From Lachnospiraceae bacterium (lineage in GTDB: Bacteria > Bacillota > Clostridia > Lachnospirales > Lachnospiraceae), in the NCBI GenBank assembly GCA_017622875.1, contig JAGAQG010000032.1, positions 1-64,000 of the forward strand: a DNA stretch of 64,000 bases, in the 5' to 3' direction. Position 1 is the stretch's first letter. Each line of letters begins with the position of its first letter. The notes beneath the pieces are model-generated. The model did not search any database. It worked only from the letters and a program-made list of their open reading frames with translations, and was not told where the DNA came from. The translations under genes and the position numbers were made by a program. This document shows positions 1-64,000 of this stretch, piece by piece.

Positions 1-2
1 AT

Positions 3-80
3 TTTATCAAGGAACACTGTACAGGTTTAATAGATGTAGAGAATGTGACCGTGGAAAATCATCCACAGTTGCCGTTTTAG
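3..80 (+). CDS. possible 3' end of a gene cut by the window edge
   Basis: Reading from base 3 gives 25 codons ending in TAG at 78-80, with a balanced amino-acid mix that looks like a real C-terminus (ending VENHPQLPF). The frame is open to the left edge. Too little is present to name a family, and another short open frame overlaps it, so this is only a possibility. The 100 bases after it hold no gene I can support. Confidence 0.25.
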   Translation, partial: FIKEHCTGLIDVENVTVENHPQLPF

Positions 81-182
81 CATGCAATAAAACACAAGGC
101 GATGGATAATTCTATACGGTGTCTTATTCATCGCTTACAAATATTACATCAGTAAGATTTAGAAGTCAAGTTATCTTTATAT

Positions 183-246
183 AAAAAGGCTTCTGCCGGG
201 AAGTATCATACATTTTCGCAAAAGTGATACCTTTTAGCAAAAGCCT
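183..246 (-). terminator. intrinsic terminator of the two-gene accessory unit
   Basis: A 10-bp outer stem pairs 187-196 with 237-246 (one G-U pair), and an inner GTATCA/TGATAC stem lies inside it. On the minus strand the stem is followed by a T run. It sits downstream of the gene ending at 515 and would end that transcript. Bases 247-514 hold nothing else I recognise. Confidence 0.6.
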
Positions 247-514
247 ATTATTCAGCAGAGTCTCAAAACACCCCACTGTTTTAATATTCAAATGTTTCAT
301 TCAAAAGACCTGAAAACACACATTCATTTTCTCCCCTTAATATCCCACAAACCGCAGAAAATCAAGGTTTCTTTGAAAGCAGACAAACGATTTCAATATT
401 CCCTTGAACTTTGATTTTATACTGCATAGCGAAAGTATGCAATGGGTTTTCAAAGTGGGGTAATAGTTTTATCCCCATTTTACAACATTCCTCACGTTAC
501 GTTTCTATGTATAT

Positions 515-1351
515 CTACTTAATCTGCAATAACAACGGCAACAATGCAATTCCTACATCAACACCTTTATCAGCAATCCATTTAACAATTCCTTTTGCAT
601 TTTCCCACTTTTTTGATTTGCGGTCTGAAGATTTAACAATTTTTTCTAATTCGTTAATTTTATTCAAAATTTCCTCTATTTCAGCATCCGGCAATGCCGA
701 CATATTCTCAATTTCTTTTCTTACATCACTAAAGGAAATATTGACATCAACTTTGTTTTCGTTTGTATTTGTTATCTGCACCATTGGGACGCTCTGAGGA
801 ACCGTTTCTTTCAGTGAAGGATACCCCAACGCTTTAAAAGACAACATTTTATTATATACTTGCTTAAGATTATGAAATAACGATTCTCCAGACACATCAT
901 CATAAAATGCATATGCCTGAATATAATCATATAGACCATCGCTAAGTTTAGGTATATACGGATGATACTTTGCAGTTACATCTTTATACAGCTGTAACTT
1001 TACTGATTCTGGTGTCTCTCTATTTTCAGCATCGGAAATAGCTTTTTTCAACGACTCCAAATCATCCTCATACATAACTTTAAAATTAAACAGAGGATCT
1101 TTGTCATTATCTGTTACAATGAGTAACTCTAATTTTTCTTTAATTGCATTCAACTCTGGTCTATAGTTAAACTCTCCACCTCCAAAAGCTGCCTTTCCAG
1201 AGGTTGGTATGTCCTTTTCAAAACCTTCAAATATTCCATTATATTTTGCAATCAATGCTTGGTACAAACGATGCGTACCTTCATTTGAACTTTGAGCATC
1301 TTCACATCGTTTTATATCTTTTTGCATTATCTCTAATAACTCTGTGGTCAT
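515..1351 (-). CDS. hypothetical protein, second gene of an accessory pair
   Basis: This is a 278-residue protein that I do not recognise. I chose the ATG at 1351 because AGAGGA lies just upstream; the frame stays open for ten more codons. The sequence is mostly predicted helix, charged and soluble. It ends with a Lys-rich stretch followed by a short hydrophobic tail (residues about 258-275) that could be a membrane anchor or a pore/amphipathic helix. It follows the preceding gene (1387-2166) by 35 bp, so the two are probably co-transcribed. The pair lies beside housekeeping genes and ends in its own terminator, which is typical of an accessory cassette. A defence or stress role is possible but not shown. 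Confidence 0.6.
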   Translation of the reverse strand: MTTELLEIMQKDIKRCEDAQSSNEGTHRLYQALIAKYNGIFEGFEKDIPTSGKAAFGGGEFNYRPELNAIKEKLELLIVTDNDKDPLFNFKVMYEDDLESLKKAISDAENRETPESVKLQLYKDVTAKYHPYIPKLSDGLYDYIQAYAFYDDVSGESLFHNLKQVYNKMLSFKALGYPSLKETVPQSVPMVQITNTNENKVDVNISFSDVRKEIENMSALPDAEIEEILNKINELEKIVKSSDRKSKKWENAKGIVKWIADKGVDVGIALLPLLLQIK

Positions 1352-1386
1352 CTTATTTCCTCTTTTCTTCCCATACTTCAAAATTA

Positions 1387-2166
1387 TTATTTAAAAAGCT
1401 CATTGAGTTGTTCTTCCACTTCCTCGTTCGAAGCTGCAACTAAAATAGTTATACCTTTATTGGATGGTTTCATAGCACACTCAACACCGAAGAAAATATA
1501 TGCCATTTTCTTTGCCGCCAAGGTATAATTAAATCGGACACCGTTGTCTGCATCATCCATGCCTTCAACCCATTCATTCCCCGCAGTAACCAGCAAACCA
1601 CTTGACGCAAGACCATAGTCAGAATCCGAATTCAATTTAACAGGGTCTTCTGTAATATTATCCCTCAAATATAATAAATCGCTATACAATGTACGATCTG
1701 TCAAAATCATTAATCTATGGTACTCATTATCATCAATAAAGCCATCCATTTTGGCGTTAAGAATCTTTAAAAACAAAGGAATCTTCTCATTTTCCTCAAT
1801 TCTATTTATTACATTAAGCACAAATACACTTTCTTTATTAAACTTCTCTTTGCCAAGAAGTTTCATATATTTTTGCCTTTTCTCCAGAGGTATCGTTGTT
1901 AACCCCTTACAATACCTCTCAAACTTTTTCATATATAAAGCTGTTGGTATGCTTGCAATTTTCTGTGCAACCTTTAGCGATTTAATGGCTCCAGAAACCG
2001 CTTCACCAACCTGTGATAAGATTTCTGTTCCATCTTGCACAATATCTGAATTCATCACCTGCACAGCAATATCTGTTGCTTCGTTCATAAAAGTCTCAAG
2101 AATATCTTTTAATACATCAATGTAATTTGTCTCACTTAAAACATCAAGCTCATTATGTTCTTCCAT
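1387..2166 (-). CDS. hypothetical protein, first gene of an accessory pair
   Basis: This is a 259-residue protein. The start at 2166 is supported by AGGAGG seven bases upstream; a longer frame reaching 2211 has no ribosome site. Residues about 25-75 are a long amphipathic, alanine/valine-rich helical stretch. The middle is rich in Lys/Glu and Leu, and the C-terminal third resembles a small alpha/beta domain. I recognise no catalytic motif and no signal peptide. It is the promoter-proximal partner of the gene at 515-1351. A function cannot be assigned from sequence alone. Confidence 0.6.
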   Translation of the reverse strand: MEEHNELDVLSETNYIDVLKDILETFMNEATDIAVQVMNSDIVQDGTEILSQVGEAVSGAIKSLKVAQKIASIPTALYMKKFERYCKGLTTIPLEKRQKYMKLLGKEKFNKESVFVLNVINRIEENEKIPLFLKILNAKMDGFIDDNEYHRLMILTDRTLYSDLLYLRDNITEDPVKLNSDSDYGLASSGLLVTAGNEWVEGMDDADNGVRFNYTLAAKKMAYIFFGVECAMKPSNKGITILVAASNEEVEEQLNELFK

Positions 2167-2260
2167 ACGACACCTCCTACTTACTTTTGCGAAAAAGTGT
2201 CCTTTCGCCAAAATGTATATTTCCCGTCCTCCAAAGCCTATCCCCTGGGGTAAACATCCG

Positions 2261-2289
2261 ATTATATCATCACTCTACGGAAACAGAAA
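2261..2289 (-). promoter_or_regulatory. candidate promoter for the two-gene accessory unit
   Basis: On the minus strand a perfect TATAAT (2261-2266) lies 17 bp from a weak -35 (TTTCTG, 2284-2289). It is about 95 bases upstream of the start at 2166 and just downstream of the rlmD stop. Confidence 0.4.
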
Positions 2290-2330
2290 CACACATCTAT
2301 TTTATTCCCAAAATGGCGAAATCCTTTGAT

Positions 2331-3530
2331 TTATTGGGCTTTTCTCGACAGAAGGCAGACAGTTTCCACATGGCTTGTGAACGGGAACATATCAACCGCC
2401 CAGGCCTCCTTCGCCTCATATCCATTCTTTTTGAAGTAAGCAAGGTCTCTCGCCAGTGTCTCAGGATTGCAGGAAACATACACAACCTTTTTCGGAGCAA
2501 GTTTCACAACAGAAGACATAAACGCTTCGTCACTTCCTGCTCTTGGCGGATCCATAAATACAACGTCGATGGCGCCTTTTCCTTCCTGTGCTGCCATCTG
2601 AACCATAAATTTACCCGCATCATTCTGATAGAACTGAATATTCTTCACACCATTGATCTTCGCATTGGCTCTGGCGTCTTTCACAGCATCAGGATTTAAT
2701 TCTACCCCGATAACCTCTTTGGCGTGCTTTGCAGCTGCCATTCCAATCGTTCCGATGCCGCAGTAAGCATCTAACACACGTTCTTTGCCCTTTAAATCAG
2801 CCAGTTTGATAGCCTTTTTATAAAGCACCTCTGTTTGCTCTGTATTGATCTGATAGAAAGATTTCGGAGAAATACGGAAAGTCAACCCACATAAAGTATC
2901 TTCGATGTATCCTTTTCCATAAATTGGTTTCTCCTTATCACCTAAGACCATACTTGTCTTCTTGTCATTCACATTCACTACAATGGTCGTAATCTCCGGA
3001 TGAAGCTTTAACAATGCTTTCACAAAGTTGTTCTTTCCCGGCATCACAGGGTTTGAAAGAACCAGAACCACCATAATCTGTCCGCTATGGTGTCCAACTC
3101 TTACCAACACATGACGTAATAAGCCATACCCTGTATCTTCGTCATAAATCTTTATCTTAAAAGACTTCGCAAGCTCTCTCACGCTTCGAATAATCGCATC
3201 TGCCTTCTGATTTTCAATCATGCAAGAATCCACTGCTACCACACGATGACTGTTCGCCTCATAAGTACCGGAAATGATCGTCCCGTTTTTCAGCCGCGCA
3301 AATACCGCATGGACCTTGTTACGATATTCATAAGGATTTTCCATTCCTAAAATCCCCTTGACCTCACAATATGGCTTTAAAAGCTTTGCAACCTCTTTTT
3401 TCTTCTTTTTTACCTGCTCATTATAAGGAACTCCCTGATATGCACAGCTTCCGCACTTCTTCGTTACCGGGCAGACTGCCAGCTTCGGCCCCTTTTTCAC
3501 TTCTTTTTCTTTGCTCTTCTTCCCTTCCAT
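2331..3530 (-). CDS. rlmD: 23S rRNA (uracil-5-)-methyltransferase, RlmD/RumA family
   Basis: This 399-residue, SAM-dependent enzyme methylates C5 of a uridine in 23S rRNA. Visible features are a [4Fe-4S] cysteine cluster (C20, C26, C29, with a further Cys in VAVDSC near residue 103), the SAM-binding motif DAYCGIGTIG near residue 250, the DPPR motif, and the catalytic Cys in YVSCNP near residue 355. It is shorter than the usual 430-460 residues and starts almost at the Fe-S cluster, so the N-terminal TRAM RNA-binding domain seems absent. It starts 2 bp after the stop of the radical SAM gene, so the two form an operon. The family is certain, but the exact target uridine (RlmD or the related RlmC/RlmCD) is not. 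Confidence 0.88.
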   Translation of the reverse strand: MEGKKSKEKEVKKGPKLAVCPVTKKCGSCAYQGVPYNEQVKKKKKEVAKLLKPYCEVKGILGMENPYEYRNKVHAVFARLKNGTIISGTYEANSHRVVAVDSCMIENQKADAIIRSVRELAKSFKIKIYDEDTGYGLLRHVLVRVGHHSGQIMVVLVLSNPVMPGKNNFVKALLKLHPEITTIVVNVNDKKTSMVLGDKEKPIYGKGYIEDTLCGLTFRISPKSFYQINTEQTEVLYKKAIKLADLKGKERVLDAYCGIGTIGMAAAKHAKEVIGVELNPDAVKDARANAKINGVKNIQFYQNDAGKFMVQMAAQEGKGAIDVVFMDPPRAGSDEAFMSSVVKLAPKKVVYVSCNPETLARDLAYFKKNGYEAKEAWAVDMFPFTSHVETVCLLSRKAQ

Positions 3531-3532
3531 CT

Positions 3533-4420
3533 CTATACTCCCTCATTGGTAAACGCCGGTATAAAACTCTCCTCTGCGGTCTCTCCCTCCTGGATAAATC
3601 CATTCTCCACGCCGAGAGAAATCGCATAATCCACCAGCCTGTCATACTCAAATTTCTTCAATTTTCGATCAATCTCAGGATATTCCGCCACATGCGGCAG
3701 CGGTGTATACTGATTCATCAAACTAATATAAATGCTGTCCCCATAGGTCTCATACAGATATTTTACCACAGCTTTGGAATCCTTAATACCACCCGGCAAC
3801 ATCAAATGACGCACAATCACGCCCTTTTTCATCATTCCCCGCTCATCAAATTCCGCCCTTGGCTGCTGTCTGACCATCTCAGCCAAAGCATTTTTCGCCA
3901 CTTCCGGATAATTCTCCGCACGGGAATATCGTTTTGCCCTCTCGCTATCCACATATTTAAAGTCCGGCAGATAAATATCCACCAGTCCCTCCAGCATTTT
4001 CAATGTTTCCACACGTTCGTAGCCACCACAGTTATATACTACTGGAATTTTCAAACCATTTTTCCGTGCAAGTTTTAGCGCAAGAACCACCTGCGGCACA
4101 TAATGAGTCGCTGTCACCAGATTAATATTGTTCGCCTTCTGTTCCTGTAATTCCAGAAAGATTTCCGCCAGTCTCTCCACAGAAATCTCTTTTCCCTGCT
4201 CGGCTCTGGCAATCTGGAAATTTTGGCAGAACACGCACCGTAAATTGCATCCTGTAAAAAAAACAGCCCCGCTTCCTTCTTCTCCGGAAATGCAGGGCTC
4301 CTCCCAAAAATGCAGTGCCGCCCTTGCCACGCGAAGCGTATTTTTCACTCCACAATATCCTGTTGTAACCTCGCGGTCTGCCATACACATACGCGGGCAT
4401 AAGCTACACTGATCTTTCAT
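3533..4420 (-). CDS. radical SAM protein, PflX-like (COG1313)
   Basis: This is a 295-residue radical SAM enzyme. The cluster motif CNLRCVFC (C58, C62, C65) is the CxxxCxxC that holds the SAM-binding 4Fe-4S cluster. Four further N-terminal cysteines (C5, C8, C12, C23) could hold a second metal. The protein resembles the pyruvate formate-lyase activating enzyme-like group COG1313 (PflX), whose substrate is not established. It is transcribed with rlmD, 2 bp downstream. No glycyl-radical enzyme is nearby, so a PFL-activating role should not be assumed. Confidence 0.8.
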   Translation of the reverse strand: MKDQCSLCPRMCMADREVTTGYCGVKNTLRVARAALHFWEEPCISGEEGSGAVFFTGCNLRCVFCQNFQIARAEQGKEISVERLAEIFLELQEQKANNINLVTATHYVPQVVLALKLARKNGLKIPVVYNCGGYERVETLKMLEGLVDIYLPDFKYVDSERAKRYSRAENYPEVAKNALAEMVRQQPRAEFDERGMMKKGVIVRHLMLPGGIKDSKAVVKYLYETYGDSIYISLMNQYTPLPHVAEYPEIDRKLKKFEYDRLVDYAISLGVENGFIQEGETAEESFIPAFTNEGV

Positions 4421-4435
4421 ATTCTATTTTCCCGG

Positions 4436-6043
4436 CTACTGAATACCGGTTACCTCACATAATTTTGTACCCTGTAAATAGGTAAATCCAATGATGTCAT
4501 TCACATCATAAGTTACAATTTCAGGATATTCGCTCACATCTACATCATAGATGCCTTCTTTTCCGGCAAGTGTAATGTAATAATGAGAGTTTCCTTGGAT
4601 AACGACTGGTGAAATCTTCTCGATCACAGCCTTCATTTCAAGACCTGTACCGTTTTCTGCAGAAGAAATGCCATTCTGTTTCAAAAGATTCTGATAATCC
4701 TTCACACATTCTGCAACCGTATCTCCGATGGCAACATTCTGGTATTTTGCGATATTGACCATCGCATACATTTTTACAAGTCCTGCACTGTCCTTAAGCG
4801 CCATAAAGTAGGTCGGTTCCCCAGACACATTTAATAATAACGGGAAGGTTGATGTATATCCCAAATGCTGTACCTGACCCTGTGCAGAATCCATTGCGGA
4901 ATATTCCTCCGCACCCGGACAAGCATAGTAGCGGCTTTCCATAGTTCTCTGGTTCATCAGTACGAAACCAACATTGGATTCATCGCCTGACACAGAAGTA
5001 ACACCTGTGTAAACCCAAACATCATCATCTTTTACAAGGTAGTTATAACCATCGGTTGTCATAAGACATCCCTTCTGGCTTAAAATGCTGTTCAGGTATC
5101 CGTTCTTCAATACTCCGTGATAATCATACAGCTCGATCAGAAGCTCTGCAGAATATACATGGTCAATCCATTCCGGCACATCTTCAATATCATAACAAAT
5201 GGTATCACCAGTCACTGCATTGCAAAGCACCACTTTTCCAATGGTCTGACCTCCGAAAAGTCCCACATTGAACTTCTTCACCGGACAGATCCAGTATGGA
5301 GTACCCTCTTCATCAATTTCAAAGCTTAACTCATCGAAAATATAAGTCGGATAGTTAAATCTCAAATGTCTGTAGATATTTCTGTTAAAATATTCTGCCG
5401 GAGAATATTTAATATACTGTCCCTCAGGGAGTCTGACACATTCTGTCTCCTGAGTTGCCATGTCGATCATAATATAGGCCGGAATACCATCTGCCTGATT
5501 TGCAATCCATTTGATCGGACTCGCATAAACAAGCGGTGATACTCTCACCGGCTTGTCCTGATAATTAATCTGTGTATACAGATTGCTTACCTCGAACTGG
5601 GATACCATGTCTACCATCGTACCCATTTTTCTGTTACCCAGAAGTGTGGCAGATGCCTTGTCCAGCAATGGTACGCTGTTAAAATCTGCCGGTTCGATTT
5701 CGGTAGCGAAATCACCTTCCTGCACATCCATCAGCTGCTGATATTTCTTCGCATTGATGATTTCAGAAGATAACAGACTTCCAAGCAAAAATACGACCAC
5801 TGATGCTGCAATGATTCCAAGCAATGTTCTGATCAGTTTACTCTGACCAAGCTCAATAATCTCCGTCTTTGTTTTAAAGATTTTGTATACTGCAACGATT
5901 CCAGTCACTGCTGCCAGTGCAAAAATCAGGGAAAACCAGAATCCTGCAGAATGAATATTGATTGCCGGCAATGTCACATAATAATATGCCCCCGCTGCCA
6001 CAATTGCTGCCAAAACTGCAGCCAATTTTAAAAGTTTTTTCAT
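4436..6043 (-). CDS. membrane-anchored protein of unknown function
   Basis: This 535-residue protein has three N-terminal hydrophobic segments (about residues 5-25, 35-53 and 72-93) followed by a large, probably extracellular domain of about 430 residues. That domain has repeated aromatic/Gly turns and looks beta-rich. I see no catalytic motif. The start is supported by AGGAG just upstream of 6043. It lies between the acetyltransferase at 6058 and the radical SAM gene, with 14-15 bp gaps, so it probably belongs to the same transcript. Function unknown. Confidence 0.65.
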   Translation of the reverse strand: MKKLLKLAAVLAAIVAAGAYYYVTLPAINIHSAGFWFSLIFALAAVTGIVAVYKIFKTKTEIIELGQSKLIRTLLGIIAASVVVFLLGSLLSSEIINAKKYQQLMDVQEGDFATEIEPADFNSVPLLDKASATLLGNRKMGTMVDMVSQFEVSNLYTQINYQDKPVRVSPLVYASPIKWIANQADGIPAYIMIDMATQETECVRLPEGQYIKYSPAEYFNRNIYRHLRFNYPTYIFDELSFEIDEEGTPYWICPVKKFNVGLFGGQTIGKVVLCNAVTGDTICYDIEDVPEWIDHVYSAELLIELYDYHGVLKNGYLNSILSQKGCLMTTDGYNYLVKDDDVWVYTGVTSVSGDESNVGFVLMNQRTMESRYYACPGAEEYSAMDSAQGQVQHLGYTSTFPLLLNVSGEPTYFMALKDSAGLVKMYAMVNIAKYQNVAIGDTVAECVKDYQNLLKQNGISSAENGTGLEMKAVIEKISPVVIQGNSHYYITLAGKEGIYDVDVSEYPEIVTYDVNDIIGFTYLQGTKLCEVTGIQ

Positions 6044-6057
6044 TTTTCGTCTCCTTT

Positions 6058-6558
6058 TTAAGAAAACTTACAGATCATATCATTCCATTTTGCTCCGCCA
6101 TGGGAAGATTCAGACACTCCCACATGTTCAAAACCAAGTGCTTTATAAAAGCTGATCTTTTCGTCCTTGCAGGTAAGGATGATCCCTTCCTTGCCGCGCT
6201 TCTTTGTCTCCTCTTTGAATGTTCTCATCAGCGCACTTGCGATTCCTTTATGCTGGTATTCCGGCAATACAGCGATTCCAAATACTGTCTGCCATGCGCC
6301 ATCCGGCTTATGAAGGGATGTATTATGATACAATGCATCCGTAAGCTCCGGACTGTCAGTCACACATCCATTGATATGGCCTACCACTTTTCCATCCACC
6401 TCTGCTACCAGAAAGCATTCCGGAAATGCCATAAAACGCTCAAAGAAGCTTTTTAAAGATGCCGCTTCCGCTTTTGGAAAACATTTTTCTTCTATTTCTG
6501 CAACCTTTGTCACATCATCAGCAACTGCCTGACGAATGACGATTTCTTTTGTACTCAT
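6058..6558 (-). CDS. GNAT-family N-acetyltransferase
   Basis: This is a 166-residue single-domain GNAT protein. The acetyl-CoA pyrophosphate-binding loop is visible as PEYQHKGIASAL (about residues 98-109), preceded by the typical FGIAVLP strand and followed by the C-terminal FYKALGF motif. The substrate cannot be told; relatives acetylate amino groups of small molecules or protein N-termini. It leads a run of minus-strand genes that continues into 4436-6043. Confidence 0.85.
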   Translation of the reverse strand: MSTKEIVIRQAVADDVTKVAEIEEKCFPKAEAASLKSFFERFMAFPECFLVAEVDGKVVGHINGCVTDSPELTDALYHNTSLHKPDGAWQTVFGIAVLPEYQHKGIASALMRTFKEETKKRGKEGIILTCKDEKISFYKALGFEHVGVSESSHGGAKWNDMICKFS

Positions 6559-6616
6559 TATTCTAATTCATTTCCTCCTTGTGCGCATTTTACACACATG
6601 TATACTATAACACAAA

Positions 6617-6638
6617 AGGGTGGTCTTTTGACCACCCT
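6617..6638 (-). terminator. intrinsic terminator downstream of the small multidrug exporter gene
   Basis: A perfect 9-bp stem (AGGGTGGTC/GACCACCCT) with a 4-base loop is followed by TTTTGTG on the minus strand, 42 bases after the stop at 6680. Confidence 0.8.
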
Positions 6639-6679
6639 AACTCTTAAAATTCTATTAAGTATTTAAAAAAATACAATCT

Positions 6680-7156
6680 TTAGAAAATTGCGCCAAGTGC
6701 ACCCAGCACTCCTGTACTTGCAACACCCATGATGATTCCGGCTAAAAGAACACCGCCCATACATGCCAGTACGCTGGATTTAAAATCCATATCCAGAATA
6801 CTCGCAGCAAGTGTTCCTGTCCATGCGCCTGTACCCGGTAATGGAATACCTACGAATAAGAGCAGTGCCCATGGAAGCCCGCGTCCTGCAGTTGCTTTTA
6901 ACTTTTCTCCGCCCTTGTGGCCTTTTTCCAGACAGAAAGTAAAAAATTTACCAATGACAGGTTTGTCACATCCCCATTCCAGAACTTTTCTTGCAAAGAA
7001 GAAAATAATTGGGACAGGAAGCATATTTCCGATAATACATACAATATAGGACTGTAACAACGGAAGGCCCATTACCTGTGAGTATGGAATTGCACCACGA
7101 AGTTCAATCAGTGGCACCATTGATATAAAAAATGTAATTAAATACTGTTTTAACAT
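6680..7156 (-). CDS. small multi-drug export family membrane protein (COG2426)
   Basis: This is a 158-residue integral membrane protein of the COG2426/Sm_multidrug_ex family. It shows the family's opening ISMVPLIELRGAIPYS segment, an internal GIPLPGTGAWTG motif (residues about 103-114), and four to five hydrophobic segments. The family name implies export, but transport by these proteins is poorly established. It has its own terminator (6617-6638) and is separated from queA by 115 bp, so it is probably transcribed alone. Confidence 0.8.
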   Translation of the reverse strand: MLKQYLITFFISMVPLIELRGAIPYSQVMGLPLLQSYIVCIIGNMLPVPIIFFFARKVLEWGCDKPVIGKFFTFCLEKGHKGGEKLKATAGRGLPWALLLFVGIPLPGTGAWTGTLAASILDMDFKSSVLACMGGVLLAGIIMGVASTGVLGALGAIF

Positions 7157-7271
7157 GTAATCTCCTTTAATGAATCAACTTACTCTAATAGCATACCGGT
7201 TGTTAGAATAACTGATTCCTAAATAAAAGTCAATGAGACCACCTTAAATTTAACAATTTCTTAATATTTTC

Positions 7272-8297
7272 TTAGCTGATAAACATCGCATCTCCAAAAG
7301 AAAAAAATCTATAACGTTCTTTTACAGCTTCTTCATAAGCGGCCATCACATTGTCTCGTCCTGCCAGTGCAGATACCAGCATAAGAAGTGTTGATTCCGG
7401 CAAATGGAAGTTTGTAATCAGCGCATCCAGAATCTTAAATTTGTATCCCGGATAAATAAAGATTTCTGTCCATCCGCTTCCTGCGCGAAGGATTCCATCT
7501 TCCCCAGTTGCAGATTCAATGGTTCGGCAGCTTGTCGTACCGACGCAAATGACTCTTCCGCCATTTTTCTTTGTCTCATTGATAATTGCAGCCTGATTCT
7601 CTTCTACCATATAGAATTCAGAATGCATATGGTGGTCTAAAATGTTATCCACCTTGACTGGTCGGAATGTACCAAGACCTACATGCAGTGTTACTTCCGC
7701 AACCTTTACGCCTTTCGCCTTGATGGTTTCCAAAAGTTCCGGTGTAAAATGAAGTCCTGCTGTCGGCGCAGCCGCACTTCCGTCATGTTTTGCGTAAACT
7801 GTCTGGTAGCGGTTCTTATCTTCCAGACGGTGTGTAATGTATGGAGGCAGCGGCATCTGACCTAACTGATCTAAGATTTCCTCAAAAATGCCTTCATATT
7901 CAAATCTGATGAGACGGTTTCCTTCTTCCACCACATCAATGACTTCGCCTACCAAAAGACCATTTCCAAAGCTGATCCTTGCTCCCGGACGAGCCTTTTT
8001 GCCAGGCTTTACGAGAGTTTCCCACACATTGTCCTCTTTTCTCTTTAAGAGAAGCACTTCAATGCCTGCGCCGGTTCCCTCTTTTTCACCCATAAGGCGC
8101 GCCGGAATAACCTTTGTATTGTTAAGAACAAGACAGTCCCCCGGATTTAAGAAATCCACGATATCACGAAAAACGTGGTGCGAGAACGCACCACTGTTTT
8201 TATCGAGAGTTAATAATCGTGAGGACGATCTGTCTGCCAGCGGATCCTGAGCGATCAGTTCCTCCGGTAAATCATAATAAAACTCTTTAATATTCAT
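7272..8297 (-). CDS. queA: S-adenosylmethionine:tRNA ribosyltransferase-isomerase QueA
   Basis: This 341-residue enzyme transfers the ribosyl part of SAM to 7-aminomethyl-7-deazaguanine in tRNA, making epoxyqueuosine. The N-terminal [15 protein letters not shown] and the central [21 protein letters not shown] and [14 protein letters not shown] motifs are diagnostic, and the length is normal. It begins 16 bp after the pheT stop, so it is very likely the third gene of the pheS-pheT-queA transcript and shares the T-box control. This links tRNA modification to phenylalanine supply. Confidence 0.95.
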
Positions 8298-8313
8298 AAA
8301 ATAGAATTCTCCA

Positions 8314-10725
8314 TTAAGCTCTCATCTGAGCGCTAAACTGTGTTTCTAATGCCTTTAATACTTTCGCAATCACTTCATCTGTCATAGCATCTGTTACATC
8401 TTTTTCAGCAGAAGCTAATTTGATGTTAAATGCCATACTCTTCTTATCAGCACCTAATTTTTCGCTTTCGAAAAGGTCGAACAGAGTAACCTTTGTGATC
8501 AGTTCATCACATGCTGTGATTGCATCCACGATGCTGCCACATTCTACTTCTTTACCGATCAGTAAGGAAATATCACGGCTGTTTCCTGCAAAACCTGATT
8601 CAGGAACGTATTTGATACCGCTCTTGAACAGACCTGCCAATACGCTGTAGTCGATTTCAGCGATGAAGATCTTTGTATCAGCCTTCTTACCGCCTGCAAT
8701 GTTCATATTGTCAACGATTTCATAACGTAACTGTCCGAAATGACCGATCTTCTGTCCTTTGCAGTAAACTTCTGCAGTTCTGCCTGGATGTAAGTATGCC
8801 ACATTTCCACGTTTATATGTGAATGTTAAGTCATTTGCTCCTGCAAAGGATTCTAAAGTTCCTTTCATGGAGAAGAAGTCTTCTGAAGCGCCGCAGCTTC
8901 CTAAGCAAAGCATTTTCTTTTCTACAGGTGCTTCTGTAAGTGGCAGTGCCTTTGGAAGGTATACATTTGCCATTTCGAAGAATCTCATTTCTTCATGACC
9001 ATTTTTGATATTGTTTTCGATCACACGAACCATGGATGGAGCCATGATTGTTCTCATGATGCTTAAGTTTTCTGTGATTGGATTTAATAATTCAACTACT
9101 TTTCTTTCTTCTGCATCTTCTGGGATTAAGAACATATCAAATTCATTCTTTGCTGTCATCGCAATTGTCTGAATTTCATAATATCCCTGGTTGCATAAAT
9201 ATTCTTTGACTGCAAGTTCTTTTGCCTGATATGCATTTAAACCACCGCTTGTAACCTTTGCAGCATCAAGGAATGTAGGAACTACCTTATCATAACCGTA
9301 TTCACGAATTACTTCTTCTGCAATATCCTGATATGTTTCAACGTCATCACGGTATCTTGGAACAGCCAATGTAAGAACGCCATCCTTTAATTCTACTTCG
9401 AACTGAAGCGCTTCAAGGATTTCTACCATATCTTTTTCAGGTACTTCGATACCTAAAACATCATTTACCTTTGCAGTCTGTACATTGATCACACGTTTTT
9501 CTGTAGAAGCACCGCCAGATACGTCAAAGTGGCTGGAGCTAACTTTCGCAATGCCTAATTTCTGAACAAGGTTTAATGCACGAGCCATACCGCATTCTAC
9601 TGTGTATTCATCGATACCTTTTTCGAATCTGGAAGCAGCATCAGACTGTAAACCTAATCCTCTTGCTGTCTTACGAACGCTGTCACGTAAGAATTTTGCA
9701 GATTCAAAGAGAACTTCTGTTGTAGTTTCTTTGATTTCACTGTTAAGACCACCCATAACACCTGCAAGACCAACTGCTTTTACTTTATCGCAGATTAACA
9801 GGTTGTTTGTGTTCAGTACACGTTCTTTTTCATCTAAGGTAGTAAGTTTTTCGCCTTCTGTTGCTCTTCTAACAACGATAGAAGAACCTTCCAGGTCATT
9901 TAAGTCAAATGCGTGCATTGGCTGACCGATTTCTACTAAAACGTAGTTTGTAACGTCTACCATTGCATTGATTGCATTGTGTCCAACTGCGATGAGTCGT
10001 CTCTTCATCCATAATGGAGATTCTGTGTATTTTACATCATAAATGTAATGTCCTAAGTATCTTGGACATGTTTCTTTATCCAGAACTTCAACACTGATGT
10101 TTTCATTGATTGTACCATCTTCTACATAGCTCATATCAGGAGCTTTGAATGGTTTTTTCAGTGCTGCAGCGATTTCTTTTGCAATACCGATTACAGAATG
10201 GCAGTCTGGTCTGTTTGCTGTGATGGAAATATCAAATAAATAATCATCTAATTCCAGATAATCTCTCATTTCCATACCAAGTGGTGCATCTTCTGCTAAA
10301 ATCATGATTCCATTTACGTCTGCGCCCGGATACCAGTCTTTGTTTAAGTTCATTTCTTCGCCTGAGCAGAGCATACCGTAGGAGATCATATCTACCATTT
10401 TTCTTGGCTGAATATCAAGCCCGCATGGAAGCTTAGCGCCTACCAAAGCTGCAGGTACTTTTGCACCAACGAATACGTTTGTCGCACCTGTTAAAATGAG
10501 GTGATCTTCACCCATTGGTCCACAGTTTACATGACAGATCTGTAAATGTGTTCCTTCATATTTTTCCATGGATGTAATCTGGCCAACTACTACTTTTTCA
10601 AGGTTTTCGCCAAGATATTCCATGCCTTCTACTTCGAACCCAACAGAGAACAGTTTGCTTTCCAGTTCTTTTGGTTCGATATCAATATCTACATATTCTT
10701 TTAACCAACTATATAAAACTTTCAT
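8314..10725 (-). CDS. pheT: phenylalanyl-tRNA synthetase beta subunit
   Basis: This 803-residue subunit is of normal length and complete. An N-terminal EMAP-like tRNA-binding domain (about residues 40-155) is followed by the B3/B4 editing region, the catalytic-like core ([18 protein letters not shown]), and a C-terminal ferredoxin-like anticodon-binding domain (about 710-800, starting near SRDISLLIG). It forms the alpha2-beta2 enzyme with PheS, encoded 13 bp upstream. Expression should follow the T-box leader before pheS. Confidence 0.96.
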
Positions 10726-10738
10726 AATACCCTCCGAC

Positions 10739-11755
10739 TTATGCCTTGAACTGTTTTAAGAATTCAATATCATTTTCAAACAATTTGCCCATGTGGTTGA
10801 TACCGTATTTTAACATGGCAATACGTTCGATACCGATACCAAATGCAAGTCCGGAATATTTGTCAGGATCTACATTACAGTTTTCAAGAACTTTGTTATT
10901 TACGATACCGCCGCCGAGAACTTCGATCCAGCCTGTACCTTTACATAAAGAGCAGCCTTTGCCGCCGCATTTGAAACAGCTAACGTCTACTTCTACAGAT
11001 GGTTCTGTGAATGGGAAGTAAGATGGACGAAGTCTTGTCTTAACTTCACCGGAGAATAATGCTTTTACGAACTGGTCCAGCATACCCTGTAAGTCGCAAA
11101 GTGTAATATGTTCGTCTACTACGAGACCTTCCATCTGGCTGAACATTGGTGAATGAGTTGCATCACTGTCAGAACGGAATACCTTACCTGGTACTAATAC
11201 TTTGATAGGTGGTGCCTGATTGTCCATGACACGAATCTGTCCCGGTGATGTATGGGTTCTAAGTAATAATTCATCTGTTAACCAGAAAGTATCCTGCATA
11301 TCACGGGATGGATGGTCTTTTAATACATTTAATCTTGTGAAGTTATGATCATCATCTTCGATTTCAGGTCCTTCGAAAATGTCAAAGCCCATGCCTGCGA
11401 ATACATCAATGATTTCGTTTTTGATACATGTTAATGGATGAAGGTTACCAGCTCCATTTCCAGATGCCGGAAGTGTAACATCCAATGTTTCTGCTTCGTA
11501 ACGTGCAAGCATTGCTTTCTTTTCGATTTCTACTTTTTTCGCATCATAGAGTTCCTGTGCAAGAACCTTTACTTCGTTCACTGCCTGACCATATGCTTTC
11601 TTTTCTTCGTTTGGCACTTTTTTGATGCCAGCCATTAATTTCTGAATTTCTCCGCCTTTGCCGAAATATTTTGCCCAGAAATCTGCCAGCTGTTTTGCAT
11701 CTTCCACCAGCGCAAGAGCTTCTTTAATTCCAGCTTTAATTGCATCCATGTTCAT
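10739..11755 (-). CDS. pheS: phenylalanyl-tRNA synthetase alpha subunit
   Basis: This 338-residue catalytic subunit charges tRNA-Phe. The class II motif 2 (FRSDSDATHSPMFSQMEG) and motif 3 (GLAFGIGIERIAM) are intact. The N-terminal coiled-coil (about residues 1-90) that binds tRNA is present. Four cysteines in the CFKCGGKGCSLC segment are characteristic of many bacterial PheS proteins. It is the first gene of pheS-pheT-queA, preceded by a T-box leader. Confidence 0.96.
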   Translation of the reverse strand: MNMDAIKAGIKEALALVEDAKQLADFWAKYFGKGGEIQKLMAGIKKVPNEEKKAYGQAVNEVKVLAQELYDAKKVEIEKKAMLARYEAETLDVTLPASGNGAGNLHPLTCIKNEIIDVFAGMGFDIFEGPEIEDDDHNFTRLNVLKDHPSRDMQDTFWLTDELLLRTHTSPGQIRVMDNQAPPIKVLVPGKVFRSDSDATHSPMFSQMEGLVVDEHITLCDLQGMLDQFVKALFSGEVKTRLRPSYFPFTEPSVEVDVSCFKCGGKGCSLCKGTGWIEVLGGGIVNNKVLENCNVDPDKYSGLAFGIGIERIAMLKYGINHMGKLFENDIEFLKQFKA

Positions 11756-11779
11756 TTTTCATATCTCCTTTTCTCTGAT

Positions 11780-12067
11780 TTTTCGCCACTCGCGAAAATT
11801 AAAAAATCCCTCGTAACTTTCGCTACGAGGGACGAATCAATTCTTAATCCGCGGTACCACCCTGATTTCCGTATTCTACGGACTCTCATCCTGTGTCATA
11901 ACGTACACGACCCGTCTTTTCCTACTAAAAATCGAAACCGTTCAGAAAAGCTGCTCCCGTGTGAATTTCACAGATTCCATTGAACTAAAACAGGCTTCCA
12001 GCCGATGACCCATTCTCTCTGATAGAAACGAAACCGCTACTGTGCACGATCAAAGCATTTATCACTG
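11780..12067 (-). promoter_or_regulatory. T-box leader of pheS-pheT-queA
   Basis: On the minus strand the T-box sequence AGGGTGGTACCGCG lies at 11849-11862. It is followed by a strong terminator stem (TCCCTCGTA/TACGAGGGA, about 11808-11834) with a T run. Upstream are an AGAGAG start, a Stem I region, and a TTC triplet inside CTGTGAAATTCAC (around 11961-11973), which fits a phenylalanine specifier. Uncharged tRNA-Phe would stabilise the antiterminator and allow pheST-queA transcription. This leader fills the 340-base gap before pheS. Confidence 0.92.
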
Positions 12068-12073
12068 CCCATT

Positions 12074-12101
12074 ATTTTAACATAGGAAAAAGAAATGTCA
12101 A
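12074..12101 (-). promoter_or_regulatory. promoter of the pheS T-box transcript
   Basis: Minus strand TTGACA (12096-12101), 16 bp, TAAAAT (12074-12079). The -35 overlaps the stop codon of the preceding membrane protein gene. Confidence 0.75.
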
Positions 12102-12928
12102 GTTTTTTCCCGTCTTTCCGCCAATAACTGGTTAAATTCTGCACCGATCAGGGTAATATACATACCAAAATACAGCCAGAGCATTAAAAGAATAATGGTC
12201 GTTAAGCTTCCATACATATTTGACATTCCGCTGAAATCATCCACATAGATGGAAAATACATAGGAAAACGCAAACCATCCGATAGAACTTACCACTGCTC
12301 CCGGCAGATGTTCACTTAATGGCATCTCATTGCCTGGCATAAATCGGTAAATCAATGCAAAAATCACTGTCGCATAAAATAACAGAAAGATATTTTTTAC
12401 GTCACTGATCATTCCTGTCACATAAGCAACCAGTGGAAACTTCACTGCAATCAGATTTAACAGGGAATCTCCAAATACTCCCAAAAGCAAAAATACGATA
12501 ATTGACAGCAGGAGCACTACTGTATAAAGTGCTGCACGTATACGAACCGCAAAATAGTTTCTAGTATCCTTAATTCCCGCAATCCATTGCAAACCTTCTG
12601 TCAGTGCCATCATGCCACGCCCTGCAGACCATACAGTCGCAAGCGCAGAAATCGATACTGTAGATGCTGTTTTGCTGTATGCCTCTCTGATAATTCCTGC
12701 AAAAAATGTCTGCATCTCTCTCGGAAGTATATTCTGAATCATCACAGTGATCGTTACCTTATCAATGCTTGTAAACTGCAGCAACGAAAACAGCAAAATA
12801 ATGCACGGAATGAAGGATAAGATAATAAAGAACGCCGCATGAGCTGCCGCTGCATTTAATCGATGTTCCTTAAATCTATCTAATATACTTTGTATTCTCA
12901 AAATCATTCTTTTGGCAAACGATATCAT
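12098..12928 (-). CDS. YihY/BrkB-family inner membrane protein
   Basis: This protein of about 276 residues has six hydrophobic segments and the family's opening AAAHAAFFIILSFIPCIILL and late YGSLTTIILLMLWLY segments. I place the start at 12928 (MISFAKRM), because AAAGG lies upstream and homologues begin at this point; the frame is open to 13006. Family members were once called ribonuclease BN, which is not supported, and their role is unknown. It starts about 80 bp after the SpoIID-domain gene and probably shares its transcript. Confidence 0.85.
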   Translation of the reverse strand: MISFAKRMILRIQSILDRFKEHRLNAAAAHAAFFIILSFIPCIILLFSLLQFTSIDKVTITVMIQNILPREMQTFFAGIIREAYSKTASTVSISALATVWSAGRGMMALTEGLQWIAGIKDTRNYFAVRIRAALYTVVLLLSIIVFLLLGVFGDSLLNLIAVKFPLVAYVTGMISDVKNIFLLFYATVIFALIYRFMPGNEMPLSEHLPGAVVSSIGWFAFSYVFSIYVDDFSGMSNMYGSLTTIILLMLWLYFGMYITLIGAEFNQLLAERREKT

Positions 12929-13010
12929 TTCACTCACAAACCTTTCTCGTTTTGTATTTCCCCCAAAAGATTTTTCCATAGTAGCACATCTGTTTTCGAA
13001 TGACAAGTCT

Positions 13011-14936
13011 TTAAATCTCAGAAAGCGTCGTACCTTCGTAGAACAGATTCAGGATTTTCTCAAAGGATTTTCCGGCTTCTGCCATATGATTTGCCCCATT
13101 CTGGCTCATTCCGGCACCATGACCGAAACCGCCGCCCCGGAAACGAAATCCCGTCAATTTTCCCTCCTCTTCCACTCTGTCTACTACAAAGAAACCGCTT
13201 GGCAGCATCGTTCCACCAATCGTATCTTTGCCATAAGTTCTTGTGATGGTCTGACCTTTGCCATTGAAAGCAACTCTGATCGCGTGTTCATACTCAATCT
13301 CGACTTCTCCTTTTTTGCCCGTTACCAGTACCTTCTGAACAACACCGCCCTCATTTCGTTCCGTCACTTTAATATCTTTTACTGTTCCAATGTTTTCAAT
13401 CTCCTGAATATTTTCGGAAATCTGTTCCACAGGAACTGTCATATCCCAGCGATACCATGCTTCACCGCTGTCATAGGTTTCATAAGTCTCATTTAAAATA
13501 AATTCTCTAAAATCATTTTCTCCTGTCAAATCCAGCTTTTCCATAGAGTCATTTAGAAGCTTTCCGGAAATATAGCTGTTTTCCAGAAGACCGTTTTTCC
13601 AGATGGTTTCATTTGTCGTATAACCGCAGGAAGTGGAATAATAATAGGTCGTCGCTACTTCATCGCCAAATTTCAGCACCATTCCAGCGGTCTCATTGAC
13701 TGCCTGAATGACCTTCTCATCTGTCGGCAGATTATTATATACCTGATAGGAAACGCTGTCATCCACATGGGCACCGTAAGTGGCATAGCCATTTAATAAA
13801 ATCTGGCGGTAAGCATAGCTTCTTGCACAAACTGCCTGTGCCTTTAATGCCTCCAGTTCATAGCTTGCCGGCATCTCGCTTGGAACCACTGCATAAAGAT
13901 AAGATTCCAGATCGATATCATTGATGATGATCAGTCCCCCAGAATCCTTTACGACCTCAATTCTTCCATAATAGGACGGTGTTCCATAATTTCTCTCAAT
14001 ACTTGTAATTTCAAGCTGCGCATCATCACTCTGCGGAGATAAAATCACTCGCTCCTCTTCAAAATATTCGCTGCCTGTATTTAATGATAGTTCTTCTCCA
14101 TCACTTAAAGTTTCTATTTCATCTCCATAAGTAATCTCAAAATCTCCATGGGCCTTTACAGTGACTGTAGAATGAACAATATCCGCAAAATCCGTTGTTT
14201 TTACAAGAACCCTGATTCTTTCCAAAGAAATCGGCGCTGCCAGAATCGCCGCACAGATCTTTCCTTCTGCCACCACCAGCTTTGCGTTTTCATAGCCAAC
14301 GATCAGCCCTGTGGCTGATTTCTCCGCATAATCTCCGTAGGTCTCATAGAACCGAAAATTCTCATCCATCGGTACTACCCCATAGCCTTCCAGCTCGATT
14401 CCATCAGTTCGAATTGACAGAATCTTCCCTGAGATACTGTCTTTCTTCGTGGAAATCTTCGTAATACTTCCATTTGTCAGATAGATGTCCACAATTTCAT
14501 CAGAAAAACTGACTGACAGGTTTTTGCAGGGAAGATCAACGCGAAATCCTTCGGAAAACATGGTCACATATTCCGCGGTATTATCTATGACCAGACAATT
14601 CTGAAGCTTCACTTCTCTTTGAAGCAGATTGTTGATATGTAAAATTTCATTTCCTTCTGTCACTGCCTGTACACTCTGGTAAAGATACGGTGACCAGTCA
14701 ATCGTTCCTTCAAAGGTATAAATTCCTTTATCTGTATATACCTGATTTTCTTCCAGACCTTCTATTGATTCTGCATTGCCGAAAATCACCAGTTCCTCAT
14801 TTGCAACCGGTGTCTTGTCCTCAAATTGTCCACCTTTTTGAAACAATTTTCCTGTCAAAATCAGAACCAATATGACAAGCAGTCCTAAAGCCAAAAGATA
14901 TATCTTATGTTTTCTTGATAATCTTTTTAACTGCAT
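13011..14936 (-). CDS. SpoIID/LytB-domain cell-wall protein
   Basis: This is a 641-residue membrane-anchored protein. The start at 14936 is supported by GGAAGGAG six bases upstream. One transmembrane segment lies near residues 13-30. The C-terminal half holds the SpoIID/LytB domain: YLYAVVPSEMPASYELEALKAQ, ARSYA, YYYSTSCGYT, and the final GFGHGAGMSQNGA motif. In SpoIID this domain is a lytic transglycosylase acting on denuded glycan during engulfment; in LytB it assists autolysins. The long N-terminal extension (about 340 residues) is not typical of sporulation SpoIID, so a vegetative or germination-related wall role is equally possible. Confidence 0.85.
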   Translation of the reverse strand: MQLKRLSRKHKIYLLALGLLVILVLILTGKLFQKGGQFEDKTPVANEELVIFGNAESIEGLEENQVYTDKGIYTFEGTIDWSPYLYQSVQAVTEGNEILHINNLLQREVKLQNCLVIDNTAEYVTMFSEGFRVDLPCKNLSVSFSDEIVDIYLTNGSITKISTKKDSISGKILSIRTDGIELEGYGVVPMDENFRFYETYGDYAEKSATGLIVGYENAKLVVAEGKICAAILAAPISLERIRVLVKTTDFADIVHSTVTVKAHGDFEITYGDEIETLSDGEELSLNTGSEYFEEERVILSPQSDDAQLEITSIERNYGTPSYYGRIEVVKDSGGLIIINDIDLESYLYAVVPSEMPASYELEALKAQAVCARSYAYRQILLNGYATYGAHVDDSVSYQVYNNLPTDEKVIQAVNETAGMVLKFGDEVATTYYYSTSCGYTTNETIWKNGLLENSYISGKLLNDSMEKLDLTGENDFREFILNETYETYDSGEAWYRWDMTVPVEQISENIQEIENIGTVKDIKVTERNEGGVVQKVLVTGKKGEVEIEYEHAIRVAFNGKGQTITRTYGKDTIGGTMLPSGFFVVDRVEEEGKLTGFRFRGGGFGHGAGMSQNGANHMAEAGKSFEKILNLFYEGTTLSEI

Positions 14937-14969
14937 CCAGCACTCCTTCCAGCTTCTATAAACATAAAT

Positions 14970-14996
14970 AAGGGAGATGTGAAACACATCTCCCTT
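14970..14996 (-). terminator. strong hairpin between 6S RNA and the SpoIID-domain gene
   Basis: A perfect 12-bp stem (AAGGGAGATGTG/CACATCTCCCTT) with a 3-base loop. On the minus strand it is followed by ATTTATGTTT. It lies between the end of the 6S RNA and the gene starting at 14936. Confidence 0.6.
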
Positions 14997-15004
14997 TATC
15001 TTTT

Positions 15005-15187
15005 GTAAAAAGCCCAAAATGCAACTCCTACTTTTGACGCCTAGCGAAAGCTAGGTGGGCAACCGCAACAGCTCTTCTGCCTTCCACTGCAAACGGAGGC
15101 TTGACATCCAAACTGCAATATAGGAATCCCATAAACGTAGATGTAGGTTCAAAATTGTAGAAGCATTCATCTGCATTTCAGGTTGAG
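15005..15187 (-). ncRNA. ssrS: 6S RNA (SsrS)
   Basis: This intergenic region holds a perfect promoter but no open frame. Its transcript has complementary ends: AAATGCA near the 5' end pairs with TGCATTT near the 3' end, and further pairing around TTTTGA extends this closing stem. The centre is a bulged duplex with the pattern AAGCCTCCGTTTGCAGTGG that I recognise from Clostridia 6S RNAs, followed by a CCTAG/CTAGG hairpin. 6S RNA mimics an open promoter and sequesters sigma-70 RNA polymerase in stationary phase. The family call rests on recalled similarity and the closing stem, not on a covariance-model search. Confidence 0.8.
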
Positions 15188-15190
15188 ATT

Positions 15191-15219
15191 ATTATACCCC
15201 ATCTTAGGGCAATTATCAA
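15191..15219 (-). promoter_or_regulatory. promoter of the 6S RNA gene
   Basis: Minus strand TTGATA (15214-15219), exactly 17 bp, TATAAT (15191-15196). Transcription should start near 15187. Confidence 0.85.
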
Positions 15220-15288
15220 CCAGAATTGTTGGAAAATACTGTATACAATTTAGACAATTCCAACTGTTTAACAAAAAAATCCATCACG

Positions 15289-15588
15289 TTATACCGCTGA
15301 TTTTTTCAGCTTTGAAATCTCAATCTGCTGTTCTGCAATGATGAGCTTCAGCTGCAGGATTTCTTCATCCCGCGAAAGCGATGCAGGAATCGTTCTTCTG
15401 CTGTGCTGCAGGCCACTGGCACCTTCCTCATTATATTTTTTTAACCAGGTACAAAACAGACTATGTGCAATCCCATGCTCTCTCGCAAATGTCTTATAAC
15501 CTACCCCGGAAGCGTAATATTCCTGAATCAGCTGGAGTTTTTCTTCCGGAGTACGGCGTGTATTTTTTCCACCTTTTGGTCTTGCCAT
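15289..15588 (-). CDS. helix-turn-helix protein, IS3-type OrfA-like
   Basis: This 99-residue protein has a homeodomain-like helix-turn-helix (RTPEEKLQLIQEYYASGVGYKTFAREHGI, about residues 11-40), then a linker, then a leucine/isoleucine-rich C-terminal helix (about 72-95) of the kind seen in OrfA proteins of IS3-family elements. No OrfB (DDE transposase) follows, so it is either an insertion-sequence remnant or a domesticated regulator. It lies 29 bp after the last gene of the surface-protein operon, on the same strand, with only a weak ribosome site. Confidence 0.6.
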   Translation of the reverse strand: MARPKGGKNTRRTPEEKLQLIQEYYASGVGYKTFAREHGIAHSLFCTWLKKYNEEGASGLQHSRRTIPASLSRDEEILQLKLIIAEQQIEISKLKKSAV

Positions 15589-15617
15589 AGATTAATTCAC
15601 TCTTTCTTTTGATCTTA

Positions 15618-16412
15618 CTAATTTTTTCCCATTTTCTGTTTACGTTTTTTTGCAATACCAGCTGCCGCTGCAACCGCTGCAACCAGCACTGTCACCCAAA
15701 CCGCAATATTAGCGTTGTCCCCGGTTTTTGTCGGAGCAGTGATGACAGGCACATATGGATAGATTTCCGGCTCTTCGGGCTCCTCCGGATTACTTGGATT
15801 ATTGCGTTCTTCTACTACAAATACCCAGTCAACTTCACCGACACGATTTGCATACTTGTTTCCTAATTTAATCGGTACGTTTAATTCGACTGTAAGTTCA
15901 GTGCTTGCACCTTTACCCAATTTTGCAATCAGTACATTGTCCTTCAAGCCATCCAGTTCATCTGGTGAAGCTTCAAAAAGCACTTTGTCACCCTGTTTTA
16001 CAGTCATGGAAAGCTTGCTTAAGAAATCAGTCATCGTTACAACTGTTTCATCACGCTGGCCATCGATGTTGGTCTGATCCTTGCCATCTGTATTTTCAAA
16101 GGCTTCGCTGTAAGTCAGAGGATTGCCGTTTTCATCGTGAACCACGGCTCTCATATACAGCTTAATGTAATCGCAGTCGCTGGCTTCATTCTTGACCAAA
16201 ATGGTTTCGGTCAGCTTGTCGCCGGGCATAACATCCTTGAAGTTATCAAAGAGGTCCGTTGCGGTGTATTCGCTGCCGGGCTGGAAGTCGAAGCCCTCCT
16301 GTGCCCCTTTGAAGGTGATGGAAGAATCTGCTGCAAAGGCTGTCACGCTTAGGCTCAGGATCATGACCAGTGCGAGGAGGAAAGAGGATAAGTTTCTAAA
16401 TGTTCGTTTCAT
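15618..16412 (-). CDS. secreted protein with wall-anchor-like C-terminus (last surface gene)
   Basis: This 264-residue protein has a standard signal peptide (residues 1-28, ending TAFAADSS), a beta-rich domain related in layout to the TasA-like proteins (FKDVMPGDKLTETILVKNE near residues 58-76), a Pro/Glu linker (EEPEEPE), then a PTKTGD motif at about 226-231, a hydrophobic segment (about 234-252) and a basic tail KKRKQK. This is the architecture of a sortase substrate, although the motif is PTKTG rather than the usual LPxTG. Unlike the other operon members it has an ordinary signal peptide. AGGAGG supports the start. It could anchor or cap fibres made by the upstream proteins (inference). 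Confidence 0.75.
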   Translation of the reverse strand: MKRTFRNLSSFLLALVMILSLSVTAFAADSSITFKGAQEGFDFQPGSEYTATDLFDNFKDVMPGDKLTETILVKNEASDCDYIKLYMRAVVHDENGNPLTYSEAFENTDGKDQTNIDGQRDETVVTMTDFLSKLSMTVKQGDKVLFEASPDELDGLKDNVLIAKLGKGASTELTVELNVPIKLGNKYANRVGEVDWVFVVEERNNPSNPEEPEEPEIYPYVPVITAPTKTGDNANIAVWVTVLVAAVAAAAGIAKKRKQKMGKN

Positions 16413-16424
16413 TCCCGCACCTCC

Positions 16425-17030
16425 TTACTTACTAACCAATGTCCACTGCATGGGGTCTGAATTGGAACTATCAACTTTAAGTCCGCTGCTTGCCCACTCA
16501 GTATTGAACACATTGGCTGGTTTATTCTGGATGCCGGAACCGATGATTTCAACGGTCAGGTAATAACCATCTGCTGGCGCAGTTCCCTTGAGAGAAATGC
16601 TTTCAATCAGATCGCCAGTCACACCTGTATTTGCAGCAACAGGGGATGGCCAATAGTAGAAGCCATCGCTGCCAGTTTTCCAACCGCTACCCCAAATGAT
16701 GTCATAATCTGTTTTCGCAGGAACCTGACCATAGACGTTGCCCTCGGCATCCTGCCAGGTGATAACCACAGCGGCACGAATCCAGGCATCGGTATCGCCG
16801 GTATTCTGAATCTTTACATCTTTTTTGGTGTTGCCCTCCAGTGTTTCTTCAACCTTGGTCGTTACATCAGAGGGATTGAACAGGTTGTGCAGCGGTCCAT
16901 CGCTGTCCACAAGGAAAGCGATGGTGCTGCCAACGGTTACGGTCAGGAGCAGAAGGAGGGAGACCAGCAATGCAGCGGATTTTCTCGTTCTGCGAGATTT
17001 TTTATGATGTTTTTCTTGATACATTTTCAT
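16425..17030 (-). CDS. TasA/camelysin-like protein with SipW-cognate signal peptide (fifth copy)
   Basis: This 201-residue protein has a strongly basic N-terminus (KKSRRTRKS), a long hydrophobic helix (about 20-38) and then GSTIAFLVDSDGPLHNLFNPSDV, the pattern of SipW-processed proteins. The mature part contains NTGDTDAWIRAAVVITW, a recurring beta-sandwich signature in this operon. It is a likely extracellular minor subunit. It starts 11 bp after the adhesin gene and ends 12 bp before the anchor-like gene, so it is in the same operon. Confidence 0.78.
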   Translation of the reverse strand: MKMYQEKHHKKSRRTRKSAALLVSLLLLLTVTVGSTIAFLVDSDGPLHNLFNPSDVTTKVEETLEGNTKKDVKIQNTGDTDAWIRAAVVITWQDAEGNVYGQVPAKTDYDIIWGSGWKTGSDGFYYWPSPVAANTGVTGDLIESISLKGTAPADGYYLTVEIIGSGIQNKPANVFNTEWASSGLKVDSSNSDPMQWTLVSK

Positions 17031-17041
17031 GGCCTCCTTTC

Positions 17042-20000
17042 TTACTCGATTACTTCATCTTCGCCATTACGTTTCTTGATAGAGTTATCACTCCACCAGT
17101 TTTCGCAGTAACTGTCACCGGAGAGCCAGAAATGATCGGTACGGGTGTTGGTAAAAGTCACCGTTCCTTGCTTGTTGTAGGAAGACAGCGATACAGTTCC
17201 ATTCGCAGGCTCAGATGCAACTGCATCATATCGCCAGGACCAATTTGTTAATTCCTGAACAGTATACTCGCCCTCAGGCAGATGTTTGATCGTGGTCGAT
17301 TCATTACCAACGATAACTACATCCATGCTAAAGGAATCAGGTCCTGTCACCCGGAAAATGAAACTTTGATTCTCGTCCTTCGGGTCAGCACCTTGTTTTG
17401 CTATGGTCAAGTCTCCGTAAACATTCAATTCGTACACATTCGTTGCTGTGTAGGAATAAACACGGGTATTGCTGAATGATGTATCCGCTGCTTTTGTTTT
17501 TAGAACAAGATCCGTAATCGCCACCAAATCATTCTCTTTAATGACATACGTTTTATTCGGGTCTGGATTGAATTTACGATTACTGCTATCTACAAAAGTG
17601 GCTGTTCCATACAGTGTCTCTGTATCCACCGTCACATCTGCCGTCGCAACAGGGGAAGATGCACCGCTTTCATACAAGCCAAAGCTAAATGTATGATCTT
17701 TAAGCAGAGTTCCAATTCGGGTCTTATCCTCGTCGGATAGACTGTTGTAGTTAGATACCTCTACCTTTTTGGTTACATTAACACCGTAGCTCTCAAAGTA
17801 AATCTGCAGAATATTATGGCCACTGTAAATTTTGTCCAGACTTGTGGTTGTAGCAAAATCTTTACCGTTGATCTTAGATTTTGTGTGGGTATAATCACTA
17901 AAGCGGCTGTCGCTCATGTGCTTTGCCGCATGATTGATCATTGCTGTGCCGTCACGGTCCAAGGGTACAGTATCCAATTCTGTCAAATCTGTCTGCAATA
18001 CGTCATCAATGTAGTACTCCACTCTCCATGGCAGTTCATTGCCAAAGCTAACATCATCGATGAGGTTTCCCACAGTACCTGTTACATTACCCGTGGGATG
18101 GCAATCATCATAAAACGTCGGGCCTGCAGCAAAGAAGTATCTCGTCAGATATTCACTATTACCTACAATATATGGAGTAGTGTTGTTGTCATAATACCTC
18201 CATTGCTGATGATTTCCGGTGATTTTTCGGATGCTATAAGTAATAGTATATCCATCAACCGTCTTGGTTATTTGCGTTCCGTCTGTATTCTCTCCAGCAG
18301 CTGAAATTAAGGCTTTCAATTGATCTTGGGTTTTAATATGCGAAACTTGTGCAGTAGGGGCCATAATGACGTACATAGTATCTATGGCATTCTCATTCCA
18401 ATAATTATTATTGTCTTTACCATAATTGCCCTGATAGTTTCGCGCTCTATGTGCAAGAGTCCAATACATCTCTGCACCTGGATATGTCAGAACATCTTGA
18501 TATAAAGCTCCTGGATTACTACCGTTAATTTCCGCCAGCTGGTTACCGTCTGGCAAATCAAAATCTGGTTCAACACTATCTACCTTTGAAAAGTCAGGAT
18601 TAGTCACTCCATCTTTTGGTTTAACAATTCCAAATACATTCAGGAACGAATTTGCGCTACTATCATATGTTTTATTTAAATACTCAACGTCCCAAGCCAG
18701 TGTACCGTTATCATCTGCCGGCATAGTGGTCGACCAGTATAGTCCCTGTGTTCCATTGGCAAAGCCTGTGTTTTCCGCCTGAGCAATAGGATACTCAAAA
18801 CTGCCGTTGATTACCTCGTTGCCATAGGGTACCGTAAACGATGCTGAGGCAACTTCTTCACCGTCTTTTTTCGCACAAACGGTATAGGTTTTCATTTCAC
18901 GGTTGCCGTCATTATCCACGCCGCCACGATCCATGGAAACATTTACTGCGCCCTTTTTGACTGCATAACCCTCCTCCAATGCGGCATCATAAATTTCCAC
19001 ATTGTCATCTCTTGACCACACGAATTCTATGTCAGTAGTGTCACGGCCATCCCTAAACACAGGCACCAGACAACCATTCTGCGGAATCTGGTTATCCACA
19101 TACAGTTCATTGTTTGTTTCCAGAATTTCAATCGTAAAGCATTCAGTTTTGATTGATCCATCAGAATCCTTGTACTTAAACTGCAACTTTGCAGTTCCTG
19201 GTTTCAATGCACTTACCTTGAGCCACAGATATGCAAAACGATAATCATTTAATTTACCATCTCCATCCGGATCCATATAACCGTTTGGGACAGAGTTATA
19301 CACTTCAAAACGGACATTGTCTTCTCCCTGCTCAACTGTCCATGTACCCTGAGTTGCATCCAGAATATCCTCACCATTATTCCACTGCCAAACGAAGTAC
19401 TTCACTTCGTTGCGATACATATTTACTGAGGAGCCGTTTTGGATTGTATTTTCCTCGCTTCTAACTATTTCAGAGGCAAACCCCTGTACAATAAATATAG
19501 AAAAGCTGTCCGTCTCAAAGGAGATGGTCCCATCCTCATTTACCGTCACATCACCATCCTCGGAACTGAGCATGGTATAGTAAATGGTATTGCCGCTGTC
19601 GTCGGTGTAAGACTGTGCAGAATCGTTCTTGATGGCACGCTGAATAGCTGCCTGATCATCAAGAATGTGGTAAACCTTAACTTTCTGATCATCCTGAATA
19701 TCTGTTGTATCCAGAGTTATGGTCACATTTTCTCCGGGCTGCCATTTTGTGCCCTCAGAAACGATGGAAATATCAAAAAATTCCACCCAAGAGAAGTATT
19801 CGCCCATGGCAGGGAATACCTTATCCATGATTTCAGCCATCGCCTCGTCGTCGGGAACATCAACGGTAACGGAAGCGCCGTCAGGCAGGCTGCCGGAAAT
19901 ACCGACGGTTCCATCCTGAGATTCAATCTCACCGGGTTCAGATTCGTCCGGTTCTTCCACGCTGGTATTATCCACATGGACATATTTATAGCCACCCAAA

Positions 20001-20848
20001 AGAAGAAATGCTTCGCCCCAACCCAAATCGGTGAATTTGAACTCATACCACTGGGCATTTCCTGCTTCGTCGGTCAGGATAGAAACAACTTCGACTTCGT
20101 AGTTGCCCCGCAGTTCGTAGTAGTCCTTATCCACATTATTGTGGTTTTTATAAACCCGGGAGCCGGTCTTGATCCAGATCTTGTCGCCAATCTGAGGAGT
20201 GTTATCGGCAATCTCCTCAACGGGAGCCACATAGAATTTGCAGCCTTCCTGATGCACGCCCTCAACAGGCTCACAGGTGCAGAGGGTCAGGCAGGTATCC
20301 AGATGCACTGCACCTTCGGTCAGCTCGATGCCGCAATGCTCACACTTAGTCACAGGAGCCTTATACTGAGAGCAGGTATCCAAGTGGCCCTCTAACTGCT
20401 TACACTCATTACATCCTACATCGTTGCCACCAACCGTTTCGCCGTTATTATCGGCAGGGGTGGTATGGTCTACGCCGCAGCTGTCTTTCTTGCAGGTATC
20501 ACACCATGCTTCGTGGGTGCTCTGGCAGTCCACCGTGCCGCACTTATCGCAGGTGGTATGGGTCAGACCGCAGTCGTACTTTTCGCAGGTGTCGCAGTAG
20601 ACGTGGGTCGTCTCACAGTTTTCAGCACCGCATACGGTACAAACCACCGGGGTATCATTATTCAAAAGATTAATTGGATTCAAGGAGCAGGTATCTGTAT
20701 GTGCGTCAGATCCGCCGCATTCCTCGCATACTTCTGTTACCACAACATCGTTGTCACTGACACCTTCCGTTGCAAAAGCATTGATCGGGCCGTTTGTCAG
20801 CATAAGGAAACAGAGGAGCAAAGCGGTTGCTCGTTTCATCAATTTCAT
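17042..20848 (-). CDS. large Cys/His-rich secreted adhesin-like protein
   Basis: This 1268-residue protein has a signal peptide (residues 1-26). Residues 41-203 hold eight Cys/His motifs of two kinds: four tandem C-x2-C-x4-C-x3-H units (70-82, 85-97, 100-112, 116-128) and four units ending H-x3-C (41-54, 146-159, 169-186, 190-203). These would bind zinc or form disulfides. After a beta-rich domain (about 300-460) and a long central region comes a C-terminal SpaA/prealbumin-like domain (about 1144-1240, with EGEYTVQEL and GTVTFTNTRTD). There is no C-terminal membrane or sortase segment, so it is probably held by partner proteins. AGGAGG supports the start. It sits between tasA-like genes, and its role in adhesion or biofilm is inferred. 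Confidence 0.75.
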   Translation of the reverse strand: MKLMKRATALLLCFLMLTNGPINAFATEGVSDNDVVVTEVCEECGGSDAHTDTCSLNPINLLNNDTPVVCTVCGAENCETTHVYCDTCEKYDCGLTHTTCDKCGTVDCQSTHEAWCDTCKKDSCGVDHTTPADNNGETVGGNDVGCNECKQLEGHLDTCSQYKAPVTKCEHCGIELTEGAVHLDTCLTLCTCEPVEGVHQEGCKFYVAPVEEIADNTPQIGDKIWIKTGSRVYKNHNNVDKDYYELRGNYEVEVVSILTDEAGNAQWYEFKFTDLGWGEAFLLLGGYKYVHVDNTSVEEPDESEPGEIESQDGTVGISGSLPDGASVTVDVPDDEAMAEIMDKVFPAMGEYFSWVEFFDISIVSEGTKWQPGENVTITLDTTDIQDDQKVKVYHILDDQAAIQRAIKNDSAQSYTDDSGNTIYYTMLSSEDGDVTVNEDGTISFETDSFSIFIVQGFASEIVRSEENTIQNGSSVNMYRNEVKYFVWQWNNGEDILDATQGTWTVEQGEDNVRFEVYNSVPNGYMDPDGDGKLNDYRFAYLWLKVSALKPGTAKLQFKYKDSDGSIKTECFTIEILETNNELYVDNQIPQNGCLVPVFRDGRDTTDIEFVWSRDDNVEIYDAALEEGYAVKKGAVNVSMDRGGVDNDGNREMKTYTVCAKKDGEEVASASFTVPYGNEVINGSFEYPIAQAENTGFANGTQGLYWSTTMPADDNGTLAWDVEYLNKTYDSSANSFLNVFGIVKPKDGVTNPDFSKVDSVEPDFDLPDGNQLAEINGSNPGALYQDVLTYPGAEMYWTLAHRARNYQGNYGKDNNNYWNENAIDTMYVIMAPTAQVSHIKTQDQLKALISAAGENTDGTQITKTVDGYTITYSIRKITGNHQQWRYYDNNTTPYIVGNSEYLTRYFFAAGPTFYDDCHPTGNVTGTVGNLIDDVSFGNELPWRVEYYIDDVLQTDLTELDTVPLDRDGTAMINHAAKHMSDSRFSDYTHTKSKINGKDFATTTSLDKIYSGHNILQIYFESYGVNVTKKVEVSNYNSLSDEDKTRIGTLLKDHTFSFGLYESGASSPVATADVTVDTETLYGTATFVDSSNRKFNPDPNKTYVIKENDLVAITDLVLKTKAADTSFSNTRVYSYTATNVYELNVYGDLTIAKQGADPKDENQSFIFRVTGPDSFSMDVVIVGNESTTIKHLPEGEYTVQELTNWSWRYDAVASEPANGTVSLSSYNKQGTVTFTNTRTDHFWLSGDSYCENWWSDNSIKKRNGEDEVIE

Positions 20849-20866
20849 TTCAGTTTTCCTCCTTCC

Positions 20867-21445
20867 TTATTCAGCAGGCCAACCGGCAGCTTCCAATGCG
20901 GATGCTCCATTGTTGGCTGTCTGCACACCCTGAGCTTTTACGATCACCTCAACGGTGCAGTTCTGATATTCATTGGTCATATTGGGGCCGTCAAAGACGA
21001 CTTCCGTAAAGAAGGCTTCCGTCGATTCGCCGGTCTTGACGGGGGCATTGTAATACCACCATTCACCGTCGCCGTCCTTGCGAAGCCAGTCCTCACCATT
21101 CATGGTCAGGGTAATGATACTTGCCAGAGTTTCCGGGGACAGCTCCATAACTGTCTTATCTGCTCTGGTAATGACTACCTCAAACTTCGCACGGATATAG
21201 GCTTCCGCCTCCAAATTTTTAATTGTTGCAATTTTGCTTACAGTCACACCGGGCATGACTTCGATTTTCTCATCCGGATACGGATTTCCAATCTCGTCCT
21301 GCCATTCTTCGATCTCAATGTCCACAGCGCCTGACGTGATCACATTGTGAACCTGATCTTCGGATGTGAAGTAAGCGAGCGTTCCTGATGCAAGGATGGC
21401 CGCACATATTGCCACCGCTGCCAGGAGTAAAATTTTCTTCTTCAT
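20867..21445 (-). CDS. TasA/camelysin-like protein with SipW-cognate signal peptide (fourth copy)
   Basis: This is a 192-residue protein. The start at 21445 is set by GAGAGGAG upstream; the frame stays open to 21610 without a ribosome site. The N-terminus has MKKK, a hydrophobic helix, then GTLAYFTSEDQVHNVITSGAVDIEI, the hallmark of SipW-dependent export. The mature domain carries VMPGVTVSKIATIKNLEAEAYIRAKFEV, the same fold signature as its neighbours. It is a probable extracellular fibre or matrix subunit. The adhesin gene starts 18 bp downstream. Confidence 0.82.
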   Translation of the reverse strand: MKKKILLLAAVAICAAILASGTLAYFTSEDQVHNVITSGAVDIEIEEWQDEIGNPYPDEKIEVMPGVTVSKIATIKNLEAEAYIRAKFEVVITRADKTVMELSPETLASIITLTMNGEDWLRKDGDGEWWYYNAPVKTGESTEAFFTEVVFDGPNMTNEYQNCTVEVIVKAQGVQTANNGASALEAAGWPAE

Positions 21446-21518
21446 ATACCGTGCTCCTCTCGGTCTTATTGTTGCATCGTAAACGATGACTTTTTGTTGA
21501 TTTTTATGGCGAAAGCAC

Positions 21519-21592
21519 CATATGAGAATATCCGAAGCCGATTTTTCAACTTCGGGTACTCTCATATGGCCCCTGCCCAAGGAGGGCAGGGA
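21519..21592 (-). other. two strong hairpins between the third and fourth tasA-like genes
   Basis: CCATATGAGA and TCTCATATGG pair over an inner CCGAAG/CTTCGG stem (about 21521-21570), followed by a CCCTGCCC/GGGCAGGG hairpin (about 21572-21592). There is no strong T run. These structures in the 165-base gap could limit read-through or protect the 3' end of the upstream message, adjusting subunit ratios. Confidence 0.6.
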
Positions 21593-21610
21593 GCCAATAG
21601 GAAAATTCAA

Positions 21611-22390
21611 TTAAGGATTAACGGTTGCTTCGGTATCAACCCAGGTCTTACCAGAAACAGTCTTCCAATCGATCTTGCTGGTGTAAGTAGGAGCAGTAGG
21701 ATCACCGAATGCAGTGTTCAGAGCTTCATAAGCATTTTTGAAGCCTGCTGCCTGAGTACCTTCTGCTGCTACGTAGATATACCAGTTGTCACCCAGAGTC
21801 TTCTTAATCTTGGTAATATCGTCGTTAGTGGTCTTGGAATCCAGATAAACCTGGCTCATAGCATCAACAGTAGCTTCGCTATTCTTCAGTGCGGTTTCAT
21901 AGGTCACAACGTAGACGTTGTAAGAAACGTTGTCGATATTAGTCTCGTAGAAGTTCCAGTTGCTGCCAGTAGTGCCATCAACGGTCTTAGACCAGTTCCA
22001 CTTGCCATCAACAACGGAGTCGTTGTCGTAGTTGAAGTGCAGAACGTTCTTGGATGCATCGAAATCAGGCTGAGCATTATCCAGAATGGAAGGAATAGCG
22101 ATGTGCACACGAACATAAGCATCTTCGGAGCCAGTGTTTTCAACATAAACTTCCTTTTCGATGCCGTTCTTCAGAGTGCCATTCTGAGCAGAACCAGTAG
22201 CAGGGATCAGTTCCTCAATGCCCTGATCATCGTTGTCACCGAAGTCTTCCCACAGGTCAATAGCCACATTGCCGGTGGTGAAGGTATTCTTCTGTACGTC
22301 AGTATCAGAGAAGTAAGCCAGAGTGCCGCCGATAACGGCAGTTGCTGCCAGGGCTACGACCAGGCAGAGGGAAAGAATTTTCTTCTTCAT
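21611..22390 (-). CDS. TasA/camelysin-like protein with SipW-cognate signal peptide (third copy)
   Basis: This is a 259-residue protein. The N-terminus is MKKKILSLCLVVALAATAV, then GGTLAYFSDTDVQKNTFTTGNVAIDL, an excellent match to the SipW-cognate signal class. The mature part includes VENTGSEDAYVRVHIAIPS near the middle. It is the closest of the five to the classical TasA/CalY form and a good candidate for the major subunit. A ribosome site (AAAGGA) lies 11 bases before the ATG. It is followed by the hairpin region at 21519-21592. Confidence 0.87.
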   Translation of the reverse strand: MKKKILSLCLVVALAATAVIGGTLAYFSDTDVQKNTFTTGNVAIDLWEDFGDNDDQGIEELIPATGSAQNGTLKNGIEKEVYVENTGSEDAYVRVHIAIPSILDNAQPDFDASKNVLHFNYDNDSVVDGKWNWSKTVDGTTGSNWNFYETNIDNVSYNVYVVTYETALKNSEATVDAMSQVYLDSKTTNDDITKIKKTLGDNWYIYVAAEGTQAAGFKNAYEALNTAFGDPTAPTYTSKIDWKTVSGKTWVDTEATVNP

Positions 22391-22436
22391 AGTTGTAAAT
22401 TTCCTTTCTTAATTTGGATTTTTTGCTTGTTATGTA

Positions 22437-22453
22437 AAAGGCTTTGCCTTTTG
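22437..22453 (-). terminator. short terminator-like hairpin after the second tasA-like gene
   Basis: A perfect 7-bp AAAAGGC/GCCTTTT stem with a 3-base loop lies just after the stop at 22467, with TTTT completing the minus-strand side. It is weak and more likely attenuates than ends transcription. Confidence 0.4.
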
Positions 22454-22466
22454 CATCAAAATGGGG

Positions 22467-23213
22467 TTAGTTGCCGGAAACATTTTTCCACGCTTCATAC
22501 GCTGTGAAGTTTTCTGTATTGTTCTTCCAATACTGACTTGCGTATGCAGTGAATGTCAGTGTAGGCTTGGTTGCGTCAGTAACTTCATTCATCATTTCCT
22601 TGGTTACATCAGGCTTGGTTAACACTTCCTGCTTATCCCAGGTGAAGTTAACGCCGTCAAAGGTATATGTACCTGCATCCAGAATCTTGATGTTACGGTC
22701 TTTTGTAACTTCATTTACGGGTCCGGATGTCACATAAACGCCTGCAACTGCCTTGTCCTGGTCATCCGTCAGCGGAGTCCAGTTAGCTGTATCAATCTTG
22801 TATCCAATGAAGTTATCAAAGCTGTAGGTTTTGCCGTCAACAGTAACGTTGCCGCCTTTCTCCTCAACCTTGATAAATACCCAACAGTCTTCGCTGCCGC
22901 CCTTGACTGTTACCCAAGGGTCTTTCGGAATCGTCCAACCAGGGATCATTTTGTAGTTGTCAACGCCGGTGGTCGTTTCCGTATTGGTCAGCTCGTCTTT
23001 GTCTGGATCGTACTCATGTTCCTGCAACGTAATGTCAATGTCGCTGGTAGTGAATACATTGGTGACTTCATTGGTCTTGGCAGTCAGCCAAGCAACTGTG
23101 CCGCCGATCACACCACCAACCAGCAGGACGCAAGCCAGAACCAGAGCCAGAGACTTGCTGCCGAATTTTCTACGGTGATGGCGACCTTTATGTTCGTATC
23201 TGCCTTTGCTCAT
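22467..23213 (-). CDS. TasA/camelysin-like protein with SipW-cognate signal peptide (second copy)
   Basis: This is a 248-residue protein. A long basic leader (HHRRKFGSK) precedes the hydrophobic helix, then GGTVAWLTAKTNEVTNVFTTSDIDITL. The mature part has MIPGWTIPKDPWVTVKGGSEDCWVFIKV, the conserved PG...P.VTV...S.D..V pattern shared with the first copy. AAGGAGG upstream of 23213 fixes the start. It follows the first copy by 96 bp and is probably a structural partner of it. Confidence 0.83.
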   Translation of the reverse strand: MSKGRYEHKGRHHRRKFGSKSLALVLACVLLVGGVIGGTVAWLTAKTNEVTNVFTTSDIDITLQEHEYDPDKDELTNTETTTGVDNYKMIPGWTIPKDPWVTVKGGSEDCWVFIKVEEKGGNVTVDGKTYSFDNFIGYKIDTANWTPLTDDQDKAVAGVYVTSGPVNEVTKDRNIKILDAGTYTFDGVNFTWDKQEVLTKPDVTKEMMNEVTDATKPTLTFTAYASQYWKNNTENFTAYEAWKNVSGN

Positions 23214-23309
23214 GTCGTGTTCCTCCTTTCTTCGATTTTTTGCTTTGGGTTATTTCAACAGATGGAGGAACACGGGTTCACATCCGGTGAAAACAATGTG
23301 GATTGAAAT

Positions 23310-24026
23310 TTACTTGCTGAACGCAGCCCAGGCTTCATCGGCATCAGCGAAGCCATCGGCCTGAATAGCGTGAGCGGTAACAACGATTTTTACATCTGCC
23401 AGATATGCCAGGTGCTCGTTGTCAATCTCGCCGGGAACGGTAATCGTCTTGAACAGGTCATCCAAAACTGTTTCGTTAGCAGACTTCACAACAATGCCAT
23501 TACCAGGGTTTTCGGTATCGTTACCTACATAGCGGAACTCATAGCAGTTGGCGTAAGTGCCTTCGGCGTGGAATGTTTCAAACTGCCATACGTCTTTATT
23601 CCAAGTCAGATTGCCGTCCTTATCCACACACAGGTTCTGCAGCAAGAACAGATCATTATTGTAGAAAGTAGGGAATTTGTCTGTGGGCATGGCTTTTTTC
23701 AGACTGTCCAGACCTTCGACCTTAACCATCATACGGACATAAGCATCTTCACTGCCAGCATCTACAGTTACGGTAGGATCTTTGTAGTAAGTGTGGCCAG
23801 GAAGCAGATGGTACTTATTTGCCTGCACACGGGAGTCGTGATTGGTTTCATAGGAACCATCCGTTTTCACGTCAGCTTCATCCAAAGACAGACCCACGGA
23901 GCCGACTGTGAATGTATTCGTGACAGTATCTTTGTCGGTCAGGTAGGCAAGCGTGCCGAAGATGGATACGGCTACTAAAAGTACCGCACACATCGACAGG
24001 AGCAATGCCTTGTGTTTGCTTTTCAT
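23310..24026 (-). CDS. TasA/camelysin-like protein with SipW-cognate signal peptide (first copy)
   Basis: This is a 238-residue protein. I set the start at 24026 because AAGGAGG lies eight bases upstream; the frame is open to 24101. After MKSKHK and a hydrophobic helix comes FGTLAYLTDKDTVTNTFTVGSVGLSL. The mature part holds LLPGHTYYKDPTVTVDAGSEDAYVRMMVKV. It is the first substrate gene after sipW, as in other sipW-tasA loci. Confidence 0.85.
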   Translation of the reverse strand: MKSKHKALLLSMCAVLLVAVSIFGTLAYLTDKDTVTNTFTVGSVGLSLDEADVKTDGSYETNHDSRVQANKYHLLPGHTYYKDPTVTVDAGSEDAYVRMMVKVEGLDSLKKAMPTDKFPTFYNNDLFLLQNLCVDKDGNLTWNKDVWQFETFHAEGTYANCYEFRYVGNDTENPGNGIVVKSANETVLDDLFKTITVPGEIDNEHLAYLADVKIVVTAHAIQADGFADADEAWAAFSK

Positions 24027-24156
24027 CTTGGTTTCCTCCTTATTAAAATGTATATAGGGAGCCTTTCGGCATTGCCCTCGTTTCGTCAAAACAAGCTCCA
24101 TATCCCTCGCTTCCGTCCAAAGGCCAAAAGCTCGCTCATTTCGCTGTTTTTCCTCT

Positions 24157-24191
24157 TCAAATCGAACCCGCTTCGCTGGGCTTCGATTTGA
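24157..24191 (-). other. hairpin between sipW and the first tasA-like gene
   Basis: A perfect 10-bp stem pairs 24157-24166 with 24182-24191, extended by an inner CCC/GGG. No T run follows on the minus strand, so it is more likely an RNA-processing or stability element than a terminator. Confidence 0.5.
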
Positions 24192-24199
24192 TTGCTTGT

Positions 24200-24757
24200 T
24201 TAGCGGGGCTGTTCAAACTTGCCCTGCTTTTTCTTCTGCTTCTTTTCTTCATCTTCATCACTGCCAAACAGATCAGGCAGGAATACCAACAGAAGTAGGA
24301 TTGCACCGGCTGAAATCGCAATGTATGTACCGGGCGGGTTCTGGATATAATTGGCTACATAGCCCAGCTTCGGAATGGTGAACACCGGAGAGCCAATTAC
24401 ATTTTTATAATGTACAAGGGAGCCATCTTCCGCTTCGTTTGCATCGCCTTTGGTCTTAAAGCGCACAACGGTGGAATCTGTCTCGTCGGGAACAACCTCC
24501 ACAATGCGGTGAGTGGCAACCGTGTCCTCATCCAGCATAAAGGTGATCACATCACCGCTTTCCAGTTCATAAGGGTCAACATCCTTTACATAAATCAGGG
24601 AGCCGACATGATAGGTAGGTTCCATGCTTCCCGAAAGGACTGTGAAAACCTGCAGGCCGATCAGCCTTGCACCAACCAAAAGCAACGCAAGAATCACAAC
24701 GACTGCCACAAAGACAGTTGTGAACCAGTTCCATATTTTTTTTACAGTTTTACTCAT
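24200..24757 (-). CDS. sipW: SipW-type signal peptidase I
   Basis: This 185-residue membrane protease has a TM segment near residues 14-34, the catalytic Ser in VLSGSMEPT, and His in the VATHRIVEV position instead of the Lys of ordinary bacterial signal peptidases. This is the archaeal/ER-type Ser-His form. The GDANEAEDG box, a second TM near the C-terminus and a Lys-rich tail follow. In Bacillus SipW processes TasA and TapA; the five SipW-cognate precursors downstream are its likely substrates. I take the ATG at 24757 as start because homologues begin there; the frame runs open to 24949 and the best ribosome site (GAAGG) is rather far upstream. First gene of the operon. Confidence 0.9.
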   Translation of the reverse strand: MSKTVKKIWNWFTTVFVAVVVILALLLVGARLIGLQVFTVLSGSMEPTYHVGSLIYVKDVDPYELESGDVITFMLDEDTVATHRIVEVVPDETDSTVVRFKTKGDANEAEDGSLVHYKNVIGSPVFTIPKLGYVANYIQNPPGTYIAISAGAILLLLVFLPDLFGSDEDEEKKQKKKQGKFEQPR

Positions 24758-24785
24758 GACTTTTATATATGACCTTCTTTCCTTT

Positions 24786-24803
24786 TTGAGAGAAGGGCTT
24801 CTC
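24786..24803 (-). promoter_or_regulatory. hairpin just upstream of the sipW ribosome site
   Basis: GAGAGAAG/CTTCTCTC form a perfect 8-bp stem with a 2-base gap, immediately before AAAAAGGAAAGAAGG. It lacks a T run, so it could affect translation or mRNA stability rather than termination. Confidence 0.4.
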
Positions 24804-24928
24804 TCATCCCTCTTGAAAACAGGAAAAGCGACGATCTGCTGACCGCCGCCTAATCTTTTTATAAGCACGGCCACGATCATGACTTGCAGTGCTGGCATGC
24901 CGCAGACAATCTGCTTTCGCTCTGCCGC

Positions 24929-24948
24929 ACATAATTCATATAATGTCA
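24929..24948 (+). repeat. recombination-like site A of the invertible region
   Basis: ACATAATTCATATAATGTCA. Two 7-bp arms (ACATAAT and ATAATGT) with a TCAT centre, the layout of a tyrosine-recombinase core site. It matches the reverse complement of site C at 19 of 20 positions and lies exactly 50 bp from site B. Confidence 0.7.
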
Positions 24949-24978
24949 ACCTGTAGATATGAAAGCGTCCTGTTTGGA

Positions 24979-24998
24979 ACGTAATTCATATAATGTCG
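24979..24998 (+). repeat. recombination-like site B of the invertible region
   Basis: ACGTAATTCATATAATGTCG. Same orientation as site A, 18 of 20 positions identical to it, offset by 50 bp. Inverted relative to site C. Confidence 0.65.
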
Positions 24999-25051
24999 TG
25001 CTTATAGACTGTTATTCAGTTGTTAAAAATAGCTTTACCTATTTTTGAGCG

Positions 25052-25114
25052 CACAAAAGCACACCCTCCCAACGGTTTTTTTGAAAAATCGACTATGAGG
25101 GTGTTTTTGTGTTG
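25052..25114 (+). terminator. large hairpin inside the invertible region
   Basis: CACCCTC and GAGGGTG pair, extended outward by imperfect GCACAAAAG/TTTTTGTG pairing and inward by CGGTTTTT/AAAAATCG. On the + strand a TTTTTGTG tract follows. In either orientation it lies upstream of the promoter and would insulate the switch from read-through. Confidence 0.5.
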
Positions 25115-25183
25115 CCCGTCGATAAGGCAAAAAACTTTTATGAGTTTGCTTGAAAGTGAAATGTACTTTTTCCATGTCCTATC

Positions 25184-25212
25184 TTGATTTTTTCAGCTAT
25201 GTATGCTATACT
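25184..25212 (+). promoter_or_regulatory. strong promoter within the invertible region, pointing away from sipW
   Basis: TTGATT (25184-25189), exactly 17 bp, TATACT (25207-25212), with TG one base before the -10 (extended -10). No + strand gene follows it; transcription would meet the hairpin of site C. Confidence 0.75.
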
Positions 25213-25257
25213 TGTGTCGATTGAAAATTGGATATTTATGATTGCAGATACTGTGTT

Positions 25258-25287
25258 CCCTGACATAATATGAATTATGTTAGGGCT
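25258..25287 (+). terminator. site C, inverted recombination-like site doubling as a terminator
   Basis: Bases 25261-25280 are the inverted copy of site A. The surrounding CCTGACATAAT/ATTATGTTAGG arms form a hairpin with one G-U pair, followed by CTTTTTTATT on the + strand. It would stop transcripts from the promoter at 25184 in the present orientation. Confidence 0.65.
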
Positions 25288-25315
25288 TTTTTATTCCCTA
25301 TACAACCAGCCCCAG

Positions 25316-26137
25316 TCACTCGATTTTTCTGCGATGTTCGGTGCCGGTGGTCATAATATAAATGCGTGTGGTATCAATGCTGCTGTGGCCTAAGATGTCT
25401 GCCAGTTTCGCAATATCCTTTTCGATTCCATAAAAAGTTCGGGCAAAGAGCTTACGCAGATTGTGTGGGAATACCTTGCTGGGATTTACACCGGCTTCCT
25501 CGCACAGCGCTTTCATCTGCGCCCATATACAACTGCGATTCAAAGGTTTTCCGTTTCGGGTGAGAAAGATCACGCCGGAGCGGATTTTTTCTTTTTTAGC
25601 ATACTCCAACAGCAGCTTTCTCAGCTTGCCGGGAATCAGAATGGTTCGGGTCTTACCCTTACAATTCACAAGGACTTCGCCCTGTTTTACATCTTCAACC
25701 GTGAAGAACTTCAACTCTGAAACACGGATGCCGGTGCCGCAGATCGTCTGCATTACCAGCTGCAGTTGGGGTTTATTTTTTGCCGCTTCCAACAGGCGCA
25801 TATACTCTGCCTTGGACAGTTCCTTTTCTTCGGCGCAGTAGACCTGTTTCTGCTGTTTGATGGCTTTCACCTTGCAATCAGACCAACCGAGAAAGTCCAG
25901 CAGACTGTTCAGACTTGCCAACATGGAATTGATGGAACGCACCGCATATTCTTTGATCTGCAATTCCTTTTTGTAAGCCATCACCACCTCTTTCGTAATT
26001 ACTTCACCACCAACATAAACGACAAAAGCGCGAGCATCCCGGAGATATTTCTCCACGGTTGCCGTGCTTTTTTCTTCCCGGATCAAATATTGGTGATATG
26101 ACTCCATTTGGGTATTTGTAATTTTTCTTTCTTCCAT
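25316..26137 (-). CDS. tyrosine recombinase (XerC/D-like integrase or invertase)
   Basis: This 273-residue protein is complete. An N-terminal SAM-like core-binding domain (about residues 8-90) precedes the catalytic domain, with all active-site residues visible: R138 (GTGIRVSEL), K160/K162, H225 and R228 (HNLRKLF), H251 (ILGHSS) and the nucleophile Y260 (TTRIYIM). The start at 26137 has AGGAGG eight bases upstream. The gene lies 35 bp from site C, so it is the obvious candidate enzyme for inversion of 24929-25280. It also heads the mobilizable-element-like region, so integration/excision is the alternative role. A degenerate paralogue lies at 32223-32852. Confidence 0.9.
   Translation of the reverse strand: MEERKITNTQMESYHQYLIREEKSTATVEKYLRDARAFVVYVGGEVITKEVVMAYKKELQIKEYAVRSINSMLASLNSLLDFLGWSDCKVKAIKQQKQVYCAEEKELSKAEYMRLLEAAKNKPQLQLVMQTICGTGIRVSELKFFTVEDVKQGEVLVNCKGKTRTILIPGKLRKLLLEYAKKEKIRSGVIFLTRNGKPLNRSCIWAQMKALCEEAGVNPSKVFPHNLRKLFARTFYGIEKDIAKLADILGHSSIDTTRIYIMTTGTEHRRKIE
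25398..25423 (+). repeat. 26-bp direct repeat, left copy (inside the intact recombinase gene)
   Basis: This stretch matches 32236-32261 at 25 of 26 positions, same orientation. It encodes the KDIAKLAD segment of the recombinase. The homology of the two recombinase genes ends abruptly at this repeat on the right-hand copy. Confidence 0.65.
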
Positions 26138-26250
26138 TTTTGGTTTCCTCCTGAGATTTACAATCAAATTTGTTCAGTATCCATATTGTACCCAATCTTC
26201 AAACAAATTTGCCGCAAGACACAGCAGGAAAAGCACATTTTCGTTTCTGA

Positions 26251-26349
26251 TACACAGTTGAGCCAACTGATAATCTCAATTATGCGCAGTATAACTGTGT
26301 AAGTCAATGCAAATCCGCAGTTTGACCGGGCAATAATAACCACTGTGTA
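26251..26349. repeat. three ACTGTGTA motifs between the recombinase and the XRE regulator
   Basis: TACACAGTT (26251-26259) and AACTGTGTA (26293-26301) are a perfect 9-bp inverted pair. ACTGTGTA recurs at 26342-26349, near the probable XRE promoter. They could be operator half-sites for the divergent regulator or arm sites of the recombinase. Confidence 0.45.
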
Positions 26350-26391
26350 TTGTAGAATTGTTTACAGAACAATTAGAAGGTGGTGATCTGT

Positions 26392-26700
26392 ATGGAAAGA
26401 GAAGATTTTTGCAAAAGACTGACGCAGCTGCGCATGAATAAAGGCGTTTCTGCCAGAGATATGAGCCTGTCCATTGGCCAGAGTCCCAATTATATTATTG
26501 GCATTGAAGGCGGCAAGAATTATCCTTCGATGGAAACTTTCTTTTATATCTGTGATTATTTCGGGATCACACCAAAAGAGTTTTTTGACTTGGAATCCAC
26601 AAATCCGAGTAAAGCGACTGAATTGATTGAGATCATCAAGTCCCTGCCTAACGACCAGTTGGATCTTTTCATTGCCCTTGGCAAAGCAGTAAAAAAATGA
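26392..26700 (+). CDS. XRE-family transcriptional regulator
   Basis: This 102-residue protein has an N-terminal Cro/C1-type helix-turn-helix (about residues 7-62: LTQLRMNKGVSARDMSLSIG, SPNYIIGIEGG, FFYICDYFGITPKEFF) and a short helical tail. I use the ATG at 26392, eleven bases after AGAAGG; GTG codons upstream extend the frame to 26380. It is divergent from the recombinase gene and so well placed to control it and the element. A GGGAGC/GCTCCC-type hairpin follows at about 26708-26727. Confidence 0.85.
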   Translation: MEREDFCKRLTQLRMNKGVSARDMSLSIGQSPNYIIGIEGGKNYPSMETFFYICDYFGITPKEFFDLESTNPSKATELIEIIKSLPNDQLDLFIALGKAVKK

Positions 26701-26786
26701 TGTAGTTTTCAGCTCCCTGCGGGGAGCTGCTCTATTATAATAATATTTAGAAAGTACGAAGGATAAGATACGTCAGAGAAAACTGG

Positions 26787-26876
26787 CAAGCAATGCTTGT
26801 GGCTATCCACATAGCCCCAAACGCTTGTTGAGGGTTTCCCCCAAGCCCCCATGAGAACGCATGATTTCATCATGCG
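26787..26876. other. structured non-coding region, candidate oriT
   Basis: Three perfect hairpins occur in 90 bases: CAAGC/GCTTG (26787-26799), GGCTAT/ATAGCC (26801-26816) and CGCATGAT/ATCATGCG (26858-26876), with C-rich single-stranded tracts between the last two. The 300-base gap 26701-27003 holds no convincing gene. A cluster of hairpins in an element with a relaxase and MobC suits an origin of transfer, but the nick site cannot be identified. Confidence 0.4.
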
Positions 26877-27003
26877 GCTACGCATCCTTCGGACGCTTTT
26901 TACAGTAGAAAAAACAGATGGATATGTTATGATATTTCCAGAACAGCAGGTACATCTGATCTATTTTTCTATGTCGGATTGCTGCGGCAAAGGAGGTACA
27001 GCG

Positions 27004-27192
27004 ATGGATTATACAATGGATGATGCAAAGAGAATGCTCCGGAGGGTCGCAGAGATTATGCGTGCTGGACTGGCAGAAGATGCGACCGACGAGGACAAAG
27101 CAAAGATGCAAATGCTTGTGTCCAACGATTACCGGGAGGTCAATGCCATGATCGAAAGTTTGCTGGCTCCCGATCCGGAGATAGAAAAATAA
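27004..27192 (+). CDS. small hypothetical protein of the element
   Basis: This 62-residue acidic, helical protein starts at 27004 with a strong AAAGGAGG seven bases upstream; the frame is open further left to 26851 but without a ribosome site. It begins MDYTMDDAKRMLRRVAEIM. I recognise no family and see no membrane segment. It lies alone between the hairpin region and the mobA terminator, convergent with mobA. Small proteins of this kind are common cargo or regulatory genes of mobilizable elements. Confidence 0.6.
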   Translation: MDYTMDDAKRMLRRVAEIMRAGLAEDATDEDKAKMQMLVSNDYREVNAMIESLLAPDPEIEK

Positions 27193-27241
27193 ACTTTGGA
27201 GATAAATTTTAAGACGTTTTAATAAGCCAATAACTAAAAAA

Positions 27242-27287
27242 TGAGCCACGACTACTACTCTATTTTCGGAGCAACAGTCGTGGCTCA
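27242..27287 (-). terminator. intrinsic terminator after mobA
   Basis: A perfect 12-bp stem (TGAGCCACGACT/AGTCGTGGCTCA) is followed by TTTTTTAG on the minus strand, directly after the stop at 27290. Confidence 0.85.
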
Positions 27288-27289
27288 AT

Positions 27290-28681
27290 TTATCGCTGTT
27301 CTTGTTTCTTCTGTTCTTCTTCCATACCGAGCATACAATCCACGTTAGATTTGACGGTAAGCAGTTCCCGCATTTCATCACGGGCTTTTCGGAACTCACC
27401 AAAGGCTTGCTTCTTTTCCTCCAGCAATCGGGCATACTCTGCATCAAGGCTTTTCTTTGTGGGGATCTTTGTCAGCCCCAACTCGTCAAAGGCTTTCTTT
27501 GCAGCCTTATGAAGAATAATATCCGATTCGTGCTCCGCAAGGTACTTCTTGGAGTATCCAGACTTCCGGTAGGCCACATACACCTCACGGGTTTTGGAAT
27601 AGTTGATGATATGTGTTCTAAGAACTGCGACTTCTGCCATGCGAGCTTCCGTTGCCTTGATCTGTGCCGACAAGGTATTATGCCTGCTGGTTGCTTCTTC
27701 GGTTTTCTTTTTCAGGGCATTGTATTCCAGAAGGTTATGATCGGTCAGGTAGTTCATAGCCTGTGCCATCTGCTTCAGGTTATAAACCTTTGCCCACCGA
27801 GCATATCCAACACCTTTTCTTTTCAATCTCGTCTGAAGATCAATAAGCAGATTGACCTTGGGATTCTCCGCAGCAACAGACTTCTTCCTGCGGGGGTTAT
27901 GTTCTTTCTCACCGGATAGAACATCCAGCAATTCATCCTTGGAATAGCCATCGCCCAGCGTGTCCAGGCGGATAAAACGCTTCTGATCTTTTCAGCGGAA
28001 CGCAAGTTGCTTCCCTTCCTTGATTTCATAACCAGCATCTTTCAGTAACTGCAACAGCGCATCCAAATCATCCGGTTTCTGCGCAAGAGCATTGTCAATG
28101 GCTATTCGTAGCAATTCTCGATGGGAAGGCTTGGCCTGATCGCCTAACCACTTATCGTAGCTCTGACTATGACCCTTTGAATTCTCTACAATGGAATACC
28201 CATTTTCAATACAGATGGTGTCATTCAGCCTGCGAACTGCTTTCGTACTGCCCCAAAAGTTCCGGAACTTCCGGTCACACTCCAGGGTCGTGGAGTTCCA
28301 TATAATGTGATTGTGTATGTGCTTCTTGTCAATGTGCGTACAGACAATGTAAGCATGATTGCCCTTTGTGAATCGCCTTGCCAGTTCCTGTCCAAGTCGG
28401 TTTGCTTCTTCGGGGGTAATCTCGCCGGGAACAAAAGACTGCCGAAGGTGATATGCAATTACATTATCACTGCCACGATCCCGACCGGTCTTTCTCTGGT
28501 ATAGCTGCTTCGTGTATAGAAATTCGGCATCTGCTATTTTACTGTTACATTGGAAACAGGTAATCAGCCTGCCATTATCCGTCTTTTGCGGATTTGCAAC
28601 ATAGTCGATGATGTCGCTGATTGCCTGACCAACCGTGCGCCCCTTACCGGCATGGAGCGGCATAATTCGTGTGGTAGCCAT
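27290..28681 (-). pseudogene. mobA: MobA/relaxase gene with an in-frame TGA
   Basis: Read through, this would be a relaxase of about 463 residues. The start at 28681 follows GGGAGG. The N-terminal part has the relaxase fold: HAGKGRTVGQAISDIIDYV, the conserved AYHLRQSF, and the metal-binding HIDKKHIHNHIIWN. The frame is cut by TGA at 27992-27994, after KQLAFR; the same frame continues at once with KDQKRFIRLDTLGDGY, which is conserved sequence, and runs to 27290. One base change (GGA to TGA is the simplest) explains it. The first 230 residues keep the nicking domain, so a truncated relaxase could still cut DNA. The C-terminal coiled part would be lost unless the stop is read through. Confidence 0.8.
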
Positions 28682-28706
28682 AATACGTTCCCTCCCTTCC
28701 AACGAA

Positions 28707-28733
28707 AAGGAGCAGCCATCACGACTGCTCCTT
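28707..28733 (-). terminator. terminator-like hairpin before mobA
   Basis: A 9-bp perfect stem (AAGGAGCAG/CTGCTCCTT) followed by TTTTCGTT on the minus strand. It overlaps the stop codon of the gene at 28719 and may reduce transcription into mobA. Confidence 0.5.
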
Positions 28734-29159
28734 AGGTATATTGCTATTCTGTTTTTGTGATTTCAACTGTGCGGTGCGTTCCACATCTACATAATGCGTT
28801 GCGTATTCCCGTTCAATTTCCGGTCTGCCACTTTTACTGAACCGAAGTGGGATCACAGGCTTGTGTCCCTGCCCGTTTTTCTTCTGAACGCCCCACTGCT
28901 TATAATAGCAAAACGACGGTTTCAGATTCTGCTTTTTGGCATAGATCCGGATCTGATGCATGATAAAGGACAGCTTGCGAAGATTGACAGTACAAACGCT
29001 CTCCAGATAGCTGACTTTTCCGAAACGCCATAATTCATACTGCTTCTTGGGCAGCACACCAACATCCATCAGCACATCCACAGGGGCAGCATAACCACGC
29101 TCTTTACATTGCCTGTACATTGCAGAATGAACAGCACCAATCAACTGCGCATCATTCAT
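28719..29159 (-). CDS. hypothetical mobile-element protein
   Basis: This is a 146-residue basic protein. The N-terminal half (NDAQLIGAVHSAMYRQCKERGYAAPVDVLMDVGVL) looks like a short helical DNA-associated domain. The C-terminal half is rich in Lys/Arg. I recognise it only as a type of protein found between AlbA_2/ATP-binding and relaxase genes in Clostridia elements. Its start overlaps the end of the 29152-30675 gene by 8 bases, so the two are translationally coupled. Confidence 0.6.
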   Translation of the reverse strand: MNDAQLIGAVHSAMYRQCKERGYAAPVDVLMDVGVLPKKQYELWRFGKVSYLESVCTVNLRKLSFIMHQIRIYAKKQNLKPSFCYYKQWGVQKKNGQGHKPVIPLRFSKSGRPEIEREYATHYVDVERTAQLKSQKQNSNIPKEQS

Positions 29160-30675
29160 TCTTGTTCTCTACCAAACAAATCTTCTGATTTCTGGAATGG
29201 ATACGTTCCGGTTCCGAATACACAACTTTTCCTTCGGCAATCAGTTCCTTTATGGCCTTGGTGATTGTACCGGATACTTTCGCATATCCCATGGCCGCTG
29301 CCAGCTCCGTTGCCGGGAGATTTCCAGAAGTCTCCAGCGTGTCCAAAATCAGCAGTTTGATTTCTGCAAGGGTTCTTCTTTTTGCCTTGCCCTGGGACGG
29401 AACGGTATTGTCAGCATGAAGGAAACTGTCGTGAACCGGAAGAATGACTGTGAAATAAGTTCTCTCCGCATCCGTTTCAAAAATCGGTGGTTGTGAACCA
29501 TTGGTTTCCATTGCCCGCAGTATCGTGGGGATACCGGTGTTGCGTCCTTCTACCAGCTTCAGTTCCTTCAGGAAGTCACCAATACGGCGATTGCGATACC
29601 GTCTGGAAATCATGCGCCGGTTCTGGATGTCCTCATCAGAAATTGTCCGGTCAGGCCCCGGCAGGCTGGTAATTTCCATGCGGTCAGGTGTAATCATAAC
29701 CGTGATCGGCTCTCCGATCTGATACGACTTGTGATAAATGGCGTTGGACAAAGTTTCTTCCACAGCATCATAGGGATAGTTATATATCCGTACTGCTTCA
29801 GCCTGTCCGGAAATCTTCGTCACCTTTTCCTTAATAATATAGTTCTTGATATAGCTCAGTGCGTCCCGCAGCTGGCGATCCAGCGGCCCGGTGAAAACCT
29901 TTTCCGTCATCCCGATGCCGGTAGGGTCAGGCTTATCGACAACCTCAATACGGGCATAGGGGAAGAACGATTCCGGCTGTTCATTAAAGAACATCAGACC
30001 TACATTCAGCGGACGCCGCATCTCAGAGGGGCCGCCAATCAGCCGCATGGATGTGGCGATTTCTTCCACGGGTCTGCGCAGAGAAGCACTGTGAAGATCA
30101 CTTCCCACCGTATGCAGGAACTCAGAAATCAGGCTGGACTTCATATCCTCCACCCGTGCCATCAGGTTTGCCCGGTCATCGTAAGGCTGGTTGTTTGCCA
30201 GCAGAATCAATTCCTTTTCTTCCAGAGCGTTGGCACGGATGCTGTTGGACATTTTGCGGATGTAGTATGCCTTCTCCGCTTTCTTTGCCTTTTCCGTAGG
30301 GAACGCCACCGGACACTTATACGGTCTGTCAGGGCCACCCGGCACCCACAGTACAATAATTTCCTTGCCGTCAAAGGTGGTCTGCTCCACGATGGGGATG
30401 TACCTGGGTTCGATCAGATTGCACTTTTGCAGCAGTTCTTTGTTAATACGGTCGATGGAACTCTTTTCAAGGCCCCGGATTGGGAACTTGGGCATACCAT
30501 CTTCCTCGTCGATGCCGATGATGATATAGCCGCCGCCCCAGTTGTCAATATCATTGGCAAAGGCACAGATAGAGTGCAGGATCGGCTCCGGATTCCAGTC
30601 ACCTTTGTATTCCACACGGGCGTTCTCTACCACCCGGCGATTGATCAAATCAGATATATTGATTGGTAATGGCAT
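29152..30675 (-). CDS. AlbA_2 (Schlafen AAA_4)/ATP-binding protein
   Basis: This is a 507-residue protein. The N-terminal AlbA_2 (Schlafen AAA_4) domain spans about residues 12-130 (VEYKGDW, ICAFANDIDNWGGGYIIIGIDEEDG). A middle region with ATP-binding-like features (EETLSNAIYHKSY, RNTGIPTILRAM, about 310-400) resembles the RecG-like C-terminal domain of this family. A C-terminal winged helix (about 435-495, LLILDTLETSGNLPATELAAAMGY) follows. Such proteins are seen as putative regulators or DNA-binding factors on mobile elements, and their role is not settled. AGGAGG supports the start. Five 12-bp repeats lie just upstream. Confidence 0.85.
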   Translation of the reverse strand: MPLPINISDLINRRVVENARVEYKGDWNPEPILHSICAFANDIDNWGGGYIIIGIDEEDGMPKFPIRGLEKSSIDRINKELLQKCNLIEPRYIPIVEQTTFDGKEIIVLWVPGGPDRPYKCPVAFPTEKAKKAEKAYYIRKMSNSIRANALEEKELILLANNQPYDDRANLMARVEDMKSSLISEFLHTVGSDLHSASLRRPVEEIATSMRLIGGPSEMRRPLNVGLMFFNEQPESFFPYARIEVVDKPDPTGIGMTEKVFTGPLDRQLRDALSYIKNYIIKEKVTKISGQAEAVRIYNYPYDAVEETLSNAIYHKSYQIGEPITVMITPDRMEITSLPGPDRTISDEDIQNRRMISRRYRNRRIGDFLKELKLVEGRNTGIPTILRAMETNGSQPPIFETDAERTYFTVILPVHDSFLHADNTVPSQGKAKRRTLAEIKLLILDTLETSGNLPATELAAAMGYAKVSGTITKAIKELIAEGKVVYSEPERIHSRNQKICLVENKNE

Positions 30676-30710
30676 TGTCTGCCTCCTCTCTGGACAAGTA
30701 AAGCGAGCGT

Positions 30711-30771
30711 TCTTTCCCTTTAACTCACTCTCTAACTCTCCCTTTATCTCACCCTTTAACTTACCCCTTTA
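30711..30771 (-). repeat. five 12-bp iteron-like tandem repeats
   Basis: Read on the minus strand the units are AAAGGGGTAAGTT, AAAGGGTGAGAT, AAAGGGAGAGTT, AGAGAGTGAGTT and AAAGGGAAAGAA. The period is 12 bp (13 for the first). They sit 36 bp upstream of the AlbA_2 gene. Iterons of this size bind replication initiators or repressors; autoregulation of the downstream gene or a replication/transfer site are both possible. Confidence 0.6.
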
Positions 30772-30861
30772 TTTTAGCAGATATACGAAAATAATCAATA
30801 GATTTTGCAAAGTCTCAGAACAACAAATGCTCCAATACCACCTGGCACCGGAGCATTTCCG

Positions 30862-30951
30862 TCATTTGTTTTGTTCCCTATCATGCCGACCCATAAGCAA
30901 GCCGACAAAAAATGTGATGATTGAGAAGATTATAACCCGGAGAACATTCAT
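30862..30951 (-). CDS. very small membrane protein (DUF3789-like)
   Basis: This 29-residue peptide consists of a single hydrophobic helix (VIIFSIITFFVGLLMG) and a charged tail RHDREQNK. It starts at 30951 with AGAGAGGA seven bases upstream. Size and layout match the small DUF3789-type proteins found in Firmicutes conjugative and mobilizable elements, next to a CD1845-like gene. Function unknown. Confidence 0.5.
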   Translation of the reverse strand: MNVLRVIIFSIITFFVGLLMGRHDREQNK

Positions 30952-30964
30952 TGCCAGTCCTCTC

Positions 30965-31246
30965 TTACCAAGACAGGATAGCACAGCGCAGATCCTGTAC
31001 CTTACCGATCATCCATGCCGCTGCCATCGGAAGTCCCATCGGACTTGCGACAAAAGCAAGGACAAAAAGGATCACAGCGTTCTGCACATTGCCGGAGATC
31101 AGAACCAGCAGGCCAAGCAGACCAATCAGCGTACCGGCAAGGCCGAATACAAAAGAGGAACAGTAAAGGATTGCAGAGCAAATCCAAACGAACAGCGTCA
31201 ATACCAATGTGACGGGAGCCATCAAAATCTTAAAAAGCACCTTCAT
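30965..31246 (-). CDS. CD1845-like small membrane protein of mobile elements
   Basis: This 93-residue protein is almost entirely hydrophobic with three predicted helices (about residues 8-30, 34-52 and 56-82). AAGGAGG upstream of 31246 fixes the start. The sequence resembles the CD1845 family carried by Clostridia integrative elements, of unknown function. It lies 13 bp before the 29-residue gene and is probably co-transcribed with it. Confidence 0.7.
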   Translation of the reverse strand: MKVLFKILMAPVTLVLTLFVWICSAILYCSSFVFGLAGTLIGLLGLLVLISGNVQNAVILFVLAFVASPMGLPMAAAWMIGKVQDLRCAILSW

Positions 31247-31342
31247 GGGAAAACCTCCTTGTGCGTAATCATTGTTTCTTATCTACTTTAATTTTACCGT
31301 ACCTGGATATATTTTCAAGGATGCGCAGAACAAAAGAAAAAG

Positions 31343-31384
31343 AGCGGAGGGAGCGACGGTATAAACTCCGTTTCTCCCTCCGCT
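31343..31384 (-). terminator. intrinsic terminator after mobC
   Basis: A perfect 11-bp stem (AGCGGAGGGAG/CTCCCTCCGCT) followed on the minus strand by CTTTTTCTTTT, just past the mobC stop at 31405. Confidence 0.85.
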
Positions 31385-31404
31385 GCATGGGGTTTTTAGT
31401 CCAT

Positions 31405-31746
31405 TTACGAGATTTTACCCAGCTGGGTCAATATCTCTTTCATCCCGGCTAAGAGGGCATCTTGTTTTTGGAGTATATCTTCCAAGTCCGCATCGTAAAT
31501 GCGCCCGGTTTCATGCACTCGACGGGTCGGCTGATTGATGTTGTTACTGGTGTAGCGCAACAGGGTAAGCATTTCTTTGATTTCAGGCATATCCAGATTT
31601 ATCACATATCCGTCAATCGCCATCTTCCGCAGATAGGCTTCTCTGTTCTTCGTCCCAACTTGGGACATTTTCTTTTCGATCAATTCAAGCTGATGTTGCG
31701 ACACACGAAAATTCAGCTGAATATCGCAGGTTCTTTTCGCCGCCAT
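31405..31746 (-). CDS. mobC: MobC relaxosome protein
   Basis: This 113-residue protein has an N-terminal ribbon-helix-helix-like part (IQLNFRVSQHQLELIEKKMSQVGTKNREAYLRKMAIDGY, about residues 9-48) and the MobC signature LRYTSNNINQPTRRVHETGRIY. MobC proteins bind near oriT and help the relaxase open the DNA. It starts 4 bp after the stop of the DUF3849 fragment, so the two form one unit, ended by the terminator at 31343-31384. Confidence 0.85.
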   Translation of the reverse strand: MAAKRTCDIQLNFRVSQHQLELIEKKMSQVGTKNREAYLRKMAIDGYVINLDMPEIKEMLTLLRYTSNNINQPTRRVHETGRIYDADLEDILQKQDALLAGMKEILTQLGKIS

Positions 31747-31750
31747 ATTC

Positions 31751-32284
31751 TTATCTTTCCTGTGTATGCTTCTTAGGACTGGTAGTTCTGGTAGTGTCCG
31801 GGGCAGTTCTTAACTTGTCACGAACCGAGGGTTTCTTCTCCAAGTCCTGCTGAACTTTACGGGCTTGCTTCAGGAACAGGTCAGTCAAACCGGGATGACT
31901 GTCCACCACGAAGTAACAATTACGGTCGGTTCCCCAAGGATCGGGGTTAGGAGGAATCACTACGGTCGCTGCCCAGGCTTTATTGTCCGGAGAAAAACGA
32001 GCGTCCCAATCCTTCTGCTTCACCGTGTTGGCAAGCACATACATCATGCGTTCCATTCCGAACTCTTCCAGCACCTGATTGACAGCTTTGCTCCCCAGCC
32101 GGTTATCACGGTAGTGTTCCCGGATGGCCGCTTCAATCGCTTCCTTGCAAGCGATATTTGCTTTTCTGGAAGCACGATATTGGTCAAGTTCGTTGTTTTC
32201 CGCAGCCTGGGATGCGGGATACTTATAAACGGGAATCTGCCAGCTTCGCAATATCCTTTTCCATATTATAAAAGGTCTTGGCAA
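31751..32284 (-). pseudogene. DUF3849-domain gene, 5' end replaced by recombinase sequence
   Basis: From residue 17 of this frame onward (IPVYKYPASQAAENNELDQYRAS) the sequence is a DUF3849 domain, a mobile-element protein of unknown function, ending in a Thr/Pro-rich tail. The first 16 residues are not part of the family; they come from reading the end of the second recombinase gene in another frame (32236-32284). The natural start is therefore lost, and this is the scar of a recombination event. A short functional product may still be made if an internal start is used. Confidence 0.7.
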
Positions 32285-32852
32285 AAAGCTTCCTTAAATT
32301 ATGCGGAAAGACTTTTTTGGGATTTACCTTTGCAGCCATACACAGTTTTTTCATCCTGGACCAGATATTGCTGCGATTAAGTGGTTTTCCATTTTTTGTC
32401 CGAAACAAAATTCCTTCTGAAATCTTATTTCTCTTTGCAAAATTCAAAAGCATTTTTCTTAATTTGCCGGGAATCAGAATCGTTCGATTCTTATTTTTAC
32501 AGAAAATATGAATTTCTCCCGTTCTGACCGCTTCTACTGTAAAATAGGAAAGCTCAGATACCCTGATTCCTGTTCCGCAGATTGTCTGCAAAATCAATTC
32601 TAACTGTGGCTGTTCTTTTGCAGCTTCCAAAAGCCTCATATATTCTGACTTTGACAGCTCTTTATCTTCCGGACAATAGGTCATTCTCTGTATCTTCAGA
32701 TTTTTTACTCTGCAGTCTTCCCATCCCATAAAACGGAAAAAGGCATGTATATCTCTTACATATTTTTCTATCGTAGCCTTACTCTTCTCTTCTTCCTGTA
32801 AGTAGGATTCAAATTGTACAAAATCCTGTGATGTGATAATCTTACTGCGCAT
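32223..32852 (-). pseudogene. degenerate tyrosine recombinase, paralogue of 25316-26137
   Basis: The product has 209 residues against 273 for the intact paralogue. Two lesions are visible by comparison: about 40 residues of the core-binding domain are missing between DIHAF and FMGWEDC, and the C-terminus stops after KDIAKLAD, losing the His of the LGHSS motif and the nucleophilic Tyr. The Arg (GTGIRVSEL) and HNLR motifs remain. It cannot be an active recombinase. The rest of the sequence is well conserved with the intact copy, so it once was the same kind of enzyme. Confidence 0.8.
32236..32261 (+). repeat. 26-bp direct repeat, right copy (junction with DUF3849)
   Basis: This is the partner of 25398-25423. 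To its left the sequence is DUF3849, to its right recombinase, so it marks the breakpoint. Confidence 0.65.
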
Positions 32853-32944
32853 ATGCGATACCTCCTATCAAGTAGTCATAGTATCTGCATTTTACACCCC
32901 TCACTATCCATAAACCTTCTAAAATATATAACTATTTTCTCATG

Positions 32945-32976
32945 CAAAAAACGCCCCGTTTTCACGGAGCGTTTTT
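32945..32976 (-). terminator. terminator of pckA
   Basis: AAAAACGC and GCGTTTTT arms, extended by a CCGT/ACGG inner stem with one mismatch, and a T run on either strand. It lies just after the pckA stop at 33000. Confidence 0.85.
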
Positions 32977-32999
32977 CTATGTAGAATCTTAATATTTGC

Positions 33000-34706
33000 T
33001 TAGTTTAAAGCGTCAACTAATTTCTGAACTGCTTCAAGTGCTTCATCTGGAAGTTTGTCATATCCTTCTTTCTTTGTAGCGAAGCCCTGAACAGCATCAA
33101 CACGGTTCTGCATAGCAGCTTTTAATGCAGCTTTGTATTCTGGGTCGTTCATATCAGGTGTAAAATCTGCTGTCTTTCCAGACCAGTCATACATGATTTC
33201 AACGTCTTCAAATGGTCCCCACTGTTCGAATTTAGCTTTTCCTTCAACGATTGTTTCAAGAATTCCTAATGTATCAGCTGGTTTACATTTTGTTCCCATG
33301 AAATCACCTGTGTTAACGATATAGCAATCTACATTCTTTTCTTCAACTAATTTTTTGAATTTTTCGTAGTCGTTAACCAGTGGGTATGTTCTGAATGGGT
33401 TAGCATATGGCACGATACGAAGAGCATTTAAGTCTGTACCTGCTGCAACACGTTCTGCTGTAGAAGTCTTTGTTGCAAGTGTAGCACCCATAACAGATGC
33501 TAAAGCAGCACCTTTCAGTTTGATTACTGGTGGGATTGTAGGGTCTTTCATGATCCAGAAAATAGCATTAACTGGAGCATCGATCTTATCTACACGGTTT
33601 GGAGACCATAATTTAGATTTAATTGCACGTCCGTTACCATTTCTGATATCTTCTGTTACTAACTGAATCTTTCCATTTTCGTCTAATGTAGCAGAGCAGT
33701 TCTGAGCAGATAATAAGTATTCGTTATCTGGGCATCCTGTTGGGTAATCTGCTGTCTTGTCGAAATATGTAGGTTCAAGAGCTACAGAAGAACATGTATC
33801 TGTGTTGATGATGAAAGCGTCATCATGTAATACAGTGATTGGATATTTTCCACCGTGTTTTGCATGTGTTAATGTAGATTTACCAGATCCTGATAAACCA
33901 TATACAGATGCAACGAATTTAGATCCGTCTGCTAATGTATATTCTTTCTGTCCGCCGTGGCAAGCTGCATAACCATTTCTGTTAGCTAAAGCCCAAGCCA
34001 TTGTTAATGTACCTTTTTTGTGTTCTCCGAAGTATCTCATACCAAGAATTGCAGCACAGTTCTGGTTTGTATCGAAGTAGCAAAGTGTTAATGGGTCGCT
34101 TAAGCAGCTGTAATCAACGTCTGGTGCATCGTGTGGTGCCCACTGTGGATCAGAGAAGATGTAAATGTCTGGTTCTTTTCCATCGCCGATTGGTTTGGAG
34201 TTTTTGTACATTTTTACATATTCATCTGACATATACTGGAAGTTGATCATCCAGTTATAAAGAATGTTTTCTTCTCCTTCTGGAATAAGAAGGTGAGCTT
34301 TTACCATGAATTCTGGGTCAAGACCTACGAAACATTCTGCATGATACATAGTTTTCCAACGTGCTTCATATACAGCGTCCATAACTACTTTATCAAGTTT
34401 TGCTTCGTCTACACCTGGTTCGCCTTTGATACGACGAGCTGCAGCGTAACGACCTGTTACAGCACCGTCATTGAATAATAATACTTTTGCGTCTTTTTCA
34501 AGACCGAATGTATCGCCATCTTTTACAGGCATATCTGTAACAATTGTTCCTGGTGAATTTTTAGCTAATTCATAAGCCTCTTTTAATGTGTTAATTTTAA
34601 CAACATTGTTTCCGTAGAAAGCAGCTTCAATGATAGAGCGAGTTCTTGAAAAACCAACTTTACCAGCGCCGATTTCGGAAATCGGATAATAAGCTTTTGT
34701 AGACAT
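33000..34706 (-). CDS. pckA: phosphoenolpyruvate carboxykinase (ATP)
   Basis: This is a 568-residue enzyme interconverting oxaloacetate and PEP plus CO2, using ATP/ADP. The start at 34706 has AGGAGG upstream. The P-loop GLSGSGKSTLTHA, the metal-binding HDDAFIINTD and the C-terminal adenine-binding region are visible. It is somewhat longer than the 530-540 residues of classical PckA, as usual in Lachnospiraceae. In these anaerobes it mainly fixes CO2 from PEP toward oxaloacetate, for succinate or aspartate-family products such as threonine (thrC is nearby). It is divergent from citrate synthase. Confidence 0.95.
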   Translation of the reverse strand: MSTKAYYPISEIGAGKVGFSRTRSIIEAAFYGNNVVKINTLKEAYELAKNSPGTIVTDMPVKDGDTFGLEKDAKVLLFNDGAVTGRYAAARRIKGEPGVDEAKLDKVVMDAVYEARWKTMYHAECFVGLDPEFMVKAHLLIPEGEENILYNWMINFQYMSDEYVKMYKNSKPIGDGKEPDIYIFSDPQWAPHDAPDVDYSCLSDPLTLCYFDTNQNCAAILGMRYFGEHKKGTLTMAWALANRNGYAACHGGQKEYTLADGSKFVASVYGLSGSGKSTLTHAKHGGKYPITVLHDDAFIINTDTCSSVALEPTYFDKTADYPTGCPDNEYLLSAQNCSATLDENGKIQLVTEDIRNGNGRAIKSKLWSPNRVDKIDAPVNAIFWIMKDPTIPPVIKLKGAALASVMGATLATKTSTAERVAAGTDLNALRIVPYANPFRTYPLVNDYEKFKKLVEEKNVDCYIVNTGDFMGTKCKPADTLGILETIVEGKAKFEQWGPFEDVEIMYDWSGKTADFTPDMNDPEYKAALKAAMQNRVDAVQGFATKKEGYDKLPDEALEAVQKLVDALN

Positions 34707-34740
34707 ATAAGTTTTCCTCCTATTATTCAAAATCGAGTTA

Positions 34741-34769
34741 ATTATCGCACATTGTTAAAAAAAAATCAA
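34741..34769 (-). promoter_or_regulatory. promoter of pckA
   Basis: Minus strand TTGATT (34764-34769), 17 bp, GATAAT (34741-34746), with an oligo-A/T spacer, 35 bases before the start codon. The rest of the 219-base divergent gap must also hold the citrate synthase promoter, which I could not place firmly. Confidence 0.65.
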
Positions 34770-34925
34770 CGTTTCTTTTCCTAATTTCTGTGAATTTATT
34801 ATCAAATTTTTGCGCATTTTCTTAAGAATCTATGAACAGTTGTAAACTTTCAAATTTGGGGGAGATTTTTTTTGAATCTTATGATATGATATGCAAATAT
34901 GGAAAAACTTGAGAGGAGAATTTGA

Positions 34926-36293
34926 ATGCAGAATATTAATAGTTATTCAGAAATCACACCGGAACTTTTAGCGCTATCCAAATTGTCCAGAGAACACGGA
35001 CAGATCGATCCTGCCCTTTATACAAAATATGAAGTAAAACGCGGACTTCGTGACTTAAATGGTAAGGGTGTGCTGGCAGGTCTTACTGATATTTCAGAAA
35101 TCATTTCCTATACTATTGAAGACAGTGATATGATTCCTTGTGACGGCCGTCTCTACTATCGCGGCTATAAGATTCAGGACCTTGTTTCAGGCTTCGAAAA
35201 GGATAACCGTTTTGGCTTTGAAGAGATCGCTTATCTTCTGCTTTTCGGAAAGCTTCCCGACAAAAATGATCTGGCAAATTTCAAACAGATGCTGGGAGAA
35301 TATCGTTCTCTTCCAACACATTTTGTACGTGATATCATCATGAAAGCACCGAGTAAAGATATGATGAATGCACTTGCCAGAAGCATCTTAACAATGTATG
35401 CATACGATGACCGTGCCGATGATACTTCAATCGAAAACGTTGTGCGCCAGTCCGTACAGTTAATCAGCTTATTCCCGCTGATTTCCGTATACGCCTACCA
35501 CGCTTATAACCATTATCATGATGGTGCGAGCCTGATCATTCATCCGCCAAAACCAGAGCTTTCCACAGCGGAGCATATTTTATACCTGCTTCGTCCAGAT
35601 GGACGGTACTCTGAGCTGGAAGCCAAAATGTTGGACTTGGGACTGGTTCTTCATATGGAACACGGCGGAGGTAACAACTCTACATTTACCACACATGTTG
35701 TATCCTCTTCCGGAACTGATACTTATTCGGCCATCGCTGCTGCGCTTGGTTCTTTAAAAGGGCCAAAACACGGTGGTGCTAATGTAAAGGTTGTTAAAAT
35801 GTTTGACGATCTGAAAGCAAATGTTCCAAACTGGAGCGATGAAGGAGCGTTACGTGATTATCTTTGTAAGCTTCTTGATCGTGAGGCCTTTGACCATAGT
35901 GGTCTCATCTATGGTATGGGGCACGCAGTTTATTCTCTTTCCGACCCTCGTTCCGAAATCTTTAAGACTCATGTAGCAAGTCTTGCAAAGGAAAAAGGAC
36001 GTGAAGAAGAGCTTGCACTTTATAACACTGTAGAGCGCCTGGCTAAAGAAGTCATCTTTGAAAAACGTAAAATTTACAAAGGTGTCAGTGCGAACATCGA
36101 CTTCTATTCCGGTTTTGTTTACAGTATGTTAGATCTTCCGACAGAGCTTTTCACACCAATGTTCGCTTCTGCCCGAATCGTCGGCTGGAGTGCACATCGA
36201 TTAGAAGAGCTTGCAACTGGAGGAAAAATTATTCGTCCTGCATACAAGAGCGTATGTAAAAGAAAAACCTATGAATCACTCAAAAAACGTTAA
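34926..36293 (+). CDS. gltA: citrate synthase
   Basis: This 455-residue protein is one of the few + strand chromosomal genes. Catalytic motifs are visible: MEHGGGNNSTF (near residue 237), GMGHAVYSLSDPR (near 337) and the ANIDFYSG Asp region (near 393). The N-terminal GVLAGLTDISEIISY and CDGRLYYRGY are typical of the citrate/2-methylcitrate synthase family. It condenses oxaloacetate and acetyl-CoA, and in a fermenting Clostridium would feed 2-oxoglutarate and glutamate synthesis. No aconitase or isocitrate dehydrogenase gene is in the window. GAGAGGAGA precedes the ATG. Confidence 0.93.
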   Translation: MQNINSYSEITPELLALSKLSREHGQIDPALYTKYEVKRGLRDLNGKGVLAGLTDISEIISYTIEDSDMIPCDGRLYYRGYKIQDLVSGFEKDNRFGFEEIAYLLLFGKLPDKNDLANFKQMLGEYRSLPTHFVRDIIMKAPSKDMMNALARSILTMYAYDDRADDTSIENVVRQSVQLISLFPLISVYAYHAYNHYHDGASLIIHPPKPELSTAEHILYLLRPDGRYSELEAKMLDLGLVLHMEHGGGNNSTFTTHVVSSSGTDTYSAIAAALGSLKGPKHGGANVKVVKMFDDLKANVPNWSDEGALRDYLCKLLDREAFDHSGLIYGMGHAVYSLSDPRSEIFKTHVASLAKEKGREEELALYNTVERLAKEVIFEKRKIYKGVSANIDFYSGFVYSMLDLPTELFTPMFASARIVGWSAHRLEELATGGKIIRPAYKSVCKRKTYESLKKR

Positions 36294-36296
36294 CTA

Positions 36297-36332
36297 TTAA
36301 AAAGGGTCTCCGCAAATTGAGGAGACCTTTTT
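36297..36332. terminator. bidirectional terminator between convergent genes
   Basis: AAAAAGGGTCTCC and GGAGACCTTTTT pair with one bulge. It lies between the citrate synthase stop (+) and the stop of the 134-residue membrane gene (-) and can serve both. Confidence 0.85.
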
Positions 36333-36340
36333 CATACCTG

Positions 36341-36745
36341 CTATTTCTTATTTAATGCTTTGTTTTTAATGGTACTTCCAGTGGAAGCGCCTTTCTTAAA
36401 ATACATCTGATTTGCTTTGCGAAGCTGTACACAGTACCAGACCAGTATCCCAAAGAAACCTACCAGCGCAATCCAGATGACTGCACCAAGACTCTGCACA
36501 TAATCATTAACTGCAGATACTGCTCCAAAGACAATCATTGCGATCGATACGATCAAAAGCTTGCTTCCAATGCAGTCTGCAAATCCCTGAAAATCTGTAC
36601 ACTCTTCCACGCGGCTGTCTCCGCCTAATAAGAATGCCTTTTTAATTTCCTGCTTTTTCACAAGCATATACCAGGAGTAAATCCCATAGACACCACACCC
36701 CAAAACAATGATGTCCATAAACCCAAACATTGAACCTGTATCCAT
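36341..36745 (-). CDS. small membrane protein of unknown function
   Basis: This 134-residue protein has three hydrophobic segments (about residues 8-28, 60-82 and 86-106), a charged loop between the first two, and a Lys-rich C-terminus. I recognise no family. It lies 22 bp downstream of thrC on the same strand and probably shares its transcript. Confidence 0.65.
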   Translation of the reverse strand: MDTGSMFGFMDIIVLGCGVYGIYSWYMLVKKQEIKKAFLLGGDSRVEECTDFQGFADCIGSKLLIVSIAMIVFGAVSAVNDYVQSLGAVIWIALVGFFGILVWYCVQLRKANQMYFKKGASTGSTIKNKALNKK

Positions 36746-36767
36746 TTTTTACCTTCCTTTGTGCTAA

Positions 36768-38261
36768 TTAGATTCCTAAGAACTGTTTTACGATCATCTG
36801 CATTTCATTCGCATCACATACAGTATTATGACGAACCTCTGCATTTCTGATTTCTTCGATTGCATTAGGTACTGCAACACCGGAAATTACAGAAAGTTCA
36901 TCTACCAGTTCAAAATCTCCCATTGCGTTATATTTTTCTGCATCAATGGCATTCATAACGCTTCTTGTAAATTTGTATGGACTTGCTGTGGAAGCAATCA
37001 CCGCTTTCTTTGCATCGCCTGTTTCTGCCACATATTTTCCATAAACTGCACTTGCTACCGCTGTATGAGTATCTAATACATATCCTGTATCACCGTACAC
37101 CTTTGCGATTTCTTCTGCGGTTTCTGCTTCTGATGCATAGTTTCCGTAGAAATCAGCAAGTTCAGCTTTCATTTCTTCACTAATTTCATAGCTTCCATCA
37201 GTGTTTAATGATTTCATCAATGCTACATCCTTGACAGCATCATTTCCTGCTATCTTATAAACAAGACGCTCTAAGTTGCTGGAAATCAAAATGTCCATGG
37301 ATGGAGAAGTTGTTAAGATAAATTCTCGGTTCTTGTCATAGCATCCTGTTTTGAAGAAATCATATAATACTTTATTATCATTAGATGCACAAATGAGCTT
37401 GTCGATTGGCATACCCATCTGTTTTGCATAATATGCTGCTAAAATATTACCAAAGTTTCCTGTTGGAACAACCACATTGATCTTTTCGTCTTTTTCGATT
37501 TCTCCGTTGGCATATAATTTTGCATAAGCATATACATAATATACCACCTGTGGAACAAGACGTCCGATATTGATAGAGTTTGCACTGGAGAATTGGAATC
37601 CAGCTTTATCCATTTCTTCTGCAAGAGCTTTATCTGCAAAGATTGCTTTGACTCCACTCTGTGCATCATCGAAGTTTCCGTGAATACCTACGACAAATGT
37701 ATTGTCACCCTTCTGAGTGACCATCTGTTTTTCCTGAATCGGGCTGACACCGTTCTTTGGATAGAATACGATGATCTTTGTTCCCGGTACATCTGCAAAG
37801 CCTGCCAAAGCAGCTTTTCCTGTATCACCGGAAGTTGCTGTTAAGATGACGATTTCATTCTTTGCATTGTTCTTCTTTGCTGCAGTTGTCATCAAATGCG
37901 GCAAAATAGATAATGCCATATCCTTAAATGCGATAGTTGCTCCATGGAACAGTTCCAGATAGTATGCTTTATCAGTTTTTACGAGAGGTGCGATCTCCTC
38001 TGTATCAAATTTTGCATCATATGCGTTTGCAATACATGCCTTTAACTCTTCTTCCGTAAAATCTGTCAGGAACTGTTTCATCACCGCATAAGCTGTTTCC
38101 TGATAAGACATGTCTTTTAATTCATCTAAAGTCACATCCAGTTTTGGAAGCTCAGTAGGAACAAACAGACCACCATCTTTTGCAAGTCCCTGAAGGATTG
38201 CCTGAGAAGCTGTGACTGTTACGCCATCTACACCTCGTGTGCTTTTGTACAAAATACTCAT
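36768..38261 (-). CDS. thrC: threonine synthase
   Basis: This 497-residue PLP enzyme converts O-phosphohomoserine to threonine. The PLP lysine sits in FHGATIAFKDMALS (near residue 115), and TSGDTGKAAL and VPTGNFGNILAAYYAK are the phosphate- and PLP-binding loops. The opening STRG..VTASQAILQGLAKDGGLFVP is the family N-terminus. The length fits the class that has an N-terminal extension. Other threonine pathway genes (hom, thrB) are not in the window. Confidence 0.95.
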   Translation of the reverse strand: MSILYKSTRGVDGVTVTASQAILQGLAKDGGLFVPTELPKLDVTLDELKDMSYQETAYAVMKQFLTDFTEEELKACIANAYDAKFDTEEIAPLVKTDKAYYLELFHGATIAFKDMALSILPHLMTTAAKKNNAKNEIVILTATSGDTGKAALAGFADVPGTKIIVFYPKNGVSPIQEKQMVTQKGDNTFVVGIHGNFDDAQSGVKAIFADKALAEEMDKAGFQFSSANSINIGRLVPQVVYYVYAYAKLYANGEIEKDEKINVVVPTGNFGNILAAYYAKQMGMPIDKLICASNDNKVLYDFFKTGCYDKNREFILTTSPSMDILISSNLERLVYKIAGNDAVKDVALMKSLNTDGSYEISEEMKAELADFYGNYASEAETAEEIAKVYGDTGYVLDTHTAVASAVYGKYVAETGDAKKAVIASTASPYKFTRSVMNAIDAEKYNAMGDFELVDELSVISGVAVPNAIEEIRNAEVRHNTVCDANEMQMIVKQFLGI

Positions 38262-38362
38262 TTTTTCATCCTCATTTCATTTTTCCAAATGTTTCGCTCA
38301 TTCTATCATACTTGCAGGTAAAAATAAACCAGAAATTGCGATTTATTCGTAAAAGAGCTCAA

Positions 38363-38389
38363 AAGGCACGCTGATTTACGGCGTGCCTT
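38363..38389 (-). terminator. terminator of leuA
   Basis: A perfect 9-bp stem (AAGGCACGC/GCGTGCCTT) followed by TTTTGAGC on the minus strand, 20 bases after the leuA stop. Confidence 0.75.
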
Positions 38390-38408
38390 GGAACATTTTA
38401 TGTTCTGA

Positions 38409-40091
38409 TTATGCATTTACGGAATTGTTGATTGCTGTAACAAGGGCATCAATAGATGCATGGATAATATCGGCATCCACACCGGCACCCCAGTAGAGCT
38501 TGCCGTCACGTTTTGACTCAATACCAACGTATGCAATCGCACGGGAGCTTGAACTCTTTTCCAGCGCATGTTCTGTATAAGTTACTACGCTATATTCTAA
38601 GCCGTAAGCTTTCTTAAGCGCATTGCTGACTGCATTGAGACGACCATTTCCCTGTGCATAAGTAACGGTTCTCTCTCCATTGCAGATAGAGTGTACTTCT
38701 GCTGAAATTCCGTTGCTCTGTCTGTAATGTACTTCCGGTACTTCGTATGGCGTTGTAACATTTTCGAATTTTTCTTTGAATAATTCGAAGATTTCTTCCG
38801 GCTGGAGTTCTTTGTTAAGCACATCGGATGCATCTTTTGTAGCATAGCCCATTGCTTCGCGCATTTTTGGCGGAAGATTGAGACCGAAGTTTCTTTCCAG
38901 AATATATCCAACACCGCCCTTTCCGGACTGGCTGTTGATACGGATCACATCTGCATCGTAGCTTCTTCCCACATCTTTTGGATCGATTGGAAGGTATGGC
39001 ACTGTCCAGTGATCCGGGTCCTTCTCTTCAATCCATTTCATACCTTTGGCGATGGCATCCTGATGAGACCCTGAGAATGCGGCAAATACAAGAGCACCGC
39101 TGTACGGGCTTCTCTCATAAATCTTCATGCCTGTATATTCTTCGTAACCTTCTGAAATTTTGTTCATATTTGTGAAATCCAGTTCCGGATCCACACCCTG
39201 AGAATACATATTCATGGCTACTGTGATAATATCCACGTTACCTGTACGTTCCCCATTTCCGAAAAGTGTACCTTCTACACGGTCAGCGCCTGCAAGTAAG
39301 CCCATTTCTGTATCAGCAACACCGCATCCACGATCATTGTGCGGATGAAGAGAAATCAGTACATTTTCACGGTATTTCATATTCTTGGACATATACTCAA
39401 TCTGCTGTGCATATACATGCGGCATGGAATGCTGAACCGTTACAGGAAGGTTAATAATTGCCTTTCTCTCAGCTGTCGGCTGCCATACATCCAGCACTGC
39501 ATTACATACTTCCAGCGCGTATTCCGGTTCTGTACCCGTAAAGCTTTCCGGGCTGTATTCAAAACGATAATCTGCACCTTCTGCTTCTGTCAGTTCTTTT
39601 AATAATTTTGCACCTTCCACTGCGATTTCAAGGATTTCTTCTTTTGATTTTCTGAAAACCTGTTCACGCTGTGCCAAAGATGTCGAATTGTAAACGTGTA
39701 CAATAACATTCTTTGCACCTTTCACTGCTTCAAATGTTTTCTTGATAATGTGTTCTCTGGCCTGAGTCAGTACCTGAATCGTCACATCATCAGGAATTAA
39801 ATTCTGTTCGATCAATGTACGAAGGAATGTGTATTCTGTTTCAGATGCTGCCGGGAAACCTACTTCAATTTCCTTAAATCCGATATCCACCAGTAACTGA
39901 AAAAATTTCAACTTCTGATCCAGCGTCATTGGAACCACCAATGCCTGATTTCCATCACGAAGGTCAACACTGCACCATATCGGCGCTTTTTCTACGGAAT
40001 CTTTTTTTGCCCAGTCCATGCAGGTTTCAGGCGGCATAAAATACTGTTTTTTGTACTTCACTACATTTTTCATCATCATTTTTTCATCCAT
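38409..40091 (-). CDS. leuA: 2-isopropylmalate synthase
   Basis: This 560-residue enzyme condenses acetyl-CoA with 2-oxoisovalerate, the first committed step of leucine synthesis. VDLRDGNQALV (about 41-51) binds metal and substrate, LHPHNDRGCGVADTEMG (about 240) is the second metal motif, and the C-terminal 130 residues form the leucine-sensing domain. The length and N-terminus (KKQYFMPPETCMDWAKKD) match the LeuA2 subgroup. It begins 6 bp after the GT-C membrane protein gene, so it is the third gene behind the leucine T-box, separated from leuCD by about 8.7 kb of envelope genes. Confidence 0.95.
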   Translation of the reverse strand: MDEKMMMKNVVKYKKQYFMPPETCMDWAKKDSVEKAPIWCSVDLRDGNQALVVPMTLDQKLKFFQLLVDIGFKEIEVGFPAASETEYTFLRTLIEQNLIPDDVTIQVLTQAREHIIKKTFEAVKGAKNVIVHVYNSTSLAQREQVFRKSKEEILEIAVEGAKLLKELTEAEGADYRFEYSPESFTGTEPEYALEVCNAVLDVWQPTAERKAIINLPVTVQHSMPHVYAQQIEYMSKNMKYRENVLISLHPHNDRGCGVADTEMGLLAGADRVEGTLFGNGERTGNVDIITVAMNMYSQGVDPELDFTNMNKISEGYEEYTGMKIYERSPYSGALVFAAFSGSHQDAIAKGMKWIEEKDPDHWTVPYLPIDPKDVGRSYDADVIRINSQSGKGGVGYILERNFGLNLPPKMREAMGYATKDASDVLNKELQPEEIFELFKEKFENVTTPYEVPEVHYRQSNGISAEVHSICNGERTVTYAQGNGRLNAVSNALKKAYGLEYSVVTYTEHALEKSSSSRAIAYVGIESKRDGKLYWGAGVDADIIHASIDALVTAINNSVNA

Positions 40092-40097
40092 CCTCTT

Positions 40098-41774
40098 CTA
40101 TTTATTATTCCGGAGAGCAATTCCTCCGTCCACTTCTACAACTTCATATCCATTTTCCAGAAAATAGCTGCTGCCTGCCGCATCTTTCAATGACTCTACG
40201 TCCATCCAGCAGACCACCTTCGGAACTTTCTCCGGATATGCTTCATAATATTCTTCAAGAAAGTTGTCTTCCCCGATAGTCCATAGCGAATATGCCGCTG
40301 CCGGAGAATCTATGTATAGGTACAGCCATGGTGCTAAATCCAAGAACAGAACCGGTTCATCTTTTTCCAGTTCAAGCGAATCCACCGCATCTAATGTATC
40401 ATAATACCATTGTGCATCTTCTGCACTTGTATAAATTCCTTTGGCCGGTCCTCGATCCAGTTTTTCGGTACATTCTGCTACAGGAGTACTCCACCATGTA
40501 TACTGAATACGATGGTACAGCAACAATACTCCCTGCAAAATAAATACCGCAATCATCATAAATAAAATCACTTGCGATGTTGTTTTTGATAAATTTTCTT
40601 TATTATCTGCAAAAGTTTCCCCCAACATCAATACGCTGCCTGCTGAAGCAACAACACATGCTGATGACACTGCCAAAATTCCTGTATTGGTCGTTAATTG
40701 TACACAAAATGTATATACGATTGCGGGAATCATCCACCCCCAAAACAGCAACGGATTTTTCTTTTTCCCCAGTGCCCAGATACTGATGCCTAAAAACATC
40801 ATCGGTACGCAGATAAAGTCAATTGGCACATAGTCCGAAAGGTATCCTTGAGAAATCAAGGCGTGAATCGCTGCTGCAATTGCCATTAAAAAGCTCATAA
40901 TTTTCATATATTGCACAATTTTTTGATTTTTCAGGAATCCTACAACCAGACAAACTCCCATAATCAAAATCTGATACTGATAATAGCGGTAAAATCTTTC
41001 AAAATATTTTGTTACCTTATAATGCAGGTCCATCTGATGTTCCGGGTCGCTCATAAGATACTTAAAGCCATTGAGTACTTCATCCAATCCGGCTCTCATA
41101 AATATGACTGCTGCAAAAGCGACTGATACCAAAAATGCTCCCAGTCCCACAAAAAACCACGTTCTGAACTTTAACAACGGGTGCAGTTCTCTTTTCTTTC
41201 CAAATGGGATTGCTGCGACAACCACAGCTCCCCACAAAAGAAACATTAGAACCGCATATGGCTGACTTAAGACCATTACTGCGGTTAGCACACCTGTACC
41301 GATCAATGTTCCTGCCGAATATTTTTCTTCCGTAACCAGAATTATTAGAATCAGAAATATACATCCAATTCCTAATGTGTTGTAATTCAGTGTCAGCATA
41401 TTATTCTGCGTAGAAAGCAGATATAGCATCACTGCCGGAATTCTAAAATACTCATATTTTTTCAATTTACAATACGCAAATACAGCTACTATGCCCTGAA
41501 ATGCCACATATGCCAGTCTGGATGCCAGCATAATACCATCATTGGTATCTGAAAACAATCGAAACAGCCAATATAGCGGAGCTAATATCCAGGAAATCAA
41601 CTGCTGTGCCGGAAACCAGTCCTCTGCAAGCAAGGCATCACCTTTATAAAAACGCCATACAGAACTTATACAATACGGCTCATCCGCATAATTCACTGAA
41701 TAAAAACATCTCCAGCCCAGTATCAGCATACAAAACACAAAGCCAGCCAAAACAAAACGCTGCTTCTTCGTCAT
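40098..41774 (-). CDS. GT-C-type multi-pass membrane glycosyltransferase-like protein
   Basis: This is a 558-residue protein with about 11-12 hydrophobic segments and a soluble C-terminal domain (about 440-555). The first extracytoplasmic loop has NYADEPYCISSVWRF, whose Asp-Glu pair recalls the catalytic acidic residues of GT39/ArnT/PMT-type GT-C enzymes that use lipid-phosphate sugars. The start at 41774 (GGAGG upstream) overlaps the SGNH hydrolase stop as TAATG, so the two are translationally coupled. With the SGNH and CotH genes it suggests envelope polysaccharide or glycoprotein modification. Substrate unknown. Confidence 0.75.
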   Translation of the reverse strand: MTKKQRFVLAGFVFCMLILGWRCFYSVNYADEPYCISSVWRFYKGDALLAEDWFPAQQLISWILAPLYWLFRLFSDTNDGIMLASRLAYVAFQGIVAVFAYCKLKKYEYFRIPAVMLYLLSTQNNMLTLNYNTLGIGCIFLILIILVTEEKYSAGTLIGTGVLTAVMVLSQPYAVLMFLLWGAVVVAAIPFGKKRELHPLLKFRTWFFVGLGAFLVSVAFAAVIFMRAGLDEVLNGFKYLMSDPEHQMDLHYKVTKYFERFYRYYQYQILIMGVCLVVGFLKNQKIVQYMKIMSFLMAIAAAIHALISQGYLSDYVPIDFICVPMMFLGISIWALGKKKNPLLFWGWMIPAIVYTFCVQLTTNTGILAVSSACVVASAGSVLMLGETFADNKENLSKTTSQVILFMMIAVFILQGVLLLYHRIQYTWWSTPVAECTEKLDRGPAKGIYTSAEDAQWYYDTLDAVDSLELEKDEPVLFLDLAPWLYLYIDSPAAAYSLWTIGEDNFLEEYYEAYPEKVPKVVCWMDVESLKDAAGSSYFLENGYEVVEVDGGIALRNNK

Positions 41775-42943
41775 TACCATTCCTCCATCGTGCCGCACAT
41801 GGTACTGTAAATTGTATCAGCAATCTGGTAATATCCTGCAGCTGACGGATGCACCGCATCTACGGCTACCATTTCCGTTTCTTCGGAATAAGGATTTACC
41901 GTCCGTTCTTCCATCTCAAAGACGTTTTCGCTGTCTACGCTGATTCCTGCCGGTACAAGGTAAACATTCTTTTCATTTCCCAGCTTATCTGCCAGATATC
42001 CCATCAGATTGAATACTGCCAGGTCTCTCTGCTGCTTAAACTGTCCCTGGAACATCAGGCTTCCATTATTCATTTTCATAGAACCGATGCCATTCTGGTC
42101 ACTCTGGTAAATCGTATTTACCACATAGATTGGAATGTTCTTATCATCTTTTCTGATCAACTCTACAATCTTGCAGATATTATCTGCATTCTCTTCACCG
42201 GACAGCAGTCCATTGGTTCCAAGATGTAACAGAATCACATCCGGGTTAAAGCCGTAAGTTTCTTTGTAATAATTCCAGTCGAAACGTCCGCTTTCCGGAT
42301 TCCAGAACTTATGGACTTCTTCTCCTTCTTCCAGATAATATCCTGTTTCAGACAGATAATCAGCTGCGGAAAATCCAAGTCTTGCCTCTGTCAGAAATCC
42401 CTCATATCCTCTCGTACCATTGCAGATCATCTGATTTCCCAGATGCTCCTGCAGTTTTGCATACAGGGCTCCGTTTGCTGAAAGGCTGTCACCGATCGCA
42501 AGCACTGAAAATTCCCACTGCTTTGCTTCCACAATACTGAGTGTAGATGTTTTTCTTGCCAGAGCATTTCCTTCCACATCATATACAGTCACTGTCAACG
42601 GATATTCACCAATCAATTCATCCGTCGCGGCAATACTGAATTTACGCTCCAGCATCTCGCCCACTTCACATTCCCATACCACATTGTATTCTGTAATATG
42701 GGTTCCCTGATTTGTGATCTGGCTATTATAGATTTCCATGGTCAGTCCGCTGGCCGCGAAATATTCATCCGGCAGATAAATCTCCACCCCTGAATCACCG
42801 ATGGTCGTTTTTTCTGTCGTACCGGAATCTGCGTATTTTTTCAGTTCCAGTACATTGACTGCCAGAACGCCTAGCAGGATGGCTAAAATCACCATCAGAA
42901 CAGTGATTACGATCACTATTTTACTCTGTGTTCTCTTTTTCAT
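41774..42943 (-). CDS. SGNH/GDSL-family esterase, membrane-anchored
   Basis: This 389-residue protein has an N-terminal TM or signal anchor (about residues 9-32) and a beta-sandwich-like stretch (about 45-145), followed by the SGNH hydrolase domain. Block I is LAIGDSLSANG (near 150), LLHLGTNGLLS carries the Gly/Asn oxyanion residues (near 240), and DAVHPSAAGYYQIAD (near 370) supplies the catalytic Asp/His. Such enzymes often remove acetyl groups from cell-wall glycans. AGGAG precedes the ATG. It is the first gene behind the T-box at 42965-43240. Confidence 0.82.
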   Translation of the reverse strand: MKKRTQSKIVIVITVLMVILAILLGVLAVNVLELKKYADSGTTEKTTIGDSGVEIYLPDEYFAASGLTMEIYNSQITNQGTHITEYNVVWECEVGEMLERKFSIAATDELIGEYPLTVTVYDVEGNALARKTSTLSIVEAKQWEFSVLAIGDSLSANGALYAKLQEHLGNQMICNGTRGYEGFLTEARLGFSAADYLSETGYYLEEGEEVHKFWNPESGRFDWNYYKETYGFNPDVILLHLGTNGLLSGEENADNICKIVELIRKDDKNIPIYVVNTIYQSDQNGIGSMKMNNGSLMFQGQFKQQRDLAVFNLMGYLADKLGNEKNVYLVPAGISVDSENVFEMEERTVNPYSEETEMVAVDAVHPSAAGYYQIADTIYSTMCGTMEEW

Positions 42944-42964
42944 AATTCACTCCTATACCCTGTA

Positions 42965-43245
42965 AAGTAAAAAAGCCTTTCGTCTCTTATCCAAGAGACG
43001 AAAGACTATAATCTCACGCGGTACCACTCTTATTTGCGAATCACTCGCACACTCACCGGATACATTCATATCCTCGCCCCTGTAACGGTGGGTCTTCCGT
43101 CTGCTCCTACTCTCCTACGATTTCAGGCAGCTGCTCCAAGGCGAGTTCCGAACTTTCTCTCCTCTGCCTTTCACCACCCGGCAGCTCTCTGTGCTCAATT
43201 TCATCCGTACTATTCCTCTTCAACGCTTTAGCGTATTCACTTGCA
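42965..43245 (-). promoter_or_regulatory. T-box leader, probable leucine specifier
   Basis: On the minus strand the T-box AGAGTGGTACCGCG lies at about 43013-43027. A terminator stem (CTTTCGTCTCTT/AAGAGACGAAAG) with a T6 run follows (about 42970-43003). Upstream are the Stem I elements AGAGAGCTGCCGGGTGGTGAAAGGCAG (in parts) and the block GAACTCGCCTTGGAGC. In that block the triplet CTC after GAA occupies the expected specifier position, a leucine codon. This agrees with leuA as the third gene downstream. The leader fills the 338-base gap before the SGNH gene. Confidence 0.9.
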
Positions 43246-43249
43246 ATAA

Positions 43250-43278
43250 AGAATACCAAAATCACTATAAAATGTCAA
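43250..43278 (-). promoter_or_regulatory. promoter of the leucine T-box transcript
   Basis: Minus strand TTGACA (43273-43278), exactly 17 bp, TATTCT (43250-43255), directly after the stop of the CotH gene at 43282. Confidence 0.85.
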
Positions 43279-43281
43279 GTT

Positions 43282-45603
43282 CTATTCCGCCAGAAGAACA
43301 GATAGGGTATCTTTTCGAGTCTTTAAAAATTCACGAATGGACTGACAGCGATTATACGGATTCATTTTCCTGTAACAGCTGGTCTCCATGACGCTCATAG
43401 CTCCAATATGATCTTCATACCAACGAAGATTTTTCACGCCCGATTCCGATTCAAACGATTCCTCCAAAATCATCCAATCAATTGCAGGCACAAACTTAGA
43501 CTTCCAAGCCTCATTTACAGCGTTCCTAAAGTCTTCATGAATCCAGAAACTACTCCAGTATGCACTTAATGTTTCAGAATCCTTTAACCACATCTGTTCC
43601 ATCGGACCATACAAAAGGTAGGAATGTTCCATGTCCCACGGAAAACATGCATGTAACAGACCGTCTCCGGTTACGTCCGATTCTTTGTAGAAATAAATAC
43701 TGCTGCTCATGCTTCCTTCCTGCACAAGCTCATATAATAGCCACTGCATAACAAAACTGTCCATGTCGATATATTCTGAATAATGCTTTCCATAGCTGTT
43801 TTTCCCTGTTTTGGAATACAGCGCATCTTCAAATTCCTGCCAGTAATCAGCCATATAGTTTACCTGTTCCTTTGAAGAACAGCGTGCTCTTTTCATGGTC
43901 ACTTTCACGCCACGCTCCGTCACGAACCGGCTTTCCTTTAAATCATAATCTTCCACATCAATTTCCAAAAGATAGCCTCCGGTAATATCTTCCGGCTGCT
44001 TATCTACATCATAGAAATATCGTTCTGCAGAAGATTTTTCATCCTTCCATTCCTGAAATTCAAATCCGTCCAGATAATTGCTATTCAGCTTTTTGGTTTC
44101 TTCGTATAAATTCGAGATTTCAATGCGGTTTTCATCGATTTCAATCTTTTCAGCCAAAAAATAAACTCCGGCATACTCCCCTTCTACATAAAGATTAACC
44201 AGACGAAACTCTGGCGCATAATCAAACCCCAGCTCTTTGATCAGGGAAGTTGTTGTTACATAACTCATTAGAGAATCGTCTCTGTAACCTGCCAGGAGAA
44301 CGAAATCCTCATTCTCACCCATACCAAGAAAATCCACACGATTCTCCAATTTCAGATTATAGCTTTTCTTTTGTGCTGCCCAGGAATCGTTTCCGTGACC
44401 ATAAATGCCTTTTAATACTTCTTTTTCAATATTTCCAGACTGGTCCAGAATCATGATCATTCCCGGAATCTCTTCCCGTTTATTTTTATGAATATACTCC
44501 AGATCTTTATTTTTACTTAATTGAATATATAAGGTATCAATATTGTCTGCTGTGAGAAAATCAATCAGATATTGATATTCTCCCTGTGTATATAAGATTT
44601 CATTTTCTGATGCTGCTCTTGAAAATATTTCCTTATTCCCATAATTCGTTACTGCAGTCATCGTCATTGCTTCAGCCTCATAACCTGCCGGAATGGCAAT
44701 ACACCAATGATTATCATTTTGTGAATAATATCCTTTTAATTCGATTTCCTCATTATGAATATAAAGCTTGGCTGAAAGAGCTTCTAAAACCTCTGCCTTA
44801 TCAGTACTCAGTCTCAGTTCCCCATCAACATCCCACAAACACAACTCATAGTCATCATGAAATGCACTGCTCCTTGATAAATTTGCATTTAAGTTACTTT
44901 TTGCCGTCTCCGCATCAATTCGTTCCTCTTCACCATCTGCGAGAATATATTCGCCTTCATTTTTATAATAGCACTGCTCTACCCATCCGGTGTGCAGTTC
45001 ACCCACAATCTGTTCCCCTGTAACTACACAATTAAAAATGTATCCGAAAAACTTTCCTGCAACCGTACCATGCGTTTCACCTGTTGTTCTTGCATCCAGA
45101 TCACAATTTAATACCACTGCATTCACCATAGACTGTGCAGTAAGTGCACCACAAATATTCCCTTCAAAATCGCAGTTTTCTAACCGTAGATTTTTAATGA
45201 TACCTCCAAGATTTGCAAACATTCCTGATACGCCATTCGGATTTATGATCTGTAGATTTCGAATGGTATGCCCATTACCGTTAAAAGTACCTTTAAATTC
45301 AATCAGTTCTTCACTCTGCAGACCAATTGGCATAACATTTTCCACACCCAAAAAATCCAAATCTGCATTCAGCCTGATTTCGCACCATTCGTACTTGTTC
45401 CCGTCAGCAACTGTCTCCGAAAATTTCAGATAATCTTCTACACTCGTAATCTCGTAGATACCTTCCTTTTCTTCTGTTGAAAATTCTTCATAAGAAACTG
45501 CCTGCTCTAACTGCTCCCGATATCCCAGCACCAGAAATACCAATATTGTGATCATCGCCGCCATGATCAGGACAAACAGCCCTTTTCTACTTCCACTTTT
45601 CAT
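43282..45603 (-). CDS. CotH kinase family protein with N-terminal beta-helix-like region
   Basis: This 773-residue protein has an N-terminal signal anchor (about residues 8-25). Residues about 90-200 have GLUG/beta-helix-like repeats (NGNGHTIRNLQI, GGIIKNLRLENC). The CotH domain (about 400-770) shows KSYNLKLENRVDFLGMG, LLAGYRDDSLMSYV, YAGVYFLAEKIEIDENRIE and MDSFVMQWLLYELVQE...FPWDMEHSY. CotH in Bacillus is an atypical secreted/spore-coat protein kinase; extracytoplasmic homologues in gut Clostridia have unknown targets. It ends just before the T-box promoter. Confidence 0.82.
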   Translation of the reverse strand: MKSGSRKGLFVLIMAAMITILVFLVLGYREQLEQAVSYEEFSTEEKEGIYEITSVEDYLKFSETVADGNKYEWCEIRLNADLDFLGVENVMPIGLQSEELIEFKGTFNGNGHTIRNLQIINPNGVSGMFANLGGIIKNLRLENCDFEGNICGALTAQSMVNAVVLNCDLDARTTGETHGTVAGKFFGYIFNCVVTGEQIVGELHTGWVEQCYYKNEGEYILADGEEERIDAETAKSNLNANLSRSSAFHDDYELCLWDVDGELRLSTDKAEVLEALSAKLYIHNEEIELKGYYSQNDNHWCIAIPAGYEAEAMTMTAVTNYGNKEIFSRAASENEILYTQGEYQYLIDFLTADNIDTLYIQLSKNKDLEYIHKNKREEIPGMIMILDQSGNIEKEVLKGIYGHGNDSWAAQKKSYNLKLENRVDFLGMGENEDFVLLAGYRDDSLMSYVTTTSLIKELGFDYAPEFRLVNLYVEGEYAGVYFLAEKIEIDENRIEISNLYEETKKLNSNYLDGFEFQEWKDEKSSAERYFYDVDKQPEDITGGYLLEIDVEDYDLKESRFVTERGVKVTMKRARCSSKEQVNYMADYWQEFEDALYSKTGKNSYGKHYSEYIDMDSFVMQWLLYELVQEGSMSSSIYFYKESDVTGDGLLHACFPWDMEHSYLLYGPMEQMWLKDSETLSAYWSSFWIHEDFRNAVNEAWKSKFVPAIDWMILEESFESESGVKNLRWYEDHIGAMSVMETSCYRKMNPYNRCQSIREFLKTRKDTLSVLLAE

Positions 45604-45624
45604 GGAAATCAGCTCCTTTTTCGT

Positions 45625-47110
45625 TTACCGTGTAATGTCTGCTACATATTCATCCATTACTTTCAAACGTTCTTTCACATAAGCCTTAAACAAGCTCAAC
45701 TTTTCTTCTTTTTCAATATAATGTGCGTGAGGCCACCGATTTGCTTCTCTCTCATACGCTCCTGAATCAAAGATCTGACTTTCGTATTCATCCAGCATCT
45801 GCATCACAGCCTCTTCTGACCAGCCAGTTTCCCGAAGTTCTTTATATCTTTTTGCAATCAACACTTTGATGCTCTCATCATTATTTTCCATAAGTACATG
45901 TACCACATTTTTGTCCATAATCAGATTCGTGTCTGAACCAAATGTATACTGTCCGGTGGCATAGGACGCAGCCCAGTTATATTCATTGCCCCATGAAAGG
46001 TCAAAATCCCATGGCGTGATCAAAAATCTCCCCTGATTGTCGTAAGCCTTATAAGTCAGATATATATTTTTCGTATCTCCTTCATGTGCATTGTCCACGC
46101 CCTGAATCAGATTAAAGAACAGATATACATCTATGGCATTTCCGATATCTACCAGATCATACAAGGCATCATTATCCTCTTCCGCCGCATGATCCAGAAG
46201 TGAATGATATGTAATCAATGTCTGCCGATTCTCTTCCGTGAAGTTTCCGCTCTCACTCCACCGGAAATCCAATGGCATATAATCCCATGTAGTGATCATT
46301 AAAAAATGTTTCCACATACCGGTATTCCATGCCGTTTTTTACACCAAAAACGTTATTGTCAGCGCAGGATGCATACCATAAATTCGCAGAAAATACATTC
46401 CGGACTTTTTCCTGATCATTGTATCCGGCATAGAGCATCCAGTCACCGTCACTTCGCATGCCCAGAACAGACTGCTGGTTTTCTTCCGGATATTCCTTTT
46501 TCAGATTCTCTACCAGCGTCACTTTATATCCTTTCTTTTCGTAGCTTGCTGTAGTAACGCCCCTGATTCGCATTTTTCCTTCTGAAACCAGTTCTCTTTT
46601 CTGTGCTTCCACACGATTATCAAACAATTCAAATGTAATATCCACATCCAGATCTGCCGGCTCTTCGTAAAAATGAATCGACACAATCGGCAAAGTCGTA
46701 CATTTCATCACGTATTCACGATAAGAGGTATCATCATAAGCCACGCACTCAATGCTTACATTATCTGCAATCGTTTCATCACTGATCTTCATATCTTTAA
46801 CAGCCAGTTTGACATTGCCATCTCTTGCTGTATACCCGATTTCCGGGTCATACGCATCTGGATCATCTTCAATCAGCGAATAATAGAAGCACTTGTCAAT
46901 GCTGTCATAGACCGCCTGATAATCATTAAATGTCATTTCTAAAATAAGCTCTTCTGCGGTTTCAGTCCGCTGTGCAATCAGTGTCTGGTAAGTTTCTTCG
47001 CTGACACACAATTTTGAAAACCTTCTGGTCGTCTGAAAGAAAAACACAAAATAAATTATGAAAAAAACAGAGATTCCCAACACAATACAGGAAATAATTT
47101 TTTTATTCAT
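45625..47110 (-). pseudogene. CotH kinase family gene, broken by an internal deletion/frameshift
   Basis: Two frames carry the two halves. The 5' half (47110 to 46253, signal anchor then VLGMRSDGDWMLYAGYNDQEKVRNVF and FFNDHYMGLYAIGFPVE) stops at TGA 46253. The 3' half, in another frame, runs from about 46260 to 45625 and holds WSESGNFTEENRQT and LITPWDFDLSWGNEYN. Against the intact paralogue at 47217 about 45-50 residues are missing at the join, so a deletion whose length is not a multiple of three removed part of the kinase core. It is 21 bp upstream of the next CotH gene. Confidence 0.78.
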
Positions 47111-47174
47111 TTCTCACTCCGCCTGAAATACAATTCTATCAAGCTCCATACTACCATATTCCGACATAAATGAA

Positions 47175-47202
47175 AAGAACCCAAGGAATCCCTTAGGTTC
47201 TT
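47175..47202 (-). terminator. terminator after the leu-operon CotH gene
   Basis: AAGAACC-AAGG and CCTT-GGTTCTT pair over about 12 bp, followed by TTTCATTT on the minus strand, just after the stop at 47217. Confidence 0.65.
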
Positions 47203-47216
47203 CATACATAACATCA

Positions 47217-48836
47217 TTATCTGCATTCATTCAAAAACGAAGCGTAATATCCATCTAAAAATGCAAGTCTTCTCTCATGAAATTCCAGTATTTCTTCCAG
47301 CGAATCCTCGTGTGGACTTTCCGGCCACTTTTTCATATCTCTGGACAATGCACCTGAAGAATCCAGCTCCGTCCTATATTTCTCGGCAATTTCCTGCACA
47401 TGACCTGTACTCAAAATCCCCATTCGAAGTTCCTGCCATTTTTCATTTAACGCTCTGGCAAACTCCTCATTTTCGGATTCCAGTAAAATCTCTGAAATCA
47501 TAAAATCCTTCATAACTTCCTCTGCCCACTCCAAATTATATATCGTTCGGTCATCTTCCTCCAAAAGAAAGTCTTCACCAAAGGTATAATTCAAATCCCA
47601 CGGCAGCTTCCACAGGGTATAATCACCATTATTTTGTCTATCTGCTGCGATATACAAATTTTTATACAGATTATCAGAAGCATATAAGGCTTGTATATAG
47701 AGATCTATATTCAATACATTATCCAAATCCATATGCTCCTGGATATAAGCATACAACGCATCCGCACTCACTGTTTCTTCTTCATAATCAAAGTTCGTAG
47801 CTTTTATGTATTCAATCATCGGCTGCCATGTTTCTTTTGAGATTTCCTGATTTCCCGGTTTTATTACCTGTCCACAATAATTTCCTCTGGCATTAAAATC
47901 TTCTACATACCGGTCTCCCTCTTCCGGCCATGAATAACCTTTATAAAGTACATCTTCGTCTTTATTAAGGGACAATTGTTTATAGTCAATCTGCTCCATC
48001 ATACCATAAAGACCATTGTACTCATCATTTACCACCAGTTCAAAAAACTCCATATCGGTACCGGCATCATAAGGCGACTGTGTTGTTTCGGCAATTTCAT
48101 TCCATAGCTCCATACAGACCATTTCTTTTACTTTCGTTGCATCGGAATATAACGCATTTAATTTCCAGTCATCATCTTCTCTAAGCCCCAGCATTTCCAT
48201 TTTAAACGGCGAGCCATCTGCATTTACAAGATCTAAATTCCATCCCTGTTTTGGAAAAATTCGACTGGTCTTTCCGCGCAGATCATAGTACCCATAACAA
48301 TATGTAACTTCATAACGACCACTATCATTATGAAAAGGGTCCAGCACTGTGACCTCACAGAAGAAATAATCCTCTTCCAGCGTTTCCAGTTTTTCCAGTT
48401 TTAGCATTGGCAGTCCAGTAAATACCATTTTCCCTGTTTTCAAAACCTCATGATCCGTTACCACAAATGAGAATTCATGACCTTCCTCAATTGCTCGTTC
48501 CAGGTCTTTCCAGTAAGGATCTTCACACCAATAGACTTTCATTTTATCTTCCGGCACTGAAAATTTCATTTCAAACAGCCATCGTCCGGAATCTATTTGC
48601 GGTAAATAGTACAGATCATTCTCTTTATCATAAGGAATCTTTTCACCATTGCACAAAATCCCTATTGTTGAATCCTTTGCTATGGTAAGGGACGATTTCA
48701 AATTTTCCAACTGCCTTTTAGAAATCATCGAACCTACAATGGTTTGCTGCAGCTGAACACCCAAAAGCGTCAGTAAAACAATCAGCAGTAACAGTAAGGT
48801 GCATAACAGCATAGAAACTTTTTTCTTATCGTTCAT
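47217..48836 (-). CDS. CotH kinase family protein overlapping leuD
   Basis: This 539-residue protein has an N-terminal signal anchor (about residues 8-30). The CotH domain occupies most of the rest: [36 protein letters not shown] (in parts), [25 protein letters not shown], and [11 protein letters not shown]...[12 protein letters not shown], carrying the conserved kinase Asp/Asn positions. Its ATG lies 11 bases inside the end of leuD, so its translation is coupled to the leucine operon. A terminator follows. Target unknown. Confidence 0.82.
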
Positions 48837-49311
48837 TAATGTAATTAATCAGACCTTCTGCTTTAATGATCTTCTGCATAAATTCAGGAAATGCCTGTCC
48901 CTGATACTGGGTTCCTTTTGTGCGGTCATAAATGATTCCGCTGTCAAAATCTACTTCTACTACATCGCCTGCTTCGATTTCTCTTGCAGCTTCCACACAT
49001 TCGATGATTGGAAGACCAATGTTAATTGCATTGCGATAGAAAATTCTGGCAAATGTTTCTGCGATCACGCAGGAAATGCCGGATTCTTTGATTACCATTG
49101 GTGCATGTTCACGGGAGGAACCGCAGCCAAAGTTTTTATTTGCAACCATAATATCGCCTGGTTTTACGTTTTTCACGAAATCCTTGTCGATATCTTCCAT
49201 ACAATGCTCTGCAAGCTCTTTTTTATCAGCGATTGCCAGATATCTTGCAGGAATAATAACGTCTGTATCTACGTTGTCACCATATTTAAAAACTGTACCT
49301 TTTGCCTGCAT
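48826..49311 (-). CDS. leuD: 3-isopropylmalate dehydratase small subunit
   Basis: This 161-residue protein is of the short LeuD type common in Clostridia and archaea. Visible motifs are [15 protein letters not shown] (about 10-24), [12 protein letters not shown] (about 58-69) and the central [15 protein letters not shown]. With LeuC it isomerises 2- to 3-isopropylmalate. It begins 9 bp after leuC and its last 11 bases overlap the next gene (CotH). Confidence 0.95.
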
Positions 49312-49320
49312 AATGACCTC

Positions 49321-50589
49321 CTATAATCCAAGCTCTGCCGGAGCTGAAATCTTACCTGTGATGGCACTTGCTGCTGCAACTGCAGGGCTTGCAAGATATA
49401 CTTCACTGTCTACATGTCCCATACGTCCTACGAAGTTACGGTTTGTAGTAGATACGCAGCGTTCTCCTGCTGCCAAAATACCCATATAGCCGCCAAGACA
49501 TGGTCCGCAGGTCGGTGTGCTGACTACTGCACCTGCTTCGATAAATGTCTTAATTAAGCCTTCTTCCAATGCCTGAAGGTAAATATTCTGTGTACCTGGA
49601 ATAATGATGACACGAAGGCCTTTCTTACACTGGCGTCCTTTTAAGATTTCTGCTGCTGCACGAAGGTCATCCATACGTCCATTTGTACAGGAACCGATGA
49701 CAACCTGATCGATCACAACATCTTCTGTGATCTCATCCACAGTTTTTGTGTTTTCCGGTAAGTGTGGGAAAGCAACTGTAGATTTTAATGTGCTTAAATC
49801 GATGGTATATTCTTCATCATAAACTGCATCTTCATCAGCTTCGAAGATCTTGTATTCTTTCTTTGAATGTTCCTTCATGTACTGAATTGCAAGATCATCT
49901 ACTGGGAAAATACCATTCTTTCCGCCGGCTTCGATTGCCATGTTTGCGATTGTGAAACGATCATCCATCGTAAGATACTGGATACCTTCACCAACGAATT
50001 CCATAGATTTATATAAAGCACCGTCAACACCGATCATACCGATGATATGTAAGATCACGTCTTTACCGCTGACCCATTTAGATGGCTTTCCAACAATATT
50101 AAATTTGATTGCAGATGGTACTTTGAACCATGCTTTACCTGTTGCCATACCGGCAGCCATATCTGTGCTTCCTACACCTGTAGAGAACGCACCCAAAGCA
50201 CCGTAAGTGCATGTATGAGAGTCCGCACCAATGATCACATCACCGGCAACTGTTAATCCCTGTTCCGGTAATAATGCATGTTCGATTCCCATTTTCCCTA
50301 CGTCAAAATAGTTTGTTACATCATGTTTACATGCAAATTCTCTTACACATTTGCAGTTTTCTGCGGATTTAATATCCTTGTTTGGAATAAAGTGGTCCAT
50401 AACAAGGGCAATCTTATCTTTATCAAAAACAGTTTTCACTGTCATTTTGTCCATTTCACGAATTGCGACCGGTGTGGTAATGTCATTTCCAAGTACCAGG
50501 TCAAGATTTGCTTCGATTAACTGGCCTGCTTCTACCTTTTCAAGTCCTGCTGCCTGTGCCAGAATCTTCTGAGTCATGGTCATTCCCAT
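49321..50589 (-). CDS. leuC: 3-isopropylmalate dehydratase large subunit
   Basis: This 422-residue aconitase-family subunit carries the 4Fe-4S cluster cysteines in [13 protein letters not shown] (near residue 300) and [10 protein letters not shown] (near 360-363), together with [15 protein letters not shown]. The length fits the short LeuC type that pairs with the short LeuD. AGGAG precedes the ATG at 50589. It is separated from ilvC by a terminator-like hairpin, so it may have reduced read-through plus its own promoter. leuB is not in the window. Confidence 0.95.
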
Positions 50590-50623
50590 AGCATTGTTCT
50601 CCTAAACTCTTCACTTTTATAAA

Positions 50624-50652
50624 AAAGGGCCAGGCCTATGAAGCCCAGCCCC
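50624..50652 (-). terminator. terminator after ilvC
   Basis: GGGCTGGGC and GCCTGGCCC pair over 9 positions (two G-U), followed by TTTTTTAT on the minus strand, between ilvC and leuC. Confidence 0.75.
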
Positions 50653-50665
50653 TGTTTGTTAATGA

Positions 50666-51712
<1,047 letters not shown>

Positions 51713-51821
51713 TCACATTTCTTTTCCGGTGATTCGAACCGGATAATATATATTAAGTCCTTTCAGACTCAGTAAAGCGAATCCCATCGCTTTGCTTACT
51801 TAATAAACTATGTATGGATCT

Positions 51822-52382
51822 TTAATCAAAGTCCGGATCACACTGATCGTAGTATACAAGCTTTCCTGTCTCATCAAAGGTTTCATGAGGTACTTTTACG
51901 TCAAAGGTACCACGGGAAAGACCTGTAAGACCTGTTCTTGCAAGCTCAAGAATCTCATAGCCGTCTAACATATTGATGAAAGCTTCCAGCTTTGACTGAT
52001 TTCCTGTAAGCTCGATTACCAGTGATTCTTTTGCTACGTCGATAATATTTGCTCTGAAAATGTTTGCCACGGAAATGACTTCCTGACGGTCATCTGCATT
52101 TGCGGCGATTTTCAGTAACAGAAGCTCTCTGCAGACAGAAGAACCGGAGTCCAGTCTCTTAATATCCAGAACATCTTCCAGCTTCATTAACTGTGCTTCA
52201 ATCTGTCCTAACACCTGATCATCTCCAGTAGATACGATTGTCGCTCTGGAAAATCTAGGATCTGCAGTTGTACCTACAGTTAAACTGTCAATGTTGTAGC
52301 CTCTTCGGGTGAACAGACCTGCGATTCGGCTTAACATACCGGCTGTATTAGCCATTAAAATTGAAAATACAACTTTTTTCAT
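51822..52382 (-). CDS. ilvN: acetolactate synthase small (regulatory) subunit
   Basis: This 186-residue protein carries an N-terminal ACT domain (MKKVVFSILMANTAGMLSRIAGLFTRRGYNIDSL, about 1-75) that senses valine and a C-terminal ALS_ss domain (about 85-170). The ATG at 52382 is the likely start (AAGGGA upstream); six more codons are open. The catalytic subunit gene ilvB is not adjacent, which is unusual. It is the first gene after a strong promoter and a palindromic leader. Confidence 0.92.
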   Translation of the reverse strand: MKKVVFSILMANTAGMLSRIAGLFTRRGYNIDSLTVGTTADPRFSRATIVSTGDDQVLGQIEAQLMKLEDVLDIKRLDSGSSVCRELLLLKIAANADDRQEVISVANIFRANIIDVAKESLVIELTGNQSKLEAFINMLDGYEILELARTGLTGLSRGTFDVKVPHETFDETGKLVYYDQCDPDFD

Positions 52383-52405
52383 AATATCATCCCTTGCCAT
52401 TTCTT

Positions 52406-52436
52406 TTTCACAATTTTAACGTGGTAAATTGTGAAA
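52406..52436 (-). promoter_or_regulatory. palindrome in the ilvN leader
   Basis: A perfect 11-bp inverted repeat, TTTCACAATTT (52406-52416) and AAATTGTGAAA (52426-52436), with a 9-bp centre. It lies 8-38 bases after the probable start point, so it could be a repressor operator or an mRNA hairpin. Confidence 0.55.
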
Positions 52437-52450
52437 TTGCTGTTCTGTTT

Positions 52451-52479
52451 ATCTTAACAAGTTAACCTGCTAATGTCAA
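52451..52479 (-). promoter_or_regulatory. promoter of ilvN
   Basis: Minus strand TTGACA (52474-52479), 17 bp, TAAGAT (52451-52456). The spacer and -10 contain TTAAC-AA-GTTAA, a second short palindrome. Confidence 0.8.
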
Positions 52480-53348
52480 CCCAAAATGTGGCACATTTTT
52501 GCAATATATTGTGGTGTGGTACCACAGCATCCTCCAATAACAGACGCACCTTTTTCGTATAAATTTTTCATACATTCTGCAAAAGTATCTGCATCCATGC
52601 TGTAGTGGGCAACACCTTTTTCGTCAATCTGAGGAATTCCTGCATTTGGTTTTGCCAGTACCGGAATGTCCAGATTATTTTTCAGATTGCGTACTACTGC
52701 TTCCAACTGGTCAGGTCCCACTGCACAGTTCAGTCCTACAGAATCTGCACCCATTTCCTGCAATGTCACTGCCGCATCCACAATGCTTCCGCCAAAGTAC
52801 AGACTTCCATCTCCCTCACAGGTAAAAGAAAGCGTCAAAGGCAGCTTGCATTCTGCCGCTGCAGCATCGCAGATTACCATAGCCTCATCCAGAGAAAGCA
52901 AGGTTTCTGCCGCAAGATAATCTACTCCGGCCTCGCAAAGATAGGAAATCTGTTCTTTATAGATATCTAACAGTTTTTCATAGGTCATCGTTCCAAATGG
53001 TTCTAAAGGCTGGCTTGTGGTGCTTAAATTCCCGGCCACAAGTGCCCTGCCTTCTACCGCATCTTTCGCCATCTTTACATTTTCAAGATTTAATCTTTTC
53101 ACCTCAGATTCCAGTCCCATAGAGGTGAGACTGAAACGGTTCGCAAGGAAGGTGGGTGCATAAACCGCCATGCTTCCTGCATCCACATAATCTTTCTTTA
53201 ATTTCATCAGAATATCCGGATGTTCATTAACCCAAAGTTCAGAGCATACTCCTGGAGGCATCCCCTGAAGTCGCAAATTAGAACCTGTAGCACCGTCTAA
53301 AATGATCGGTCCATTTTTTAAAAGATTTCTAAATTCCTGTTTTGTCAT
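52476..53348 (-). CDS. homocysteine S-methyltransferase family protein
   Basis: This 290-residue single-domain protein has the N-terminal ILDGATGSNL, central LNCAVGP (zinc Cys) and C-terminal GGCCGT (two zinc Cys) of the family. It covers only the homocysteine-binding barrel of methionine synthase, so the methyl donor could be S-methylmethionine or a methylfolate/cobalamin protein supplied by another gene. It lies between the ABC transporter genes and ilvN, on the same strand, 24 bp after the ABC ATPase. Confidence 0.88.
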   Translation of the reverse strand: MTKQEFRNLLKNGPIILDGATGSNLRLQGMPPGVCSELWVNEHPDILMKLKKDYVDAGSMAVYAPTFLANRFSLTSMGLESEVKRLNLENVKMAKDAVEGRALVAGNLSTTSQPLEPFGTMTYEKLLDIYKEQISYLCEAGVDYLAAETLLSLDEAMVICDAAAAECKLPLTLSFTCEGDGSLYFGGSIVDAAVTLQEMGADSVGLNCAVGPDQLEAVVRNLKNNLDIPVLAKPNAGIPQIDEKGVAHYSMDADTFAECMKNLYEKGASVIGGCCGTTPQYIAKMCHILG

Positions 53349-53372
53349 AATTTTTCCAAGTTTCCTTTGCTC

Positions 53373-54167
53373 TTAAGCAAGCATCATTCTGTCGTTTGCG
53401 AATTCTCCGCCGCTTGCCTGTTCGAATTTCTGAAGAAGGTCTGCAACTGTTAATTTTGCCTTTTCTTCTCCTTCTGCATCAAAGATAATGCGTCCTTCGT
53501 GCATCATGATAATACGGTTTCCGAGACGAAGGGCATCTTTCATATTGTGAGTGATCATGAGCGTTGTCAGATTATTTTCTGTAACGATCTTATTTGTAAT
53601 GTCAAGTACCGTCTTTGCTGTTTTCGGATCCAGTGCTGCTGTATGTTCATCTAATAAAAGCAGATTTGGATTTTTTAAGGTAGCCATTAAAAGTGTCAGT
53701 GCCTGACGCTGTCCACCGGAGAGAAGTCCTACTTTGGACGTCATACGTGTTTCTAATCCAAGTCCCAAAATTTTCAGTTTTTCAGCGTAAACTTCAGATT
53801 CTTCCTTCGTGACACCCCAGCCAAGACCACGCTTTTCTCCTCGTCTGTAAGCCAGTGCCAGGTTTTCATCAATCTGCATACCTGCAGCAGTTCCAAACAT
53901 CGGGTCCTGGAATACACGGCCTAAATGTTTTGCTCTTTTGTGTTCCGGCTGTCGGCTGATATCTTCTCCATTTAAAATGATCTTTCCGCCATCAATCGGG
54001 TATACACCGGCGATCATATTTAAGAGCGTAGATTTACCCGCACCATTGCCGCCGATAACCGTTACGAAATCGCCTTCTTTTAGATGCAGATTTAACCCGC
54101 GAAGAGCCTTCTTCTCATTGATCGTACCTTTATTGAATGTTTTATAAACGTTTGATACTGTTAACAT
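53373..54167 (-). CDS. ABC transporter ATP-binding protein (TrpXYZ-type)
   Basis: This 264-residue ATPase has Walker A GGNGAGKSTLLN (about 38-49), Q-loop, signature LSGGQRQAL (near 145), Walker B LLLLDEHTAALD (near 165) and switch His (MITHNM). The LDEHTAALDP variant and the neighbouring permease and binding protein identify the TrpXYZ/BmpA-like family. It directly follows the permease gene (1-bp spacing). Confidence 0.93.
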   Translation of the reverse strand: MLTVSNVYKTFNKGTINEKKALRGLNLHLKEGDFVTVIGGNGAGKSTLLNMIAGVYPIDGGKIILNGEDISRQPEHKRAKHLGRVFQDPMFGTAAGMQIDENLALAYRRGEKRGLGWGVTKEESEVYAEKLKILGLGLETRMTSKVGLLSGGQRQALTLLMATLKNPNLLLLDEHTAALDPKTAKTVLDITNKIVTENNLTTLMITHNMKDALRLGNRIIMMHEGRIIFDAEGEEKAKLTVADLLQKFEQASGGEFANDRMMLA

Positions 54168-55088
54168 TTATTCATCTCCTCCTTCCGGATTATATGAATG
54201 TTTGATTCTGTATTTTTCCATAGCAACTGGTACGCAAAGAGCCAGTGCTACAATGACTGCTGATAAAAGTTTCATATCGTTTGCACTCATACCAAGCTGG
54301 AGTACGATTGCACGAATCATAAAATAAACTACAGAACCTACCACTGCACTTGTAAGCTTTGCTTTAAAGGAAACAATTTTCCCCATCAACACTTCGCCGG
54401 TAACGATGGCTGCAAGACCGATAACGATGGCACCTGTACCCATATTGATATCACCATATTTGGAGTTTTGACATACCAGAGCTCCTGAAAGGCCTACGAG
54501 ACCGTTTGCTAACATCAAACCGATCATTTTTGTTTTTTTGATATCAACGCCCAGAGCACGAATCATTTTTTCATTATTTCCTGTTGCACGGATTGCAGAA
54601 CCGATTTCTGTACCAAAGAACCAGTAAAGAACAGAAATCACAATTGCTGCAATTACGATACCAAAGATCAGCGAGATCATCGACTGCTTCATTCCTGTTT
54701 TTTCTACAAGTCCTGTAAAGATGGTATCAACCTTTAGCAGCGGCATATTACTTTTTCCACCCATGATTCGAAGGTTGATAGACCATAACGAAATCTGAGT
54801 TAAGATTCCGGCTAAGATTGCCGGGATTTCAAATACTGTATGTAAAATGCCAGTCACAGCACCTGCAAGAACACCTGCAAGCATTGCTACAACTAACGCA
54901 AGGAAAGGATTCATTTCATAATTAACGATCATCGTTGCGCAGATACAGCTTCCAAGAGCGAAGCTTCCGTCAACAGTCAGATCTGAAATATTTAAAATTT
55001 TGTATGTAATGTAAACACCGAGTACCATGATTCCCCAGAGAACTCCCTGAGAAACAGCACCCTGTAATGACAGTAAGATACTTGCCAT
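54168..55088 (-). CDS. ABC transporter permease (TrpXYZ-type)
   Basis: This 306-residue permease has eight or nine hydrophobic segments, of the branched-chain amino acid permease-like fold. The start at 55088 has GGAGG upstream; the frame is open to 55139. It moves the ligand delivered by the lipoprotein encoded upstream. Confidence 0.92.
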   Translation of the reverse strand: MASILLSLQGAVSQGVLWGIMVLGVYITYKILNISDLTVDGSFALGSCICATMIVNYEMNPFLALVVAMLAGVLAGAVTGILHTVFEIPAILAGILTQISLWSINLRIMGGKSNMPLLKVDTIFTGLVEKTGMKQSMISLIFGIVIAAIVISVLYWFFGTEIGSAIRATGNNEKMIRALGVDIKKTKMIGLMLANGLVGLSGALVCQNSKYGDINMGTGAIVIGLAAIVTGEVLMGKIVSFKAKLTSAVVGSVVYFMIRAIVLQLGMSANDMKLLSAVIVALALCVPVAMEKYRIKHSYNPEGGDE

Positions 55089-55105
55089 AAAAAACCTCCA
55101 TATTA

Positions 55106-55145
55106 CAACAAACAGGATGTCTAAAAAATCTTCAGACATCCTGAC
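55106..55145 (-). terminator. hairpin between binding-protein and permease genes
   Basis: A 10-bp stem, CAGGATGTCT/AGACATCCTG, followed by TTTGTTGT on the minus strand. It probably gives partial termination or 3' protection, so that the binding protein is made in excess. Confidence 0.65.
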
Positions 55146-55184
55146 ATTGTCTTATCTAATTTTCAACATTTGTATGTATTCAGA

Positions 55185-56213
55185 TTATTCTGCTATTTTT
55201 GCTGTTAGTGCAGATAAATCTAATCCAGCTGCTTCTAAAGCTGCAACTGTTTCTTCATTTACTGTTAATGCACAGTCTTCTGCTGCAAGGTAACCGATTG
55301 GTGTTGTTGCAGGATCTGCACCGTTTGTAAGGATTTCGATTGCCTGCTGTCCTGCAAGGTAACCTAATGAGTAGTAGTCGATACCATAAGTAGCAAGACC
55401 GCCTTCATTAACCATACCTTCTTCACCACAGATTACTGGAAGACCATTTTCGTTAGCAACCATACCAACTGTAGCCATACCTGCTGCGATCATGTTATCT
55501 GTTGGCGCATATAATGCATCCACTTTACCAACTGCTGATTCAACAACTGTCTGGATTTCATTAGAGCTTGATACTGTATAATCTTCGTAAGCAATGCCAA
55601 GTTCATCTAATGCTGCTTTTGCCATATCAGCCTGAAGAACTGAGTTTGCTTCTGCTGAACAGTAAAGGATACCAACTGTTTTTGTTTCTGGAAGAATTTC
55701 TGCTAATAATTCCATCTGTTCTTTTACAGGTGTTAAGTCAGATGTACCTGTTACGTTTCCGCCAGGAGCATCATTGCTTTCTACAAGACCTGATTCTGCA
55801 GGATCTGTAACAGCTGTTAAGATGATAGGAATATCAGATGTCTTACCTGCTACTGCCTGAGCGGCTGGTGTAGCGATTGCAAGAATCAAATCACTTCCGT
55901 TGTTTACTAATGTATCAGCGATTGTATCACAAGAAGCAGCTTCACCAGCTGCATTCTGCTGATCTACTTCGTATGCAATACCTGCTTCGTCTAATGCTGC
56001 AAAGAAACCTTCATTAGATGCATCTAATGCTGCGTGCTGCACATACTGGAGAACACCAATTTTGTAAACTTCACCAGTTGCTTCTTCTGCAGCCTCTTCT
56101 GCTGTTTCCTCTGCCGGAGCTGCTGCTTCTTCGGAACCGCCGCAAGCCATTAAACCTGCTGCAAGCGCCATTGTCATCATGAGTGCTAATAATTTCTTTT
56201 TCATAATCCTCAT
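55185..56213 (-). CDS. ABC transporter substrate-binding lipoprotein (TrpX-like)
   Basis: This is a 342-residue lipoprotein with a signal peptide ending in the lipobox LMAC (Cys near 24), an Ala/Glu-rich linker, then the ABC_sub_bind fold: YKIGVLQYVQHAALDASNEGF, AIATPAAQAV, VTDPAESGLV, YAPTDNMIAAGM. Family members bind aromatic amino acids or other small ligands, and the ligand here is unknown. Two ATG codons 9 bp apart (56213 and 56204) are both possible starts. Confidence 0.92.
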   Translation of the reverse strand: MRIMKKKLLALMMTMALAAGLMACGGSEEAAAPAEETAEEAAEEATGEVYKIGVLQYVQHAALDASNEGFFAALDEAGIAYEVDQQNAAGEAASCDTIADTLVNNGSDLILAIATPAAQAVAGKTSDIPIILTAVTDPAESGLVESNDAPGGNVTGTSDLTPVKEQMELLAEILPETKTVGILYCSAEANSVLQADMAKAALDELGIAYEDYTVSSSNEIQTVVESAVGKVDALYAPTDNMIAAGMATVGMVANENGLPVICGEEGMVNEGGLATYGIDYYSLGYLAGQQAIEILTNGADPATTPIGYLAAEDCALTVNEETVAALEAAGLDLSALTAKIAE

Positions 56214-56284
56214 TATTCCTCGCTTATCCTATTTTTCTTTATTGCTTCAACGCTTTTATGCATTGAAGTGATTAACTGTTTCTC

Positions 56285-56313
56285 ATATTACACCTTAAGC
56301 GAAGTGAAGTCAA
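56285..56313 (-). promoter_or_regulatory. promoter of the ABC transporter operon
   Basis: Minus strand TTGACT (56308-56313), 17 bp, TAATAT (56285-56290), about 70 bases before the start. Confidence 0.75.
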
Positions 56314-56356
56314 GAGAATTTATACATTTTTATCATAAGCACTGATTCCATAGATT

Positions 56357-57202
56357 TTAGAAGCCCCTTCCTCCGCCGCCATGACTTCTTCCGCTGGAAG
56401 AATGATGTGTAGAGCTTCTGCTTCCGCCGCCTCCTCCGCCGGAGTGTCCGTCATTTCTTGGAATCCTGCGGTGGGTCACGAATTTATTGACCAGACGGTC
56501 TGATTTTACTGTAAGCTTTACCTCTGAATCTGTATAAGCATCATAATGAAAATCTTCAAATTTCAACTGGTATTTCGCTGTAATGAATCCAATCGTACCT
56601 CCTGCTGCCGCCAAAGCTGCTGCAAGCGCAACTACTAACTCAAACAGCGTAATACTCTTCTGCTTTTCGTAAGGCTCATAATAGTAATCTCTCTCTCCGC
56701 TTTCTATATCATAATTGTACTGATTCTGCGGAATTCCCTGATTCAGATAGTAATCTGTTTCGTCGAAAAACGCTCTGAATGTTCCATAGTAATCACCGTC
56801 CGCCACATAATTGTAGGCTTCATCTAAAATACGGTCGATTCTGGAATCTGTCAGATATCGAATAGCTTCTCCACAGGTGGAGAGATAAATTTCCCGGTTG
56901 TCCATATCAATCAGATACAGAATTCCATCTTCCTCACTGCTTTCCGGAAAACGCTCATCATAGAAATCATCTGCATATTCCATGCTGCTCTTTCCCTCAG
57001 AATCATCCGTAGTTACTACCAGAAAATTCATATTCCAGTTATTCTTATAATTTTCTGCATAGCTTTGAAGCTCTGCTTCTTCCTCTGTTGTCAGCAAATC
57101 TGCGTAATCATACACATAATCGCTTTCCGCAGATACATTCATTGCTCCGCATAATCCTGCGCACAGGAGCATCAATGTCATAAAAATCTTTAACTTTCTC
57201 AT
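56357..57202 (-). CDS. TPM-domain membrane protein
   Basis: This 281-residue protein has a signal peptide (1-25, ending VSA), a TPM domain (about 29-165, YVYDYADLLTTEEEAEL...LYLIDMDNREIYLSTCG), one TM segment (about 188-208), and a C-terminal tail made of Gly/Ser/His (GGGGGSRSSTHHSSSG). TPM proteins (TPM_phosphatase family) are membrane proteins with roles in membrane-protein or photosystem upkeep. Its start overlaps the end of the zinc-ribbon gene by 4 bases (ATGA). Confidence 0.85.
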   Translation of the reverse strand: MRKLKIFMTLMLLCAGLCGAMNVSAESDYVYDYADLLTTEEEAELQSYAENYKNNWNMNFLVVTTDDSEGKSSMEYADDFYDERFPESSEEDGILYLIDMDNREIYLSTCGEAIRYLTDSRIDRILDEAYNYVADGDYYGTFRAFFDETDYYLNQGIPQNQYNYDIESGERDYYYEPYEKQKSITLFELVVALAAALAAAGGTIGFITAKYQLKFEDFHYDAYTDSEVKLTVKSDRLVNKFVTHRRIPRNDGHSGGGGGGSRSSTHHSSSGRSHGGGGRGF

Positions 57203-58266
57203 AACATCAGCCCTCCCATCAGCATCAGCGCAAATACTGCGGCAAAAATGACTGCCCCAAGGCTAAACAGCTTCTTTTTATCCACTGGAAGCTTTCCAAC
57301 GATTTCTCCTGTCTGGCCATTCATCGCAAAATAATAGACCTGACTGCCTCTTTCCCTATAGGTCAAAACCCACACTGGAAGCAGCGTATACTGGAATTTT
57401 TCTTCCATCACTGCATGATTACTGCTTTCCATGGAAAAGCTGTTATGTCCGGAAATTGTATCTCTCATACGCTTCTGCGCAAAGTTTTCAATATCCCGGC
57501 GAATTTCCTGTGTCAGACTGGATTTTTCGATATCTCTCTTTTCCGCCTGAAAACCGGATAAATATCCCATATGGAATTTTTCCATTGCACCAAACTCATA
57601 AGGAAAAATACCTTTTAGCATAGCATTCTGCGCTTTTTCAAGTGCAGTTTTTGGCAAATGCCGAAATTTTACTCTTCCCGCACGGCGAACTGAAAAAATC
57701 TTTGTTTCTGTATATTCTACATCTCCCACACGCCAGACTCTGATATCCTTTGCTGTACCGTTCATATAGCTTTCTGTCTCACAGCCATAGATCCAATATG
57801 GGAAATAAACGCCGCTCATCTTTTCAATCTGACGCTTGGAATAAAATCCCCTTGGAATAAATTTCTTTTTCTGAATCCATTCCTGGAATCTTTCGATTGC
57901 TTCTTCTTTTGTAATCTTGAACGGAATGATACCATCCGGCAGATATTCTCCCTCTAACCTTCCTGACAGCACAACCGGGTTGTGACAGTAGAAGCAGAAG
58001 GTTGCCGCAGTCGTCTCATCCGTCATAATTTCAGCCCCACAGCTCGGACAGTGGTAAACCACTGCACTTTCCTGCGATTTTTCAGTTTCCGCCCATTCTT
58101 CACCGACAGTTTTCTCACTCTGCTCAGCTTCTGCTGACTGTGATTCGGCCATCAGTTCCTCCTGCGTAAACTTCGAAAGACAATACTCACAGGCATAAGT
58201 GCCGGATTCCGGGTCAAATACCAGACCGCCATCACAGTTCGGGCACTTATATGTAATTGCAGACAT
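57199..58266 (-). CDS. zinc-ribbon membrane protein
   Basis: This 355-residue protein has two zinc ribbons at the N-terminus (CPNC...CEYC about 8-29, CPSC...CFYC about 73-95), a central soluble domain, and a C-terminal TM segment (about 334-353). It resembles TFIIB-type zinc-ribbon proteins of Firmicutes that accompany SPFH proteins. It starts 3 bp after the SPFH gene and overlaps the TPM gene, so the three form one translationally coupled unit. Function unknown. Confidence 0.78.
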   Translation of the reverse strand: MSAITYKCPNCDGGLVFDPESGTYACEYCLSKFTQEELMAESQSAEAEQSEKTVGEEWAETEKSQESAVVYHCPSCGAEIMTDETTAATFCFYCHNPVVLSGRLEGEYLPDGIIPFKITKEEAIERFQEWIQKKKFIPRGFYSKRQIEKMSGVYFPYWIYGCETESYMNGTAKDIRVWRVGDVEYTETKIFSVRRAGRVKFRHLPKTALEKAQNAMLKGIFPYEFGAMEKFHMGYLSGFQAEKRDIEKSSLTQEIRRDIENFAQKRMRDTISGHNSFSMESSNHAVMEEKFQYTLLPVWVLTYRERGSQVYYFAMNGQTGEIVGKLPVDKKKLFSLGAVIFAAVFALMLMGGLML

Positions 58267-58269
58267 TTT

Positions 58270-59457
58270 TTATCCTCTTGCCTTTCCGCACTCCTGACAG
58301 AATTTTCCTGTATTCTTCGTTCCACATTCTGTACAGAACCATTCTGTTTTTGGAGCTGGTTTTCCACACTCGCCGCAGAATTTTCCTGTATTTACTGCAC
58401 CGCATTCACAGGTCCATCCGCCTGCCGGTGCTGCCTTTGCAGCCTGGGCTGCCTGAGCCTGCTGCTGCATCTGCATCTGCGCCATATTATTGGCTGACGC
58501 TGTACCCATAAATCCGCCCGCTGTATTCATGCCTACGCCCATGCCCATAAATGCGGCTGCCGCGCCTGCACTGTTGGAACCTGCTGCTTCCATTCCTCTT
58601 GCGATGGAGCCCTGTACATAGCCTTCTCGAATGGTAGGATCAGAAAGCATTGCGCCTTCGTTGCGCATATTGATGAGCTTCTGGGAATTTTCGTCATAGG
58701 AAATACTTGCGATACCTACAGACTGAATTTCCATACCACGCATCTGCTTCCATTCTTCATCCAGAATATCAGCCATATATTTGCCAAGTTCACGACCTTT
58801 CGCCTGAATATGGGAAATGCGGATACCGTCTACGGACATCTGTCCGATGGCAGACTGTAATGCCTCTAAAAATTCTGACAGATACTGTTCATTGATATCA
58901 TTCATTCTAACAATGCTTCTGTTTTTCGGAACAGCCTCTGCATAAAAACGAATTGGGTCTGTAATCTTTATAGAATAATTACCATGCGCACGCAGGAAAA
59001 GCTCCGCATTATAGAAATTATCAAAATAATTTACCGGATTTCTTGTTCCAAATCTTAATCCCTTGATTTCCTGAAGATTGATAAAGAATACCTTCTGCTT
59101 CTGAGATGTCTGGCCGCCAAATTTGATTCGTTCAAAGGATTCTTCCAATACTTTATCAAATTCACCATTGAAAAGAGATGGCATTGCAGTATTGTCTACC
59201 TTGTAGTAGCCTTCTTCTGCTGTGTAATCCACAACCTTACCGCCATCTACCAGCAGCATAAACTGATTACTGTAAACATGGATTACGGAACCGTTTGTCA
59301 CTGTTCCATCGGACCCTTTGACATTTTCCCCTTTGCGAATCTTCACACCTTCACAAAAAACGGTATCATCTCCCATATCCGCTGCTTCAATAACTTCCAG
59401 CCACTGGTCTGCGAGACTTCCTTTCACTGCTTTGATTGCTGCTTTAATAATTCCCAT
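58270..59457 (-). CDS. SPFH-domain/virion core protein-like (YdjI family) with zinc ribbons
   Basis: This 395-residue protein has an SPFH (band 7-like) domain spanning about residues 25-260, a Gly/Ala/Met-rich and Gln-rich low-complexity linker (about 285-345), then two double-Cys zinc ribbons (CECGAVNTGKFCGECG and CTECGTKNTGKFCQECG). In Bacillus the related YdjI works with YdjG/YdjH-like membrane proteins in phage-shock-type membrane stress. The gene order SPFH, zinc-ribbon membrane protein, TPM protein closely parallels that trio. Confidence 0.85.
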   Translation of the reverse strand: MGIIKAAIKAVKGSLADQWLEVIEAADMGDDTVFCEGVKIRKGENVKGSDGTVTNGSVIHVYSNQFMLLVDGGKVVDYTAEEGYYKVDNTAMPSLFNGEFDKVLEESFERIKFGGQTSQKQKVFFINLQEIKGLRFGTRNPVNYFDNFYNAELFLRAHGNYSIKITDPIRFYAEAVPKNRSIVRMNDINEQYLSEFLEALQSAIGQMSVDGIRISHIQAKGRELGKYMADILDEEWKQMRGMEIQSVGIASISYDENSQKLINMRNEGAMLSDPTIREGYVQGSIARGMEAAGSNSAGAAAAFMGMGVGMNTAGGFMGTASANNMAQMQMQQQAQAAQAAKAAPAGGWTCECGAVNTGKFCGECGKPAPKTEWFCTECGTKNTGKFCQECGKARG

Positions 59458-59472
59458 AACGCATATCCTCCT

Positions 59473-60486
59473 TTATTTATCCCAAGGTAATAATGGGTTT
59501 TCTGTTTTTCCATCTCGAACCATCAGTTCTCTGACAGCCTCTGTTACAGATTTTTCCGCAAAAAGAACTGCATTTACCTGTTCAATGATCGGCATACGTA
59601 CATAATATTTCTCTGCGAGCTTTAATGCCGCTTTTGCAGAATGCACACCTTCTACGACCATTTTTACTTCATCCATGGCTTCCTGCATTGTATAACCTTT
59701 ACCAATTAAATATCCTGCCTTACGGTTTCTGGAATGTTTACTTGCACAGGTAACGATCAAATCCCCCATACCGGCAAGGCCGCTGAAGGTTTCCTGATAT
59801 CCGCCCATAGCAACCCCAAGACGGCTCATTTCCGCAATACCACGTGTGATCAGCGCAGCCTTTGTATTATCTCCGTAGCCAAGACCATCTGTAATACCTG
59901 CCGCCAATGCGATTACGTTCTTTAATGCGCCGCCAATCTCAATCCCCAGCATATCCGGGCTTGTATAAACACGGAATGCCTCATTCATAAAGATGCTCTG
60001 AATCTTTTCCGCAGTTTTTCGGCATTTTGCCCCCGCTACCACAGTCGTTGGAATATAGCGGCTTACTTCTTCTGCATGGCTTGGGCCCGAAAGCACTGCC
60101 ACATCCGCATTTGGTATTTCATCCGCAATTACATCCGTCATTGTATACAGTGTACTTTCTTCAATCCCCTTACTTACATTGACAACAATCTGTCCTTCAT
60201 GCACATACGGTGCCATTTTTGCGGCTGTACTGCGAATATAAAGGGATGGCACACCTAAAACTACCAGTTCTTTATCTTTTACCGCAGCTTCCATATCCGC
60301 AGTAATCTCAATACTCTCCGGAATCTTCACTCCCGGAAGCTTATCTGTATTCTCACGAAGCTCTCTTAGTTCCTTCGCTTTTGCCTCTCTTGAAGACCAT
60401 AAAGTCACCTGATGACCATTTTTTTCTAACACAAGGGCAAGGGCTGTTCCCCAGCTTCCTGCACCTACGACTCCTACATTTGCCAA
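59473..60486 (-). CDS. gpsA: glycerol-3-phosphate dehydrogenase [NAD(P)+]
   Basis: This 337-residue enzyme makes sn-glycerol-3-phosphate for phospholipids. The NAD motif GAGSWGTALA (7-16), GPSHAEEV and KNVIALAAGITDGLGYGDNTKAALITRG (catalytic Lys) are intact. It is followed 15 bp later by the SPFH gene and preceded by plsY, which uses its product. Confidence 0.96.
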   Translation of the reverse strand: MANVGVVGAGSWGTALALVLEKNGHQVTLWSSREAKAKELRELRENTDKLPGVKIPESIEITADMEAAVKDKELVVLGVPSLYIRSTAAKMAPYVHEGQIVVNVSKGIEESTLYTMTDVIADEIPNADVAVLSGPSHAEEVSRYIPTTVVAGAKCRKTAEKIQSIFMNEAFRVYTSPDMLGIEIGGALKNVIALAAGITDGLGYGDNTKAALITRGIAEMSRLGVAMGGYQETFSGLAGMGDLIVTCASKHSRNRKAGYLIGKGYTMQEAMDEVKMVVEGVHSAKAALKLAEKYYVRMPIIEQVNAVLFAEKSVTEAVRELMVRDGKTENPLLPWDK

Positions 60487-60496
60487 AATATGCCTC

Positions 60497-61135
60497 CTAT
60501 TTTTTCTCGAAAATCCTGTTTTCCGTACCGTTTAAGAGACGCACAATATTTGCACGATGTCTGTAAATTGCCATACCTGCCAGAAATGCTGCCAGCACAT
60601 ACATTTCAATGAGTGGTGCCTGAGCCATATGATAATATCCAAGCTGTCCAAAAATGACAATGAACAGCACAAATTCTGTCACAATGACCATAGAACCCAG
60701 AGATACATAGCGCGTCACAATGACAATTGCTAAAAATGTCAAAAGAGCAATGACTCCAATACGAAGGTCGAACGCAGCCAGCAGCCCTGCTGTACATGCA
60801 ATTCCCTTTCCGCCGCGGAATCCTAGCTGAATCGGAAAATTATGTCCCAGAATACATCCTGTGGCAGCATAAAGTCCGATCAACGGCAAAATATCTGATG
60901 CCAGATTCTTAAAAATCCACTTTGCCAGATGAATTACGATAAAGCATTTTAAGAAATCTCCAGCGAATACGATCGCCCCGGCTTTTTTCCCAAGCACACG
61001 AAGTGCATTGGTAGTTCCCGCATTTCCGCTTCCGTGTTCACGGATATCAATGCCATTCATCTTTCCGTAGATATAAGCAGTCTGAATAATCCCAAATAAA
61101 TATCCAATGACCAAACTTGCAATTCTAGGAAACAT
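60497..61135 (-). CDS. plsY: glycerol-3-phosphate acyltransferase PlsY
   Basis: This 212-residue membrane enzyme transfers the acyl group of acyl-phosphate to glycerol-3-phosphate. Five hydrophobic segments and the three PlsY motifs are visible: GSGNAGTTNALRVLG (about 37-51), GHNFPIQLGFRGGKGIA (about 97-113) and the late loop near residue 180. Its start overlaps the der stop by 1 base, and gpsA follows after 10 bp, so der-plsY-gpsA is a tight operon. Confidence 0.95.
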   Translation of the reverse strand: MFPRIASLVIGYLFGIIQTAYIYGKMNGIDIREHGSGNAGTTNALRVLGKKAGAIVFAGDFLKCFIVIHLAKWIFKNLASDILPLIGLYAATGCILGHNFPIQLGFRGGKGIACTAGLLAAFDLRIGVIALLTFLAIVIVTRYVSLGSMVIVTEFVLFIVIFGQLGYYHMAQAPLIEMYVLAAFLAGMAIYRHRANIVRLLNGTENRIFEKK

Positions 61136-62460
61136 TATTCATTCTCCTTTCTCTCACGAATGATGAATTTCAAGGAAGTTCCCTTAAATCCAAATGTATC
61201 TCGAATCTTATTTTCCAAATATCTTGTGTAAGAGAAATGCATTAACTGCTTGTCATTTACGAAAATTACAAATGTTGGCGGTTTAACAGAAACCTGTGTC
61301 GTATAGTAGATTTTCAGACGTTTTCCTTTGTCTGAAGGTGGCTGCTGTAATGCAACTGCTTCTGTAATAATTTCATTTAAAACACCTGTTGCAATACGAA
61401 GTGTCTGATTTTCGATGACCATATCAATCGTTTCGAACAGCTTCGGAAGTCTCTGTCCTGTCACAGCTGATACGAATACCATTTCTGCATACGGCATATA
61501 AGCAAGTGTTTCACGAATCTTATTCTGGAATTCATAAATTGTCTTGTCATTTTTTTCAATGGCATCCCATTTATTGACTACGATCACGATACCTTTTCCA
61601 CGATCGTGTGCAATACCTGCAATCTTAGCATCCTGTTCTGTAATACCTTCTGTAGCATCAATTACCATCAGGACAACATCTGCTCTTTCAACAGCAGATA
61701 CGGTACGAATAATGCTGTAACGTTCCAATTCCTCTTTTACTTTGTTCTTTCTGCGCAGTCCCGCAGTATCAATAAATACATATTCTTTTCCATTGTAAAC
61801 AATGTCTGTATCAATGGCATCACGTGTTGTACCTGCAATATCAGATACGATTACACGATTCTCCCCTGTCAGCTTATTAATAATAGAAGATTTTCCAACA
61901 TTTGGTTTACCTACGATGGCAATCTTTGGTCTTTCATCTTCGTCTTCTTCATCTGCACCTTCAGGGAAATGTTTTACAACCTCATCCAGCATATCGCCAA
62001 TTCCCTGACGGTTGGCAGCAGAAATCGGCATTGGGTCACCGATACCCAGATTATAAAATTCATAAACATCTGCGATAAATTTCTGGTAACTGTCCACTTT
62101 ATTTACGCAAAGAACCACCGGTTTTTTAGAGCGGCGGAGCATATCTGCAACTTTACCGTCTGAATCCACCAGCCCCTGTTTCACGTCTGTCATAAAGATA
62201 ATAACATCTGCTGTATCAATGGCAATCTGTGCCTGCTCTCTCATCTGGGATAAGATAATATCCCCTGAATCCGGTTCAATACCGCCTGTATCAATCAGTG
62301 TAAAGTTGTGATTTAACCATGTTACATCCGCATAAATACGGTCACGTGTAACACCTGGTGTGTCTTTTACGATGGAGATGTTCTCTCCTGCTAATGCATT
62401 AAACAGTGTAGATTTTCCAACATTTGGTCTTCCTACTACCGCTACAATCGGTTTACTCAT
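61135..62460 (-). CDS. der: ribosome biogenesis GTPase Der (EngA)
   Basis: This 441-residue protein has two tandem GTPase domains with P-loops [12 protein letters not shown] (8-19) and [12 protein letters not shown] (about 183-194), DTGG and DTAG switch motifs, NKVD and NKWD specificity motifs, and a C-terminal KH-like domain (about 352-437). It assists 50S subunit assembly and is essential in most bacteria. It follows the DUF512 gene by 25 bp, an order common in Clostridia. Confidence 0.97.
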
Positions 62461-62485
62461 ATTTTTACCTCTCTTCTTTAATTCT

Positions 62486-63796
62486 TTATCTGATCACATG
62501 ATGCAATAAAACCGCACCATCGGAATCTACAATTTCAATCGGAATCTGTAAGTACTCTGAAAGCTCAGTAACTGTTACATCATCCAAAAATACCTCCTCA
62601 CCGCTTCTGAGCATATGACACGGCAATAATAATTTCTCACCTAAGTTCTTACCCTTTAGCTGCTTTTTCAGGTCCTGACCGGTAATCAGGCCTGCCACGG
62701 TAATTCTTTCTCCGAAAAATTCATTGGTAATGTCAAAAACAGTTACTTCCGTGTTTGGATATTTCGTCTTTAATTCCTCCATAAATTTACGAAGGAACGG
62801 TGCTGCCAGCTTTCCTGTAGCAATAGATACTTTTCTGAAAAGCTCATCCCCGCCTTCCATAGCCAATGCATCATGGAATTCAGTCTTTAAAAGTCTGAGC
62901 ATTCCAACGCCATTTTCCAGCTGTAAATACCCGTCATAGGATTCTTCTTCCGGAAGTTCCTCTTCTGCCAGCAGATACCACTCATCACTGGCATGGATAA
63001 AATGCATTCCAAACTCTGCATAAGCCTTTCTCTGCCACGCTTCAATCTGGGCAAGCACACGTTTTGCATCCTCTTTTGTGAAAGGCTCCAGTGGTTCCAG
63101 TCCTTCACGGAACTTACTAAGACCTACCGGCACTACAGAAACACTCTGCAAATTCGGTAAATATTGATACAAATCTCTCAAAGAACGTTCCAGTTCTTCT
63201 CCATCATTCCAGTTCTTGCAAAGAACAATCTGTCCATTAATGATAATCCCTGCTTCTACCAGCCTGTCCACAATCTTTAAGGAATCTCCGGCAAAGCGGT
63301 TATGAAGCATTTTACAGCGAAGCTCCGGATTGGTCGTCTGAAAAGAAATATTGATTGGAGACAGCTTATATTTAATGATCTTCTCCACATCTTTGTCCTT
63401 TAAATTCGTCAGTGTCACATAGTTTCCCTGTAAGAAGGAAAGTCTTGTATCATCATCTTTAAAATACAATGTTTCCCTCATCCCCGGCGGCATCTGGTCG
63501 ATAAAGCAGAAAATACATTGATTCGTACAATGTCTGTAATCATCCATCATACCATTTTCAAAGGAAACACCTAAATCCTCCTCAAATTCTTTTTCAATTT
63601 CCAGCTCCCACTCTTCACCATCCGCCTTGCGGACAAGAAGTTCCACATATTCTTCATTCATTAAATAATGATAGTCAAATACATCTTCTATTTTATTTCC
63701 ATTGATTGAAAGAAGCGCATCTCCCGGCTCCAGTTCCAGCTCATCAGCGATACTTCCCGGCTCTACACTTGCAATCACATGTAAATGTTCTTTCAT
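62486..63796 (-). CDS. DUF512 radical SAM-like Fe-S protein with PDZ domain
   Basis: This 436-residue protein has an N-terminal PDZ-like domain (about 6-62, [26 protein letters not shown]), the cysteine motif CTNQCIFCF (about 90-98) of the radical SAM fold, then a C-terminal DUF512 domain (about 220-425). Its reaction is unknown. Linkage to der is conserved across Clostridia, which suggests a role tied to ribosome or membrane upkeep. Confidence 0.9.
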
Positions 63797-63860
63797 TTTT
63801 TCACCTTTTCTAAATTTGGGAGAATCTCATACTCTCCCCACTATAAACTCATACTACTTT

Positions 63861-63889
63861 ACTATAATATATTTGTTTTCAAAAAGCAA
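63861..63889 (-). promoter_or_regulatory. promoter of DUF512-der-plsY-gpsA
   Basis: Minus strand TTGCTT (63884-63889), 17 bp, TATAGT (63861-63866), 65 bases before the DUF512 start. Confidence 0.6.
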
Positions 63890-63897
63890 CTTCTCTC

Positions 63898-63926
63898 TTG
63901 ACTGCCCTATATGCTGATGATACAAT
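63898..63926 (+). promoter_or_regulatory. promoter of a divergent + strand gene beyond the window
   Basis: TTGACT (63898-63903), exactly 17 bp, TACAAT (63921-63926). A GGGAGG ribosome site lies at the last bases of the window, so a + strand gene most likely starts just outside it. Confidence 0.7.
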
Positions 63927-64000
63927 TTAGAAGGTAAAAATTAAGTAAATTTATGTCGAATTATCGATCTATGATTACTACTTATGAAAACAGAGGGAGG

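Follow-up and report, generated by a model that had tools for sequence, protein, structure and literature searches.

The window, a stretch of 64,000 nucleotides, holds a run of genes that begins with a sipW-type signal peptidase gene and continues, all on one strand, to about 15.6 kb. The following genes make up this predicted operon:

24203-24757, minus strand: sipW-type signal peptidase, opening the proposed operon (TIGR02228 score 103.5, cut-off 51.85)
23313-24026, minus strand: SipW-dependent TasA/camelysin-like protein (TIGR04088 cognate_SipW above cut-off, PF12389 below cut-off)
22470-23213, minus strand: secreted protein whose likeness to TasA is limited to position and N-terminus, without Pfam match
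21614-22390, minus strand: SipW-dependent TasA/BsaA-like protein (PF12389 and TIGR04088 above cut-off)
20870-21448, minus strand: SipW-dependent BsaA-like protein (TIGR04088 above cut-off, TIGR04090 below cut-off)
17045-20848, minus strand: large secreted protein of 1268 aa, without Pfam or NCBIfam match, with a 51% homologue at the Holdemania locus L050
16428-17030, minus strand: BsaA-like protein (weak; TIGR04090 E 9.8e-6, below cut-off)
15621-16412, minus strand: final gene of the run, for a secreted protein that by reading has a membrane anchor at its C-terminus, without family match

The top score of the first gene was obtained with the NF046067 SipW model (120.8, under its cut-off of 190), and the protein encoded at 22470-23213 gave a weak match to an HtrA model, far under the cut-off. 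With a SipW-type peptidase followed by SipW-dependent proteins, the predicted operon has the layout of a SipW-TasA (BsaA) operon and would be expected to make fibres. The G+C content is mostly higher at about 16-32 kb than in the flanks. Rfam analysis of positions 15000-33000 found nothing besides a 6S RNA at 15007-15187 (minus strand, RF00013, 52 bits), which lies outside the switch described below.

A tyrosine recombinase gene and inverted sites next to sipW

On the other side of sipW from the fibre-type genes, the window carries the following features:

24929-24948, plus strand: site A, gene side, inverted partner of site C
24949-25260, no strand: candidate invertible segment of 312 bp, bounded by A and C
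24979-24998, plus strand: site B, degenerate extra copy with the direction of A (18 of 20 positions against A)
25055-25115, no strand: internal hairpin behind the promoter, by reading T-rich after it on both strands
25184-25212, plus strand: promoter-like TTGATT-17-TATACT with extended -10 (TG), facing the recombinase, that is, OFF for sipW
25261-25280, minus strand: site C, recombinase side, ACATAAT-TCAT-ATTATGT, within the hairpin (25258-25285) of a one-way terminator with a T run after it
25316-26137, minus strand: tyrosine recombinase of 273 aa and candidate invertase (Pfam matches to Phage_integrase, E 8.3e-25, and to a SAM-like N domain)

Residues R137, K161, H224, R227, H250 and Y259 of the recombinase are invariant across a 22-row alignment, and we take them to be the catalytic residues of this tyrosine recombinase. 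The best matches among solved structures were Xer-type recombinases; the protein, Xer-like, stayed under every NCBIfam cut-off. The gene starts at 26137 and reads toward site C.

A second recombinase of the same family (32226-32852, minus strand) is 55% identical to the intact one and truncated: it lacks about 41 aa internally, and the C-terminus is missing at the junction with mobilization-type genes. When the window was searched in frame for the missing end, only the intact gene and the truncated gene itself matched well. The stretch 26380-32240 contains an XRE-type regulator, a relaxase-like gene in two frames and a MobC-like gene (named by reading), and is probably a decayed mobilizable element adjoining the switch module.

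In the 64-kb window, sites A and C are the sole inverted 20-mers that lie 60-600 bp apart and agree at 19 or more positions, and none of 100 shuffles of the 1.5-kb region contained such a pair. Site B is degenerate in Holdemania L050, too. A sequence-only reading of the same DNA had placed the three sites where we find them, with the reverse complement of C matching A at 19 of 20 positions. It had also described a near-consensus promoter at 25184-25212 facing away from sipW and a terminator formed by site C, and both are there: site C folds into a hairpin of -15.1 kcal/mol (z -5.4), after which comes CTTTTTTATT. Some of its details had to be adjusted. The 7-bp inverted arms around a TCAT centre, ascribed to each site, are exact in C but have one mismatch in A and two in B; B is present as a repeat, but as a weaker copy (17 of 20 positions against the reverse complement of C). 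The complete recombinase gene said to begin 35 bp from site C is intact and lies at that distance, but it is the 3' end with the stop codon, not the start, that faces the site.

Promoter-like sequences were found in the window region at chance level (20 consensus matches versus 17.5 expected), and we dropped a consensus match alone as evidence for a promoter. The predicted promoter at 25184-25212, whose -10 ends 68 bp short of the end of the site-to-site segment, stands out by its conservation in relatives, not by consensus alone. Behind it, the stretch 25050-25125 folds with -25.5 kcal/mol on the plus and -22.0 kcal/mol on the minus strand (z -4.2 and -2.4). The hairpin herein (25055-25115) was not picked up by the terminator scan; judged from its fold, it might block recombinase/operon read-through in either orientation. 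Another terminator-like hairpin (24851-24826, minus strand) is located in the sipW leader, between site A and sipW, in a stretch that is well conserved in Holdemania. It may provide a second layer of control (attenuation), and orientation is perhaps not the sole control of the operon.

Site pairs accompany the recombinase in relatives

A scan of species genomes for relatives of the recombinase returned at least 594 loci. The best 80 were used with their flanks, so that they do not represent a random sample. Within these best 80 of at least 594 loci, an inverted pair scoring at least 16 was found past the recombinase in 59 of the 65 that have at least 300 bp downstream, the same layout as in the window. 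The upstream flanks of the best 80 yielded two such pairs, and shuffled sequences yielded none (0 of 335). The six loci lacking a pair at this threshold were L069, L089, L099, L120, L124 and L127; a 13-bp pair is present in two of the six. Among the 59 pairs, again from the best 80 of at least 594, the near arm begins no more than 100 bp from where the recombinase match ends in 58, both sites have exact ACATAAT/ATTATGT arms around a 4-base centre in 41, and 57 fit ACATAAT-N4-ATTATGT with at most two arm mismatches. The centres are of 36 kinds and agree within the pair in 57 of 57 cases, partly by how the pairs were found.

Within the window's family, 39 of 200 genomes (the window's own included) match the recombinase at E ≤1e-40, some of them many times (10 matches in G029, 12 in G180). 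In G046, a single contig, all six family recombinases have a pair of their own (score at least 15), and all six pairs are different. Other genomes with several copies gave own pairs for 8 of 12 recombinases (G180), 2 of 3 (G015), 1 of 2 (G167, where the other contig ends at a site) and 3 of 9 (G029, with several short contigs). The three pairs of G029 are located farther downstream, at about 210-830 bp, and their motif is different.

Viral contigs were analysed as well. Out of 80 viral loci 33 were tested, comprising all 15 with at least 45% identity (4 too short downstream) and 18 of the 65 more distant ones (1 too short). Each of the 11 loci with at least 45% identity and enough downstream sequence had a pair (two of them identical), and the distant recombinases (at most 40% identity) scored at most 12 in 17 of 17 tested cases. 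Neither the ON-junction nor the OFF-junction pattern was matched in the viral contigs.

Promoters face both ways among relatives

The segments between the sites usually carry a promoter-like sequence at a set position. In 47 of 60 segments (the window plus 59 from the best 80 of at least 594 loci), the top promoter scored at least 9 and ended 40-75 bp from the end that it faces, compared to a mean of 2.3 and a maximum of 5 in shuffles. Of these 47 promoters, still within the best 80 of at least 594, 36 face the recombinase and 11 the gene. Under a margin rule, the promoter pointed away from the gene in 37 of the same 60 segments and at the gene in 13, with 10 unclear. The excess of OFF (37:13) may indicate that flipping is rare in some members. 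One fixed orientation across all relatives had been named by the sequence-only reading as an outcome that would refute a switch; instead, the promoters face both ways.

Both orientations were seen between related species in three comparisons (L102/L113, L072/L077 and window/L052). The two Clostridia MAGs with loci L102 and L113 are colinear in the recombinase (83%) and in the downstream genes (73% and 65%), and the segment between them is reversed over its length from one site to the other (74%); 67 bp of its interior also match in the same direction, as from a palindromic middle. The L072 and L077 segments are reversed over 199 bp at 80%, with homology past the far site extending some 20 bp only. 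The window and L052 have the same promoter hexamers at equal distance with opposite facing, and their promoter ends are reversed at 70% over 101 bp. Between the segments of the window and L054, some stretches match in one direction and some in the other, consistent with a palindromic middle.

One-way terminators and contig ends at the sites

From the recombinase end to slightly beyond the near site, a hairpin that would stop transcription toward the recombinase was predicted in 43 of 59 loci (the window plus 58 from the best 80 of at least 594). A hairpin of the opposite direction was found in the same stretch in 1 of 59 (shuffles 2.0). Shuffles control only weakly for palindromic sites such as these, and the better control is to compare the two directions and the two sites with each other. 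Outward terminators were found at the recombinase-side site in 40 of 58 loci versus 3 of 58 at the gene-side site, among the best 80 of at least 594. Such a one-way terminator at the recombinase side is expected if the promoter really fires that way when OFF. Terminators inside the segments (11 forward and 10 reverse among 60, shuffles 4.8) are no strong feature of the family.

Contigs tend to end close to the sites. Within 300 bp past the recombinase match, contig ends were found downstream in 15 and upstream in none of the best 80 of at least 594 loci; within 1,000 bp, the numbers were 22 and 1 of the same best 80. Six of the 15 near downstream ends fall 0-4 bp past a site, where the two orientations would diverge. 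Contig breaks at the sites fit mixed orientations without proving them, and contigs can also break for other reasons.

The genome of the window itself has a second sipW-tasA operon (G000:C40:1-1250; L006, L048). Its contig begins inside a site with the centre GCAC, about 30 bp before the operon. In the 2.74-Mb assembly (87.7% complete), exact arms occur at the two sipW operons only, and neither a partner site nor an adjoining family recombinase was found for the second one in this assembly.

A candidate invertible promoter, probably caught OFF

The short segment is bounded by inverted repeats (A and C), as in invertons; a predicted promoter lies within it, at the position seen in 47 of 60 family segments; and a recombinase that should be capable of inversion, with catalytic-type residues intact, is encoded nearby. 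We assign a probability of roughly 0.88 to the reading that 24949-25260 is an invertible promoter for the sipW/TasA-like operon, caught in the OFF orientation. The sequence-only reading had arrived at the same proposal, which gains support from the pairs in 59 of 65 relatives, the two promoter orientations, the L102/L113 inversion and the contig ends. That it was 'probably caught OFF' is borne out by the direction of the promoter together with the one-way terminator.

According to our model, the recombinase (25316-26137) would bind the inverted sites A and C, cut around their common TCAT centre and flip the segment. In the sequenced orientation, the promoter would fire toward the recombinase and transcription would halt at the site C terminator, leaving sipW unserved. 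After a flip, the promoter would come to lie at about 24997-25025, facing sipW, and sipW and the SipW-dependent fibre-type genes would be driven down to about 15.6 kb. Action of the recombinase on A and C, inversion in this strain and transcription that tracks orientation are the predictions of this model.

An unlikely alternative is a fossil switch, which inverted in ancestors and is now either locked OFF or has left sipW to be served by another promoter. The window and its closest relative, Holdemania L050, are two hosts with the same OFF orientation, and both the degenerate extra site B and the arm mismatch in A would fit this view. Against it, the recombinase reading frame is unbroken and retains the residues expected, A and C still agree at 19 of 20 positions with identical centres, and the module is 91% identical to that of Holdemania over 2,047 alignment columns with the sites kept.

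Less probable still is that the recombinase serves as the integrase of a mobilizable element to its right (to about 32.2 kb), with the 20-bp sites as the cores of attachment sites. The relaxase- and MobC-like genes at 27290-31746 (by reading) and the truncated second recombinase at 32226-32852 would fit such an element. In relatives, however, the recombinase was mostly found without a match to these genes: the window's relaxase pieces were matched at 4 of 84 loci and the MobC-like protein at none, with these queries and many short flanks, which leaves 80 of 84 loci lacking a match to either. Holdemania L050 has the same recombinase, sites and sipW, and no relaxase or MobC match in 10 kb on either side. 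The close inverted pair in 59 of 65 relatives (from the best 80 of at least 594), inside which a promoter usually has a set position, also speaks against attachment-site cores. Given that sites and promoter are found again where the window's relaxase genes have no match, we rejected the integrase reading.

That the inverted repeats are transcription terminators only, unrelated to recombination, agrees with the terminator-like hairpin of site C but is hardly credible and was rejected as well, since the gene-side copy rarely has a terminator T run (3 of 58), the many kinds of centre are matched within pairs (partly by pair-finding) and the intervening segment is inverted between relatives.

Relation to known switches

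Invertible promoters are already well known as a kind. A literature search (titles and abstracts, top-ranked results, mostly non-subscription) found no inversion switch of a sipW-tasA locus, in agreement with the sequence-only reading, which knew of no described locus controlled this way. The closest system in print is inverton group 139, associated with invertase group 35 in the text of PMC11892184; we liken it to the present family by description, not by motif. Of the 33 invertons in this group, 32 are from the class Clostridia and almost all have a tyrosine-type recombinase nearby; for Clostridium sp. D5 and Intestinimonas butyriciproducens, flipping is seen in read data (PMC11892184). Its printed spans of 257 and 255 bp are within the range of the present family. 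The terms 'TasA' and 'signal peptidase' are absent from the main text of PMC11892184, and the group 139 coordinates printed there gave no match to the G180 positions when compared by eye. Likewise, there is no mention of TasA or signal peptidase in the passages of PMC5903667 or in a term search of PMC10939037.

A DNA inversion switch for a fimbrial operon is represented by fimS of E. coli, a 314-bp invertible element flipped by a tyrosine integrase (FimB; PMC9993118). In contrast to fimS, the present recombinase belongs to a different branch and the fibre is different. Against the NCBIfam models of tyrosine-type DNA invertases, the recombinase reached at best E 5.8e-5 and 22.8 bits, with a cut-off of 221.

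RecV of Clostridioides difficile acts in trans on several sites, and its flg switch works after transcription starts. The present recombinase genes, in contrast, have their own adjoining sites, and the segment carries the promoter. Common to both is site-specific inversion upstream of a surface or regulatory operon, as in the flg and cmr switches (PMC5386303, PMC6837544 and PMC8890394).

The sipW-bsaA operon of Clostridium perfringens resembles the present candidate: it is a matrix operon that is ON in some cells of a population and OFF in others, but its bimodality needs a two-component system and PilA2 (text of PMC7395162). 'Inversion' and 'recombinase' are absent from the main text of that study. 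BsaA and other SipW-dependent matrix proteins are made by part of the population, in C. perfringens via a regulatory network (PMC7395162). A heritable DNA flip would be another route to division of labour in gut Clostridia. As such a flip would show up in ordinary sequencing reads, gut metagenomes that are already available could be used to measure the ON fraction. Further surface switches could be found by the site rule, ACATAAT-N4-ATTATGT shortly after the recombinase.

Neighbouring genes and possible movement between hosts

Holdemania sp., a member of the Erysipelotrichaceae, aligns with the window from sipW up to some 100 bp short of the recombinase start. The window itself probably belongs to the Lachnospiraceae. 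The run is flanked on either side by housekeeping-type genes, as judged by reading, which argues against misbinning. By a slight preference only, we favour the view that a self-contained cassette moves between gut bacterial families and has repeatedly been fitted to sipW-tasA operons. It would consist of recombinase, promoter and sites, the recombinase-side copy doubling as a one-way terminator, and each copy's own centre would act as an address, so that several surface systems per genome could flip independently. Two family members are found in records titled Collinsella (Actinomycetota; L083) and Rhodospirillaceae (L092); the latter is a MAG and maybe misbinned.

Matches to the two SipW proteins (E ≤1e-5) occur in the flanks of 15 of the best 80 of at least 594 loci, those of L066, L112 and L116 being weak (26-33%). 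In 9 of the same best 80, a SipW-like match begins no more than 200 bp beyond the far site, and the window together with these nine comprises 8 OFF and 2 ON segments (L053 and L081). On the recombinase tree, the sipW label requires about 12 changes, at least 8 of them forced by well-supported branches; shuffled labels gave a mean of 14.8 changes and were as low in 14 of 500 cases, indicating weak clustering. The label is a loose one, covering 16 rows that include the window and L054 (a general signal peptidase match) and leaving out L059. Since it needs several changes on the tree, the pairing with sipW was gained or lost repeatedly.

Outside a 12-locus sipW set, 45 first downstream genes were found, 30 of which were scanned against Pfam. 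Nine of the 30 gave no Pfam match. The other first genes include those for LRR, SpaA-like, GLUG and C-type lectin proteins, and also for regulators, nitronate monooxygenase and SPFH proteins.
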